Of a DNA stretch of 44,207 nt, positions 1-44,207 are shown one piece after another (the first letter of the stretch is position 1; each line of letters begins with the position of its first letter). The position numbers were made by a program, and so were the translations under genes. This stretch comes from Vulcanimicrobiota bacterium. Lineage in GTDB: Bacteria; Vulcanimicrobiota; Vulcanimicrobiia; Vulcanimicrobiales; Vulcanimicrobiaceae. The notes under the pieces were generated by a model. The model saw only the letters and a list, made by a program, of their open reading frames with translations, was not told where the DNA came from and searched no databases. The stretch lies in the NCBI GenBank assembly GCA_028287565.1, contig JAQBPK010000127.1, positions 1 through 44,207 on the forward strand, read 5' to 3'.

Positions 1-749
1 GGCGTCGCCTTGGCGAGCGCGGTCTCGAGCGCGATGATGCCGTCGGCGCTCGTCTCGGCATTCGCCTGCGTTTCGCCGAGGTTCGCGAGCTGCGCCGCGA
101 CGTACGTGCGGTACGCCTTGCGGATCGTCACGAAATGCTCGGTGTCCTTGAGATAGTAGTCGCGGTCGGGCATACCGAGCCGGCCGAGGCCGAGCGACGC
201 GATCTGCTTGGACGAGTCCTTCGTGTCGGAGTCGGAGCCGAACGTGATGCCGCTGTTCACGCCCGACGCACCGAGCTTGCCGATCTGCTCGACGAGCGCG
301 GGTACCGTCGTTGCGCCGTTGATGCCGGCGAGCAGCGGATCGATCGGAGTGGTGCCCGCTTTCTCGATGCCCGCTTCGTCCATGCACGCGCGATAATATG
401 CGCCGATCTTCTGCGCGTCGCTGCCCGCGGGGGCGCTGGTGTTCTTTGCAGCATCCTCGAGAATCGAGGTCAGCACGACGCGGTTCTGGTTGGCCAGCTC
501 CGAGCCCGCGCCCCATGCCGCGCGTCCGGGCGGAATCGGGTGGCTCTTGATCCAGCCGCCGGCCGCGAACTGATAGAAGTCGTCGCAGGGCTTGCACGTG
601 GGATCGAGGTTGGCGAGATCGATCGCCTTGGCTTCGGCGGCAGGACCACCGGCAGGCGAGCCGATCGCAAGCATCGGCAGCGAGGTCGCGACGAGCGCGG
701 AAAGGGCGGCGGCACCAAGAAGGCGGACGCCAAGACGGATCGGATGCAC
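1..749 (-). CDS. M13 family (neprilysin-like) metallopeptidase, C-terminus cut off by window edge
   Basis: Frame-by-frame translation from a GTG at 749 gives an N-terminal hydrophobic signal segment (about residues 1-30), then the M13 N-terminal signature DPTCKPCDDFYQFAAGGW and the following helical region (KIGAYYRACMDEAG; LGLGRLGMPDRDYYL). An in-frame TAG lies directly before the GTG, so no earlier start exists. M13 enzymes are exported zinc endopeptidases of about 650-700 residues; only the first ~250 are here and the HExxH zinc site lies outside the window. Ribosome-binding sequence before the GTG is weak. The next gene ends 80 bp upstream on the same strand, so co-transcription is possible. 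Confidence 0.85.
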   Translation of the reverse strand, partial: MHPIRLGVRLLGAAALSALVATSLPMLAIGSPAGGPAAEAKAIDLANLDPTCKPCDDFYQFAAGGWIKSHPIPPGRAAWGAGSELANQNRVVLTSILEDAAKNTSAPAGSDAQKIGAYYRACMDEAGIEKAGTTPIDPLLAGINGATTVPALVEQIGKLGASGVNSGITFGSDSDTKDSSKQIASLGLGRLGMPDRDYYLKDTEHFVTIRKAYRTYVAAQLANLGETQANAETSADGIIALETALAKAT

Positions 750-828
750 CTACGTATCTTTGCGGACTGAGCTGCCAGTTACTGCCGAGCGACCGCACTT
801 CTGCCAATTCTCTGCCAGGAGCGCCGAA

Positions 829-1692
829 CTACACCATAATGCTCGCCAGCTCGCGCAGACGTTCGATCGTGCGCACGGCTTCGATGCCGTCTGAAAATGT
901 TGCTTTCGGCGGCGGCCCGGCGCCTGCGGCGAAAGCGACAAACGCTTCGAGCTCGCGGCGCAATGGCGGAACGAACGGTACGCGAATCGTCGTGGGCTCC
1001 GATGAAAGCGCGCGCGTGAGAACAATCGCAGACTCGTCGTCGTCGCAGAACGTTGCGACGCCATCCGCGAACGCGACCTCGACCGTGCGGACGCGAACCG
1101 GCCAGCGTGTCGAAATCGAGGACACAGCGTACGCGGCTCCGGCGCGAAGGTGGGAGACCAGCGCCACGACGCTGCCGTTCTCGAACGACGCGGTCGCTGC
1201 CGCGGCGACCGGCGCGCGGCCGAGGATCTCCGTCGCGATCGCGAGCTCGTGCGGCAGCAGAATCCAGGTGCAGTCGACGTCCGCGTAACCGTGGCGCACG
1301 TCGAGGCGGCGCGTCGCGATGCCGTACACGGCGCCCAGCCCACCGGCGGACGCGAGCCGCCCCAGCTCTTCAATCGCCGGATGATAGCGCCATTTGTCCA
1401 TGACGAACACCAGCTCGCGTGCCGTATCGGGCAGTGCCTGCAGTGCGCTCGAGTCCGCAGCCAGCGGCTTCTCGCAAAAGACCGGTTTGCCGAACGGCAC
1501 CAGCGCACCGATCGTGCTGGCGTGGTCCGTGGTCGGCGTCGCGACGACATAGGCGTCGCACGGCGGCAGCGCGTGCAGCGACGCGTACGCGCCCGTGATG
1601 GGATCGGCGATCTCAAGGCTGACGTTCAGCGCCCGCAGATCGCGCGCGATGTTCGCACCCCACCGGCCGCAGCCGATGAGGCCTACGCGCAA
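829..1692 (-). CDS. Gfo/Idh/MocA family NAD(P)-dependent oxidoreductase
   Basis: The N-terminus RVGLIGCGRWGANIARDL is a Rossmann dinucleotide-binding fold with GxGxxG. It is followed by VVATPTTDHA and FCEKPLA, the EKP motif typical of Gfo/Idh/MocA enzymes, which oxidise or epimerise sugars and sugar nucleotides. At about 287 residues it is slightly short for the family. The frame is open up to 1773, but the upstream stretch is arginine-rich and unlike the family, so I place the start at the TTG at 1692, overlapping the stop of the cupin gene by 10 bp. Coupling to an RmlC-like gene suggests modified-sugar synthesis. The exact substrate cannot be read, and the start is uncertain. Confidence 0.8.
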   Translation of the reverse strand: MRVGLIGCGRWGANIARDLRALNVSLEIADPITGAYASLHALPPCDAYVVATPTTDHASTIGALVPFGKPVFCEKPLAADSSALQALPDTARELVFVMDKWRYHPAIEELGRLASAGGLGAVYGIATRRLDVRHGYADVDCTWILLPHELAIATEILGRAPVAAAATASFENGSVVALVSHLRAGAAYAVSSISTRWPVRVRTVEVAFADGVATFCDDDESAIVLTRALSSEPTTIRVPFVPPLRRELEAFVAFAAGAGPPPKATFSDGIEAVRTIERLRELASIMV

Positions 1693-2279
1693 GCGCTCAT
1701 CAATGCCAGCAGCGCGGCGAAGCCGTCCTCGTCGCCGTCGCGCCGGCGCACGACCGGATCGGGCAAGACCCACGGAATGTGCAAGCCGGGCGCGTCCCAG
1801 GTGCAGCCGTTCTCGTCTTGCGGATCCCAGAGCGTTGTGCGCGCCTCGACGTGAACGGTCGCCGTGACGGAATAGATCCCGTGCAGCACGCCGGCGGGTA
1901 TGAAGACCCCGGTGACCGACCCGTCGGGAATCTCCACGACGTCCCCGACGAGATGCGACGGCGACGTGGGGCGCATGTCGAACAGCCCGATCTTGGTATC
2001 GCCGATGCCGCCGACCACGAGCTCGTCATGACGCAGATGCAGCCGCATGCCGCGCAGCACGTTGGCGACCGAGCGCTGCAGCGTGAAGTTGTGCATCGGC
2101 GGCAGCAGCTCGATCCAATCGCTGCGATAGATCTCCGCGATCGTGCCGCGGCCGTCGTCGAACCGGTGGCATCCCAGCTCGAGGACTCCTGCGATCGGAC
2201 GCGCTCGGACCGAGACCGATCCACCCGCGTCGATCGTCCCCGCGGTCGAGCAGGACTCGCCGAGAAGACCGTCGTTCAT
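1683..2279 (-). CDS. RmlC-like cupin (dTDP-4-dehydrorhamnose 3,5-epimerase-type)
   Basis: A protein of 198 residues. The core GRGTIAEIYRSDW, then FTLQRSVANVLRGMRLHLRHDE, GDVVEIPDGS and IPAGVLHGIYSVT follows RmlC-type epimerases, including the conserved 'LRGMHxH' segment (here LRGMRLHLRH) and the IPxGxxHG turn. The familiar HxQ reading of RmlC is altered, so this may be a relative acting on another nucleotide sugar rather than a strict rhamnose enzyme. The frame is open upstream to 2396, but an ATG at 2279 fits the protein best. It is divergent from the glycosyltransferase with only ~36 bp between starts, so a shared promoter region is likely. Its 3' end overlaps the oxidoreductase. Confidence 0.72.
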   Translation of the reverse strand: MNDGLLGESCSTAGTIDAGGSVSVRARPIAGVLELGCHRFDDGRGTIAEIYRSDWIELLPPMHNFTLQRSVANVLRGMRLHLRHDELVVGGIGDTKIGLFDMRPTSPSHLVGDVVEIPDGSVTGVFIPAGVLHGIYSVTATVHVEARTTLWDPQDENGCTWDAPGLHIPWVLPDPVVRRRDGDEDGFAALLALMSACA

Positions 2280-2315
2280 AGCCGCTACTATTCCATATGA
2301 AGCGGGGGAAGCACC

Positions 2316-3671
2316 TTGCCGAGATTCAGCGTCATCATGCCGACGCATGGAGATCGCCCGACGCTTCCGTTCGCGGTGCGGAGCGCGCTCGCGCAAACCG
2401 AATCCGACTTCGAGCTCATCATCTCAGGCGACGGGGCCGCCGACAGCACGCGCGAGATCGTACGCGAGCTCGCCGCCGTCGACGACCGCATCCGCTTCAA
2501 CGAATTTCCGAAAGGCGAGCAGCGGGGCGAGCTGAATCGCGGGCGCTCGGTGGCATCCTCGCACGGCAAGTTCGTCGCATACCTCCCGGACGACGATCTC
2601 TGGATGCCGCAGCATCTTGCGGTGCTGGGCGACGCACTGGAAGAGGCCGACTTCGCTCACACGATGGGCATCAGCGTCGCCCGAGACGGCACGGCGATCG
2701 TGGACGTGTTCGATGCGCTCGTGTTCCCCGACGCGACCGCCTTGCGCACCAACTCGTTCGCGATCCGCAACTGCGTCGCGGGGCACCGGCGTGACGCCTA
2801 CGACGCGCTGCCGCACGGGTGGCGTCTGAGCGCACCCTACAGCCCCGACACGTGGATGTGGCTGCAGTTTCTGGACGAGCCGGCGATCCGATACCGATCG
2901 GTCAAGCGGATCACCGCACTCGGGCTCCCGATTGAGCTGCGCACGACGATGTCGGGCGAGGAACGTGCCGGGGAGATCCGTGCGTGGCTGGAGCGCATAT
3001 CGGATGCGGCGCGACGTGAGGAGCTGCTCGCGCGCGTGACCGCGGAGATGCTCGAGCGCGACCACCGTGCATCGCGGCGCGTGCGCGAGCGCTTCAACGC
3101 GACCCGCTTGCGTGCGCTCAGAGATGGTCACGGCTCCACGCCCGGCTTCGCAGTCCTGGACCCGTGGCTGGAACGCGGCAGGCCGTTGCCGGATCCCGTC
3201 GTGCACGCGGGCGAACGCGTGAGCTTCGATCGCTTCGGCGACTACCGGCTGTACGCGGTCGACGGCTTCTCCGAACCCGAAGGCTGGGGCTGCTGGATCG
3301 ACGGCGCCCGCGCGGATCTCGTGCTGCCGTTCGCCGCCGATTGCGGGCCGCCGCTCTCGTTGCAGCTCGTGTTCCGCGGTATGGTCGTATCGCCGATGCA
3401 ACCGGTGGTGTCGTTCGACGTCTTTGTGAACGACCGGTTTTGCGCGACGCTCACGACGCAATCGGGCGCCGACGAAACGGCGATCATCGAGCTTCCGAAC
3501 GAGCCGGGACGGCGTCCGAGCGAGGTTCTCGCAATCCGCATCGAGGTCCACACGGCGCTGCGGCCGTCCGAGCACGGACTCAGCCCGGACACGCGACGCC
3601 TCGGCGCCGGCTTGGTGTCGCTCATGCTGCTCGCGAACGGAGCGGCGGATCAGAGCACGCGCACGTCGTAA
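2316..3671 (+). CDS. Family 2 glycosyltransferase with C-terminal beta-rich domain
   Basis: Residues 1-110 are a GT-A fold: FSVIMPTHGDRPTLPFAV (nucleotide-binding strand), ISGDGAADST, and YLPDDDLW, which holds the DxD metal-binding motif. Residues ~310-440 form a second domain beginning YRLYAVDGFSEPEGWGCWIDG, a beta-sandwich found after some bacterial glycosyltransferases (FSxPExWGxW pattern). The start is TTG at 2316, preceded by a GGGGGAA ribosome-binding site. With the divergent oxidoreductase and epimerase-like genes it suggests assembly of a surface or secreted glycan. The last 22 bp overlap the convergent receptor gene. Donor and acceptor are unknown. Confidence 0.82.
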   Translation: MPRFSVIMPTHGDRPTLPFAVRSALAQTESDFELIISGDGAADSTREIVRELAAVDDRIRFNEFPKGEQRGELNRGRSVASSHGKFVAYLPDDDLWMPQHLAVLGDALEEADFAHTMGISVARDGTAIVDVFDALVFPDATALRTNSFAIRNCVAGHRRDAYDALPHGWRLSAPYSPDTWMWLQFLDEPAIRYRSVKRITALGLPIELRTTMSGEERAGEIRAWLERISDAARREELLARVTAEMLERDHRASRRVRERFNATRLRALRDGHGSTPGFAVLDPWLERGRPLPDPVVHAGERVSFDRFGDYRLYAVDGFSEPEGWGCWIDGARADLVLPFAADCGPPLSLQLVFRGMVVSPMQPVVSFDVFVNDRFCATLTTQSGADETAIIELPNEPGRRPSEVLAIRIEVHTALRPSEHGLSPDTRRLGAGLVSLMLLANGAADQSTRTS

Positions 3672-6322
3672 CCGAAGCGAATCACGCCGTGGCGGCGGCC
3701 GCGGACGAAGACCGGCATCGCGAGGTCGTTCAGCACGTCGTTGACGTCGCGCGCGTATACCGAGAGCTGCCACGGGCGCTCGCCCGGCGGCCGTCCCAAC
3801 GCGCAGCCCGCGCGCTCGAACGCAGCATACGGCGCACGCCTCGGAACCGTTCCGCCCGCGGGCCCGAGTCCGGTGCGCACCAGCTGCAACGCGTGTTCTT
3901 CTTCAATCAACCGCTTCACGCGGTTCCCGGCACGGTCCGACGCGTCGACTCCGGTCCACGCATTGATGTACCGGCGCGGATACGCGTACATGAAACCGTT
4001 CAGGTCGGAAGCTGAGATGACGATCGGGTTCGCGAACGCGGCGCGCTCGAAGGCATCGTCGAGCACCGCGATGATCGCTTCGTCGACCGCGGCGTCCCAC
4101 GGCGTCGCGTACTTCGGCGGGTCGAAACCCTCCGGCGGAACGCGGCCGACGTCGAATAGCCGGTTCAGCTCGCGAATGCGCCCGCCGCGAACCTCTTCGT
4201 ACGCGAACGAGAACACGGCGTCCGACGTGATGCGCCGCGCTGCGAGCGCATCGTCGAATACGCCCTCGACGCGCTCGGCGACGCCTTCGACGAAGCGGCG
4301 CACCTCGGCGGTCTGCACTGCGACCCCGCGCCGCGCGGCGATGCGGTGCGCGCGGTCGCCCAGCGCATAGAGCTCCAGCCGGTGGTCGCCGGTCTGTGAG
4401 CTGTGCGCTGCGTCGAGCGCCGAGGCGCTGCGCGTGGCGTTGTCCAGCACGCTTTCGAGGCCGCGCACTTGCCCTTCGGCGGCGTGCGAGACGTCGAGTG
4501 CCGCGCGCAGCGTCTGCTCCAGCGCGGAACGCAGCGTTCCGACGGCCGTGCGCACCTCGCGCGCCGCTTCGGTCACCGTGCGAGCGCGCTCGCCGACCGC
4601 GGCGACGGCGCTGCGCACGAGCGCGCTCTGGCCGGCGACGCGCGCGATCACCGTGGACACGCCGACGGTGACGTCCTGCGTCGCGGAAGCCAAGCGGCGA
4701 ATCTCGTCGGCGATGATGCTGAACGGACGGCCCGTTGCGCCTGCACGTGCCGACTCGATCGCGGCATTCAGCGAGAGCACGGTCGTGTCGGCCGACACCG
4801 CGGCGATCAGCGTGACGATCTCGTTCGTGCGGTCCACGGCGCTCGCCATCTCGGCGACGCGACGGTCCGCATCGGCCACCGCCGCTTCAACGTCCGCGAT
4901 CGCGGCAAGCCCGCGGTCGAGCGACGACATCGCCTCGTCGTAACGCTCCTTCATCGACGCGACGACGGTCTGCATCGACGATGAGGCATCGTTCGCGGAG
5001 CGAGCCGCAACGGCCGACTCGGCGACGGTCTGGCGAACCTGCTGCACTTCGCTGCGCAACGCGGCGAGCGCGCTCTCGATGGCGCGCCACGCGACTCCGT
5101 TGTACGCGACGGACACGGCGAGCTGCACGAGCTCGGCGAGAATCGCGCGCTGATCGGCGTCGACCGCCTCGCGTAAGGCGAACAAATCGGCCTCTGACGA
5201 TGAATCGTCCGCCGTCGTACGCTCGGCAGCGAACCGCACGCTGTCCGCCGTAGTACGCTCGGCTGCGGACACTGCAAGGTCCGTTATCGTGCGCTTCCCG
5301 TTCGAGCGCGATACGGCACCGGCGGACACGGTCCAGCGGCGCACGCCTTCGGCGGCCGAGCGCAACTGCGCGTCGAGGTTCAGCGCGCCGGCGTCCGCGG
5401 TCGCGCGCATCGCCGCTGCGGCGTGCGAGGCGATCTCATCGACGCTGCCGGCGACGGTTCCCAGCGCGGCGCTCTGTTCCGTCGAAGCCGATCCGATCGC
5501 GGCGACGGTGCGCTCGAGCTCCGCGACCGCGCGGTGCGCTTCGGTGAGCGACGCGCGGCTGCGCGCGACGTCACCGGCCGTGACGTCGGTCTCCCGCGCG
5601 GATGCGGCCGTCGCCGCGATAACGCTGCCTGCGGCCGAGCGCAGATCGACCGCGATGCGCTGCACGTCGGCCGCGGCTCGGCGGGTTGAGCCTGACACGG
5701 CGCGCACTTCGGACGCGACGATAGCAAAGCGAGTTCCACTGTCACCGACGTGCGCCGCCTCGATCGCAGCGTTCACGGCAAGAAGGTCTGCTCGATCAGC
5801 GAGCTTGCTCAGCGCCAGCAGCATGTCGCCCAGGACCTTGAGCGAGTCGCCGATGCGCCCGAGCGGATCCTCCGCCGCGGCGAGGCCGCCTTGGAGGCTT
5901 TCCAGCGCGTTCGAGACCGTCGCGAGCGCCTCGGCGGCATCGCCGCCGGCGGACGACGCGTCGCCGACGAGGCGCCGCAGCAACTCGACAGTGGCCGCCA
6001 TCTGACTCGCCTCGGCGCTGACGTCACCCACTGCCGAGGCGGTGTCGCGGACGAGCTCGTCCTGCCGGGCGCTGGAGGCGACCATGCCGGCCAGCAGCTC
6101 GGCGTTGCGGCGCACGGCCTCATGCGCGTCGCCGATCAGGGTCGCGTAATCCGCGAACTCCGCGCCGAAGGCGGCGACCGCCGCCGCTATTGAGGCCGCG
6201 TCGGAGTCGGGCGGTGGGGGCAGCGTGAGGTCGCGACGGTCCGCGACCGCACGCAACCAAGAAGACGCCCTCTCAGCAGTTACGGCGACCATCCCAGGAT
6301 TCATCGGCAGCACGCCGCCCAT
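3650..6322 (-). CDS. Soluble methyl-accepting chemotaxis-type receptor with two signalling domains and C-terminal sensor domain
   Basis: An 890-residue protein with no obvious membrane segment. Two MCP hairpin tips are visible: LLAVNAAIEAAHVGDSGTRF followed by IVASEVRAVS (residues ~180-210), and VLSLNAAIESARAG followed by FSIIADEIRRLA (~residues 510-545). Alanine-rich heptad coiled coil surrounds each. Residues ~650-890 form a globular module ending MPVFVRGRRHGVIRFGYDVRVL, which resembles the Cache/PDC-like C-terminal modules of cytosolic receptors. The two tips suggest an internal duplication. No CheA, CheW or methylation genes are nearby. ATGs at codons 1, 7 and 11 are all possible starts; the first is used. 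Confidence 0.82.
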   Translation of the reverse strand: MGGVLPMNPGMVAVTAERASSWLRAVADRRDLTLPPPPDSDAASIAAAVAAFGAEFADYATLIGDAHEAVRRNAELLAGMVASSARQDELVRDTASAVGDVSAEASQMAATVELLRRLVGDASSAGGDAAEALATVSNALESLQGGLAAAEDPLGRIGDSLKVLGDMLLALSKLADRADLLAVNAAIEAAHVGDSGTRFAIVASEVRAVSGSTRRAAADVQRIAVDLRSAAGSVIAATAASARETDVTAGDVARSRASLTEAHRAVAELERTVAAIGSASTEQSAALGTVAGSVDEIASHAAAAMRATADAGALNLDAQLRSAAEGVRRWTVSAGAVSRSNGKRTITDLAVSAAERTTADSVRFAAERTTADDSSSEADLFALREAVDADQRAILAELVQLAVSVAYNGVAWRAIESALAALRSEVQQVRQTVAESAVAARSANDASSSMQTVVASMKERYDEAMSSLDRGLAAIADVEAAVADADRRVAEMASAVDRTNEIVTLIAAVSADTTVLSLNAAIESARAGATGRPFSIIADEIRRLASATQDVTVGVSTVIARVAGQSALVRSAVAAVGERARTVTEAAREVRTAVGTLRSALEQTLRAALDVSHAAEGQVRGLESVLDNATRSASALDAAHSSQTGDHRLELYALGDRAHRIAARRGVAVQTAEVRRFVEGVAERVEGVFDDALAARRITSDAVFSFAYEEVRGGRIRELNRLFDVGRVPPEGFDPPKYATPWDAAVDEAIIAVLDDAFERAAFANPIVISASDLNGFMYAYPRRYINAWTGVDASDRAGNRVKRLIEEEHALQLVRTGLGPAGGTVPRRAPYAAFERAGCALGRPPGERPWQLSVYARDVNDVLNDLAMPVFVRGRRHGVIRFGYDVRVL

Positions 6323-6387
6323 CGGCTAGCAGGAGCAGGAAGGCGAAGGGCGCTTAACCGAGGTCTTGCAATGCCTCGCCGTGGTCG

Positions 6388-7464
6388 CTAGGCTTGCGCG
6401 CGGATCAGCTCGTGGATCAGGCGGCGGGCTTGGAGCGCTCCGCGGTCGATGTTGATGCTCACCTCGGGGACGCGGCCTTCGGGATAGTCGAGCTCCAGCG
6501 CTTCGAGCGCGATAACATCCTCGTCGACGATCGCGTCTTGGATGCGCGCCATCGTCTCGGTGACCCACGGCTGGTCGGTCGCGAAGTCGCGGCTGACCGC
6601 CCAGAAGTCGTGCGTGGTGCGCTTGGTCTCGGGCGTGATCGCGTACATGATCTTCGCGTTGAAGCCCGGGCCGGTGTCGCCGGCCGGCGCGATGCGCACG
6701 CCGAGCACGTAGAACGACGGCACGGAGAACGCGATGTCCTGACTGCGGTCGATCTTGCCCGTGATGCCGGTCGATTTCGCGTAGAACGGCGGGCAGTCCG
6801 CGCCGTTCATTTGCCGCGAGACCTTCACGGTGAGGCCGTCGACTTCGGTTGCGATCGGCGTTTCCGCCACGTCGGGCGTGCCGATCGTCGCGCGATGGAT
6901 GAACGACTCGTGCGACAGATCGAGCAGGTTGTCGAGCAGCATCCCATAGCGGCAGCGAATCGTCGCGCTGTTCGTGAACGTTTCCCACGCCGGATCGCAC
7001 GCCCAGCTGTGATCGGGGATGCGCGACGCGTCGGCCTGCGCCGGATCGCCCATCCAGATCCACACGAACGGCCCGCTCTCAACGACCGGATACGAACGCA
7101 CGCACGCCGCGCGCGGAATGTTCGCTTGGCCCGGAACGGCGATGCAGTCGCCGGACGGCGCGAACGTGAAGCCGTGATAACCGCACACCAGCGCGTCGCC
7201 GCGAACCTCGCCCCGCGAGAGCGGATAGCTGCGGTGCGGACAGCGGTCGTAGAGCGCGGCGATGCCGCCGTCTTCCTTGCGGTAGAACGCGATCGGTTGG
7301 TCGAGGATGGTGCGGCGGACGGGCGTGCGCGTGATGGCGGCGCCAAGCTCGGCGACGTACCAGAAGTCGGGCAGGAACGCGTCGGGGATCCCGGTGCGCG
7401 AGACGGCGCCGGCGGACCCGATGGCGGCGCCCACGATGGGGCGCGGAGCGGTCTGTTGCTGCAT
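6388..7464 (-). CDS. Rieske non-haem iron oxygenase, vanillate O-demethylase (VanA)-type
   Basis: A 358-residue protein. The Rieske [2Fe-2S] site is CPHRSYPLSRGEVRGDALVC read with CGYHGF (CxH...CxxH). The mononuclear iron site is DNLLDLSHESFIH with a distal Asp/Glu in VDEDVIALE, giving the two-His-one-carboxylate triad. Length and domain order match single-component PobA/VanA-type oxygenases that demethylate or hydroxylate aromatic acids with electrons from a separate reductase. The ATG at 7464 follows a GGGAGG ribosome-binding site; the open frame further upstream crosses the promoter and is not coding. It is divergent from a MarR gene and carries a palindrome over its promoter. Substrate unknown; a methoxylated or carboxylated aromatic is likely. 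Confidence 0.87.
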   Translation of the reverse strand: MQQQTAPRPIVGAAIGSAGAVSRTGIPDAFLPDFWYVAELGAAITRTPVRRTILDQPIAFYRKEDGGIAALYDRCPHRSYPLSRGEVRGDALVCGYHGFTFAPSGDCIAVPGQANIPRAACVRSYPVVESGPFVWIWMGDPAQADASRIPDHSWACDPAWETFTNSATIRCRYGMLLDNLLDLSHESFIHRATIGTPDVAETPIATEVDGLTVKVSRQMNGADCPPFYAKSTGITGKIDRSQDIAFSVPSFYVLGVRIAPAGDTGPGFNAKIMYAITPETKRTTHDFWAVSRDFATDQPWVTETMARIQDAIVDEDVIALEALELDYPEGRVPEVSINIDRGALQARRLIHELIRAQA

Positions 7465-7513
7465 GGCTGAACCTCCCGCCGTGACGGCGCGCGGACGGCC
7501 TTGGGCCGTAATA

Positions 7514-7527
7514 GACAGTATACTGTC
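7514..7527. promoter_or_regulatory. Perfect 14-bp palindrome over the -10 box, probable MarR operator
   Basis: GACAGTATACTGTC is a perfect inverted repeat covering the -10 element of the oxygenase promoter, in the divergent region next to a marR gene. MarR dimers typically bind such palindromes and block transcription until an aromatic ligand releases them. The assignment to the neighbouring MarR is inferred. Confidence 0.62.
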
Positions 7528-7544
7528 AATCCGTACCCTGTCAA
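7517..7544 (-). promoter_or_regulatory. Sigma-70-like promoter for the Rieske oxygenase gene
   Basis: On the minus strand TTGACA (7539-7544) and TATACT (7517-7522) are spaced by 16 bp, a near-consensus -35/-10 pair about 50 bp ahead of the oxygenase start. The TGTCAA box also occurs at 7524-7529, making a direct repeat 15 bp apart. Confidence 0.7.
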
Positions 7545-7588
7545 TATAGGCAGGCGGAGGCTTTACCCGCCGCGACGCAGGGAGGGGC

Positions 7589-8050
7589 ATGTCGCTCGCA
7601 CGCATGCTGGCCTTCGCCGGGCACCAGATCCGGCGGTGCAATCAGATCGCGGTCGCCCTCTTCGCGGAGGAGGTCGGCGCGTTCGAGATCACGCCCGTGC
7701 AGTACGCCGCGCTCACGACGATCGCCGAGACGCCCGACCTCGATGCGACGCGCCTGGCGCAAATCGTCGCGTTCGACCGCTCCACGGTCGGCAACGTGCT
7801 CGAACGGCTGGAGGACCGCGGCCTCATCGACCGCGAGTACCGCCGCGACGACAAACGCACGAAACGGCTGCGCATCACCGCCGAAGGCCGCCGCGTACTG
7901 GACGCGATCGCACCGGCGGTCGCCCGCTCGCAGGCGCGTTTCATCGACGTGCTGTCGGCAACCGAACGGCGCCAGCTGCAGCGGCTTCTGACAAAGCTGA
8001 TTGAATGTCACGCGGCGGACGAAGCGCGCCTGGAGGAGTTGGCGAAGTGA
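7589..8050 (+). CDS. MarR family transcriptional regulator
   Basis: A 153-residue protein with the MarR winged helix: ITPVQYAALTTIAE, DATRLAQIVAFDRSTVGNVL (recognition helix region), then LEDRGLIDREYRRDDKR (wing with conserved Asp-Arg) and dimerising terminal helices. ATG at 7589 has a GGAGGGG ribosome-binding site. It probably represses the divergent Rieske oxygenase through the palindrome at 7514-7527 and perhaps itself; the ligand would be expected to be an aromatic acid. Its stop overlaps the next gene (GTGA). Confidence 0.9.
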   Translation: MSLARMLAFAGHQIRRCNQIAVALFAEEVGAFEITPVQYAALTTIAETPDLDATRLAQIVAFDRSTVGNVLERLEDRGLIDREYRRDDKRTKRLRITAEGRRVLDAIAPAVARSQARFIDVLSATERRQLQRLLTKLIECHAADEARLEELAK

Positions 8051-9288
8051 AGCTCATGCGCAAGACGACGGCGTTCGCAACCATGGTTTTGTGGCTGATC
8101 GCCACCGGTCTCGCAAGCGCCCAAACAACCGATGACAACTTGAAGCGCTGCAAGGCGCTTGAAGGCGATGCATCGATTGCGGCCTGCACGGCGCTGATCG
8201 AATCCGGCGACCTCACGCCGGCAAACCGTGCGGATGCCCTCTTGCACCGCGGAGTGGCATACGCCCGCAAGGCGGTCTACGACCGTGCGATTCAGGATAT
8301 CGACCGTGCCATTGAATTGAAGCCGCAGGATGCCGTGCTCGTCAACGAACGCGGGGTCGTGTACGCTCTTCAAGGACTCTACGACCAGGCACTCGAGAAC
8401 TTCAAACGAGCAACAGCGATCGACCCGACGTATGCGGATAGCATCGTGAACACGGGCTTGGCGTATGCCCGGCAAAAGCTCTACGATCGCGCGATCACCG
8501 AATACGATCGTGCGATCGCGCTGAGGCCGAACCATGCTGCGTCGTTCTTGAACCGCGGCGTCGCATACAGCGGTCTTGGAGACGTGGACCGCGCCATCGA
8601 CGACTACGATCGCGCGATCGCACTGAAGCCGGACTACGCGTCCGCCTTTTTTGACCGGGGCAACGCGTACTTGAAAAAAGGCTCGTTCGACCGCGCGATC
8701 TCCGACCTCGATCGGGCGATCGCGCTCAACCCGAACAAGTCGGCGTATATCGGCGCGCGCGGCAGCGCGTACTCCAGCAAAGGCATGGATGACCGTGCGC
8801 TGGAGGACTACGCGCGTGCACTTGCGCTCGATCCGCGAAATGCCCCGACGCTAGCGAATCGCGGCTTAACGTACCTGACGATGGGAAAGAACAAGGAAGC
8901 CCTCGAGGAATTGAATCGTGCGGCCAAAGTGGATCCCAGCGATCCCGACGTGCTCAACAACCGCTGTTGGACGCTGATGACCTTGAACCGATCGAGCGAA
9001 GCGCTCGCCGATTGCAATCGCTCGCTCGAAATTCGGCCGAACGATGACGGTACATTGGATTCTCGCGGGTTCACCTATCTCGGCGCGCATCAGCTTTCCG
9101 CGGCGATCCGTGATTTTAACGCAGCAATTGCGATCAATCCCAAGCGCGCTTCGTCTCTCTATGGCCGCGGGTTGGCGAAGCGGCTCAACGGCGACACGGC
9201 GGGCGGAGACGACGACATCGCGAGAGCAGTAGACCTCAAACCCGGTATCGCGGCGGAGCTCGCGCGGCTCGGTTTCACGCTGCGTTAG
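8047..9288 (+). CDS. Secreted or periplasmic tetratricopeptide-repeat protein
   Basis: About 413 residues. The signal peptide (KTTAFATMVLWLIATGLASA, cleavage before Q) is followed by about ten consecutive 34-residue TPRs with the pattern (A/R)G.AY...G.YDRAI.DYDRAIAL.P. The GTG at 8047 overlaps the MarR stop by 4 bp and sits 8 nt after GGAGGAG, so I prefer it over the ATG at 8056. TPR arrays are protein-interaction scaffolds; the partner is unknown. Coupling to marR is probably transcriptional rather than functional. Confidence 0.85.
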   Translation: MKLMRKTTAFATMVLWLIATGLASAQTTDDNLKRCKALEGDASIAACTALIESGDLTPANRADALLHRGVAYARKAVYDRAIQDIDRAIELKPQDAVLVNERGVVYALQGLYDQALENFKRATAIDPTYADSIVNTGLAYARQKLYDRAITEYDRAIALRPNHAASFLNRGVAYSGLGDVDRAIDDYDRAIALKPDYASAFFDRGNAYLKKGSFDRAISDLDRAIALNPNKSAYIGARGSAYSSKGMDDRALEDYARALALDPRNAPTLANRGLTYLTMGKNKEALEELNRAAKVDPSDPDVLNNRCWTLMTLNRSSEALADCNRSLEIRPNDDGTLDSRGFTYLGAHQLSAAIRDFNAAIAINPKRASSLYGRGLAKRLNGDTAGGDDDIARAVDLKPGIAAELARLGFTLR

Positions 9289-9356
9289 CGTGCTGGCGCG
9301 ACCGCACAACTGACAGCTAGGACTGCAACGACCCGGGAGCAAACTAGGCGCCGGAA

Positions 9357-10391
9357 ATGAAGTCCACTGCCGATCGGGTCAACTACCTTAACGTTGGTCT
9401 GATGATCGTTTCGTGCCTGGTCGCGTACGCAGTTCCGTTCGAGCTGTTCTTGTTCTCGTATGCGGTGTTGGGCCCGCTGCACTACCTCACCGAGATCTCA
9501 TGGCTTCACGACCGGAGCTACTTCATCAAGCCCGTTCAGGCTGGACGCCGTGTGTCGATCGCGTGGTACTGGCTCGCACTAGTGGGCGTGACGCTCGCCG
9601 TGATGCTGTACGGGCTGCTCGCCGAGAAGATGCTGATGCTGAAGGTTTCGCCGATGTGGGAGATCGGGCTGGTTTATCTCGTGTTCATGACGGCGGCGCT
9701 CTTCGTGTTCGTCAAGAACAAAGCCGCGGCGACGGCCGGCGTCATCGTCACGGCACTCTTCCTGGTGCTGTTCAGCGGCTCGCCGTACTTCGGCCTCATC
9801 GCGCTGTTCCTCGTCACGATCGTGCACGTGTTCGTGTTCACGGCGGCGTTCATTCTGTTCGGTGCGCTGAAATCGAGGAGCCTTTCCGGGATCCTGTCGC
9901 TCCTGGTGTTCGCACTGTGCGCCGCGAGCTTCTTCGTCGTCGCGCCGGACGCTCTCGGCCCGGCCGCCGGGGGCTTCGTGCGGAGCAATTACGGCTCGTT
10001 CCAGGCGCTCAACGGCGCATTGATCAAGTTCTTCCACCTGGGTCCGGGAACGTCGCTGAGCGAGATCTACGAGTCGAGCGCAGGACTCATGGTGATGCGG
10101 CTCATCGCGTTCGCCTACACCTATCACTACCTGAACTGGTTCTCGAAGACGTCGATCATCAAGTGGCACGAGGTCCCGAAGGGGCGCACGGTGTTGATCC
10201 TCGCGCTATGGGTGTGCTCCTTGGCGCTCTACGCGCGCAGCTACGAACTCGGCTTCATCGCGCTCTATTTCTTGAGCGTTTTGCACGTGATGCTGGAGTT
10301 TCCGCTGAACCACCAAAGCTTCGCCGGAATCGGCAAGGAGCTGTACGCGATGGTGCGGCCGATGCGCGCGTTCGTGACCGCGAAGAGCTAA
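9357..10391 (+). CDS. Polytopic membrane protein with conserved intramembrane histidines, function unknown
   Basis: A 344-residue protein with roughly nine hydrophobic segments. Histidines fall at helix ends in distinctive motifs: LGPLHYLTEISWLHDR, IVHVFVFTAAF, YTYHYLNWFSKTSIIKWHEV and VLHVMLEFPLNHQSF. Such spacing is reminiscent of di-iron or haem-binding membrane oxygenases (for instance Brp/Blh carotenoid enzymes), but I cannot assign it to one. The YHYLNWFSKT segment suggests a conserved family rather than a random membrane protein. ATG at 9357 follows CGCCGGA. It is 6 bp ahead of the next hypothetical gene, so they likely form one unit. Confidence 0.75.
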   Translation: MKSTADRVNYLNVGLMIVSCLVAYAVPFELFLFSYAVLGPLHYLTEISWLHDRSYFIKPVQAGRRVSIAWYWLALVGVTLAVMLYGLLAEKMLMLKVSPMWEIGLVYLVFMTAALFVFVKNKAAATAGVIVTALFLVLFSGSPYFGLIALFLVTIVHVFVFTAAFILFGALKSRSLSGILSLLVFALCAASFFVVAPDALGPAAGGFVRSNYGSFQALNGALIKFFHLGPGTSLSEIYESSAGLMVMRLIAFAYTYHYLNWFSKTSIIKWHEVPKGRTVLILALWVCSLALYARSYELGFIALYFLSVLHVMLEFPLNHQSFAGIGKELYAMVRPMRAFVTAKS

Positions 10392-10397
10392 GAAGTC

Positions 10398-10820
10398 GTG
10401 TCCGACGAGCTTCCGCTCGTGTTCACGCTCCACACGCCGGGAACGAATGCCGGCGCGGTCGACACGGAAGTCTATTGCGTCAACGTGACATCCGAGGCGG
10501 TTCGCATTGCCGTGAGCAGCACGGGCTTCACCACGATCGATGACGATGGCACGCTGCTGCACCACGGGTCCGGACCGGCAGACCTCACGCTGGCGCCCGG
10601 CGCGGCAGCCCGCATCGGCGACGTGGTTGCATGGGAATGGGACGGACACGTCGGCCTCGTGATCGATTTCACGGGCATCGAAACCGGCATCACACGGCGC
10701 GCAACCTACAACCTGAAGCACGGCATCGGCAATCACCCACCACCACCGCACACGTTCGCCGGCAAAGGCGGCTACATTACGCCGCCGGGCGTGGTACAAA
10801 CAGTCGGAGCGGAGAGTTAG
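10398..10820 (+). CDS. Hypothetical protein (140 residues), beta-rich
   Basis: GTG start 6 bp after the membrane protein stop. The protein is short and beta-rich (LVFTLHTPGTNAGAVDTEVY; LAPGAAARIGDVVAWEWDGH) and ends with a Pro/His-rich stretch GNHPPPPHTF. No signal peptide or membrane helix. I do not recognise a family. Close spacing suggests co-expression with the preceding gene. Confidence 0.6.
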   Translation: MSDELPLVFTLHTPGTNAGAVDTEVYCVNVTSEAVRIAVSSTGFTTIDDDGTLLHHGSGPADLTLAPGAAARIGDVVAWEWDGHVGLVIDFTGIETGITRRATYNLKHGIGNHPPPPHTFAGKGGYITPPGVVQTVGAES

Positions 10821-10877
10821 ACGGTCGGCTCTCGAGCGACTTAGGTATTGCATTTGCATTGCTGAGCGCCCACATTC

Positions 10878-11456
10878 ATGGAATGTGGAAGTGGATTCTC
10901 GTCCTCTCATCGCTCTGGCTCCTCGGATCGGCGGGCCAGGTCCGTACAGGGTCGGCGGAGCGTAAAAGGCGCGGAACCACCGGCGTTCGACTTGACACCG
11001 CTATTGCAGCAAAGTGAAGAGCAGTTCGGCTACAACGTCGTCTCGCGTGCCCTGGATCGGAGCGCCGACGCGATCCGGTTCCTCGACACGCTGTTCTTCG
11101 CGCTCATGGCGGCGCAGGGTGCCATCTATGCGATCATCCTGGACAAGATCCGGGAGTACCCCCGCCTCGACTGGGAACTGCTGTTAGGTGGCTTGGTTCT
11201 GGCCATGATCGGCAGTGGGTTTACCCTCTTCGTGCGGGACGGCCCGGACCCAGACGCGTTTGCTGAAAGCTTTCCAGACGATCCCCGCGGTAGTCGACTT
11301 CAGCACATAGACGAATACACTGCCAAAGCCAAACAGAACGAGCGCCTCCAGATCGTCAAGACCATCGTCCTAGCCTTATCGCTCGCGATGACGGTCGTAC
11401 CGCTCGTGATTGCAACCACCGGGCGCATCGACGGAGTCCGAATAGGAGTACCATGA
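10878..11456 (+). CDS. Hypothetical protein with three predicted membrane helices
   Basis: The convincing part begins near FDLTPLLQQSEEQFGYNVVSRAL, followed by one hydrophobic segment (FLDTLFFALMAAQGAIYAII), a second (LLLGGLVLAMIGSGFTLFV), a charged middle and a third near the C-terminus (IVLALSLAMTVVPLVIATT). The first ~38 residues are Ser/Arg-rich and unlike a real N-terminus, so the true start may be further in. A different frame at 10884 encodes a signal-like segment (see findings). The stop overlaps the next start by 4 bp (ATGA). Family unknown. Confidence 0.6.
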   Translation: MECGSGFSSSHRSGSSDRRARSVQGRRSVKGAEPPAFDLTPLLQQSEEQFGYNVVSRALDRSADAIRFLDTLFFALMAAQGAIYAIILDKIREYPRLDWELLLGGLVLAMIGSGFTLFVRDGPDPDAFAESFPDDPRGSRLQHIDEYTAKAKQNERLQIVKTIVLALSLAMTVVPLVIATTGRIDGVRIGVP

Positions 11457-11641
11457 AGAAAGTTGATGTCACCGGGTACCTACACCCGGAACAATGGGAA
11501 GCCGAATCAGCTGAGGCGAGCCGTACGAACCGGCCGAAGCGCGACATCACGTATTCCGTCGTGCTCGGATACGGATTTCGACCGAGCGTGAAGCCCCGCG
11601 ACCGGGACGAGAACCAGAACGGCGCTAAAGAACAGCACTGA
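11453..11641 (+). CDS. Small hypothetical protein (62 residues)
   Basis: ATG overlaps the upstream stop (ATGA), which supports a translationally coupled pair with the membrane protein. The product is polar and charged (MKKVDVTGYLHPEQWEAES ... RDRDENQNGAKEQH) with no membrane segment. A strong hairpin follows 50 bp downstream. Function unknown. Confidence 0.55.
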   Translation: MKKVDVTGYLHPEQWEAESAEASRTNRPKRDITYSVVLGYGFRPSVKPRDRDENQNGAKEQH

Positions 11642-11691
11642 CCGCATCGCGCGGCGTCAACGGCACGCCTGGAAGCGACGACCCGAACAAG

Positions 11692-11717
11692 AGGACCCTC
11701 TCCACTGAGAGGGTCCT
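11692..11717 (+). terminator. Perfect 11-bp stem hairpin, terminator-like
   Basis: AGGACCCTCTC, loop CACT, GAGAGGGTCCT: a perfect inverted repeat 50 bp past the stop of the 62-residue gene, followed by TCTCAT rather than a T-run. It probably ends the 9.3-11.6 kb transcript. A nearly identical hairpin lies at 20543-20566 inside the RES gene. Confidence 0.55.
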
Positions 11718-11760
11718 TCTCATAGCCCCATAACTCGTGACTCCGGATGGGACACCGGAG

Positions 11761-12414
11761 ATGAACAAGCGACGCATCGCGGTGAACGGGACGACGTACG
11801 CCGTCGTCGACGAAGGCCAAGGAATGCCCGTGCTCTTGCTGTACAGGTTTCCCGACTCGTCGGCGCCTTGGCACAATCAGCTTCCGGCGCTAATCGGCGA
11901 CGCTCTTTCCCCAGCGCGTGGACCGGCTGGTGGCGTTGTCGGTCGGGCACCCCGCGACGACGGTGCCGCGCACGATCGAGCAGTGTGAGCGCTCATGGTA
12001 CATGCTGCTCTTTCAGTTCACCGGCGTCGCGGAGGAACTCATCCAGCGTGACGACTGGCGGCTCATGCGCGAGTTCACGCGCGGCGAAGGCTACCTGGAC
12101 CAATATCTCGTGGACCTCGCGCGGCCCGGCGCGCTGACCGCGTCACTCAACTTGTACCGCGCGACATGCACCCAAGCCGCGAGCTGGAACCGCCGCGCCC
12201 GCTGCCGGCCGTCGCGGCACGGACGCTCGGGATATGGGGCAGCCGCGATCCCTACATTGTTGAATCGCGGATGCGGCGCTCGGGCGAGTTCGTGACCGGG
12301 CCGTGGCGGTACGAACGCATCGAGAACGCCGGCCACTGGCTGCCGTTAGACTCGTCCGAGCGGATCAACGAGCTCCTACTCGAGCACCTCGGCGCAAATC
12401 GCAGTCGCACGTAG
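11761..12414 (+). pseudogene. Decayed alpha/beta hydrolase (epoxide-hydrolase-like)
   Basis: Three reading frames carry successive parts of one hydrolase. Frame one from 11761 gives the N-terminus (VNGTTYAVVDEGQGMPVLLL, WHNQLPALI). Near 11905 it switches directly to FPQRVDRLVALSVGHP and the cap region (TIEQCERSWYMLLFQF) in a second frame, so the nucleophile elbow and neighbouring ~60 residues are missing. A third frame from ~12166 gives the C-terminus (RTLGIWGSRDPYI, RIENAGHWLPLD) with the catalytic His context. The order is right but the gene is broken by a deletion and at least one frameshift, so it is not functional. Confidence 0.8.
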
Positions 12415-12488
12415 CGGGCTTCACGGCTCAGATGAAATGTCCGGCCGACGTCCTAGTAGACATATTTCAACCCGTTCTGGAGTGCGCC

Positions 12489-12953
12489 ATGCCCTACACC
12501 GTGGATTTCAACACCGTCTCGACCATCGGTCTGGAGTCGTCGCCGGCCGCGGCCGCTCTCGCCGGCCTGCGGGCGAACGAGGCCCGCTACTTCAAGAACA
12601 AATACGACCACATCTTCACGGTGGAGCCCGCCGGCAACGCCAAGACGGCCATCGACTGGGTGCACCGGATCCTCAAGGAAGAACGTGACATCGTCATCTC
12701 GTCTCGCCCGCTCGAGGCGACGGCCTTCCAGATCGAGAACATCCGGATGGCGTACGTCTTCTACGAGAGCGGTCTGTCGATCAATGTGATGTACACCGTC
12801 GACGACCCCAAGAAGCGGGCGGTCGGGTTCAAGCTCTCCGAAGGAATGGAAGTCCCAGAGGAGCTCGCCTCGCGGTTCAAATTCGCGCGCCAAAAGTCAA
12901 AGCTGGCCGGAACCATTCGCGGCTCCTACTTCGCATTCAAGAACGAGTACTGA
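12489..12953 (+). CDS. Hypothetical protein (154 residues)
   Basis: ATG at 12489 is preceded by CTGGAG. The sequence (MPYTVDFNTVSTIGLE, ARYFKNKYDHIF, AIDWVHRILKEERDIVISSR, GTIRGSYFAFKNEY) is a balanced soluble protein without signal peptide or membrane segments. The upstream open frame to 12303 overlaps the hydrolase relic and is discounted. I do not recognise a family. It is followed by the convergent substrate-binding protein gene. Confidence 0.65.
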   Translation: MPYTVDFNTVSTIGLESSPAAAALAGLRANEARYFKNKYDHIFTVEPAGNAKTAIDWVHRILKEERDIVISSRPLEATAFQIENIRMAYVFYESGLSINVMYTVDDPKKRAVGFKLSEGMEVPEELASRFKFARQKSKLAGTIRGSYFAFKNEY

Positions 12954-13070
12954 CGCCCCGGCCGGACCATATTCAACGCTTCCGTTTTACATCTGCTTGC
13001 CGGGGTCGATGGAGTGCCGTTCGACGCCGCGCGCACGCCGAACGCCTGCCTGCCGGCGGTCTCGTGCGCT

Positions 13071-14012
13071 CTATGCGAGCGCGTTGCGGTCGATCAGGTC
13101 TTGCGCCGGGAACGCGGCTTTGAGCAGGCTGTAGCGTGCGGCCAAGTCGATCAGCGGCTGGATGTGCGCGGCATCGAGCTTTTCCGCGTAGACGCTACGG
13201 ACCATCGTGCGAAGGGTCGCCGGATCGATCTTCGTGGCGCGCGCGAGCACGTCGGCGCTCGCGGGCCCGTTCTTGTTCGCCCACGCGGCGCTCTCGCGCA
13301 TTACGACGACGACCTTCTTCACCAGATCGGGATGCGCGGCCGCCCACTTTTGCGACGTGAACCAGCCCGCGATCAGAAAGTCGGACGCTATCGCGTCGTA
13401 CGGCTTCGCGAAAACGCGCGCGCTCATCTTCGCCTCCGCCACCGCAGGCTCGGCGACGAGCGCCGCATCGACGCGGTGCGACGCGAGCGCTAGCGGCATG
13501 TCGGGGAACGGCATCTCAGAGAAGTTGGCGGTCTTGGAGTCGCCGCCGTTCTTGTCCATCCACGCCTGTACGGCGAGCTGCGTGATGTTCTTCAGGCCAT
13601 TGACCGCGATCGTCTTGCCGTTCAGTCCGCGCGCGTCGCGCACGGGCGAGTCTTTCGGCACCATCAGCACGGACGTCGGTGCTTTGGTGAGGTACAGCCC
13701 GGCCGGCGCGATCAGCGTGATCGGTATGCCCTTCTCGTGCGCGATCGCGAGCGAGAGGATGTTCGAGAAGCCGACGTCGATCGAACCGCCGACGACCGCA
13801 GACGTGATAGCGGCACCGTTCGGGATCGACTGGATCTGGCCGTCCAGTCCCGCTTTCGCAAAGATCTTCTCGGCGTCCGCGTAGTAAATCTGCGCGCCCG
13901 TGTCGATCGGGATCGTCGCGAAGCGCACCGTGTCGGCGGCGCGAGCGCGCAGCGGCAGCGCGGCGGCGGCCGCGCCGGCGGACAGGGCCTGAAGGACGGT
14001 CGAGCGTTTCAT
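13071..14012 (-). CDS. ABC transporter substrate-binding protein (NMT1/SsuA-like), last gene of tph operon
   Basis: A 313-residue protein. Residues 1-27 are a signal peptide (KRS, hydrophobic Ala/Leu core, ARA cleavage). The mature part has the NMT1/SsuA layout: IPIDTGAQIYYADAEKIFAK, GAAITSAVVGGSIDVGFSN, LNGKTIAVNGLKNITQLAV, and VDAALVAEPAVAEAK. Such proteins bind sulfonates, nitriles or aromatic acids and deliver them to a dedicated ABC importer. ATG at 14012 overlaps the ATPase stop (ATGA), and GAGAGGACT lies upstream. Being in one operon with terephthalate dioxygenase genes, the inferred ligand is terephthalate or a related aromatic dicarboxylate; this is context, not sequence proof. Confidence 0.85.
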   Translation of the reverse strand: MKRSTVLQALSAGAAAAALPLRARAADTVRFATIPIDTGAQIYYADAEKIFAKAGLDGQIQSIPNGAAITSAVVGGSIDVGFSNILSLAIAHEKGIPITLIAPAGLYLTKAPTSVLMVPKDSPVRDARGLNGKTIAVNGLKNITQLAVQAWMDKNGGDSKTANFSEMPFPDMPLALASHRVDAALVAEPAVAEAKMSARVFAKPYDAIASDFLIAGWFTSQKWAAAHPDLVKKVVVVMRESAAWANKNGPASADVLARATKIDPATLRTMVRSVYAEKLDAAHIQPLIDLAARYSLLKAAFPAQDLIDRNALA

Positions 14013-14851
14013 CGAGCGTGAGTCCTCTCGTTGGTGATGGCGGGTTCGGCTACGTCGGTTACGGGATCGGAGAGCTTTCCGATCAGCTCGTGGACTTGCT
14101 TGCGCAGCGCCAGGAACGTCGGGTCGCTGCGCGTCCGCACCTGTTCGCGCGGCTGCGGAAGCGCGACCGCGATCTCGCGGACGACGCGCGCCGGCGGGGG
14201 GCTCAGCACGAACACGCGGTCGGAGAGATATACCGCTTCGTCGATGTCGTGCGTGACGAGCAGCATCGTGATGCCGAACTCTGCGCGCAGGCGCAGCGTG
14301 AGATCCTCGAGGTCGGCGCGCGTGAGCGCATCCACCGACGCGAACGGCTCGTCGAGCAGCAAGATCTCGGAGCGGAACGCCACCGCGCGCGCGATCGCGA
14401 CGCGCTGCTGCATCCCGCCGGAGAGCTGCCACGGATAGTGCCCCGCAAATGCTGCGAGCCCAACCGCGGTGAGCGCCTCGTCGACCAGCACCGTCTTCTC
14501 GCCGGCGGCCAGGCGCTTCTTGCGCAGCGGAAACGAGACGTTGGCCGCGACGGTGAGCCACGGGAACAGCGAACGCGCGTAATCCTGGAACACGAGGACC
14601 ATCTCGGGCGGCGGAGCGGTCACGAGGCGCCCGTCGAGGAGGACGCGGCCGGCAGTCGGTTCCAACAGGCCGCAGATCGTCTTGAGAAGCGTGGTCTTCC
14701 CCGCGCCCGACGGTCCGACGAACGTGACGAACTCGCCGCGCCGAACGTCGAACGACAGGCGCTCGATCGCGAGGTGGCCCTGGCGGTAGCGCTTCTGCAG
14801 GCCGGAGACTTGCAGCACGACGTCGCGTGCATCGATGTCCTGCGGAGTCAT
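14009..14851 (-). CDS. ABC transporter ATPase (SsuB/TauB-like)
   Basis: A 280-residue protein with all ABC motifs: Walker A GPSGAGKTTLLK, Q-loop VFQDYARSLFPW, signature LSGGMQQR, Walker B ILLLDEPFASVD and H-loop THD. It has the compact form of taurine/sulfonate/nitrate-type importers. ATG at 14851 overlaps the permease stop (ATGA), and its own stop overlaps the binding protein start. The frame is open further upstream to 15655 but that stretch is a shadow of the permease gene. Confidence 0.93.
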   Translation of the reverse strand: MTPQDIDARDVVLQVSGLQKRYRQGHLAIERLSFDVRRGEFVTFVGPSGAGKTTLLKTICGLLEPTAGRVLLDGRLVTAPPPEMVLVFQDYARSLFPWLTVAANVSFPLRKKRLAAGEKTVLVDEALTAVGLAAFAGHYPWQLSGGMQQRVAIARAVAFRSEILLLDEPFASVDALTRADLEDLTLRLRAEFGITMLLVTHDIDEAVYLSDRVFVLSPPPARVVREIAVALPQPREQVRTRSDPTFLALRKQVHELIGKLSDPVTDVAEPAITNERTHAR

Positions 14852-15609
14852 CGGGTCACCGCGCTCGCACCGTGATGCCATGCCAGCACGCGCGCTTCGA
14901 CCAGCGAGAATAGCGCGTTGAGGCCGTAGCCGAGGATCGCGAGCAGCGCGATACCGGCGTACATCTCCGGAATCGAGAACGTGCGCTGCGCGGAGAGGAT
15001 CGCGTATCCGAGCCCGTTGCTGCTGCCCACCATCTCCGAGATGATGATCATGATGAACGCGAGCGCAAGGCCGATCCGCAGCCCGGCGAAGATCTGCGGC
15101 AGCGCGGACGGGAACGTCACGCTGACCACCGTCTCGAACCGCGAGAGCCCGAAGTTGCGCGCCGTGTCGAGCCGGTCCTCGGTGACTGAGCGTGCGCCGT
15201 CGACGCTGTTCACGAGGATCGGCCACACGGCGCCGAACGCGATCACCGCGATCTTCATGGAATCGCCGATTCCCAGCAGCAGGATGCCGACCGGGATGAC
15301 GGCCGTGGGCGGCAGCGCGCGCAGCACTTGGAGGATCGGATCGAGCGTGCGGTAGAGCGGATCCCACACGCCGATCGCGATGCCGAGCGTCACGCCGAAC
15401 AGCGTCGCGAGCGCGAATCCCGCGGCCAGACGCGCCAGGCTCGGGACCGCGTCGTGCGCGAACTGCGGCGAGAACCATTCGTGCACAAAGGTCACAGCGA
15501 TCTGCGACGGCGGCGTCACGTAGACGTTGGGATGCGCGCGCGCGGAGATCTCCCACGCGCCGAGCAGCACGAGGATGGTCGCGATCCCGAGCAGGCGGCG
15601 CGGCCGCAT
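14848..15609 (-). CDS. ABC transporter permease (SsuC/TauC-like), first of two
   Basis: A 253-residue protein with about six membrane helices and the binding-protein-dependent permease EAA-type loop around GARSVTEDRLDTARNFGLSRFE, where it couples to the ATPase. ATG at 15609 overlaps the stop of the other permease by one base (TGATG). The two permeases are paralogous (both contain LDTARNFGLSR) and probably form a heterodimer. Confidence 0.92.
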   Translation of the reverse strand: MRPRRLLGIATILVLLGAWEISARAHPNVYVTPPSQIAVTFVHEWFSPQFAHDAVPSLARLAAGFALATLFGVTLGIAIGVWDPLYRTLDPILQVLRALPPTAVIPVGILLLGIGDSMKIAVIAFGAVWPILVNSVDGARSVTEDRLDTARNFGLSRFETVVSVTFPSALPQIFAGLRIGLALAFIMIIISEMVGSSNGLGYAILSAQRTFSIPEMYAGIALLAILGYGLNALFSLVEARVLAWHHGASAVTR

Positions 15610-16388
15610 CAGAGCGCCTCCGCGCTGCGCCGGCTCGCCGGCGACCAGAAGACAACGCGCGCCTCCAACTGCGAGAACGCCGCGTTGATGAGCCAGCCGA
15701 TGAGCCCCGACAGCACGATGGCCGCGTACATCGGCGCGATGCGATTGGACTGTTCGGCCTGCGCGATGTAGTGGCCGATGCCGCTGTCGCCGACGACCAG
15801 CTCCACCGTGACGGTGACCGCGAGCGCGAGCGACGCGCTCACCCGCACGCCGGTCGCGATCCCGGCCAGCGACGCCGGGAGCACGACGCGCGCCAGCGTG
15901 TCGAGGCGCGAGAGGCCGAAGTTGCGCGCCGTGTCGAGGGCGAGCGGGTCGACGGAACGCACGCCGTACAGCGTGTTGATCAGCATCGGCCAGAACGACG
16001 CGTACACGATCATCACCAGCCGCATCTGCGGGCCCAGGCCGAAGAACAGCACCGCGAGCGGGATGAGCGACACCGAGGGCACCGGCCGCAGCAGGTCGAC
16101 GAGCGTCGAGAGCGCGTCGTACATCAGCGGGATGGTCCCCATGAGCAGGCCGACGACGATCGCCAGAGCGACGGCGGTGACGAATGCGACTGCCCACGTG
16201 GCGAGCGTGACACCGATCTGCGACGACAACGATCCGTTGGCCAGCTCGCGCCACAGCGCGACGAAGATCGCCGACGGCGGCGGGACGTGCCGCGTGAGCA
16301 ATCCCGATCGCGCGAGCGCTTCGACCGCGAGCGTCACGGCGACGACGAACGCCGCGGGCGGCGCCCACGCGGCGAGGCGGCGCTTCAT
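15609..16388 (-). CDS. ABC transporter permease (SsuC/TauC-like), second of two
   Basis: A 259-residue paralogue of the neighbouring permease with the same topology and coupling loop (GVRSVDPLALDTARNFGLSR). ATG at 16388 overlaps the tphB stop (ATGA), tying the importer to the catabolic genes by translational coupling. Two distinct permease genes in one SsuC-type importer suggest a heterodimeric channel. Confidence 0.92.
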   Translation of the reverse strand: MKRRLAAWAPPAAFVVAVTLAVEALARSGLLTRHVPPPSAIFVALWRELANGSLSSQIGVTLATWAVAFVTAVALAIVVGLLMGTIPLMYDALSTLVDLLRPVPSVSLIPLAVLFFGLGPQMRLVMIVYASFWPMLINTLYGVRSVDPLALDTARNFGLSRLDTLARVVLPASLAGIATGVRVSASLALAVTVTVELVVGDSGIGHYIAQAEQSNRIAPMYAAIVLSGLIGWLINAAFSQLEARVVFWSPASRRSAEAL

Positions 16389-17380
16389 CGCGCGCCCTCC
16401 GCCGCAAGCGAACCGGACGCGACCAGCTCGAGCGCGCGCAGCGTCGCGGTCGGGTCGGCGACACCGCGGCCCGCGATGTCGAACGCGCTGCCGTGCCCGA
16501 CGCTCGAGAACAACAAGCCGGCGCCGGTCGACAGCGCGGCCGCGGAGCGCGGCGCGAGCAGCTTGACCGGCACGTGCCCCTGATCGTGATACATGGCGAT
16601 GTACGCGTCGAGGTCGCGGCGCGCAAGCAGCGTGTCCGCGCCGGTCGGGCCGTGGACGTCGAGGCCGGCGCGGCGCAGCGAAGCGGCCGCGGGCGCGGTG
16701 ATGCGATCGTCGTCGTCTCCGAAGAGGCCGTTCTCGCCGGCGTGCGGATTGATCGCGAGCATCCCGATGCGCGGGTGCGCGATCCCCAGCGAGACCAGGG
16801 CCTGCGCAGCTGCAAGTCCGGCGGCCTCGACCAGCTCGGGCGTCAGCCGGTCGAGCGCGTCACGCAGCCGCTCGTGAAGCGTTGCGTGCACGATGCGCAA
16901 ACCGCCGCCGACCAGCATCAGGAAGACGCGCTCGGGCGGGATGTCGAGCAGACGGGCGAGCAGGCTCGGATAGCCGCTGAACGGGATGCCGGCGGCGTTG
17001 ACCGCGGTCTCCGAATGCGGGCAGGCGACGATCGCCGTCGCGACGCCGCGGCGCACCAGGCCGATCGCCGCTTCGACGTAGGCGACGGTTGCGGCGCCGG
17101 CCGCCGCGTTCACCATGCCGGGCCGAAGTGCGTCGGTCGGCAGCGAGCCGACGCGCACGAAGTTGATCGCGTGCGCGACGGGTGCGCCTTCGCGGTCGAG
17201 CTCGCGCAACGGAAGATGAGGCGCATGGCGCTCGGCGTAGCCGCGGATCACCGCCGCGTTTCCGACGAGGATCGGCGGCACGGTCCACGTGTCGGCCAGC
17301 ACCGCCGCTGCCTTGACGGCGACCTCGGGACCGATCCCGTTCGGATCGCCGATCGCGAGTGCGACGACGCGGGCGTCCAC
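16385..17380 (-). CDS. tphB: TphB-type dihydrodiol dicarboxylate dehydrogenase (PdxA family)
   Basis: A 331-residue PdxA-fold enzyme. N-terminus VVALAIGDPNGIGPEVAVK; then VACPHSETAV with IPFSGYPSLLARLL; metal-binding histidines in RIVHATLHE, AINPHAGENG and YHDQGHVPVKLL; C-terminal SSVGHGSAFDIAGRGVAD. PdxA itself acts in pyridoxine synthesis, but the segments FSGYPSLL, FLMLVGGGLRIVH and SSVGHGSA match what I recall of Comamonas TphB, which oxidises and decarboxylates the cis-diol from terephthalate to protocatechuate. Position directly after tphA2-tphA3 supports this role. GTG at 17380 starts 2 bp after the tphA3 stop. Confidence 0.88.
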   Translation of the reverse strand: MDARVVALAIGDPNGIGPEVAVKAAAVLADTWTVPPILVGNAAVIRGYAERHAPHLPLRELDREGAPVAHAINFVRVGSLPTDALRPGMVNAAAGAATVAYVEAAIGLVRRGVATAIVACPHSETAVNAAGIPFSGYPSLLARLLDIPPERVFLMLVGGGLRIVHATLHERLRDALDRLTPELVEAAGLAAAQALVSLGIAHPRIGMLAINPHAGENGLFGDDDDRITAPAAASLRRAGLDVHGPTGADTLLARRDLDAYIAMYHDQGHVPVKLLAPRSAAALSTGAGLLFSSVGHGSAFDIAGRGVADPTATLRALELVASGSLAAEGAR

Positions 17381-17382
17381 GG

Positions 17383-17850
17383 CTACAGCGGGAGCGCCAG
17401 CAGCGTGTCGATGCGCGAGCTGTCGCACACGACAATGCGCTCGGCGAGCTTCAGCGCATCGCCGTCCAGCCGCACGACGTCGACGTAGCGCCCGCTGGCG
17501 AAGACATCCGACGTCCCGTCGCGCATGATGCGCACGACCAGGAAGGACGTCTCCGCCCGCGTGCCCGCGTCGTCTTGGGCGAGGATGAACGGCGCGCCGA
17601 GGATGTGCCGGTAGGCGTGGCGCTCGTAGATGTTGGCCTCGCCCAGCGCCGACACGCGATCGACCAGCATCGCGCGCGAGTCAGCGTAGATCAGCCCGGC
17701 TTCGAGACCGTCATTGTAGTTCTGCGCGGTCGTCACTTTGTAGAGGCACCGCTCGCAGAAGAAGTCCGGCCATTCGGCGAGCGCGCCGTCGTCGATGCAG
17801 CGCGCGTACCGCGCGTTCAGTGCGGCGATCTGCGCGAAGGCGTCGGTCAC
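17383..17850 (-). CDS. tphA3: Terephthalate 1,2-dioxygenase small (beta) subunit
   Basis: A 155-residue ring-hydroxylating dioxygenase beta subunit (NTF2/SnoaL-like fold). It carries [20 protein letters not shown] and ends [19 protein letters not shown], which closely follow the TphA3 subunit as I remember it. Beta subunits are structural and form the alpha3beta3 hexamer. GTG at 17850 overlaps the alpha-subunit stop (GTGA). The upstream open frame to 17958 lies inside the alpha gene and is not used. Confidence 0.9.
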
Positions 17851-19118
17851 AGGCCCATCGCGGCGCGGTAGGCCTTCCAGAAGCCGCGCACGGACGCTTC
17901 GGTGGCGCGCGACTCGGACGATTCGGCCGTCGAGCCGCCCATCTCGAGCACCGCGCACTCGTCCGCCGCGCTCGCGATCCCGCGCTGCACGAACCCGCCC
18001 ACGCAGCCATCCTCCATCGACACGTAGCCCGCGGCGCCGACGAGATTCGACTGCTTGTGCCGGATCGTCCGCTGCTGCGGCGTGTCGTCGGCGAAGCCGA
18101 GATACGTCCAGTGCAGATCGGTGCGGTCGACCGCGCGCGGCAGGATCTGGCGCACCGCGATGACGTTCTGGATCTGCTGCAGTACGAAGCCGGGGAAGAC
18201 GGAGAGGATCTGCAGCGTGACGCCGTCCGGGAACTCGTCGAATCCTTCGAGCAGCGTGGGATCGGCGAGCTTGTACGACTCGTGCTCGGAGCGAAGCTGC
18301 TGGCTCGCGTACTCCTGGTCTTTCTCGGCGGCGCGGTCGATCGCCGAGAAGCTGACGTGGTGCCCGCCGCTGGGATCGACGATGATCCCGCCGCGCATCG
18401 AGAGCCGGTTCAGCCCGAACGTCGTGAAGAACAGATGCAGGATGCTCGCGTGATACGAGTCCTTGACGTTCTCCACGTACAGCTTCCAGTTGTTCGGCAA
18501 GCTCTGTGTGAAGCGCCCGAGCACGACCGGCGTGCGACCGCCGAGGACGCGCTCGATGCGCGCGACGATCTCATCGCCGAGATACTCGTGCAAAGCGGGC
18601 GCGGACGGCAAGAGCGTAGCGAACACCAAGCCGGCGACGCTCTCGACGCGCAGCTTGCGCGGCCCGTGGTCCTCCATGCAGAATGAGGGCGGCATTCCGC
18701 CCTCGCCACGCACGCCGTTCTTGAACGCGACTCCTTTGAGGTTGCCCTTGAGGTCGTAGTTCCAGGCATGGTACACGCAGCTGAAGCTCTTCACGGTGCC
18801 GCGATCGTCGAGCGCGAGCAGCGCGCCGCGGTGCGCGCAGCGGTTCTCGAACGCGTTGATCGCGCCGTCACGGTCGCGCACCACGACAACCGGCATCTGC
18901 CCGACGAACGTGGACCGGAAATCGCCGGCGTTCGGGATCTCCGCTTCGAGGCAGAGATAGTTCCACGCCGGTCCCTCGAACAGCCGTTGCTGCTCGGCAG
19001 CGTACACGTCGGCCGCTTCGAACACCCAGTACGGCACGCGCGTGAGCCCCTCGCGCGGCCACGTGCGGGTCGAAATCGTGGAGCTGTCGGAGACGCCGGG
19101 AGCCGCTACGGTCGCCAT
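17847..19118 (-). CDS. tphA2: Terephthalate 1,2-dioxygenase large (alpha) subunit, Rieske type
   Basis: A 423-residue Rieske dioxygenase alpha subunit. Rieske ligands: CAHRG (C94, H96) and CVYH (C114, H117). Mononuclear iron ligands: H223 and H228 in [10 protein letters not shown] plus D370 in SMEDG. The pattern [37 protein letters not shown] and [19 protein letters not shown] matches TphA2 throughout. Arg323 (IAVRQ) and Arg404 (SRATE) lie 81 residues apart, the spacing of the two arginines I recall as holding terephthalate's distal carboxylate in Comamonas TphA2 (R309, R390). ATG at 19118 follows AAAGGTTC. First gene of the operon. No reductase (TphA1) is adjacent. Confidence 0.92.
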
Positions 19119-19187
19119 AGGAAGAACCTTTCGCGAGCGCGTCGTGGGTGCGGCCCTAATATCCAACCGTGAAGTGCGCCTCTCCTG

Positions 19188-19223
19188 GTGAAACATACGT
19201 TTTGCAATGTGAAACGCATTGCA
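19188..19223. promoter_or_regulatory. Probable regulator-binding region upstream of the tph operon
   Basis: Seventy base pairs ahead of tphA2 lies a perfect inverted repeat TGCAATG-N7-CATTGCA (19203-19223). The motif GTGAAAC occurs at 19188-19194 and 19209-19215, exactly 21 bp (two helical turns) apart. Such spaced repeats suit an IclR- or LysR-type activator, as used by known tph clusters. No regulator gene is adjacent, so the binder is unknown. Confidence 0.45.
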
Positions 19224-19746
19224 TTGAGGTCGTCGGCGGGGCACCAGTACCGCTGTCACGATCGCGCGGTCAAGCGCGTGTGCGGAGGTACGAACCGAAA
19301 AAGCCCGGGCTACTTGGAGCCCGATCGCCGACGAAAGGACGCATCTCCGACGTAACGAGCCGCCCGCCGATACCGTGCCATCTAGTCTCGCGAAGTACCG
19401 CGCGATTATCGAGCGCGGGAGACGGTGGCAGCGCGAAGAAAATTTTCATCGGGATGCATCGAACATTTGTGCGACGTCTGTGGTATAATGACGACGGATC
19501 GACGTCACGATAGAACGTGTCGGAGTTCCACACAACTAAAGCGGCCCGATCAGTGGTTGTAACACTGACCGGGCCCGTCACCCGATGGAGTTAACCCACC
19601 GAATGACAGTCCGCGAGTTCGACGCGTCCGCGTCGACCACCCGGCCCGCATCCTCGCCGCAGGATCGTGGCCGCCGCCCCATCACCCGAATCGCACGACC
19701 CGTAGCGCGATTCCGCCGCCACGAAGCGGCCTAGAGGGCACGACAC
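19224..19746. other. 523-bp stretch without a convincing gene
   Basis: Open frames on both strands here have no recognisable protein features. The stretch holds the hairpin at 19543-19575 and the leader of the 107-residue gene. It marks the change from the GC-rich tph operon to the AT-richer island. Confidence 0.5.
19543..19575 (+). terminator. Strong hairpin (13-bp stem, one mismatch) in the leader of the 107-residue gene
   Basis: GGCCCGATCAGTG, seven-base loop, CACTGACCGGGCC. No T-run follows, so it may be a leader structure or bidirectional terminator rather than a classical one. Confidence 0.4.
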
Positions 19747-20070
19747 GTGAAGAAAACCGTCGTACCCTTCAAGGCTCCCGAGACGTTCGAACGGTTCGGG
19801 ATCGACTGGACCAGAAATGCGCTCACCGAACGCGAGCGAGTCCTGCGCGAGACATTCCTGACGTACGAGACTTCCTGCGGCCCGAATGGGCTTGTATCGG
19901 TCACTCTGCTCGCGATCGTTTCTCGACGTCAAGGAGCGGTCGCCGAGGACCTCCAGGCTGCAGCAGACTTCGCTGAAGTCATCCTAGCCATGAAGTTCCG
20001 CAAGCACGTGGATGACGTGCTTGGCGCGGTTCATTCATATCTCAAAAAGAACGACCCGGTGTGGTCGTGA
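19747..20070 (+). CDS. Hypothetical protein (107 residues) adjoining the RES/Xre module
   Basis: The frame from 19747 encodes a small soluble protein with a helical C-terminal half (RRQGAVAEDLQAAADFAEV then ILAMKFRKHVDDVLGAVHSY). It converges on the RES gene with 15 bp between stops. A second, 5'-truncated copy of the same gene lies at 21051-21272, also next to RES/antitoxin remnants. The C-terminal core is identical in both copies at protein level although the DNA differs at many wobble positions. That association suggests a functional link with the toxin-antitoxin pair. Family unknown. Confidence 0.6.
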   Translation: MKKTVVPFKAPETFERFGIDWTRNALTERERVLRETFLTYETSCGPNGLVSVTLLAIVSRRQGAVAEDLQAAADFAEVILAMKFRKHVDDVLGAVHSYLKKNDPVWS

Positions 20071-20085
20071 AGCTCACGAAGAGCC

Positions 20086-20604
20086 CTAGCGCCGCTTTCT
20101 CCTCGGCCTCTCGGCGGAGGCGCGTGCTACAAGCAGGCGACGATCGTAGGAATAGGCGTTGACACGCACGGTCACACGCTGGAAGCCGGGATGCAGCGGA
20201 TTAATGAGAACGTTTCGTTCCGGCGTCGCGGCAACGTGTACCGACGGGACGACGAGCGCCAGAGACGCCGCCGTCGCGATCCATTTATCGCCAACTGCGC
20301 CGTCCATCGCGGGAGCCGGGACGTCGTCCCCCCCGCGAGGAAGCTTCGCCCCGATCTGGGCGATCGTCCGTACCGACGTCTCCGGCAGCGTGGCGCGCAT
20401 GTATACGAGTGCCGGAGGAGTGTCCGGGTCGAAATCCCCCACGCGAACGTGGGCGAGCAATTCTGCCATCACAAGAGCGAGCGTCGTCGAGGTATACGCC
20501 ATGCGCGTTCCCAGGCTCGACCAGCGCCCGCCGTACAAGAACGAACCCTCTCCGCTGAGAGGGTTCTTCGCATAGATTCGATAGCCGACGCGGTACACGT
20601 CCAC
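20086..20604 (-). CDS. RES-domain toxin (NAD+-degrading family)
   Basis: A 172-residue protein. DVYRVGYRIYAKNPLSGEGS leads into the RES signature YGGRWSSLGTRMAYTSTTLA and MAELLAHV, which holds the family's conserved Arg, Tyr and Glu; a conserved Ser lies further on. RES toxins (MbcT/Res type) destroy NAD+ and arrest growth. The GTG at 20604 shares a base with the antitoxin stop (TAGTG) and is preceded by GGTGG, which decides the start; the open frame further upstream lies inside the antitoxin gene. Antitoxin-before-toxin order with overlap is typical. Confidence 0.88.
   Translation of the reverse strand: MDVYRVGYRIYAKNPLSGEGSFLYGGRWSSLGTRMAYTSTTLALVMAELLAHVRVGDFDPDTPPALVYMRATLPETSVRTIAQIGAKLPRGGDDVPAPAMDGAVGDKWIATAASLALVVPSVHVAATPERNVLINPLHPGFQRVTVRVNAYSYDRRLLVARASAERPRRKRR
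20543..20566. repeat. Perfect 10-bp stem hairpin inside the RES gene
   Basis: GAACCCTCTC, loop CGCT, GAGAGGGTTC, coding NPLSGEG on the minus strand. It is nearly identical to the hairpin at 11692-11717. It may be coincidence with the RES coding motif or a folded mRNA element near the toxin start. Confidence 0.5.
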
Positions 20605-21059
20605 TAGCTGAAACCACCGAAAAGATCTCGTCCGAGCACTGCTTCCACTTCGCGCGCGCCGACATCGGTCTGGAGAAGGGCAATCGGAATCGCGCCGCCC
20701 AGCGCGGAGTTCGGCTTGAGCAGCCAACGACCCACGGCCTTGGTAGATCCGAGCACGACTTTTCCGAGCGCGACAATAGAGCCCAGCCGCACCGCACGCT
20801 CTGAATCCACGAAGTCGAGGCGACCGGCCTGCTTCCGACGGCCAAGCGTCGTGCGCGAGATCCCGATACCTTCGACGACAATCTTCTCCGGCTGACCTAG
20901 CGACTCAACTGCATACCGAAATGCGCTCACCTGCAGACCGTCATGGATGAGGCGATCGAAATCGAGATATGAACGCAGTACCCCGTCGCCCAGCTGACGG
21001 CGCCCCCCAAAGACTGAGACGAGATTGTCAAACGCTGTCCGCTGTACCATTTGGAGCAC
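20604..21059 (-). CDS. Xre/MbcA/ParS-type antitoxin of the RES toxin
   Basis: About 148-151 residues. The central part (VVEGIGISRTTLGRRKQAGR) is the Xre-like helix-turn-helix, followed by the toxin-binding domain of the MbcA/ParS (DUF2384) family: VVLGSTKAVGRWLLKPNSALGGAIPIALL, ending TDVGAREVEAVLGRDLF. It neutralises the RES toxin and probably represses its own operon. Start may be the GTG at 21059 or the ATG at 21050; neither has a good ribosome-binding site. Confidence 0.87.
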   Translation of the reverse strand: MLQMVQRTAFDNLVSVFGGRRQLGDGVLRSYLDFDRLIHDGLQVSAFRYAVESLGQPEKIVVEGIGISRTTLGRRKQAGRLDFVDSERAVRLGSIVALGKVVLGSTKAVGRWLLKPNSALGGAIPIALLQTDVGAREVEAVLGRDLFGGFS

Positions 21060-21272
21060 TATTCTATCCCAAGTGGTGCATACCCGTCAGGACCCCGTGA
21101 TCTGACCCTACGTGCGGTACTCTTTCGACGCCAAGAAGCGATCGCGGACCACCTTGAGGCCGCGGCGGACTTCGCGGAAGTTATCTTGGCGATGAAATTC
21201 CGTAAGCATGTGGATGACGTTGTAAAAGCAGTCTATTTCTATCTCGAGAAGAACAATCCAGAATGGCGGTGA
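21051..21272 (+). pseudogene. 5'-truncated second copy of the 107-residue gene
   Basis: The frame encodes 73 residues whose last ~55 match the protein at 19747-20070 (RRQEAIADHLEAAADF and the following helical core). The first ~20 residues are unrelated, so the 5' half was lost at a breakpoint near 21098. It may still be translated from the ATG at 21051 but is probably a remnant. Confidence 0.7.
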
Positions 21273-21287
21273 ATGCTAAAGCCGCCA

Positions 21288-21350
21288 CTAGCGCCGCAGT
21301 CTTGGTGAAGGGCGTGAAACAATCGGCGCCGTGCTACAATGCGTCGGTCA
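21288..21350 (-). pseudogene. Remnant of a second RES toxin gene (C-terminus only)
   Basis: Reading backwards from a TAG at 21288-21290, the minus strand keeps GTAGCACG preceded by codons for DRR (DRR-x-VAR, as in DRRLLVAR of the intact toxin), then drifts out of frame. It sits at the same distance from the small gene as in the intact copy. Confidence 0.65.
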
Positions 21351-21370
21351 GGTGATCGATGCGGCGTTTG

Positions 21371-21450
21371 TTACGGCTTGAAATTTTCAAGAAGAGGTCG
21401 ACCGAGCACTGCTTCAATTTGGCGCGGCCTAGATCGGCCTGTATGACGTT
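21371..21450 (-). pseudogene. Remnant of a second antitoxin gene (C-terminus only)
   Basis: The minus strand encodes PRQIEAVLGRPLLENFKP and a TAA at 21371-21373, matching AREVEAVLGRDLFGGFS at the end of the intact antitoxin. DNA similarity extends a little upstream. The rest of the antitoxin and most of the RES gene between the two remnants are deleted. Confidence 0.7.
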
Positions 21451-21507
21451 ACTGCTGCGCTGGGTAAAGTACGTCGTGGGGGAAGGCTTATCGGCATATG
21501 CTTGTCT

Positions 21508-23280
21508 CTAATACATTTCATAATCGATAGATTCGTCATCCTCCTCTTCGTAGTCTTCATCATCTACGTCTACGTCTACGTCATCAACTTCGCCGAACTC
21601 CGCTTCCAAGGCCTGAGATCGCCGAGTCAGCATGTTCAAAATCCAAGCGGGCACCAAATGATCCTCGGCGGCTCGTACGGGTAATTCAACGACCGGTTCG
21701 GCCCCCGGAGCTTCCGCTAAGATGCCTGGACGCTCGAATGTTGGTGGCGAAGTTGGTACGACGGCTGACGCCGGCCCGGCTGGTGGAACAATCGGAGCGG
21801 CGGTCGTCAGGGCGTCTTCCTCATAGAAATGAACACCCGCCCGTCGCATGGCATCAAAGGATGCGTCCGCGGCAATAATGTCGGTCGGCGGAGTCAGCCA
21901 GCCCTTTACTATCGATTCATACACGAGCAGCCAGTTAGCATCGTAAAGGTCATCTGCGGTCAGAAGAGCGACCCACCTTGACGTGTCGAGCGTACCACTA
22001 ACCAAGCCGTTCGCTTGCAAGTCCAATGCAATGATGGCAGCCGGAGAGGAATTTATTCTGCCGAGAAGACTTGAGATCGACCGCGGCACCGAGAATCGTA
22101 GATTCTTGAAAAGCCATAGAGACCAGATGAGTTCGCTATCACGATCGAAAGCTAACGATTCTTTGATAACGCCGGCGAAATAGCGCATTACCCGACTCTT
22201 ATCTAGAGATGCGCCACGCTGTGCGGCCTCGTACAGCGCAATTGCAACGTAGTCGATCGTGTTTGGGCTGAGGGTCACCGAGCGCAGCAGGTACGACTCG
22301 AGCACGCTCCAGTCAGTCTCGTCGACCTCGCGTCTAGATATTACACGGATGGCATATTTCAGAGCATTTTCCTGTGTTCCGTTAAGTCTTACCGCGACAT
22401 CGAAAAGCTTGTGGATTTCCTTCGTTGAAATCTTCCTTGCATCGCTGAATTGGAAGTCGCGAAGTTGATCGAGTCCAACTTCGTCAAGTAATTCTTTGAC
22501 ATGCTGGATCGACGTCTTTGAATAATTCAGATCGATCTCAAACTCACGGGCAGCCGATGCCAGTCGCTCTAGGTTCTTAACCGCATCGGCTTCCGAATCG
22601 AAACAAAGAAAGTAATCATCTACGTAACGGTACCCTGAAGGCGTACGGGGAAAAGCATTTGCGTCAATTACGGAAGCGATAATTTCGCTAACTACGTGCG
22701 CAACGTCGGAGCTAACTGGGATACCAGCCGTCTGTTGGTCCTGGCCGTTTCGGATGGCGGCATCAAGGTCATTGCCGGTACTCGGTGTCCGTCTATTAGC
22801 CTTTGACCAAGGCTTCCCATGGATCGCCCAAGGTATCGAATGCGTATATATCGATGAGAAGAACCGTGCGAAGTCAGTCTGCAGCACGTATCTATGCGAG
22901 GCGAGCGCCTGCAAGCGCAATTCCGGAAGGGGTCTGCTCGGACCGAGATTTGTAGCGCGCTCGCGCCCGACTCCCTTTAGTGCGGTGAACCGCGGTCTAC
23001 TCTCTGAAAGCTTCGACTTCTTGAAAATACGGCGAATATCAGCCCAATGGGTTCCTACGGCGCGCGCCTGCCGAATGTAGTGAACCGGATTCGTGATACG
23101 AAGTATTCGACGGCTGTAACCGCTTCGGCCGAGATTGAACACCTCCGGCCTAGACGTATGCGGATCTTGCGCTGCCGCTATAATTCCCGGATACGAGCCA
23201 GCCAACGAGACAGAGGTAAACTCCGGCGGAAATTCCTTCGGTAAATAACCAAGCCCGATGAGCCGACGTGTCTTATTCAA
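21508..23280 (-). CDS. Defence-type reverse transcriptase (UG/DRT class, subgroup unassigned)
   Basis: A 590-residue protein. RT motifs in order: an N-terminal region (LGYLPKEFPPEF; IPxNP-like ITNPVHYI), motif A LQTDFARFFSSIYTHSIPWA with its catalytic Asp, motif B region GIPVSSDVAHVVSEIIASVI, and the catalytic YRYVDDYFLCF (YxDD box), then LNYSKTSI. Motif A with YTHSIPWA matches a group of bacterial RTs from defence islands, not group II intron RTs: no maturase or endonuclease domain is present. A helical ~250-residue region follows, then a very acidic tail of ~30 residues rich in Asp/Glu. No retron-type partner was recognised. It lies in AT-richer DNA. Confidence 0.85.
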   Translation of the reverse strand: MNKTRRLIGLGYLPKEFPPEFTSVSLAGSYPGIIAAAQDPHTSRPEVFNLGRSGYSRRILRITNPVHYIRQARAVGTHWADIRRIFKKSKLSESRPRFTALKGVGRERATNLGPSRPLPELRLQALASHRYVLQTDFARFFSSIYTHSIPWAIHGKPWSKANRRTPSTGNDLDAAIRNGQDQQTAGIPVSSDVAHVVSEIIASVIDANAFPRTPSGYRYVDDYFLCFDSEADAVKNLERLASAAREFEIDLNYSKTSIQHVKELLDEVGLDQLRDFQFSDARKISTKEIHKLFDVAVRLNGTQENALKYAIRVISRREVDETDWSVLESYLLRSVTLSPNTIDYVAIALYEAAQRGASLDKSRVMRYFAGVIKESLAFDRDSELIWSLWLFKNLRFSVPRSISSLLGRINSSPAAIIALDLQANGLVSGTLDTSRWVALLTADDLYDANWLLVYESIVKGWLTPPTDIIAADASFDAMRRAGVHFYEEDALTTAAPIVPPAGPASAVVPTSPPTFERPGILAEAPGAEPVVELPVRAAEDHLVPAWILNMLTRRSQALEAEFGEVDDVDVDVDDEDYEEEDDESIDYEMY

Positions 23281-23402
23281 GTCACAACCTCGAGACCCGG
23301 TTCCCCGCCGTCTTAGCAGCGCCCGTTCCCTGTCTTTAGGCTAGCCGGATTGCTTCCCTTCATTGTCACTTGACAGCGCCAGTCCGCCTTCGGTCGAGCT
23401 AC

Positions 23403-24146
23403 TGATCTGACCCCACCCGGAGCTGGTCACTTCAACGCCAAGCTCAAGAAGCTCGTCGCCGATTTGAGCCTGGAGCGCAAATGCTCCAGCAGATCGTCGC
23501 AAAAAAGATGTAAAGACGGCGCAGCAGCACGTCCGCGTCGGCTTTCTCCAGCAGCGCTTCGGTGTGAGCGCACGTCGGGCATGCAAATTGATCGAGTTCT
23601 GTTGCGCGAGCCATACTTTCGGTCGGAGCGTTCGCCGTTCAACCAATCGTTGTTGTATCGGATCAAGTCGATCGCTGCGGTACGCGTGCGGTACGGCTAT
23701 CGGCGGATCGATGTGTTTCTGCGGCGTGAAGGAAGACGCCTCGACGCCGGCGGGCCGCAGTCGTACGCCTCGAACGGCGTGTGCCAGTTCGAGTTAACGA
23801 GGTCTGGGGCGATCGACTTCATGCACGATCGCTTGGCGCATCAGCGTAAGATTCGGCTGCTGACCGGGGTAGACTTGTACACGCGCGAATGCGTCATGCT
23901 CAAGGTCGCCGGCCTTCCGCTCGGAAGACGTCGTACGCGTGCTCGCTCGCGCCTGCCGTGAGCGCAATACACCGACGAGCATCCGTTGCGACAACGGTAC
24001 CGAGTTCGTTGCTCAGGCGCTCGACCACTGGGCGCTCTGGAATCGGGTTGAGCTCGACTTCTCGGGCTGGGAACGCCTACAGACAACGCCTTCGCGGAGT
24101 CGTTCAACGGCCGCGTACGAGCCGAATTCCTCAATCCGTCGTACTA
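23403..24146 (+). mobile_element. Degenerate IS3-family insertion sequence (orfA/orfB relic)
   Basis: From 23425 the orfA C-terminus is visible (FNAKLKKLVADLSLER) but a one-base loss shifts the rest (MLQQIVAKKM stop) into another frame. OrfB fragments follow across several frames: FRSERSPFNQSLLYRIKSIA, YGYRRIDVFLRREG, IDFMHDRLAHQRKIRLLT, DLYTRECVMLKV, then CRERNTPTSIRCDNGTEFVA and NRVELDFSG. At least three frame changes are needed and the end is missing, so it is inactive. The left boundary at 23403 is set by TGATCTGACCC and is approximate. Tnp family membership (IS2/IS407-like) is inferred. Confidence 0.75.
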
Positions 24147-24519
24147 AAAACTCTGTGTCCAGCCGTGCCCCGAGTTATAGCACGGCCAAGTATAGCGGTC
24201 GGGAGGTAAGGTCATCATCGATAGTAGAGAATAGTCGTGCGATGCAGAGGTGTCGGTTTGCGGGTACGTCATTTCTGCCCCTTTTAGAGATATCATCCGT
24301 TTTCCGTACCGGTTCCGAAGCCGCAGGAGGTTCTGGTGCGGCTCACCCGATTTCCAGACCAAGCCGGACGCGGAAATCTCAGCTGATGAGGCGGCCACGG
24401 GCCGCCAGGGCAAACTCCTTGGGCGTACGATTTCCCAACATTGAGTACGGTCGAATCTAATTGTAGTCGTCCAGCAAACTTCTTCCTGCCCGCCGCACCT
24501 CATAGAAAGTTTCGATGTT
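24147..24519. other. 373-bp AT-richer stretch without a convincing gene
   Basis: Open frames exist but have no family features. A 7-bp inverted repeat (GCCGTGC at 24162-24168, GCACGGC at 24180-24186) lies just past the transposase relic. The segment separates the IS relic from the SIR2 gene and probably contains that gene's promoter. Confidence 0.45.
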
Positions 24520-26865
24520 ATGCCAATTTCACCTGACCGTATTATCCCACTTCGAGAAGCGTTGCGTCATCTGCATGCGGTCGACACTTCTCTCAGCGAC
24601 CGCGATCGGAACCCATTCTTCTTCATCGTGGGAAGCGGCATATCAGTTCCCGCAATCCCGACTTCCTCTGAAATCGTTCGCGACTGCAGAGCAATGTTGG
24701 GCGACCTTGACGAACCGCTCGCTCTTACGGCCGCGCAAAAGTATTCTTATTGGTTTAGCAAGGCATACCCTCAGCCCGTTGATCGCCAACGATATCTTGA
24801 ATCACTAATAAGGCGCGCCAAAGCTACGCCCGCTGTGCTAGCGCTCGCGCACTTATTGATCGAAGGGCGCCTCGCCAAGCTAGTCATTACGCCTAACTTC
24901 GATGACCTGCTTGCGCGCGCCCTACTCCTGTTTGGCGCACGTCCTTTGATCTCCGATCATCCGTATACTGTCGGGCGCGTTGATCCAGAATCACCAGAAA
25001 TTCAAATCGTCCATGTTCATGGGTCGTATTATTACTATGACCTCGCCAACCTAGATGCTGAAATATATGATCGCCGTACAACTAAGATTGGTGCGCCTGT
25101 TGCTATTCCTGAACTACTCGGCCGTGTTCTATGGGACCGATCTCCCATTGTTATTGGCTACGCGGGGTGGCCTGGCGACGTAATTATGACTGCCTTAGAG
25201 AGACGTCTTCGATCGGTTCTTAATAGAAATCTGTATTGGTTCTGCTATAACGAAAATGACATCGCGATGCTTCCTGATTGGCTAACCGGAAACTCAAATG
25301 TACTTTTCGTCGTGGCTGAAAAGGCGCTGAGGGAACCTGCTCCCCATACCGCGCCTGACGGGAAACGAGCGCCTGTGGATAAAGGGGATAATCCGGAGCC
25401 GTCGGTTTTAGGTCGAAGCGACCCAATTTCCTTGCCGGCAGACCGCGTTCTAACCGATTTAATTTCGAAGTTGAAGTTACGCGCGCCAGCATTAACGGTT
25501 TCGCCTATCAACTTTTTTTACGAGCAAGTGTCCTCCGCAGTGGAGGGCGCAATTGGTGTAAACGACACGCGTGGTGGTTATTACTTAAGCGAGGTACTTG
25601 ACCGCATTCGCCACGCCCGCGATCTCGAACAACAACATGGTGAACGCGCTACCGAAGAGTTTGGCCGCTTTCTCGACGCCGTGAGAAGAGCTTCGCAGGA
25701 CCAAGTTGCGGAACTCGGCGCCAGTCTACTTCCGCACCCTCTGTCCATTGTGCAGTTACGAGAAGTAGCAAATGCATTGCGCGTTGCAGCAGGCTCGACC
25801 CAAATTTCGGAGCCGTCGAGAACCTTAGCACTGCTTTCTCTGGATAAGACGCTCGAGCGCATTGCGGACGAAGGCAGGTCCGATACAGATCGCAAGTCCT
25901 GGTTGCGTGAGCGCCTTACAATTGCTGATCAATTATATACTTTAGGCCGAATAGATGAAGAACTGAGAATCTACGACGACACCATTCGCCGTTGTTCGGC
26001 GACAAAAGACCCGGCCCTCATGGCGTGCGTCATCCTAGCGACGCAATACAAGGCGAACACGTTCGCAAATAAGCGGCGCGAGTACAGTGAGGCATTGCAA
26101 CTGATTGCTGACGTTCTGCAGACCTATGCAGGCGAGTGTAGTATTGACGTTCGCGACGCGCTCGCAGACTCTGAATTTGCGGCAGCGCTGATCCGACGCT
26201 CTCGCGGGGATGATACGACTGGTGAGCTTCGCGAAATCGCGACAAAGTATAAGAATGCGGAGTCTCCTGCTCAGGTTAGAATGGCAGCGTTGGCCCTAAA
26301 CATTTTGGCGGAAGAAGCGTACAGCCACGAGGGCATAGAGGGCGAGTTTCCGTTGCGCGAAGAGCTTGAGGAACTCACGAGAACACGACCGACACTTAAG
26401 CATGAACGCGTGGATAATCTTCGCGAGATGATTGCAAGCAGTTCCCTAAGCGATCAAAATGAGCAGGCGAATCGATTAGCTAAAGTGGCCTTAAGCGTCC
26501 TCGCCGACGCGGACGATGCTCGCAGCCAGTTGCAACGCGCTCAGGTGTTGCGTTGGAAGTTCTCGGCAGAGTCCGATCCACATGATTACGAGGGTACACT
26601 TGCCGAGTTACTTGCGATCAACTCCGATGATGTCCAAGGAGTTGCGGCGCTGCAGCGGCTAGTCTTACGACGGCTCGTTGAGAGGTACCGCGCCGAAAAC
26701 CGCGCCGACAAGGTTGACGCTTTCGTGCAGAGCCTCGGATCAGCTAGGGCGATCGCGACGGCGCAACAGGCGATAAGCGCCCTTCGCAGAGAGGCAAACA
26801 CTAAGTCGGTCCGTAACGTATCGCCGAAGCCATCGCGCCGTCGACCTACGCCGCAATCGAAATAA
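24520..26865 (+). CDS. SIR2-domain defence protein with long helical C-terminal region
   Basis: A 781-residue protein. Residues ~30-300 are a SIR2 (NADase) domain: FFFIVGSGISVPAIPTSSEI (GxGxS and proline turn), LVITPNFDDLLARAL (TxNxD), and VHVHGSY (the conserved His-Gly). The remaining ~450 residues are helical and TPR-like (LYTLGRIDEELRIYDDTIRR; YSEALQLIADVLQTYAG). This layout matches anti-phage SIR2 proteins that deplete NAD+ on infection, with the helical part sensing or oligomerising. ATG at 24520 has no strong ribosome-binding site. Base composition is more AT-rich than the flanking operons. It is divergent from the reverse transcriptase, separated by an IS relic. Confidence 0.85.
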   Translation: MPISPDRIIPLREALRHLHAVDTSLSDRDRNPFFFIVGSGISVPAIPTSSEIVRDCRAMLGDLDEPLALTAAQKYSYWFSKAYPQPVDRQRYLESLIRRAKATPAVLALAHLLIEGRLAKLVITPNFDDLLARALLLFGARPLISDHPYTVGRVDPESPEIQIVHVHGSYYYYDLANLDAEIYDRRTTKIGAPVAIPELLGRVLWDRSPIVIGYAGWPGDVIMTALERRLRSVLNRNLYWFCYNENDIAMLPDWLTGNSNVLFVVAEKALREPAPHTAPDGKRAPVDKGDNPEPSVLGRSDPISLPADRVLTDLISKLKLRAPALTVSPINFFYEQVSSAVEGAIGVNDTRGGYYLSEVLDRIRHARDLEQQHGERATEEFGRFLDAVRRASQDQVAELGASLLPHPLSIVQLREVANALRVAAGSTQISEPSRTLALLSLDKTLERIADEGRSDTDRKSWLRERLTIADQLYTLGRIDEELRIYDDTIRRCSATKDPALMACVILATQYKANTFANKRREYSEALQLIADVLQTYAGECSIDVRDALADSEFAAALIRRSRGDDTTGELREIATKYKNAESPAQVRMAALALNILAEEAYSHEGIEGEFPLREELEELTRTRPTLKHERVDNLREMIASSSLSDQNEQANRLAKVALSVLADADDARSQLQRAQVLRWKFSAESDPHDYEGTLAELLAINSDDVQGVAALQRLVLRRLVERYRAENRADKVDAFVQSLGSARAIATAQQAISALRREANTKSVRNVSPKPSRRRPTPQSK

Positions 26866-27168
26866 GTTTCATTTCATGTCGGCTCGCGAGGCGCACTTGG
26901 TTCTCCCGAAGAATCTTGGAGACCGGCAATTATTCATAGCGCCTGCTAGGGAATGCATTCGGGACGATCGTCCGTCCGCGCTCTTCTCACGTCGAGGCGG
27001 TGTAGATGTGCTTCACGCCACGATCATTTCTCGGGGCGGAGCGCTAGGCGTGCCTGGTTCTGTGATCTCGTGCATGATGAGCGAGATTAAATAGCGCGTA
27101 GATTGCTAGTGCAGCTCTGAATTGCTTACTTTGCCGTCTTGCAGTGCAGATTTATGTTCTTTTTGAAA
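26866..27168. other. 303-bp stretch, one unsupported 72-codon frame
   Basis: A frame at 26876-27094 begins 10 bp after the SIR2 stop, but its product has no recognisable feature and no ribosome-binding site, so I do not call it a gene. Otherwise nothing is seen before the IS end at 27169. Confidence 0.45.
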
Positions 27169-27430
27169 TGACCCCGCCGATTCTGGACAGTTATGCGGTT
27201 TGTTTTGCCTGACGCTCGCGCCACGCCGCCGGCGTGAGATAGCCCAGGCTGGAATGGGGACGAGTCTCGTGGTAGTGGCGGATCCAGGTGGTGATGACAG
27301 TTTTGGCTTCGCGGTACGTTGCGAAGCGGTACTGCCAGATGCACTCGAGCTTAAGCGTGCCCATGAACGACTCGGCGACCCCGTTCTGTTCGGGCGTATG
27401 CGGCAGGTGGAAACGGCGCCGGAGATTTGA
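27169..27430 (-). mobile_element. IS3-family transposase fragment (C-terminal DDE part and one terminal repeat)
   Basis: The minus strand encodes RRRFHLPHTPEQNGVAESFM, KLECIWQYRFATYREA and HSSLGYLTPAAWRER, the final segment of an IS3-type DDE transposase with its catalytic Glu (AES). The sequence TGACCCCGCCGATTCTGGACA at its end fits an IS3-group terminal repeat. The upstream two thirds are gone: homology stops near 27430 where the IS21-type element begins. Inactive. Confidence 0.8.
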
Positions 27431-28490
27431 ACCCCCTGGCGGCGGCCGAGAATTGAACGCCTGAGCGCATAAAGCAGGAAGCCCCTCCCGAAGGTAGCGG
27501 TAATGAGCCAAACTACCAAGAGAGGAGCGCCCCGGGGGTGGTTTGCATGGAAACCTGGGAGACCATTCGTGTGCGTTGCCGGCGCGACGCCAGAAAAGAT
27601 CAAAGTGGTGGCACGCTGGGCAGGCGCCCAATACGGTGCGTAAATATCTGCGGTGGGACGGGCCGCCCAAGTTTCGCGGCGCCGGCACGCCGGAAGCTGC
27701 TAGATCGGTACGTCTCGCACATCGACGAACTGATTCGCTCGACGCCGAAGATCACGGCGGTTCGCGTCGGCAGTTATCTGCGTCAGAACGTCGACGCGGA
27801 TCTTCAGGTCAATGAGCGCACGCTGCGTGAGTTTGTCGCTGCCCGTCGGCGCGTGCTGGTGCCCAAAGAAGCGTTCATTCGGGCGGCGTACGCTCCGGGC
27901 GATCAGTCGCAGTTCGACTTTTCGCCGATGTCAGTGCTGCTCGCCGGCATCCTGGTCGTCGTGCAGCTCTTCGTCGTGCGACTCAGTTATAGCGGTCGCT
28001 TCATAGCGTGCGCGTCGATGCGTTGTGACCAGCTCTCGCTCTTCGAAGGCTTACTCGTGGCCTTCGGTGGCTTACCCCGCAGCTCGATCTTCGATACGTC
28101 GACGGCGGTCAGGAACATTTTGCGCGGCCGTCGGCGAGAGGAAAACGAGGCGTTCGCCGCCTTCCGCGGCGGCTTGGCGTTGAACGTGACGTTTGCAGCG
28201 CCGGCCAAGGGCAACGACAAGAGCGGCGTCGAGGGAGTTCACGGCTATATTGAGGACAATTTCTTTCGGCCGATCCCGTCGTTCGCCGAGCTCGACGAGC
28301 TCAATGCGAGCACTTGCCGCGTTCTGCGACGACTATCGCTCACGCGAGCACACGACGCACCGCGAGACGATTGGCGAGCGGTTCGCGCGAGAGCAGCCGG
28401 CTCTGCTGCCGCTGCCGGCTGCCGGCGGGCCTGCCGCGGCCTTGCGTCACGAGATACTCGCGCATCAACAAGTTCGGATGAGTAATGATG
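27430..28490 (+). mobile_element. istA: IS21-family relic with degenerate istA, no istB
   Basis: The end carries GGCGGCGGCCGAGAATTGAA, typical of IS21 termini. The IstA frame starts near 27547 (ETWETIRVR) and is broken near 27600-27680, where another frame holds APNTVRKYLRWDGPPKF. It continues intact through FVAARRRVLVPKEAFIRAAYAPGDQSQFDFS and RGGLALNVTFAAPAKGNDKS, then breaks again near 28310; the rest (FCDDYRSREHTTHRETIGERF) is in a different frame. The DDE integrase region is present but the gene is not continuous. The istB ATPase is absent, so the element cannot move by itself. Confidence 0.8.
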
Positions 28491-28534
28491 CTCATATCGT
28501 CACGGTTCTTATGAACATGCTAATGGTTGTCCCA

Positions 28535-31500
28535 TTATCGTTGCGAAAGCGCCTCGCTTACAATCCGCTCCTGCTCGACCGCATGAGCCCCCGGGTACCC
28601 CTCTGACGGACTTGCCCGATACGGCCGGCCCACGTAGTCGATTTCCTCCAGCCCATGCGGCAGCTTCTCAACGAGCCGCCGGCGCACATGAGCGCGGGCG
28701 CCCATGTTCTTCGGCTCTTCTTGGACCCAGGTCGCCTCCTTCACGTTCGGGTAGCTCCCGATCGTCAACAAAATCTCCTTGACCGGGAGCGGGCTCAGCA
28801 GCTCCACGCGCACGATCGCGGTCTTCGTTGCCTTCTCGTACAGCGGGCTCGACGTCAGGTCGTAGTACACGTGGCCCGTGCACAGCAGCACCCGCTCCAC
28901 GCCGTTCTTGTCGCCGCCGGCGTAGCGCGGATCGTCGATCACCTCGTGGAACGTTCCCGTCGCGAGGTCGTCAATCGTGCCGTATGCCGCTCGATTGCGG
29001 AGCAGCGACTTCGGCGTCAGCACCACCAGCGGGTATGCCTGTGCCGCCTTCGCCTGCGCTCGCAGCAGGTGGAAGTACTGCGCCGCCGTCGAGCAGTTCG
29101 CCACCCGGATGTTGCCCTCGGCCGACAGTTGTAAGAACCGCTCCAGCCGCGCGCTCGAGTGTTCCGGGCCTGCGCCTTCGTAGCCGTGCGGCAACAGTAG
29201 CGTCAGGCGCGTCTGCTGGCCCCACTTTGCCGCGCCGGCGGCGATGAACTGATCGATGATCACCTGGGCGTTGTTGTTGAAGTCGCCGAATTGCGCTTCC
29301 CACAGCACCAGGGCGTTCGGGATCTCGAAGCTGTAGCCGTACTCGAAGCCCAGGCACGCGTACTCGCTCAGCGGCGAGTTATGAATCTCGAACGACGCCT
29401 TCGCGTCGCGCAGGTGCTGCAGCGGCACGTGCTTTGCGTTTGTGCGCGCGTCGTGCAACGCGGCGTGGCGGTGCGAGAACGTGCCGCGCTCGGTGTCCTG
29501 GCCGGTGATGCGGATCGGCGTCCCGTCATTCAGCAGCGACGCGAACGCCAGCGCTTCCGCCAGTCCCCAGTCCACCTCGCCCGTTTCGTGCAGTGCCTGC
29601 GTGCGCTTCGCGAACTGCCCCAGCAGCTTCTTGTTCGGCGCGAAGCCATCGGGCACGCGCGTGACGTCGTCGCTCCAGCGCAGCAGCTGTCCCTTGTCGA
29701 CCGTCGTGTCGGCCGGCGCTTCGGTCACGCGCCCAGGCACGGCGGCCTGGATCAGCTTCGCCTTGAACTCGCCGCTCTTGACGCTCTTGTGCGCCTCGGC
29801 AATGCGCGCCGTCGCGGTGTCCTGCATCTCCTTGATCTGCTCGTTCGTCAGTACGCCCTGCGCCGCGAGCTGGCCCGCGTAGAGCTCGCGCACGGTCGGG
29901 TGCTGCTTGATCAAGTCAGACTTCGTCGGCTGCGTGTACGCCGGTTCGTCCTGTTCGTTGTGGCCGAAGCGGCGGTAGCCGATGAGGTCGACCACCACGT
30001 CGCGGCCGAACTTGCGGCGGTAGTCGATCGCCAGGTGCACCGCGGCGATCGACGCGTCCACGTCGTCCGCGTTGACGTGCACGATCGGCAGGTCGTAGCC
30101 CTTCGCCAGATCGCTCGCGTAGCGCGTCGAGCGCGCTTCGCTGGGATCGGTCGTGAAACCGACTTGGTTGTTCGAGATGATGTGGATCGTGCCGCCGGTC
30201 GCGTAGCCCGCGAGCGCCTGCAGGTTGAGCACTTCGGCCACGATGCCTTGCGCCGCGAACGCCGCGTCGCCGTGGATCAGGATCGGCGCCGCCACTTCGT
30301 GGTTGAGGGTCGGCGGGTTCGCCGTGTGGTCGGTTTGCAGGCAGCGCGTCATGCCTTCGACCACGCCGTCCACCGCTTCCAGGTGCGACGGGTTGCTGGC
30401 GAGCTCGACCGTGATCTTCGTGCCGACCGGCGTCACGTACTCGCCGTGCGCGCCGTGGTGGTATTTCACGTCGCCGGTCGCGTCGTCGTCGTCGCCGGCG
30501 TGCGCCTCCTCGCGCAGTGACGCTGCTTCGAACTCCGCCAGCAGCTCTTCGTACGGGCGGTTCACCACGTGCGCGATCGTCGAGAGGCGTCCGCGGTGCG
30601 CCATGCCGAGCACCACGGTCTTCGTGCCGTCCTCCGCCAGCAGCGAGATGGTTTCTTCCAGCATCGGAACCATCACGTCGAGGCCTTCGATCGAGAACGT
30701 CTTCTGCGACATGAACTGCTTGCGGAAGTAGCGCTCCATTACCTCGACCTTGGTGAGGCGCTGGAGCACTTGCACGCGGCGTTGCGGCGTGAGCTCGCGG
30801 CGGTGCATGCCCGTCTCGATGTACTCGCGCAGCCACTCGCGCTTCCGTGTGTTGGAGATGTGCTCGATCTCATAGGCGATCGTCGAGCTGTACGTTTTCT
30901 TCAGCTCGGGCAGCACGTCGGCGAGCGTCTTGCCCGGCAGCTTCACGTTGAGCACCGACGCCGGGATCGCTTGCATCATCGCCGGCGTGAGGCCGTACGT
31001 CGCGGGGTCGAGCGACGGGTCGTTCGGGGGTTCGGTGCCGAGCGGGTCGAGCGTTGCGCCGAGGTGGCCGTGGCGGCGGTATGCCGACACGATCGCCATC
31101 CCCGCGGCGATCGCGCGCAGCATCTCTTCCGACGGCAGGCCCGGGATGTCGGCGGTGACCGGCTCCTCGCGCTCGCGCACCGCCGGCGGCGCGCCGTTCG
31201 CGCTCGACGCGACGCCGCGCACCGCGGCCGTTACGCCCAGTTGCGCGAACACGGTTTCGTAGAAGTCGTCGGCGCCGCCGAGCAGATCGTCAACGCGGCG
31301 CAGGTATTCGCCCGACTGCGCGCCTTGGATGACGCGGTGGTCGTAGGTCGAGGTGAGCGTCATGACTTTCTCGACGCCCAGTTGCTCCAGCGACGAGCGC
31401 GATGCGTGGCCGAAGCCCGGCGGGTATGCGATCGCGCCCGCGGCGATGATCGCGCCTTGGCCGATCATCAGGCGCGGCACCGATGCGACGGTGCCGATGC

Positions 31501-32758
31501 CGCCCGGGTTCGTCAGCGTGAACGTCGCGCCGGTTTGTTCTTCCACCGACAGCTTGTTGTCGCGTGCTTTCGCGACGAGATCTTCGTATGCGGTGCGGAA
31601 CGCCGGGAAGTCGAGCGCGCCCGCGTTCTTCAGCACCGGAACGACCAGGAAGCGCGAGCCGTCTTTGCGCTGAGCGTCGACCGCTAGGCCCAAGTTCACG
31701 CCGGCTTCCACTTTCACCGGCTTGCCTTCGATGCGGCGAAACGATGCGGTGATCGCGGGTTGTTCGCGGGCTGCGCGTGCGAGTGCGAATGCGATGATGT
31801 GCGTGAACGAGATCTTCTCGGTGCGGCCGGCTTGTTTGAGCGCGTTGTTCAGTTCCGCGCGGCGCTGTTCCATCGTGCCGACGTGCAGCGTGCGGAACGA
31901 CGTCGCCACCGGGATCGTCAGCGACTGTTCCATGTAGGACGTCAGCGTCGCGACGGAGCCTTTGAGCTCGGTGGTCTTCGCGTCGGCGGGGACCGGCGGG
32001 TAGTTCACCTGCTGCGGCTGCGGCGCACCCTTCGACGGGCTCAGCTCGGCGTTCTCACTCGCCGCCGCCGTTGATGCGGCGGAGCCCAGGCCGCCCGAGA
32101 ATGCGATCTTGCCGGACGCGACTGCCGCTTCAACGTCTTCGCGCAGGATCAAGCCGTCCGGGCCGGTGCCCGTGAGCTTCGATGCGTCGATGTGCAGGCG
32201 CTCGACCAGGCGGCGCGCGTGGTGCGACAGGACGCCGCCCGCCTTGCCGTTCGCGGCGTGGCGCTCCGGCGGCGGCTCGGGGCTCGCCGGGGCGCCGTAG
32301 CTCGCGGGCGTGACGAGCTCGCCCTTCGGGCCGGCTGCGGGCGGCTGCGGTGGCGCACCCTTCGACGAGCTCAGGGTGACATCGGGCGCGGTCGTGCCTT
32401 GGGTGGCGCCGGCACCGCCCGCCGCGTTTGTCTCTGCGGTCGCGCCGGCACCGCCCGCCGCGTCGCGCCCGGTCCCGGCGCCGTTTCCCGCGCTTCCGAC
32501 TTCGGGCTTCGCTGCCGTCGTGTCGATTTCGGCCAGCACCGACCCCACGTTCACGGTTGCGCCTTCGTCGCCGTGGAGGGCCGTGATCACGCCGCTCGCG
32601 GTTGCCGGGACTTCAACGTCCACCTTGTCGGTCGTGATGTCGACCAGCGTCTCGCCCTCGTGGACCCAGTCGCCGACCTTCTTGCGCCACTCGACGATCG
32701 AGCCTTCGCTGACCGACTCGCCCATCTCGGGCAGGGTGACGTTCACCAGCGTTTGCAA
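28535..32758 (-). CDS. kgd: Fused 2-oxoglutarate dehydrogenase E2-E1 (KGD/OdhA-like) with N-terminal lipoyl and subunit-binding domains
   Basis: A 1407-residue protein. Residues 1-80 are a lipoyl domain (lipoyl Lys45 in ITTDKVDVEV). Residues ~177-215 are a peripheral-subunit-binding domain (LSHHARRLVERLHIDASKL). Residues ~255-500 are an E2 succinyltransferase domain ending TYDHRVIQGAQSGEYLRRVD, the HxxxQ variant seen in KGD. From ~530 an E1o domain follows with thiamin-diphosphate motifs (HGDAAFAAQGIVAEVLNLQA, IISNNQVGFTTDPS). The TTG at 32758 is preceded by GGAGAG. It catalyses oxidative decarboxylation of 2-oxoglutarate in the TCA cycle, with a separate E3. The two linkers are long and low-complexity (Ala/Gly/Pro). 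Confidence 0.93.
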   Translation of the reverse strand: MQTLVNVTLPEMGESVSEGSIVEWRKKVGDWVHEGETLVDITTDKVDVEVPATASGVITALHGDEGATVNVGSVLAEIDTTAAKPEVGSAGNGAGTGRDAAGGAGATAETNAAGGAGATQGTTAPDVTLSSSKGAPPQPPAAGPKGELVTPASYGAPASPEPPPERHAANGKAGGVLSHHARRLVERLHIDASKLTGTGPDGLILREDVEAAVASGKIAFSGGLGSAASTAAASENAELSPSKGAPQPQQVNYPPVPADAKTTELKGSVATLTSYMEQSLTIPVATSFRTLHVGTMEQRRAELNNALKQAGRTEKISFTHIIAFALARAAREQPAITASFRRIEGKPVKVEAGVNLGLAVDAQRKDGSRFLVVPVLKNAGALDFPAFRTAYEDLVAKARDNKLSVEEQTGATFTLTNPGGIGTVASVPRLMIGQGAIIAAGAIAYPPGFGHASRSSLEQLGVEKVMTLTSTYDHRVIQGAQSGEYLRRVDDLLGGADDFYETVFAQLGVTAAVRGVASSANGAPPAVREREEPVTADIPGLPSEEMLRAIAAGMAIVSAYRRHGHLGATLDPLGTEPPNDPSLDPATYGLTPAMMQAIPASVLNVKLPGKTLADVLPELKKTYSSTIAYEIEHISNTRKREWLREYIETGMHRRELTPQRRVQVLQRLTKVEVMERYFRKQFMSQKTFSIEGLDVMVPMLEETISLLAEDGTKTVVLGMAHRGRLSTIAHVVNRPYEELLAEFEAASLREEAHAGDDDDATGDVKYHHGAHGEYVTPVGTKITVELASNPSHLEAVDGVVEGMTRCLQTDHTANPPTLNHEVAAPILIHGDAAFAAQGIVAEVLNLQALAGYATGGTIHIISNNQVGFTTDPSEARSTRYASDLAKGYDLPIVHVNADDVDASIAAVHLAIDYRRKFGRDVVVDLIGYRRFGHNEQDEPAYTQPTKSDLIKQHPTVRELYAGQLAAQGVLTNEQIKEMQDTATARIAEAHKSVKSGEFKAKLIQAAVPGRVTEAPADTTVDKGQLLRWSDDVTRVPDGFAPNKKLLGQFAKRTQALHETGEVDWGLAEALAFASLLNDGTPIRITGQDTERGTFSHRHAALHDARTNAKHVPLQHLRDAKASFEIHNSPLSEYACLGFEYGYSFEIPNALVLWEAQFGDFNNNAQVIIDQFIAAGAAKWGQQTRLTLLLPHGYEGAGPEHSSARLERFLQLSAEGNIRVANCSTAAQYFHLLRAQAKAAQAYPLVVLTPKSLLRNRAAYGTIDDLATGTFHEVIDDPRYAGGDKNGVERVLLCTGHVYYDLTSSPLYEKATKTAIVRVELLSPLPVKEILLTIGSYPNVKEATWVQEEPKNMGARAHVRRRLVEKLPHGLEEIDYVGRPYRASPSEGYPGAHAVEQERIVSEALSQR
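32025..32044 (-). repeat. REP-like 20-bp element in the second E2 linker
   Basis: GCACCCTTCGACGGGCTCAG, in frame, coding ELSPSKGAP. One base differs from the copy at 32355-32374. It resembles the CTGAGC(T/C)(C/T)GTCGAAGGG intergenic repeats common in many high-GC genomes. Confidence 0.6.
32355..32380 (-). repeat. REP-like element in the first E2 linker
   Basis: GCACCCTTCGACGAGCTCAG followed by GGTGAC, in frame, coding VTLSSSKGAP. Same orientation as the copy at 32025-32044. Confidence 0.6.
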
Positions 32759-32965
32759 ACGAGCTCTCCGGAACTGCTTCTCGACAACGGTATTTCCGCT
32801 TAAGCTTCGGCCCGTGCCGAAGATGCGGCCTTCATCGTAACACCGGAACGCGCCCGAAGGCGTCGATCATCGTCGCCTCCGAGCAGGCGAACCCTGTAGT
32901 GTCCCAAAAACGTCATCGCTCACTTACCTTGCTCTAAAGCCAGAGCGACTCGAGGACGGGGTGCC

Positions 32966-35923
32966 ATGACCGGTGTGACCACGCCGACGACCGATCCCGC
33001 GCAGACCGAGCGCGACATTCTCGCCACGCTGGTCTCCGACCAGGGCGTCATCGATGCGATCCTCGCCGACCCGCCGACGCAGCGGCTCGTGGTCCTGATG
33101 CAGTCGACACACCTCGACTGGGACTGGATCGTCTCGAACCTCCAATACTTCCGCGAGGGCGTGCCGCATTGGAACAACGCCGCGGGCAGCGTGCGGAACA
33201 TCCTCGATAGCGCCGTGGCGCTCACGTCGGGATCGAGCGGCGCCGGGGTCGGAAACCGAGCCGCGTTCTCGCTCGCCGAACTGGGATTCCTGATGCACTT
33301 CCTCGAGCGCGAGCCGGCCCGCACCGCGCAGATCGTCGCGGCCGCGCCGTTCTTCTCGCTCATGGGCGGCGCGGTCGAGACGCCGGACGATCTGCTGCCG
33401 CACGGCGAGGCGTTCATCCGCACGTATTTCCTCACGCGCCTGTGGGCGGAGCGCACGCTGCCCGGCACGCTGTCGCGCTACGCGTGGCTGCCCGACGACT
33501 TCGGCCACACGCCGTGTCTGCCGGCGACGTTCGAGGCCATGGGCATCGCGGGCTTCGGTTTCGCGCGCTGCCCGGGCTCCGATCTCGCGCAGAACAACGG
33601 CGCGGCCGGTCCGCAGCTCGTCGCCATCACGCCGCCTTCGCCGACGCAGCAGAGCCGCGACGCCGACTTCTTGTGGTCGACCGCCGACGGCTCGACCACG
33701 CTCGCGCACTATCTGCAGAACGCGTACAGCCAGGGCGACGGCGCGGTCTCCGGCGGCGTGAACCAACTGGCTTTCATCCTGTTCCACGATAAGGTCGGAG
33801 GCGGCAATGCCAACACCGTGCGGCTGCCGTACGTGATGGTGCCGTTCGGCGACGACTTCGGCATGCCGTTCACGACGGGCAGCAACCCGCCGCAATCCGC
33901 GCTGCTCGGGCTCGCGTCGCAATGGAACGGCTCCTCGCAGCGCCGCGACACGTACGCCGTGTGCGCGACGTTCGACCAGTACATGCAGCTCGTCGCCGCG
34001 CGGAACGCGCGCAGCGGCGGGCTCCAGGCCCTCTTCTCTCCCGCGCCGGGCACACCCGCGGCGCTGACGTTCTGGGGAACGCCGTACTGGACCGGGTTCT
34101 ACGCGACGCAGCCCGCCGTCAAGAACCTGCACCAGGTCGCGACGCGCGCGATGCTGGCGGCGGAGTCGCTCGCAGCGATCGCGGGACTCGAGCCGGCCGT
34201 GTACGGGACGCACCTGTTGCAGTCGAACCTCGATCACGGCTGGATGCCGATCGGCATCTCGACCAGCCACAACCTGCTGACGGGCTGCGGCCCGGACGTA
34301 GCGTCGTACGCCGAGTCCGTGCCCTTCTACCGCTACGCCGCCGCCAACGCGCTCGCGCTCCGCCGCAGCCTCCTCGAGTCGATCGCGAACGCGATCGTGC
34401 CGGCACCGAAGACCGCCGTCGTGCTGTTCAACGAGATCGGCTGCGCGCGCACGACCGGGCGCGTCGCGGTGTACCGGCCCGACGCGACGGCACCGCATAG
34501 CTTCACCGGCGTCGCGAGCGTCGTTCCCGTCGCCGGCGGCGCGCCGTGCGCGGCATTGCCGGCTTCCGACGGAACGCTGCACGTCCTCGCCGACGTCCCC
34601 GCCCTCGGATACGATCAGTACACGCTCTCGAACACCGCGGCCCCGGCGTACGACGTGGTCACGCGCACGGAATACAGCAACGTGATCGCGCTCGAGAACG
34701 CGCAGGTGAGCGTGGAGATCTTGCTCGACGGCGCGGGCCCGGGACAATTTCTCACCGTCTACGACAAGGCGACGAAAACGCCGATCCAGCACGGCCTGCG
34801 CGTCTTCAGCGACGCGACCGGCGGGATCTACCGCTTCGGAACCGAGTACGGAGCTGCGTTCAGCGAACAGACGCCGGTGCCGGCGGTCGTCGAAACGTCG
34901 TTCGTCGCGACCGGCCTGCTGGCGATCGAGCACCTCGCCGTCACGCTCGGAACGTCGGTGTTCGAGGTCGAGATCGCGCTGGCGTCGGGGGATCCGTACG
35001 TCGGCGTCGCCGTGCGCGGCTCGGCGGCCCCAGCGCAAGCCGTCATGGGGTCGTTCCAATTCGCCGGCCCCATCGCCGGCATCGCGCACGGCACACCGCA
35101 CGGCGTGAACCAACAGCTGCCGCCGGTTCCCCCGGGATCCGGGCAGAACGCCTCCAAGCCGCCGAATCAGTGGGTCGCGCCGTACTTCATCCCGACGCAC
35201 GAGTACGTCGCCTTCTTCGGCGCGAACGCGCCGCTCGGAGCGGTGCTCCACTCAGCGGTGCACGCCTGGAGCGTCCAGCTGCAAGGACAGCAGGGCTTGC
35301 TGCCGGCGCCGAACGAAGCGCTCGCGTGCCTCTTGCGAAACGCGACCGGCGGCGGGAACGAAGGCGCGCAGGGAGCCGACCCGGGCGTGCACGTCGCGCG
35401 CTACGCGATTCGCGCCGGAACCGGCATTCCGAAAACGCCGTCGACGCAGCTCGTGCGCGAGTCGCGCGCGTTCGCGTGGCCGCTCGCGGCCGTCACGCCG
35501 CTCACGCCGCCATGCCCCGAAGACACGCAATGGCCGCGCGTCTTCTCACCGACGTTCTCGCTGGCGTCGGTCGACGGCGACGCGGTCGTCAACGCGGCGA
35601 AGATCGGCTCGCGCAAACCGACCGTCGAGGGCACGCCACCGAACACCGACGAGGACCTGGTCTTGCGCATTTTCACGCTCGAGCCGCTCGCGCGGCTCAC
35701 GGTCCACGTTCCGCCGACCGCGGCGCAATGCAGCTTTTTGGTGACGAGCCTGCAGGTCACCGCGCTCAACGCGCTCGAGGAGCAGTTGACCGCGGCGCAG
35801 CAGGCTGCCCTGCAGATCACGATCACGGACACGCAGACGTTCACGTTCGTCCCGCAGCGCGTCCTCACGACGCTGCAGATCCACCGCGTCTGGTCCGGCA
35901 TCCCGAACTACGGAGGGCCGTGA
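32966..35923 (+). CDS. GH38-like alpha-mannosidase, divergent
   Basis: A 985-residue protein. The N-terminal catalytic barrel shows STHLDWDW (residues 48-55; zinc-binding His49 and Asp51), WLPDDFGHTPCLP (175-186; the catalytic Asp position), and FWGTPYWTGFYATQPAVKN with ATRAMLAAESL, all in GH38 order. Residues ~550-970 form beta-rich domains as in GH38. No signal peptide is seen, suggesting cytoplasmic action on mannosides, or export by an unrecognised route. ATG at 32966 follows a purine-rich GAGGACGGGG. It is divergent from the dehydrogenase gene, with ~207 bp between starts. Sequence around the active site is atypical, so linkage specificity is open. Confidence 0.72.
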   Translation: MTGVTTPTTDPAQTERDILATLVSDQGVIDAILADPPTQRLVVLMQSTHLDWDWIVSNLQYFREGVPHWNNAAGSVRNILDSAVALTSGSSGAGVGNRAAFSLAELGFLMHFLEREPARTAQIVAAAPFFSLMGGAVETPDDLLPHGEAFIRTYFLTRLWAERTLPGTLSRYAWLPDDFGHTPCLPATFEAMGIAGFGFARCPGSDLAQNNGAAGPQLVAITPPSPTQQSRDADFLWSTADGSTTLAHYLQNAYSQGDGAVSGGVNQLAFILFHDKVGGGNANTVRLPYVMVPFGDDFGMPFTTGSNPPQSALLGLASQWNGSSQRRDTYAVCATFDQYMQLVAARNARSGGLQALFSPAPGTPAALTFWGTPYWTGFYATQPAVKNLHQVATRAMLAAESLAAIAGLEPAVYGTHLLQSNLDHGWMPIGISTSHNLLTGCGPDVASYAESVPFYRYAAANALALRRSLLESIANAIVPAPKTAVVLFNEIGCARTTGRVAVYRPDATAPHSFTGVASVVPVAGGAPCAALPASDGTLHVLADVPALGYDQYTLSNTAAPAYDVVTRTEYSNVIALENAQVSVEILLDGAGPGQFLTVYDKATKTPIQHGLRVFSDATGGIYRFGTEYGAAFSEQTPVPAVVETSFVATGLLAIEHLAVTLGTSVFEVEIALASGDPYVGVAVRGSAAPAQAVMGSFQFAGPIAGIAHGTPHGVNQQLPPVPPGSGQNASKPPNQWVAPYFIPTHEYVAFFGANAPLGAVLHSAVHAWSVQLQGQQGLLPAPNEALACLLRNATGGGNEGAQGADPGVHVARYAIRAGTGIPKTPSTQLVRESRAFAWPLAAVTPLTPPCPEDTQWPRVFSPTFSLASVDGDAVVNAAKIGSRKPTVEGTPPNTDEDLVLRIFTLEPLARLTVHVPPTAAQCSFLVTSLQVTALNALEEQLTAAQQAALQITITDTQTFTFVPQRVLTTLQIHRVWSGIPNYGGP

Positions 35924-36039
35924 AGCCCGTCCCGCCCAGACGCCGCCGGGCGTGGTTCAGGCTTTCCTCACGTCTTTGTCGTCCGATTCTGAATGACGAC
36001 ACGAGCGGGCGCCGCCAATCCACCGGCGAATCCGTCGCG

Positions 36040-36051
36040 TTGACGCGTCAA
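36040..36051. promoter_or_regulatory. Perfect 12-bp palindrome in the leader of the next gene
   Basis: TTGACGCGTCAA lies 24-35 bp before the GTG at 36075, directly ahead of the ribosome-binding site. It could be an operator; no regulator is adjacent. Confidence 0.3.
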
Positions 36052-36074
36052 AACCTAGAATTCGGAGGAGCTTC

Positions 36075-36494
36075 GTGATCAAAGCACGTCTACTCGTCGC
36101 CGGCCTTACGGCAGCGGCGGCCCTGACTCTGGCACTCCCGGCGCTCGCCGCCGACGGTCCCCACCGCGTCTACGCCCTGGCGTCACAGAACGGTTCGGGA
36201 GAGCTCGGCACGGTGACGCTCACCGCGGTGGGCGAAAAGACCCGCGTCGACGTCGCGATCGCCAACGCGCCCACCGACGTCCCGCAGCCGGCCCACATCC
36301 ACCCGGGCTCCTGCGCGAAACTGGATCCCAAGCCGAAGTATCCGCTCACCTCGGTTGTCGACGGAACGTCCACGACGGTCGTCGACGCGCCGATGTCCGC
36401 GCTCGTCGCGGGCGGTTTCGCGGTGAACGTGCACAAGTCGACCAGCGAGCTGCCGGTGTACATCTCGTGCGGCGAGCTCGGAGCGAAGAAGTAG
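36075..36494 (+). CDS. Secreted small protein, CHRD-like
   Basis: A 139-residue protein with a signal peptide (ARLLVAGLTAAAALTLALPALA, cleavage before ADG) and a mature beta-sandwich-like domain: GELGTVTLTAVGEKTRVDVAI, QPAHIHPGSCAKL, FAVNVHKSTSELPVYISCGEL. Two cysteines (GSCAKL, ISCGEL) may pair. The HIHPG motif suggests resemblance to CHRD and related extracytoplasmic domains; function unknown. GTG at 36075 has GGAGGAG eight bases upstream. Confidence 0.75.
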   Translation: MIKARLLVAGLTAAAALTLALPALAADGPHRVYALASQNGSGELGTVTLTAVGEKTRVDVAIANAPTDVPQPAHIHPGSCAKLDPKPKYPLTSVVDGTSTTVVDAPMSALVAGGFAVNVHKSTSELPVYISCGELGAKK

Positions 36495-36537
36495 CGCCCG
36501 ACTCTCCGGAGCGGCTCGAGGCCGGCTGAAGCACACT

Positions 36538-36564
36538 GCGCCTGCGGCGATGAGCCGCGGGCGC
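36538..36564 (+). terminator. 11-bp stem hairpin, terminator-like
   Basis: GCGCCTGCGGC, loop GATGA, GCCGCGGGCGC, one T-G wobble. It lies 44 bp past the stop at 36494 and before the cupredoxin gene. No T-run follows. Confidence 0.45.
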
Positions 36565-36613
36565 TCGTGTGCCGTGGTGAACCGCCGGAACGTTTCCCTG
36601 CGTTAGGAGAAGC

Positions 36614-37021
36614 ATGCGCAGACTGATTTTGTCCCTCATCGTCGCAATGGCGCTCGGCGGCGCGATCGCCGTCGTGCCAGTGCTCGGCGGCAATAGCGCT
36701 TTCGCCCAGACGGCTGCACCGTCACCGGCGCCGGTGCCGAGCGCGTCCGCTGCGGCGTCCCCGGCGCCCGCGGCCGTCACGGTCGTGCACATCAAGAACT
36801 TCAAATATGTTCCAGACACCGTGACGATCCATCCGGGCGGCGCCGTGAAGTTCATCGAGGACGACGACACGCCGCACACCGTCACCGCATCGGACCGCTC
36901 CTACGACAGCGGCAACCTCGACAAGGGCCAGTCCTGGACGCACACGTTCGCCAAAGAAGGCACGTACAAGTACTTCTGCGCGTACCACACGTACATGACC
37001 GGCACGATCACCGTGAAGTAG
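36614..37021 (+). CDS. Secreted cupredoxin (plastocyanin-like copper protein)
   Basis: A 135-residue protein with signal peptide (LILSLIVAMALGGAIAVVP, then ALA-like SAFAQ cleavage), a Pro/Ala-rich spacer (~residues 35-58) and a cupredoxin domain. Type-1 copper ligands are visible: His in DDDTPHTV, then Cys, His and Met in YFCAYHTYMTG. It should carry electrons in the periplasm or cell envelope. ATG at 36614 has TAGGAGAAG upstream. The partner is not identified here. Confidence 0.85.
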   Translation: MRRLILSLIVAMALGGAIAVVPVLGGNSAFAQTAAPSPAPVPSASAAASPAPAAVTVVHIKNFKYVPDTVTIHPGGAVKFIEDDDTPHTVTASDRSYDSGNLDKGQSWTHTFAKEGTYKYFCAYHTYMTGTITVK

Positions 37022-37026
37022 CGCGA

Positions 37027-37437
37027 TCAGCCGTGCGCGTGCAGCATCGCGCCGGCGACCGCGTTGAAGATCAGCGCGCCGACGATCGCGAAGCCGAACC
37101 CGAACGCCGTCATCGACAGAATGACGATTCCGATGCTCACGAGGTTCGCGTCGGGTAGGCGCCCCGGGCCGATGCGCCAGGTGATGTTCCAGCCGAGCGT
37201 CGCTTCGATGAAGCCGGTGATCGCGCCGACGGCTTCGACCAGCCGCAGGTCGAGCAGCGCCAGCATCGCCACGAAGCCGATCACGATGTAGAGCCCGAAC
37301 TGCACCGGCCACAGGTTCCGGTAGTTGATCCAGCCGCGGCGCGCGAGCCATGCACCCGTGATGTCGCACGCGAGGATGAGCGCGATGCTCCCGAGCAGCG
37401 TGAGCGGGAATGCGGCGGAAAGCGGCCAAGGCGTCAC
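37027..37437 (-). CDS. Small polytopic membrane protein, unknown
   Basis: A 136-residue protein with about four hydrophobic helices (PLTLLGSIALILACDITGAW; LYIVIGFVAMLALL; the GAITGFIEATLGWNITW segment; IGIVILSMTAFGFGFAIVGA). Convergent with the cupredoxin gene, 5 bp between stops. The divergent gene at 37499 starts 62 bp away. No family recognised. Confidence 0.65.
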   Translation of the reverse strand: MTPWPLSAAFPLTLLGSIALILACDITGAWLARRGWINYRNLWPVQFGLYIVIGFVAMLALLDLRLVEAVGAITGFIEATLGWNITWRIGPGRLPDANLVSIGIVILSMTAFGFGFAIVGALIFNAVAGAMLHAHG

Positions 37438-37498
37438 GCCGTAGCATGGTCTTCGGCAGCGGCGTGTTCCTCTCGGCCTCGGTTCTCGGCGGGCAAGC

Positions 37499-39163
37499 GT
37501 GCATCTCTCGCTGACTGCGGCATCGGTTCTGGTGCCGCTCGCCTATGCCGTCCTGTTCGTGCTCCTGCTCGCGCCCGGATATGCCGTGGCGCGCGCGATC
37601 GTGCGGCGCTACGCGTTCGATCGCGCCGCGACGCTCGTGATCGCGTATGCCGTCGTCGCGGTCGCCGGGTATGCAACGTTCTGGGCCTATTTCCTCAGAC
37701 CCGAGCTCGGGCGGTTCCTCTCCGCGATCTGGTTCGGCGCGGCGCTCGCCGCCGTCGTCCGGGTGTGGCGCGCGCGCATCTCGCGCGAGGAGGCGGTGCC
37801 GCTCGGGCTTACATTTCTCGCCGGGCTGTTCTATCTCGCGGTGCTGTATCTGCCGGGCACCGCGATAACCGCCGCGCAGCGGTTCTTCGCCGTGCGGCCG
37901 CAAGACAACATCGTCCCGCAGCTCTTCGCCGAGCATTTGCACTGGGGCGCGAGCCTGCGCGGGTTTCTGGGCGACTGGCTCACCAGCGACCGGCCGCCGC
38001 TGCAGAGCGCGATGCTGCTGCTCGTGCGGCCGCTGTTCGCGTACCTCCCGATCGATCTGAACGCCGCGTACGAGCTCTGCGGAATCATCGCGCAGCTCGT
38101 TTGGCTGCCCGCGATTTGGCTGCTGTGCGTGCGCGCCGGTTTCTCGCCGCGGCAGCGCGCGTTCGTGCTCGCCTTCACGATCTTCTCCGGGTTCTTTCTC
38201 TACAACACCGTCTACACGTGGCCCAAGCTGCTCGCCGCGGGACTGTGCATCGCGGCGCTGCTGTTCGCCGTCACGTCCTCTCTGGCGAACCGCGGTGCGA
38301 GCCTCGTGCTCGCGGGCGTCTGCGCGGCCCTCGCGCTGCTCGCGCACGGCAGCGCGGCGTTCTTTCTGCTTCCGGCGTTTGCGCTCGCGGTCGCTTACCG
38401 CCGCGTGCCCTTCGGACGTGCGCCCGCGTGGGGCGCGGTCGCGGCGGTGGCGCTGCTGCTGCCGTGGTCGGCGTACCAGCGCTTCTACGATCCGCCCGGA
38501 GATCGTTTGATCAAGATGCATCTGGCGGGAATTGCGAACGCCGATCCGCGCCCCGCCGCGGTCGCGATCGGGCAAGCCTACGCGCACGCGCCGTTCGGCG
38601 ACGTCGCTCGCAACAAGCTCGCCAACCTGCAGGCCGTGCTCGGCACGGCGCCGCTGCTCGGCTCCGCAATCGAAGGCGAGCCGCCAACCGCAGTCAACCT
38701 GCTGCGCGTTATCGAGCGCGAGGAAATTCCGTTCGCGCTCGGCGCGCTGTTTCTCGGGCTGCCCGCGCTGCAATGGTGGTGGTTGTTCGGACGGGGCGGC
38801 CTCGATGCGGAGCGCCGGAACGCCGGCGCGCTGCTCGCGATCGCGCTTGCGTCCACGGTGTTCTGGTGTCTTGCGATGTGGGGTCCCGGGACGACCGTGA
38901 CCACGCACAGCGCGTATGCGGTCGAAGCGATCCTGTTCGTCGCGCTCGCGGCGGCGGTCGCCGGGCTGCGGTTGCCGTTCGCGCTCGCGTTCTTCGGACT
39001 CGCCGTCGCCGATCTCGTGGTGACGTGGATCGTCGGTTCCCTCGGCGATGCGTGGCGCGTGTCGCCGTCGCTGGACCCGCTGATGATCCTCATTGCGCTC
39101 GCGGCGGCGGCCGCGACCGGCTTGCTGCTCGCGCGCGACGGCAGCGCGGTCGAAGCGCGCTGA
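37499..39163 (+). CDS. Large integral membrane protein, possible GT-C-type glycosyltransferase
   Basis: A 554-residue protein with about a dozen membrane helices. The first extracytoplasmic loop carries FFAVRPQDNIVPQLFAEHLH, which fits the acidic/aromatic loop of GT-C lipid-linked sugar transferases, but no clear DxD-type signature convinces me. GTG at 37499. It is 6 bp ahead of the AlgI-type gene, so it probably belongs to the same polysaccharide-modification operon. Confidence 0.65.
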   Translation: MHLSLTAASVLVPLAYAVLFVLLLAPGYAVARAIVRRYAFDRAATLVIAYAVVAVAGYATFWAYFLRPELGRFLSAIWFGAALAAVVRVWRARISREEAVPLGLTFLAGLFYLAVLYLPGTAITAAQRFFAVRPQDNIVPQLFAEHLHWGASLRGFLGDWLTSDRPPLQSAMLLLVRPLFAYLPIDLNAAYELCGIIAQLVWLPAIWLLCVRAGFSPRQRAFVLAFTIFSGFFLYNTVYTWPKLLAAGLCIAALLFAVTSSLANRGASLVLAGVCAALALLAHGSAAFFLLPAFALAVAYRRVPFGRAPAWGAVAAVALLLPWSAYQRFYDPPGDRLIKMHLAGIANADPRPAAVAIGQAYAHAPFGDVARNKLANLQAVLGTAPLLGSAIEGEPPTAVNLLRVIEREEIPFALGALFLGLPALQWWWLFGRGGLDAERRNAGALLAIALASTVFWCLAMWGPGTTVTTHSAYAVEAILFVALAAAVAGLRLPFALAFFGLAVADLVVTWIVGSLGDAWRVSPSLDPLMILIALAAAAATGLLLARDGSAVEAR

Positions 39164-39169
39164 GTAGCA

Positions 39170-40603
39170 GTGGTCTTCAGCAGCGAGATCTTCCTGTTCG
39201 GGTTTCTTCCCGCCGTTCTCGCCGTCTATTTTCTCGCACCGGGGCCGCGGCTCAAGAACGTCTGGCTCGTGGTCGCGAGCGTCGTGTTCTACGCGTGGGG
39301 CGGTGCGAAGTACGTCCCGCTCGTGCTCGGATCGGCGCTGGTGAACTACGCGTTCGGGCTCGCACTGTCGCGGCTGCCGGACGAGCGCGCGCGCGACCGC
39401 CGGCTCGTCCTCACCGCTGCGATCGCATTCGACCTGGGCGTGCTCGCGTGGTTCAAGTACGCCGGCTTTCTCGGCGACAATCTCGCGTTCATCACCGGCG
39501 AGCGCATCGGGCGCAGCGTCGCGCTCTCGCAGATCTACCTGCCGCTCGGGATCTCGTTCTTCACGTTCCACGCGATCTCGTACGTGGTCGACGTCTACCG
39601 GCGCACGTCCGAGGCGCGCAAGAATCCGCTCGAGGTCGTGCTGTACTTCGTGTTCTTCCCGCAGCTCATCGCGGGGCCGATCATTCGCTACAAGGACGTC
39701 GCAGCGCAGCTTTCGCGCCGCGTCGTCACGGCCGAGGGCTTCGCGTGGGGCGTGCGGCGGTTCGTCGCCGGGCTCGGCAAGAAGGTGCTGATCGCGAACA
39801 CGCTGGGAGCGTGCGTCGACCACGTGTTCGCCACGCCGGCGGCCGAGATTTCGCGGCCGCTCGCGTGGTTCGCGCTCGGGGCGTACACGCTGCAGATCTA
39901 CTTCGACTTCTCGGGTTATTCCGACATGGCGATCGGGATGGCGCGCATGTTCGGGTTCCGCTTCCTGGAAAACTTCGACTTCCCGTACGTCTCGCGCTCG
40001 ATCCGCGAGTTCTGGCAGCGCTGGCACATCTCGCTCTCGCGCTGGTTCCGCGATTACCTCTACGTGCCGCTGGGCGGTAACCGCGTGTCGCCGTGGCGCG
40101 TCTACGCCAACCTCGCGATCGTGTTTTTTCTGTGCGGGCTGTGGCACGGGGCGAAGTGGACGTTCGTGGTGTGGGGATTGATCCACGGGCTCTTCCTCGT
40201 GCTGGAACGCGTCGGCGCGATGCGCCGCATCACGTCGCTCCCGGTGGTGCGGCACGTGTACGTGCTCGCGGTCGTGATGTTCGCGTGGGTGTTCTTTCGC
40301 GCCGACTCGTTCGGATACGCGCTCGCATTTTTGAAGACACTCGCCGTCTCCGCAGCCGCTCCGAAGCTCACCTTCTGGGCGGCGGCGGACCATGAGACGG
40401 TGCTGGTGTTCGCGCTGGGCTGCGTGCTGGCCACACCGCTCGTCGCGCGCCGCGTCGAGGCGGCGCTGCGCGAGCCCGTACGCCGGCCGCGCGCCGCGCT
40501 TGCCGCCTGCGCCGTTCCTGCGGCGCTCGCGCTCATCTTCGCGGCCTCGGTTACCAAGCTGGCTGCGGGCACCTACAATCCCTTCATCTATTTCCGGTTC
40601 TGA
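39170..40603 (+). CDS. MBOAT-family O-acyltransferase, AlgI-like
   Basis: A 477-residue polytopic protein. Diagnostic AlgI/DltB-type segments are present: FSSEIFLFGFLP, VFYAWGGAKYVPLV, IYLPLGISFFTFHAISY, LIAGPIIRYKD, YTLQIYFDFSGYSDMAIG, then FWQRWHISLSRWFRDYLYVP and the catalytic-His segment CGLWHGA. AlgI moves acetyl groups across the membrane for O-acetylation of exported polysaccharides. GTG at 39170; its stop shares a base with the next start (TGATG). Confidence 0.93.
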   Translation: MVFSSEIFLFGFLPAVLAVYFLAPGPRLKNVWLVVASVVFYAWGGAKYVPLVLGSALVNYAFGLALSRLPDERARDRRLVLTAAIAFDLGVLAWFKYAGFLGDNLAFITGERIGRSVALSQIYLPLGISFFTFHAISYVVDVYRRTSEARKNPLEVVLYFVFFPQLIAGPIIRYKDVAAQLSRRVVTAEGFAWGVRRFVAGLGKKVLIANTLGACVDHVFATPAAEISRPLAWFALGAYTLQIYFDFSGYSDMAIGMARMFGFRFLENFDFPYVSRSIREFWQRWHISLSRWFRDYLYVPLGGNRVSPWRVYANLAIVFFLCGLWHGAKWTFVVWGLIHGLFLVLERVGAMRRITSLPVVRHVYVLAVVMFAWVFFRADSFGYALAFLKTLAVSAAAPKLTFWAAADHETVLVFALGCVLATPLVARRVEAALREPVRRPRAALAACAVPAALALIFAASVTKLAAGTYNPFIYFRF

Positions 40604-41784
40604 TGGACGACCGCACGACGCGCGCCGGCGCGCAGCCGCTTCCCGCAGACGATCCGCCGCGCTCGCCCGGCAACGCGATCATCATCGTGCTCTTCGCGAT
40701 CGTGCTGCTCGTCCCGGCCGCGCTCGCGCTGGCGGGGCACGCGCGTCCGGATGAGGACTTCATCTACCACAACGAGATGCGTCACGCGTTCACGGCGCCG
40801 CCGGTCAACACGGGTGCGCTCGCGACGGGAGGGTGGGAACGCGACGTCGAGCGGCAGATCGCGGACGCGTTTCCTTTTCGCACGTCGTTCATCAAGGGCT
40901 ACGACGTCGCGAAATACCGGTGGCTGGACGACGTCGCATCGCCGCACGTCATCCGCGGAAGCAACGGCTGGATCTTCTACGGCGACGAAGAGCGCGATTA
41001 CCAGGACGGAACGTACCACCCGGGCGACGCGCAGCTCACGCGTCTCGCCGGTCTCTACAAAGATCGCGCGGACTGGTGCGCGCGGCGCGGGATCGCGTAC
41101 GTGTTCGCCCTCGTCCCGGACAAGAGCGCGGTCTACGCGCGCTTCGTACCGGACAGCGTACGATACGTGGCGCCGACGCCCGGCGAGCGGCTCATCTCGC
41201 GCATGCGGGCAGGCGGCGTGCGAGCCATTGACCTCCGCACCGTGCTGCGCGCGGCGGCGGCGCACGACGAGGTCTACTCCAAGGGCGACACGCACTGGAA
41301 CGACGTGGGCGCATACGAGGCCTACCGCGCGATCGTGCGCGAACTGCACGGCGCCGGCGTCCGCGACACCATCGTGCCGGCCTCACTGCAACGGCGGATC
41401 GCGGTCGAAGACGGCGACCTCGACCGTCTGGCCGGAATCACGCCCGCAGTGCGCAACGACGTGATCGTCTACGATTTTCCGGCGCGCGCGCGGAAGCTCG
41501 CACCGCCCGTATATCCGCGCGACGCGAAGCAGGGTGCATTCATTCGCGAGGCCTACGCCACCGGCGACCCGCGGCTGCCGAAAGCGATGCTCTTCGGCGA
41601 CTCGTTCACGGGCATGCTGCGCCGCTTTCTAGCCGAGGACTTCAGCCGCATGGTGGTGATGCAGCACAGCATCGAGAACGGGTTGCAGTTCGACCGGAGC
41701 GCGATCGAGGCGGAACGGCCGGCCGTCGTCGTCGAGGAGCTCGTGGAGCGGGCGCTGGTCAACAGCAACCTCTTCGAGCCGTGA
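40603..41784 (+). CDS. AlgJ/AlgX-type SGNH O-acetyltransferase
   Basis: A 393-residue protein with one N-terminal membrane anchor (AIIIVLFAIVLLVPAALAL) and an extracytoplasmic SGNH/DHHW-type domain. The block VYSKGDTHWNDVGAYEAY holds the catalytic Asp-His pair, and LFGDSFTGMLRRF the nucleophile Ser region. It would receive acetyl groups delivered by the coupled AlgI-like protein and put them on a polysaccharide. ATG overlaps the preceding stop by one base. Confidence 0.88.
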   Translation: MDDRTTRAGAQPLPADDPPRSPGNAIIIVLFAIVLLVPAALALAGHARPDEDFIYHNEMRHAFTAPPVNTGALATGGWERDVERQIADAFPFRTSFIKGYDVAKYRWLDDVASPHVIRGSNGWIFYGDEERDYQDGTYHPGDAQLTRLAGLYKDRADWCARRGIAYVFALVPDKSAVYARFVPDSVRYVAPTPGERLISRMRAGGVRAIDLRTVLRAAAAHDEVYSKGDTHWNDVGAYEAYRAIVRELHGAGVRDTIVPASLQRRIAVEDGDLDRLAGITPAVRNDVIVYDFPARARKLAPPVYPRDAKQGAFIREAYATGDPRLPKAMLFGDSFTGMLRRFLAEDFSRMVVMQHSIENGLQFDRSAIEAERPAVVVEELVERALVNSNLFEP

Positions 41785-41806
41785 CGCGACGGCCGGCGTT
41801 TCGCCG

Positions 41807-44207
41807 CTAGCTGCTGGTGACGCGCTGTGCCTTGAGCGTGCGCGAGACGTCGTCGTGCAGCGCGCCCAGATGTGCGCGCGTCTGCAGGTCGAGGCCGCCA
41901 CGGCCCAGCGCCGCGACGACGTCGCGGTCCAGGTTCGTCAGCTCCAGCCGTGCCAGCGCTTGTGCGTCGAACGGCGTCCCCGGACGCGGTTCCAGCGCCA
42001 TCGTGCGCAGCATCGTCGCGTAGCGGCGCTGCAGGTTGCGGTGAACCTGCGTCGCCTGCGCCACGCGCCCGTTCGCGATGTCGCCGTAGATCGACGTCTG
42101 CGACCACTGGAACAGGTCGCCGAGCGTCATCGTCTCACCCGGTTTGGCCTTGGTCGGCATGTCGGCCAGCCGCGCGAGAACCATCGGCGCGTACATGTAG
42201 TTGAGCGCGCGCGTCTGCGCGCGGCCCGCGATGTCCGCGACCGAGAGATCGTGCCGTGCCGACGGGCTGTAGCCGAAGTTCGACACGGTGCCGTGCTGCG
42301 TGTACACGAGCCGGCGCAGCGTGCGCGGGTCGTAGCGGAACGCGGCGTTGGAGAACAGGTACCGGTCGAGCAGCGCGAACGCGCGCTTCTCCTCGCCGCG
42401 CGGCACCGGAACGAGCGGCGTTTCCGCGTTCGGGTCGCCGCGGCGCGAGCGCGAGAGGTACTCGCCGCCGATCCAGTGCGAGGCGTTGGCGGTGCAGCGC
42501 GAGTACTGGCCCGCGAGCACGCCGAACGCGACGCGCTCTTCCTCGTACGGGTGCTCCGTCGCGGGGAAGCGCTGATCGAGCTTGGGCAGCAGGCTCTGCA
42601 CGATGCCAAGCTGCGTCCCGCACCACGTCAGCGGGTCGTTGGTGAGCATCCACTGGTGCACGCGCGGGTCGACCGCGTGGCCGTTCCAGAACACGTCCTC
42701 GTCGCTGGCGAAGCGGTACTTCGGATCCGTCCAGTTCGACGCCCACTTCGAGAGCGTCGGGACCTCGTCGAACGGCGTCTTCGCGCCGCGAACCGGCGCA
42801 TAGCCCCACTGGATCACGTGGAAGTCGTACGGCCCGAGCACCGTCTGCTCGATGGTGCCGGTGCTGGTGCCCTTCGGCCACACGTTGGCCGGATTGTACT
42901 CCATCACCGACGACGCGATGCCGTTCTTCGCGGTGAAGCCTTTGTCGCGGATCTGCGCCGCCGAGTACGCCATGTGGCCGATGAAGTTGTGGGCGAGGCC
43001 GAAGTCGTGGCCGACCTCGTGCAGCACGACCGCGTGGAGGAACGCCTGCGACGAGCGCTGCGCGATGTCCGCGGAGCGTCCGCCGTCCATGAGCGCCGAC
43101 GTGATCGCCGCGTACATCAGTTGCGCGTGCGCGCCCGGGCCGTCGTTGTGCGCGAAGTGGTTGTGCTCGGCGACGCGCTGGTCGTGGTCGACGTCCTCGT
43201 CACCGTTCGCGTTGACGCCCAGCAAATGGTACGAGAGCGCGCCGAAGCGCACGAGATCGCTGTCGACCACCACGCCCGCGCGGAAGATCTGTCCGGTGCG
43301 CGGGTCCCAGGTGATCTGCGCCTCGGCGAAGCCGCCGCTGTTCGACTCGGTGAGCCAGCGGATCATGTTGTAGCGCACGTCGTCCGGATCGAAGTCGGCG
43401 TCCTTGGGCTGGTCCTGCACGGCCATCGCGCCGGAGATGCCGATCTTCTCGAACGGCGCGTTCCACGCCAGCACCGCGCGCCGGATCGCGTCGCGGTACT
43501 CCATCGGAATCGTGTTCGAGAGCGTGTAGACGATCGGGTGCTCCGCGGGCGAGACCGGCTTGGACGGATCGCTCGCCTTCATGTTCCAGCGCAGCGCGTA
43601 GCGCACGCGGTTGTCCATGCGCTCGATGTGGTCGAACGAGATGTGCGCGTCATCGAAGTAGCCGACGCGGTCGTCCACCAGGCGCGGCATGTACTGGCTC
43701 GCGTCGGGCAGCTCCGCGAAGTTGTAGGAGATGCGCATGAGGATCGAGCGCGGGTCGACCACCGTGTCGATAACGCTCGGCTTGAGCGACACGTACGTCT
43801 GGTTCGCCTCGACGATCACGTTCTTCGGGAACGCCTTGGAGACGCCGAAGAACGACTTCTGCGAGTCGAGGTGGTACGAGTTGAGCGGGTTCGTCGGGTC
43901 TTTGATGTTGTCGTTGAGGTTGTTGGTGAAGTTCATCACGTCGCCGAGCAGCGTGGAGAGCTCGATGACGACCGCCTTGTCGGCTTTGTTCTCGGCGACG
44001 ATCCCCGCCACGCCCATCACGGAGTCGGCGGTCGACTGGCGCACCGCGTCCGCCAGCGGCGTGTCCGCGTCGGCGAGGAACCGCGTGTGCGGCCACACCA
44101 TCACGACGGCCTTGCCGACGCGCGTGAACCGCACGACGCGCGCTTCCTGCTGCCACACGTCGCCCGCGTGGACGCCGTAGCCGCAGAGGCCGTTCTTGGG
44201 CACCGCG
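41807..44207 (-). CDS. Zinc-dependent metalloprotease (DUF5117/DUF4953-like), N-terminus cut off by window edge
   Basis: About 798 residues are visible. The zinc site HEVGHDFGLAHNFIGH (at 42986-43021) is a full HExxHxxGxxH, as in metzincins. The upstream region (VRFTRVGKAVVMVWPHTRF; DPRSILMRISYNFAELP; RAVLAWNAPFEKIGISGA; RYNMIRWLTESNSGGFAEA) and downstream SVMEYNPANVWP (Met-turn-like) match large secreted proteases of the DUF5117 family. Signal peptide and true start lie beyond 44207; the apparent GTG near 44203 is not a real start. Convergent with the AlgJ-like gene. Confidence 0.87.
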   Translation of the reverse strand, partial: AVPKNGLCGYGVHAGDVWQQEARVVRFTRVGKAVVMVWPHTRFLADADTPLADAVRQSTADSVMGVAGIVAENKADKAVVIELSTLLGDVMNFTNNLNDNIKDPTNPLNSYHLDSQKSFFGVSKAFPKNVIVEANQTYVSLKPSVIDTVVDPRSILMRISYNFAELPDASQYMPRLVDDRVGYFDDAHISFDHIERMDNRVRYALRWNMKASDPSKPVSPAEHPIVYTLSNTIPMEYRDAIRRAVLAWNAPFEKIGISGAMAVQDQPKDADFDPDDVRYNMIRWLTESNSGGFAEAQITWDPRTGQIFRAGVVVDSDLVRFGALSYHLLGVNANGDEDVDHDQRVAEHNHFAHNDGPGAHAQLMYAAITSALMDGGRSADIAQRSSQAFLHAVVLHEVGHDFGLAHNFIGHMAYSAAQIRDKGFTAKNGIASSVMEYNPANVWPKGTSTGTIEQTVLGPYDFHVIQWGYAPVRGAKTPFDEVPTLSKWASNWTDPKYRFASDEDVFWNGHAVDPRVHQWMLTNDPLTWCGTQLGIVQSLLPKLDQRFPATEHPYEEERVAFGVLAGQYSRCTANASHWIGGEYLSRSRRGDPNAETPLVPVPRGEEKRAFALLDRYLFSNAAFRYDPRTLRRLVYTQHGTVSNFGYSPSARHDLSVADIAGRAQTRALNYMYAPMVLARLADMPTKAKPGETMTLGDLFQWSQTSIYGDIANGRVAQATQVHRNLQRRYATMLRTMALEPRPGTPFDAQALARLELTNLDRDVVAALGRGGLDLQTRAHLGALHDDVSRTLKAQRVTSS

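Follow-up and report, generated by a model that had tools for sequence, protein, structure and literature searches.

A putative terephthalate operon with its own ABC importer genes in a Vulcanimicrobiota bacterium

Terephthalate is a building block of PET plastic, and the phylum Vulcanimicrobiota has been little studied. A contig from this phylum raises the question of how terephthalate would reach its catabolic enzymes where tph genes run directly into genes for an ABC importer; the transporters named in the sections consulted of PMC13040137 are of the MFS and TTT classes for terephthalate and of the ABC class for ortho-phthalate. The window, by which we mean the whole 44,207-nucleotide stretch analysed, holds seven intact open reading frames on the minus strand, read from 19118 to 13071 in the order TphA2, TphA3, TphB, permease 1, permease 2, ATPase and binding protein (Table 1). 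The earlier note on this DNA had described these genes as following one another without gaps, and the coordinates bear this out: overlaps are of 4 bp (alpha/beta, TphB/permease 1, permease 2/ATPase and ATPase/binding protein) or 1 bp (permease 1/permease 2), and 2 bp separate beta from TphB. Its domain assignments were likewise confirmed by HMM searches for all seven genes, and its wording "fused in one operon" holds for a tight operon but not for protein fusion, there being no fused proteins. The seven genes would probably be transcribed together.

Table 1. Predicted genes of the operon and candidate sites upstream of it (window coordinates)
Feature	Position	Strand	Evidence or remark
tphA2, terephthalate 1,2-dioxygenase alpha subunit, 423 aa	17847..19118	-	Rieske and Ring_hydroxyl_A domains, PDB match, tree, motif residues
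tphA3, terephthalate 1,2-dioxygenase beta subunit, 155 aa, GTG start	17383..17850	-	PF00866
tphB, cis-dihydrodiol dehydrogenase, PdxA family, 331 aa, GTG start	16385..17380	-	PF04166, best PDB 4aty
ABC permease 1, 259 aa	15609..16388	-	PF00528
ABC permease 2, 253 aa	14848..15609	-	PF00528
ABC ATPase, nitrate/sulfonate/taurine (NrtCD/TauB) type, 280 aa	14009..14851	-	PF00005
Periplasmic binding protein, NMT1/SsuA family, 313 aa	13071..14012	-	PF09084
Candidate operator, TGCAATG-N7-CATTGCA inverted repeat and two GTGAAAC copies 21 bp apart	19188..19223		70-105 bp upstream of tphA2
Terminator-like hairpin upstream of operon	19305..19324	-	second one at 19543-19575

In a tree, the window TphA2 lies inside a clade of 91 rows with 100/100 support, together with the proteins of R. 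jostii RHA1 (73% identity) and P. xenovorans LB400 (70%), and tphA3 is 65.6% identical to the RHA1 beta subunit. All Rieske and iron ligands are present in TphA2 (C94, H96, C114 and H117; H223, H228 and D370). A published terephthalate-contact motif (N224, S243, R309 and R390, in the sections of PMC9060491 consulted) is matched by N237, S256, R323 and R404 with all four residues unchanged, R323 and R404 aligning with R309 and R390 of the Comamonas enzyme. A position outside the TphA2 clade, which the earlier note had named as fatal to its reading, was thus not found, since the dioxygenase falls inside that clade and carries the motif. That note had also pointed to the two substrate-binding arginines; both are arginine in 91 of 91 clade rows, but R323 alone is not diagnostic because it is kept in six of six outgroup rows as well, whereas R404 is arginine in two of the six (both rows being one gene of genome G092). 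The signal is carried by R404, S256 and N237 rather than by R323. A database search, proposed earlier as a check, gave as best solved matches 7vju/7q04 for TphA2 (600 bits, versus 313 for salicylate 5-hydroxylase) and 4aty, a terephthalate 1,2-cis-dihydrodiol dehydrogenase, for TphB (344 bits). The next matches of TphB were the 8zhy group, labelled 4-hydroxythreonine-4-phosphate dehydrogenase (282 bits), and 1ps6/1ps7 (119 bits), which we take to be E. coli PdxA; by these PDB scores, the protein appears closer to TphB than to PdxA among PdxA-family dehydrogenases. TphA2A3 is predicted to oxidise terephthalate.

The operon differs from a complete tphA2A3BA1 operon in that tphA1, the reductase gene, is absent from it, a point that the earlier note had not mentioned. 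No tphA1-type reductase match was found in the window or at the related locus L023 described below. Searches of the host genome (84% complete), by protein family and by protein query, gave no match to FAD_binding_6 or Reductase_C, and one marginal match to TphA1, which spans 61 residues at E 7.9e-4 and lies in an open frame of 1,372 codons. In genome G121 there was no Reductase_C match and a single FAD_binding_6 protein, of another kind than TphA1; its gene follows one that resembles a molybdopterin oxidoreductase, judged from the first residues only. For the steps after TphB in the pathway, a contig of the host genome (C332) groups LigA, LigB, 4-oxalomesaconate-tautomerase-like and LigC-like genes, which make up a cluster for 4,5-cleavage of protocatechuate. 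Two PF00775 matches raised the option of a 3,4 route instead, but the LigAB cluster fits better.

Queries for IclR, MFS and TTT proteins found no match within the window, and on the IclR result no tph-type regulator lies beside the operon. The candidate operator is weak because the DNA upstream of L023 has no match to it, as is the terminator-like hairpin, such sites being no more numerous than in shuffles (three found versus 3.5, sd 2.0). An Rfam search of the window and the upstream region gave no match.

The remaining four genes, an NMT1 binding protein, two BPD_transp_1 permeases and one ATPase, make up a complete importer set of the NMT1/SsuA type. The best NCBIfam model for the ATPase is TIGR01184, with a score below the model cut-off, and its best PDB matches are CmpC/CmpD and nitrate transporter ATPases. 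The N terminus of the binding protein looks signal-like by eye. Its structure model is of moderate confidence (mean pLDDT 70.2, with residues 261-313 below 50) and suggests a fold closest to SsuA/TauA; fold relatives include sulfonate, taurine, thiamine-type, pyrimidine and PQQ binders, and the model places the fold rather than the ligand. Some residues shared by the binding proteins linked to tph genes are seldom seen among 26 paralogues (position K222, for example, is lysine in 0 of 26), but the modelled pocket is too unreliable for them to bear on the ligand. Terephthalate is the probable ligand of the importer.

The same seven genes occur in the same order at L023 in the Eremiobacterota MAG palsa_1479, a second genome of the genus, with 81% DNA identity over 13072-19063, a similarity that begins and ends with the operon. 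When the whole window was compared by blastn with about 19 kb round the L023 operon, the match was confined to 13072-19063, with none in the compared flanks; together with the shared order, this argues that the arrangement is not due to chance. Permeases 1 and 2 are 76% and 83% identical between the two operons, dS is 0.45-0.66, and dN/dS is 0.16-0.31 across the seven genes, the binding protein having the lowest value (0.157). In both genomes, whose flanking DNA is unrelated, the block has been conserved and selected as a whole.

We consider it probable that the seven genes form an operon for the capture and first attack of terephthalate, with an ATP-driven importer co-expressed with the enzymes. 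On the outer side of the inner membrane, terephthalate or a closely similar para-dicarboxylated aromatic would be captured by the binding protein, and the permease pair and ATPase would bring it in at the expense of ATP. TphA2A3, served by an electron donor presumably other than TphA1, would convert it by dihydroxylation to the 1,2-dihydrodiol dicarboxylate, which TphB would oxidise and decarboxylate to protocatechuate, the likely substrate of the 4,5-cleavage cluster encoded elsewhere in the genome.

Known systems share parts of this arrangement. The Rhodococcus tpa clusters (for example RHA1 pRHL2) have the same alpha-beta-TphB order (73%, 66% and 59% identity, respectively) but also encode TphA1, a transporter of the MFS class and an IclR regulator, and the ABC set adjoining the RHA1 tpa genes is divergent and of another subfamily. 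The tph loci of pLDW-10 (Arthrobacter crystallopoietes) and pTC1 (Paenarthrobacter aurescens) likewise combine tphA2A3B with an NMT1-type ABC set, which in pLDW-10 is 38%, 38%, 54% and 34% identical to that of the window for permease 1, permease 2, ATPase and binding protein. Unlike the window operon, these loci include TphA1, IclR and an amidase, their permeases lie about 450-600 bp beyond tphA1, their binding protein lies upstream, and oxygenase and binding protein take other positions in the trees. The Comamonas-type operon with TphC (TTT) also pairs TphA2A3 and TphB with uptake whose specificity comes from a solute-binding protein; TTT transport is driven by ions and relies on membrane components encoded at other loci (PMC13040137, sections consulted), whereas the window importer would be ATP-driven and is complete in the operon. 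PatDABC, which has two permeases, and OphFGH are known ABC importers of a phthalate isomer, ortho-phthalate (same source sections). Low identities to the RHA1 tpa-adjacent set (27-28% for the permeases, 42% for the ATPase and 25% over 143 aa for the binding protein), which is unnamed in the record and taken as PatDABC by position only, and a separate binding-protein branch speak against PatDABC orthology of the window importer.

An unlikely alternative is that the importer carries a precursor or pathway neighbour of terephthalate (a mono-ester, terephthalamate, protocatechuate, 4-hydroxybenzoate or another aromatic acid) that is hydrolysed to supply the same enzymes or enters the pathway further on. 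In both Arthrobacter-group loci an amidase gene lies between the binding protein and tphA2, relatives of the binding protein accompany several enzyme kinds, and growth on monoalkyl phthalates, like that on phthalate, is reported to require PatDABC (PMC13040137, in part). Against this, neither the window operon nor the L023 operon contains a hydrolase, and the first enzyme of the operon is predicted to act directly on terephthalate. There is also a slim chance that the oxygenase and importer serve a naturally occurring para-dicarboxylated aromatic of humic or lignin origin, hydroxy- or amino-terephthalate for instance, with terephthalate only an analogue. The isolate name of the sister genome contains "palsa", which we take to mean a permafrost peat mound, and at a dS of 0.45-0.66 the two operons would have been maintained since long before terephthalate became an industrial product. 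TPADO oxidises 2-hydroxy- and 2-amino-terephthalate, according to the sections of PMC9060491 consulted; the four contact residues checked are nevertheless unchanged, and the sequence holds nothing to tell such natural substrates from terephthalate. Despite their NMT1/SsuA-type families by HMM and fold, it is highly improbable that the ABC genes serve the uptake of some unrelated nutrient (sulfonate, taurine or nitrate) and share the promoter by accident, given the conservation of the whole block between unrelated flanks, the joining of related ABC sets to tph genes in another phylum, and binding-protein scores below the cut-offs of the sulfonate (88 versus 164 bits) and taurine (44 versus 304) models.

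Returning to terephthalate import, the coupling of tph genes to an NMT1-type ABC set is not confined to the window: tphA2 accompanies such a set in palsa_1479, on pLDW-10 and pTC1, and on a 3,993-bp Devosia-type contig. A clade uniting the window group and the Arthrobacter group was disfavoured (p-AU 0.043, indicative only, the group having been named after the tree was inspected), which suggests two separate couplings, that on the two Arthrobacter-group plasmids apparently being independent of the window's. In the binding-protein tree, the window protein falls within a group from its own bacterial family whose members lie beside other enzymes, apart from the Arthrobacter tph-linked ones, so that any shared specificity would not be inherited from a tph-linked ancestor. 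Of 16 loci of the family that encode relatives of the binding protein, with one to three chosen neighbours scanned per locus, six had a Rieske oxygenase, one UbiD, one LigAB, one a molybdopterin-binding hydroxylase and seven none of these. In G092, 21 of 116 listed NMT1 proteins are no more than 2 kb away from any of 114 Rieske domains; shifting the contigs gave a mean of 13.9 (sd 3.4), and 64 of 2000 shifts reached that count. In the window's subfamily five of 15 are this close, against a random mean of 1.9, with 57 of 2000 reaching that count. Distances were measured from start coordinates only and with approximate lengths for some contigs; this proximity is only modest. TTT/Bug expansions occur in Bordetella, and a possible but doubtful ATP-driven counterpart would be modular uptake across the family, in which one ABC core is shared by, or re-used with, many binding proteins of differing substrate specificity, the gene for each lying next to that of the aromatic-acid enzyme it supplies. 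The tph operon would then be a portable cassette of core, binding protein and enzymes that served natural, pre-industrial terephthalate.

We found no demonstration of an ATP-driven terephthalate importer in the literature, and the review and survey sections consulted agree with the earlier note that known tph clusters use TTT or MFS uptake. As these sections name only those two classes for terephthalate, an ABC route would be new for this compound; the novelty suggested earlier is narrowed by the other loci with the same coupling and by the ABC import already known for ortho-phthalate. If the reading is correct, an importer powered by ATP and equipped with a binding protein of its own would constitute a third class of terephthalate importer, possibly of high affinity at low concentrations. 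Transport has been described as a limiting step on moving terephthalate catabolism into new hosts (PMC13040137, in part). The limited distribution and high conservation of terephthalate catabolism have been taken as a likely sign that the compound was introduced fairly recently (PMC12577307, sections consulted), and a tph operon under purifying selection in two diverged genomes bears on whether the trait arose lately in response to plastics or is natural and old.

Catabolic genes for terephthalate and a complete ABC importer form a real and conserved operon on the minus strand of the window, where seven complete ORFs without internal stops run from 19118 to 13071. Five of the six junctions overlap (4, 4, 1, 4 and 4 bp), and a 2-bp gap separates the beta and TphB genes. 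Pfam and NCBIfam searches recovered the expected domains in all seven proteins and, with the reading of ORFs, bear out the coordinates and gene description of the earlier note. Elsewhere in the window, a reverse transcriptase and a SIR2-like gene lie upstream of the operon within a lower-GC stretch (~20-28 kb) that is likely a defence island.

Coordinates of the operon genes and of other features
Feature	Position	Strand	Size or remark
Alpha subunit (tphA2)	within 19118-13071	minus	423 aa
Beta subunit (tphA3)	within 19118-13071	minus	155 aa
PdxA-family protein (TphB)	within 19118-13071	minus	331 aa
Operon permeases, two	within 19118-13071	minus	259 aa and 253 aa
Operon ATPase	within 19118-13071	minus	280 aa
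Operon binding protein	within 19118-13071	minus	313 aa
VanA-type Rieske gene	6388-7464	minus	~5 kb past operon end
MarR regulator gene	7589-8050	plus	divergent from VanA-type Rieske gene
Reverse transcriptase	21508-23280	minus	top score to PADLOC Drt6/Drt4 models
Protein with SIR2-like domain	24520-26865	plus	
ORF combining lipoyl/acyltransferase and 2-oxoglutarate dehydrogenase E1 domains	28535-32758	minus	1,407 aa
Paralogous alpha/beta oxygenase pair, then FAD oxidoreductase and NMT1 binding protein	3305-8222 of L122 (contig C333, window's own genome)	minus	

The alpha subunit scored 600 bits with its best solved matches, 7vju and 7q04, both chains of terephthalate dioxygenase; salicylate 5-hydroxylase reached 313. 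TphB was nearest to 4aty, terephthalate 1,2-cis-dihydrodiol dehydrogenase. In a 97-row tree (the window, 80 loci from genomes, 10 from plasmids, and 5 outgroup genes that fill 6 rows), the window alpha fell inside a 91-row TphA2 clade (100/100) with R. jostii RHA1 and P. xenovorans LB400, rather than outside it, so the enzyme call made previously is correct; its position inside the clade is only weakly resolved (84/85). Residues N224, S243, R309 and R390, proposed in PMC9060491 for terephthalate recognition by the Comamonas enzyme, have N237, S256, R323 and R404 as counterparts. Position 237 is N in 90/91 clade rows, and S256, R323 and R404 are invariant across all 91. The conservation claimed for the two arginines thus holds throughout the clade, but R323 is not diagnostic because it is also present in 6/6 outgroup rows; R404 and N237 each occur in 2/6 (one gene of G092, another genome of the same family, fetched twice) and S256 in 0/6.

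Transporter genes within 6 kb of alpha were surveyed with phmmer and our own queries. The 80 genome loci comprised 36 with an MFS gene, 27 with a TTT binding protein, 5 with an NMT1 binding protein alone, 4 with an ABC set (2 also counted among the 36) and 10 with no such gene, and the nine plasmid loci 3 MFS, 2 TTT, 2 ABC (pLDW-10 and pTC1) and 2 none, the counts of none being upper bounds as several contigs stop near alpha. The ABC set shares the strand of alpha at L023, the operon locus of a second genome, and at L074 (a Devosia equisanguinis MAG by title), where binding-protein, ATPase, permease and alpha genes succeed one another on a 3,993-bp contig; at L031 and L037 it is divergent and stands beside an MFS gene. 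The pLDW-10 permeases match those of the window at 38% each in register, compared with 28% and 32% crossed. Forcing the window, L023 and the two ABC plasmid alphas into one clade cost 28.6 log-likelihood units (p-AU 0.043, indicative only, as the grouping was chosen after tree inspection), and their binding proteins also separate in the binding-protein tree. Because a single alpha clade is disfavoured and the binding proteins lie apart, the simpler reading of these trees is that the coupling arose twice, separately. Plasmid-borne tph clusters (L014-L022, L103) occur in two phyla, Actinomycetota and Pseudomonadota, and some of the plasmids were typed as conjugative (pPVG21, pLDW-10, pTC1).

The earlier view that tph clusters use MFS or TTT uptake agrees with sections of a 2026 review, which name both for terephthalate and ABC transporters for ortho-phthalate (PMC13040137), and with those of a 2025 synteny survey, which give two systems, TphK and TphC (PMC12577307). 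Among the matches listed from open-licence literature, no title or abstract opening described an ABC terephthalate importer. Given these sections and the negative search, the coupling of an ABC importer with a tph operon is, as far as could be seen, undescribed, yet it is already visible in public plasmid records.

The block itself has been conserved. L023 (contig C23 of G121, the Candidatus Eremiobacterota bacterium palsa_1479 MAG, same genus) carries the same seven genes in identical order, with proteins 76-84% identical. When the whole window was compared with ~19 kb around this operon, the nucleotide match was restricted to 13072-19063 (81%), and two extra short matches fell inside it, in permease genes. 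Across the seven genes, dN/dS was 0.16-0.31 (NG86), lowest for the binding protein. This joint conservation, the unmatched flanks and the dN/dS values argue that the ABC genes were retained with the catabolic genes despite considerable divergence and changed surroundings. Only 3/149 phylum genomes had an alpha at E <= 1e-120: the window's own, G121 and G092, whose alpha is 50% identical and falls outside the 91-row clade.

Contig C332 of the window's genome (G000) carries a protocatechuate 4,5-cleavage cluster. Its genes stand in a row: a 4-oxalomesaconate tautomerase-like gene (374 bits, below the cut-off of 440), a pair of amidohydrolase-family genes, then LigA and LigB, which both score above their cut-offs (best structure for LigB, protocatechuate 4,5-dioxygenase 1b4u), and a GFO/IDH/MocA (LigC-like) gene. 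The LigC name and amidohydrolase roles were assigned by position and family, without an equivalog match. Probably, the binding protein would capture the substrate, the permease pair and ATPase would drive ATP-dependent import, TphA2A3 would dihydroxylate it, TphB would dehydrogenate with decarboxylation, and 4,5-cleavage would follow last. Electron supply is the sole step without a candidate protein: G000 (listed 84% complete) contained no FAD_binding_6 or Reductase_C proteins and one marginal match to a TphA1 query, and G121 (83%) contained no Reductase_C protein and one FAD_binding_6 protein of another kind. The window is not alone in lacking tphA1 close to tphB: at 8 further loci of the 80, all of which carry a TTT binding protein, tphB is present but a reductase match within 6 kb is not, and 12/80 have neither. 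Several Rieske oxygenases occur in G000 despite the zero FAD_binding_6 count.

Among 12 genomes searched, the closest permease pair and ATPase after G121 were in G120, a further genome (58, 69 and 76%), adjoining a zinc-alcohol dehydrogenase, FAA hydrolase and AMP-ligase, and in G092 (58, 60 and 70%), adjoining genes that resemble a meta-cleavage set, judged from their first residues; no binding-protein match occurred within the 19 kb fetched around this G092 core. In its tree, the operon's binding protein falls within a 28-row clade (100/100) of proteins from the same bacterial family. A scan of chosen neighbours at 16 fetched loci found a Rieske oxygenase at 6 (5 adjacent, 1 within ~2 kb), UbiD, LigAB and a molybdopterin-binding hydroxylase at 1 each, and none of these types at 7. 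In G092, a single assembly that spans ~5 Mb and is 7% contaminated, counts reached at least 116 for NMT1 binding proteins and 114 for Rieske domains, versus 30 for permease matches (E <= 1e-20); the proximity statistics are modest. This NMT1 excess (C80, C24, C34 and other contigs; L142-L155, L174) may represent an ABC equivalent of the Bug/TTT expansions. In G000, L122 is a second pairing of an oxygenase with a binding protein; its alpha is 43% identical to the window's, with N at the R404 position, and the gene upstream of the pair resembles an FAA-type hydrolase. The most likely reading of the operon's ABC set is a predicted terephthalate importer, and the relatives beside other aromatic-type enzymes, with the G092 counts, suggest that the tph operon may have recruited a resident aromatic-acid importer.
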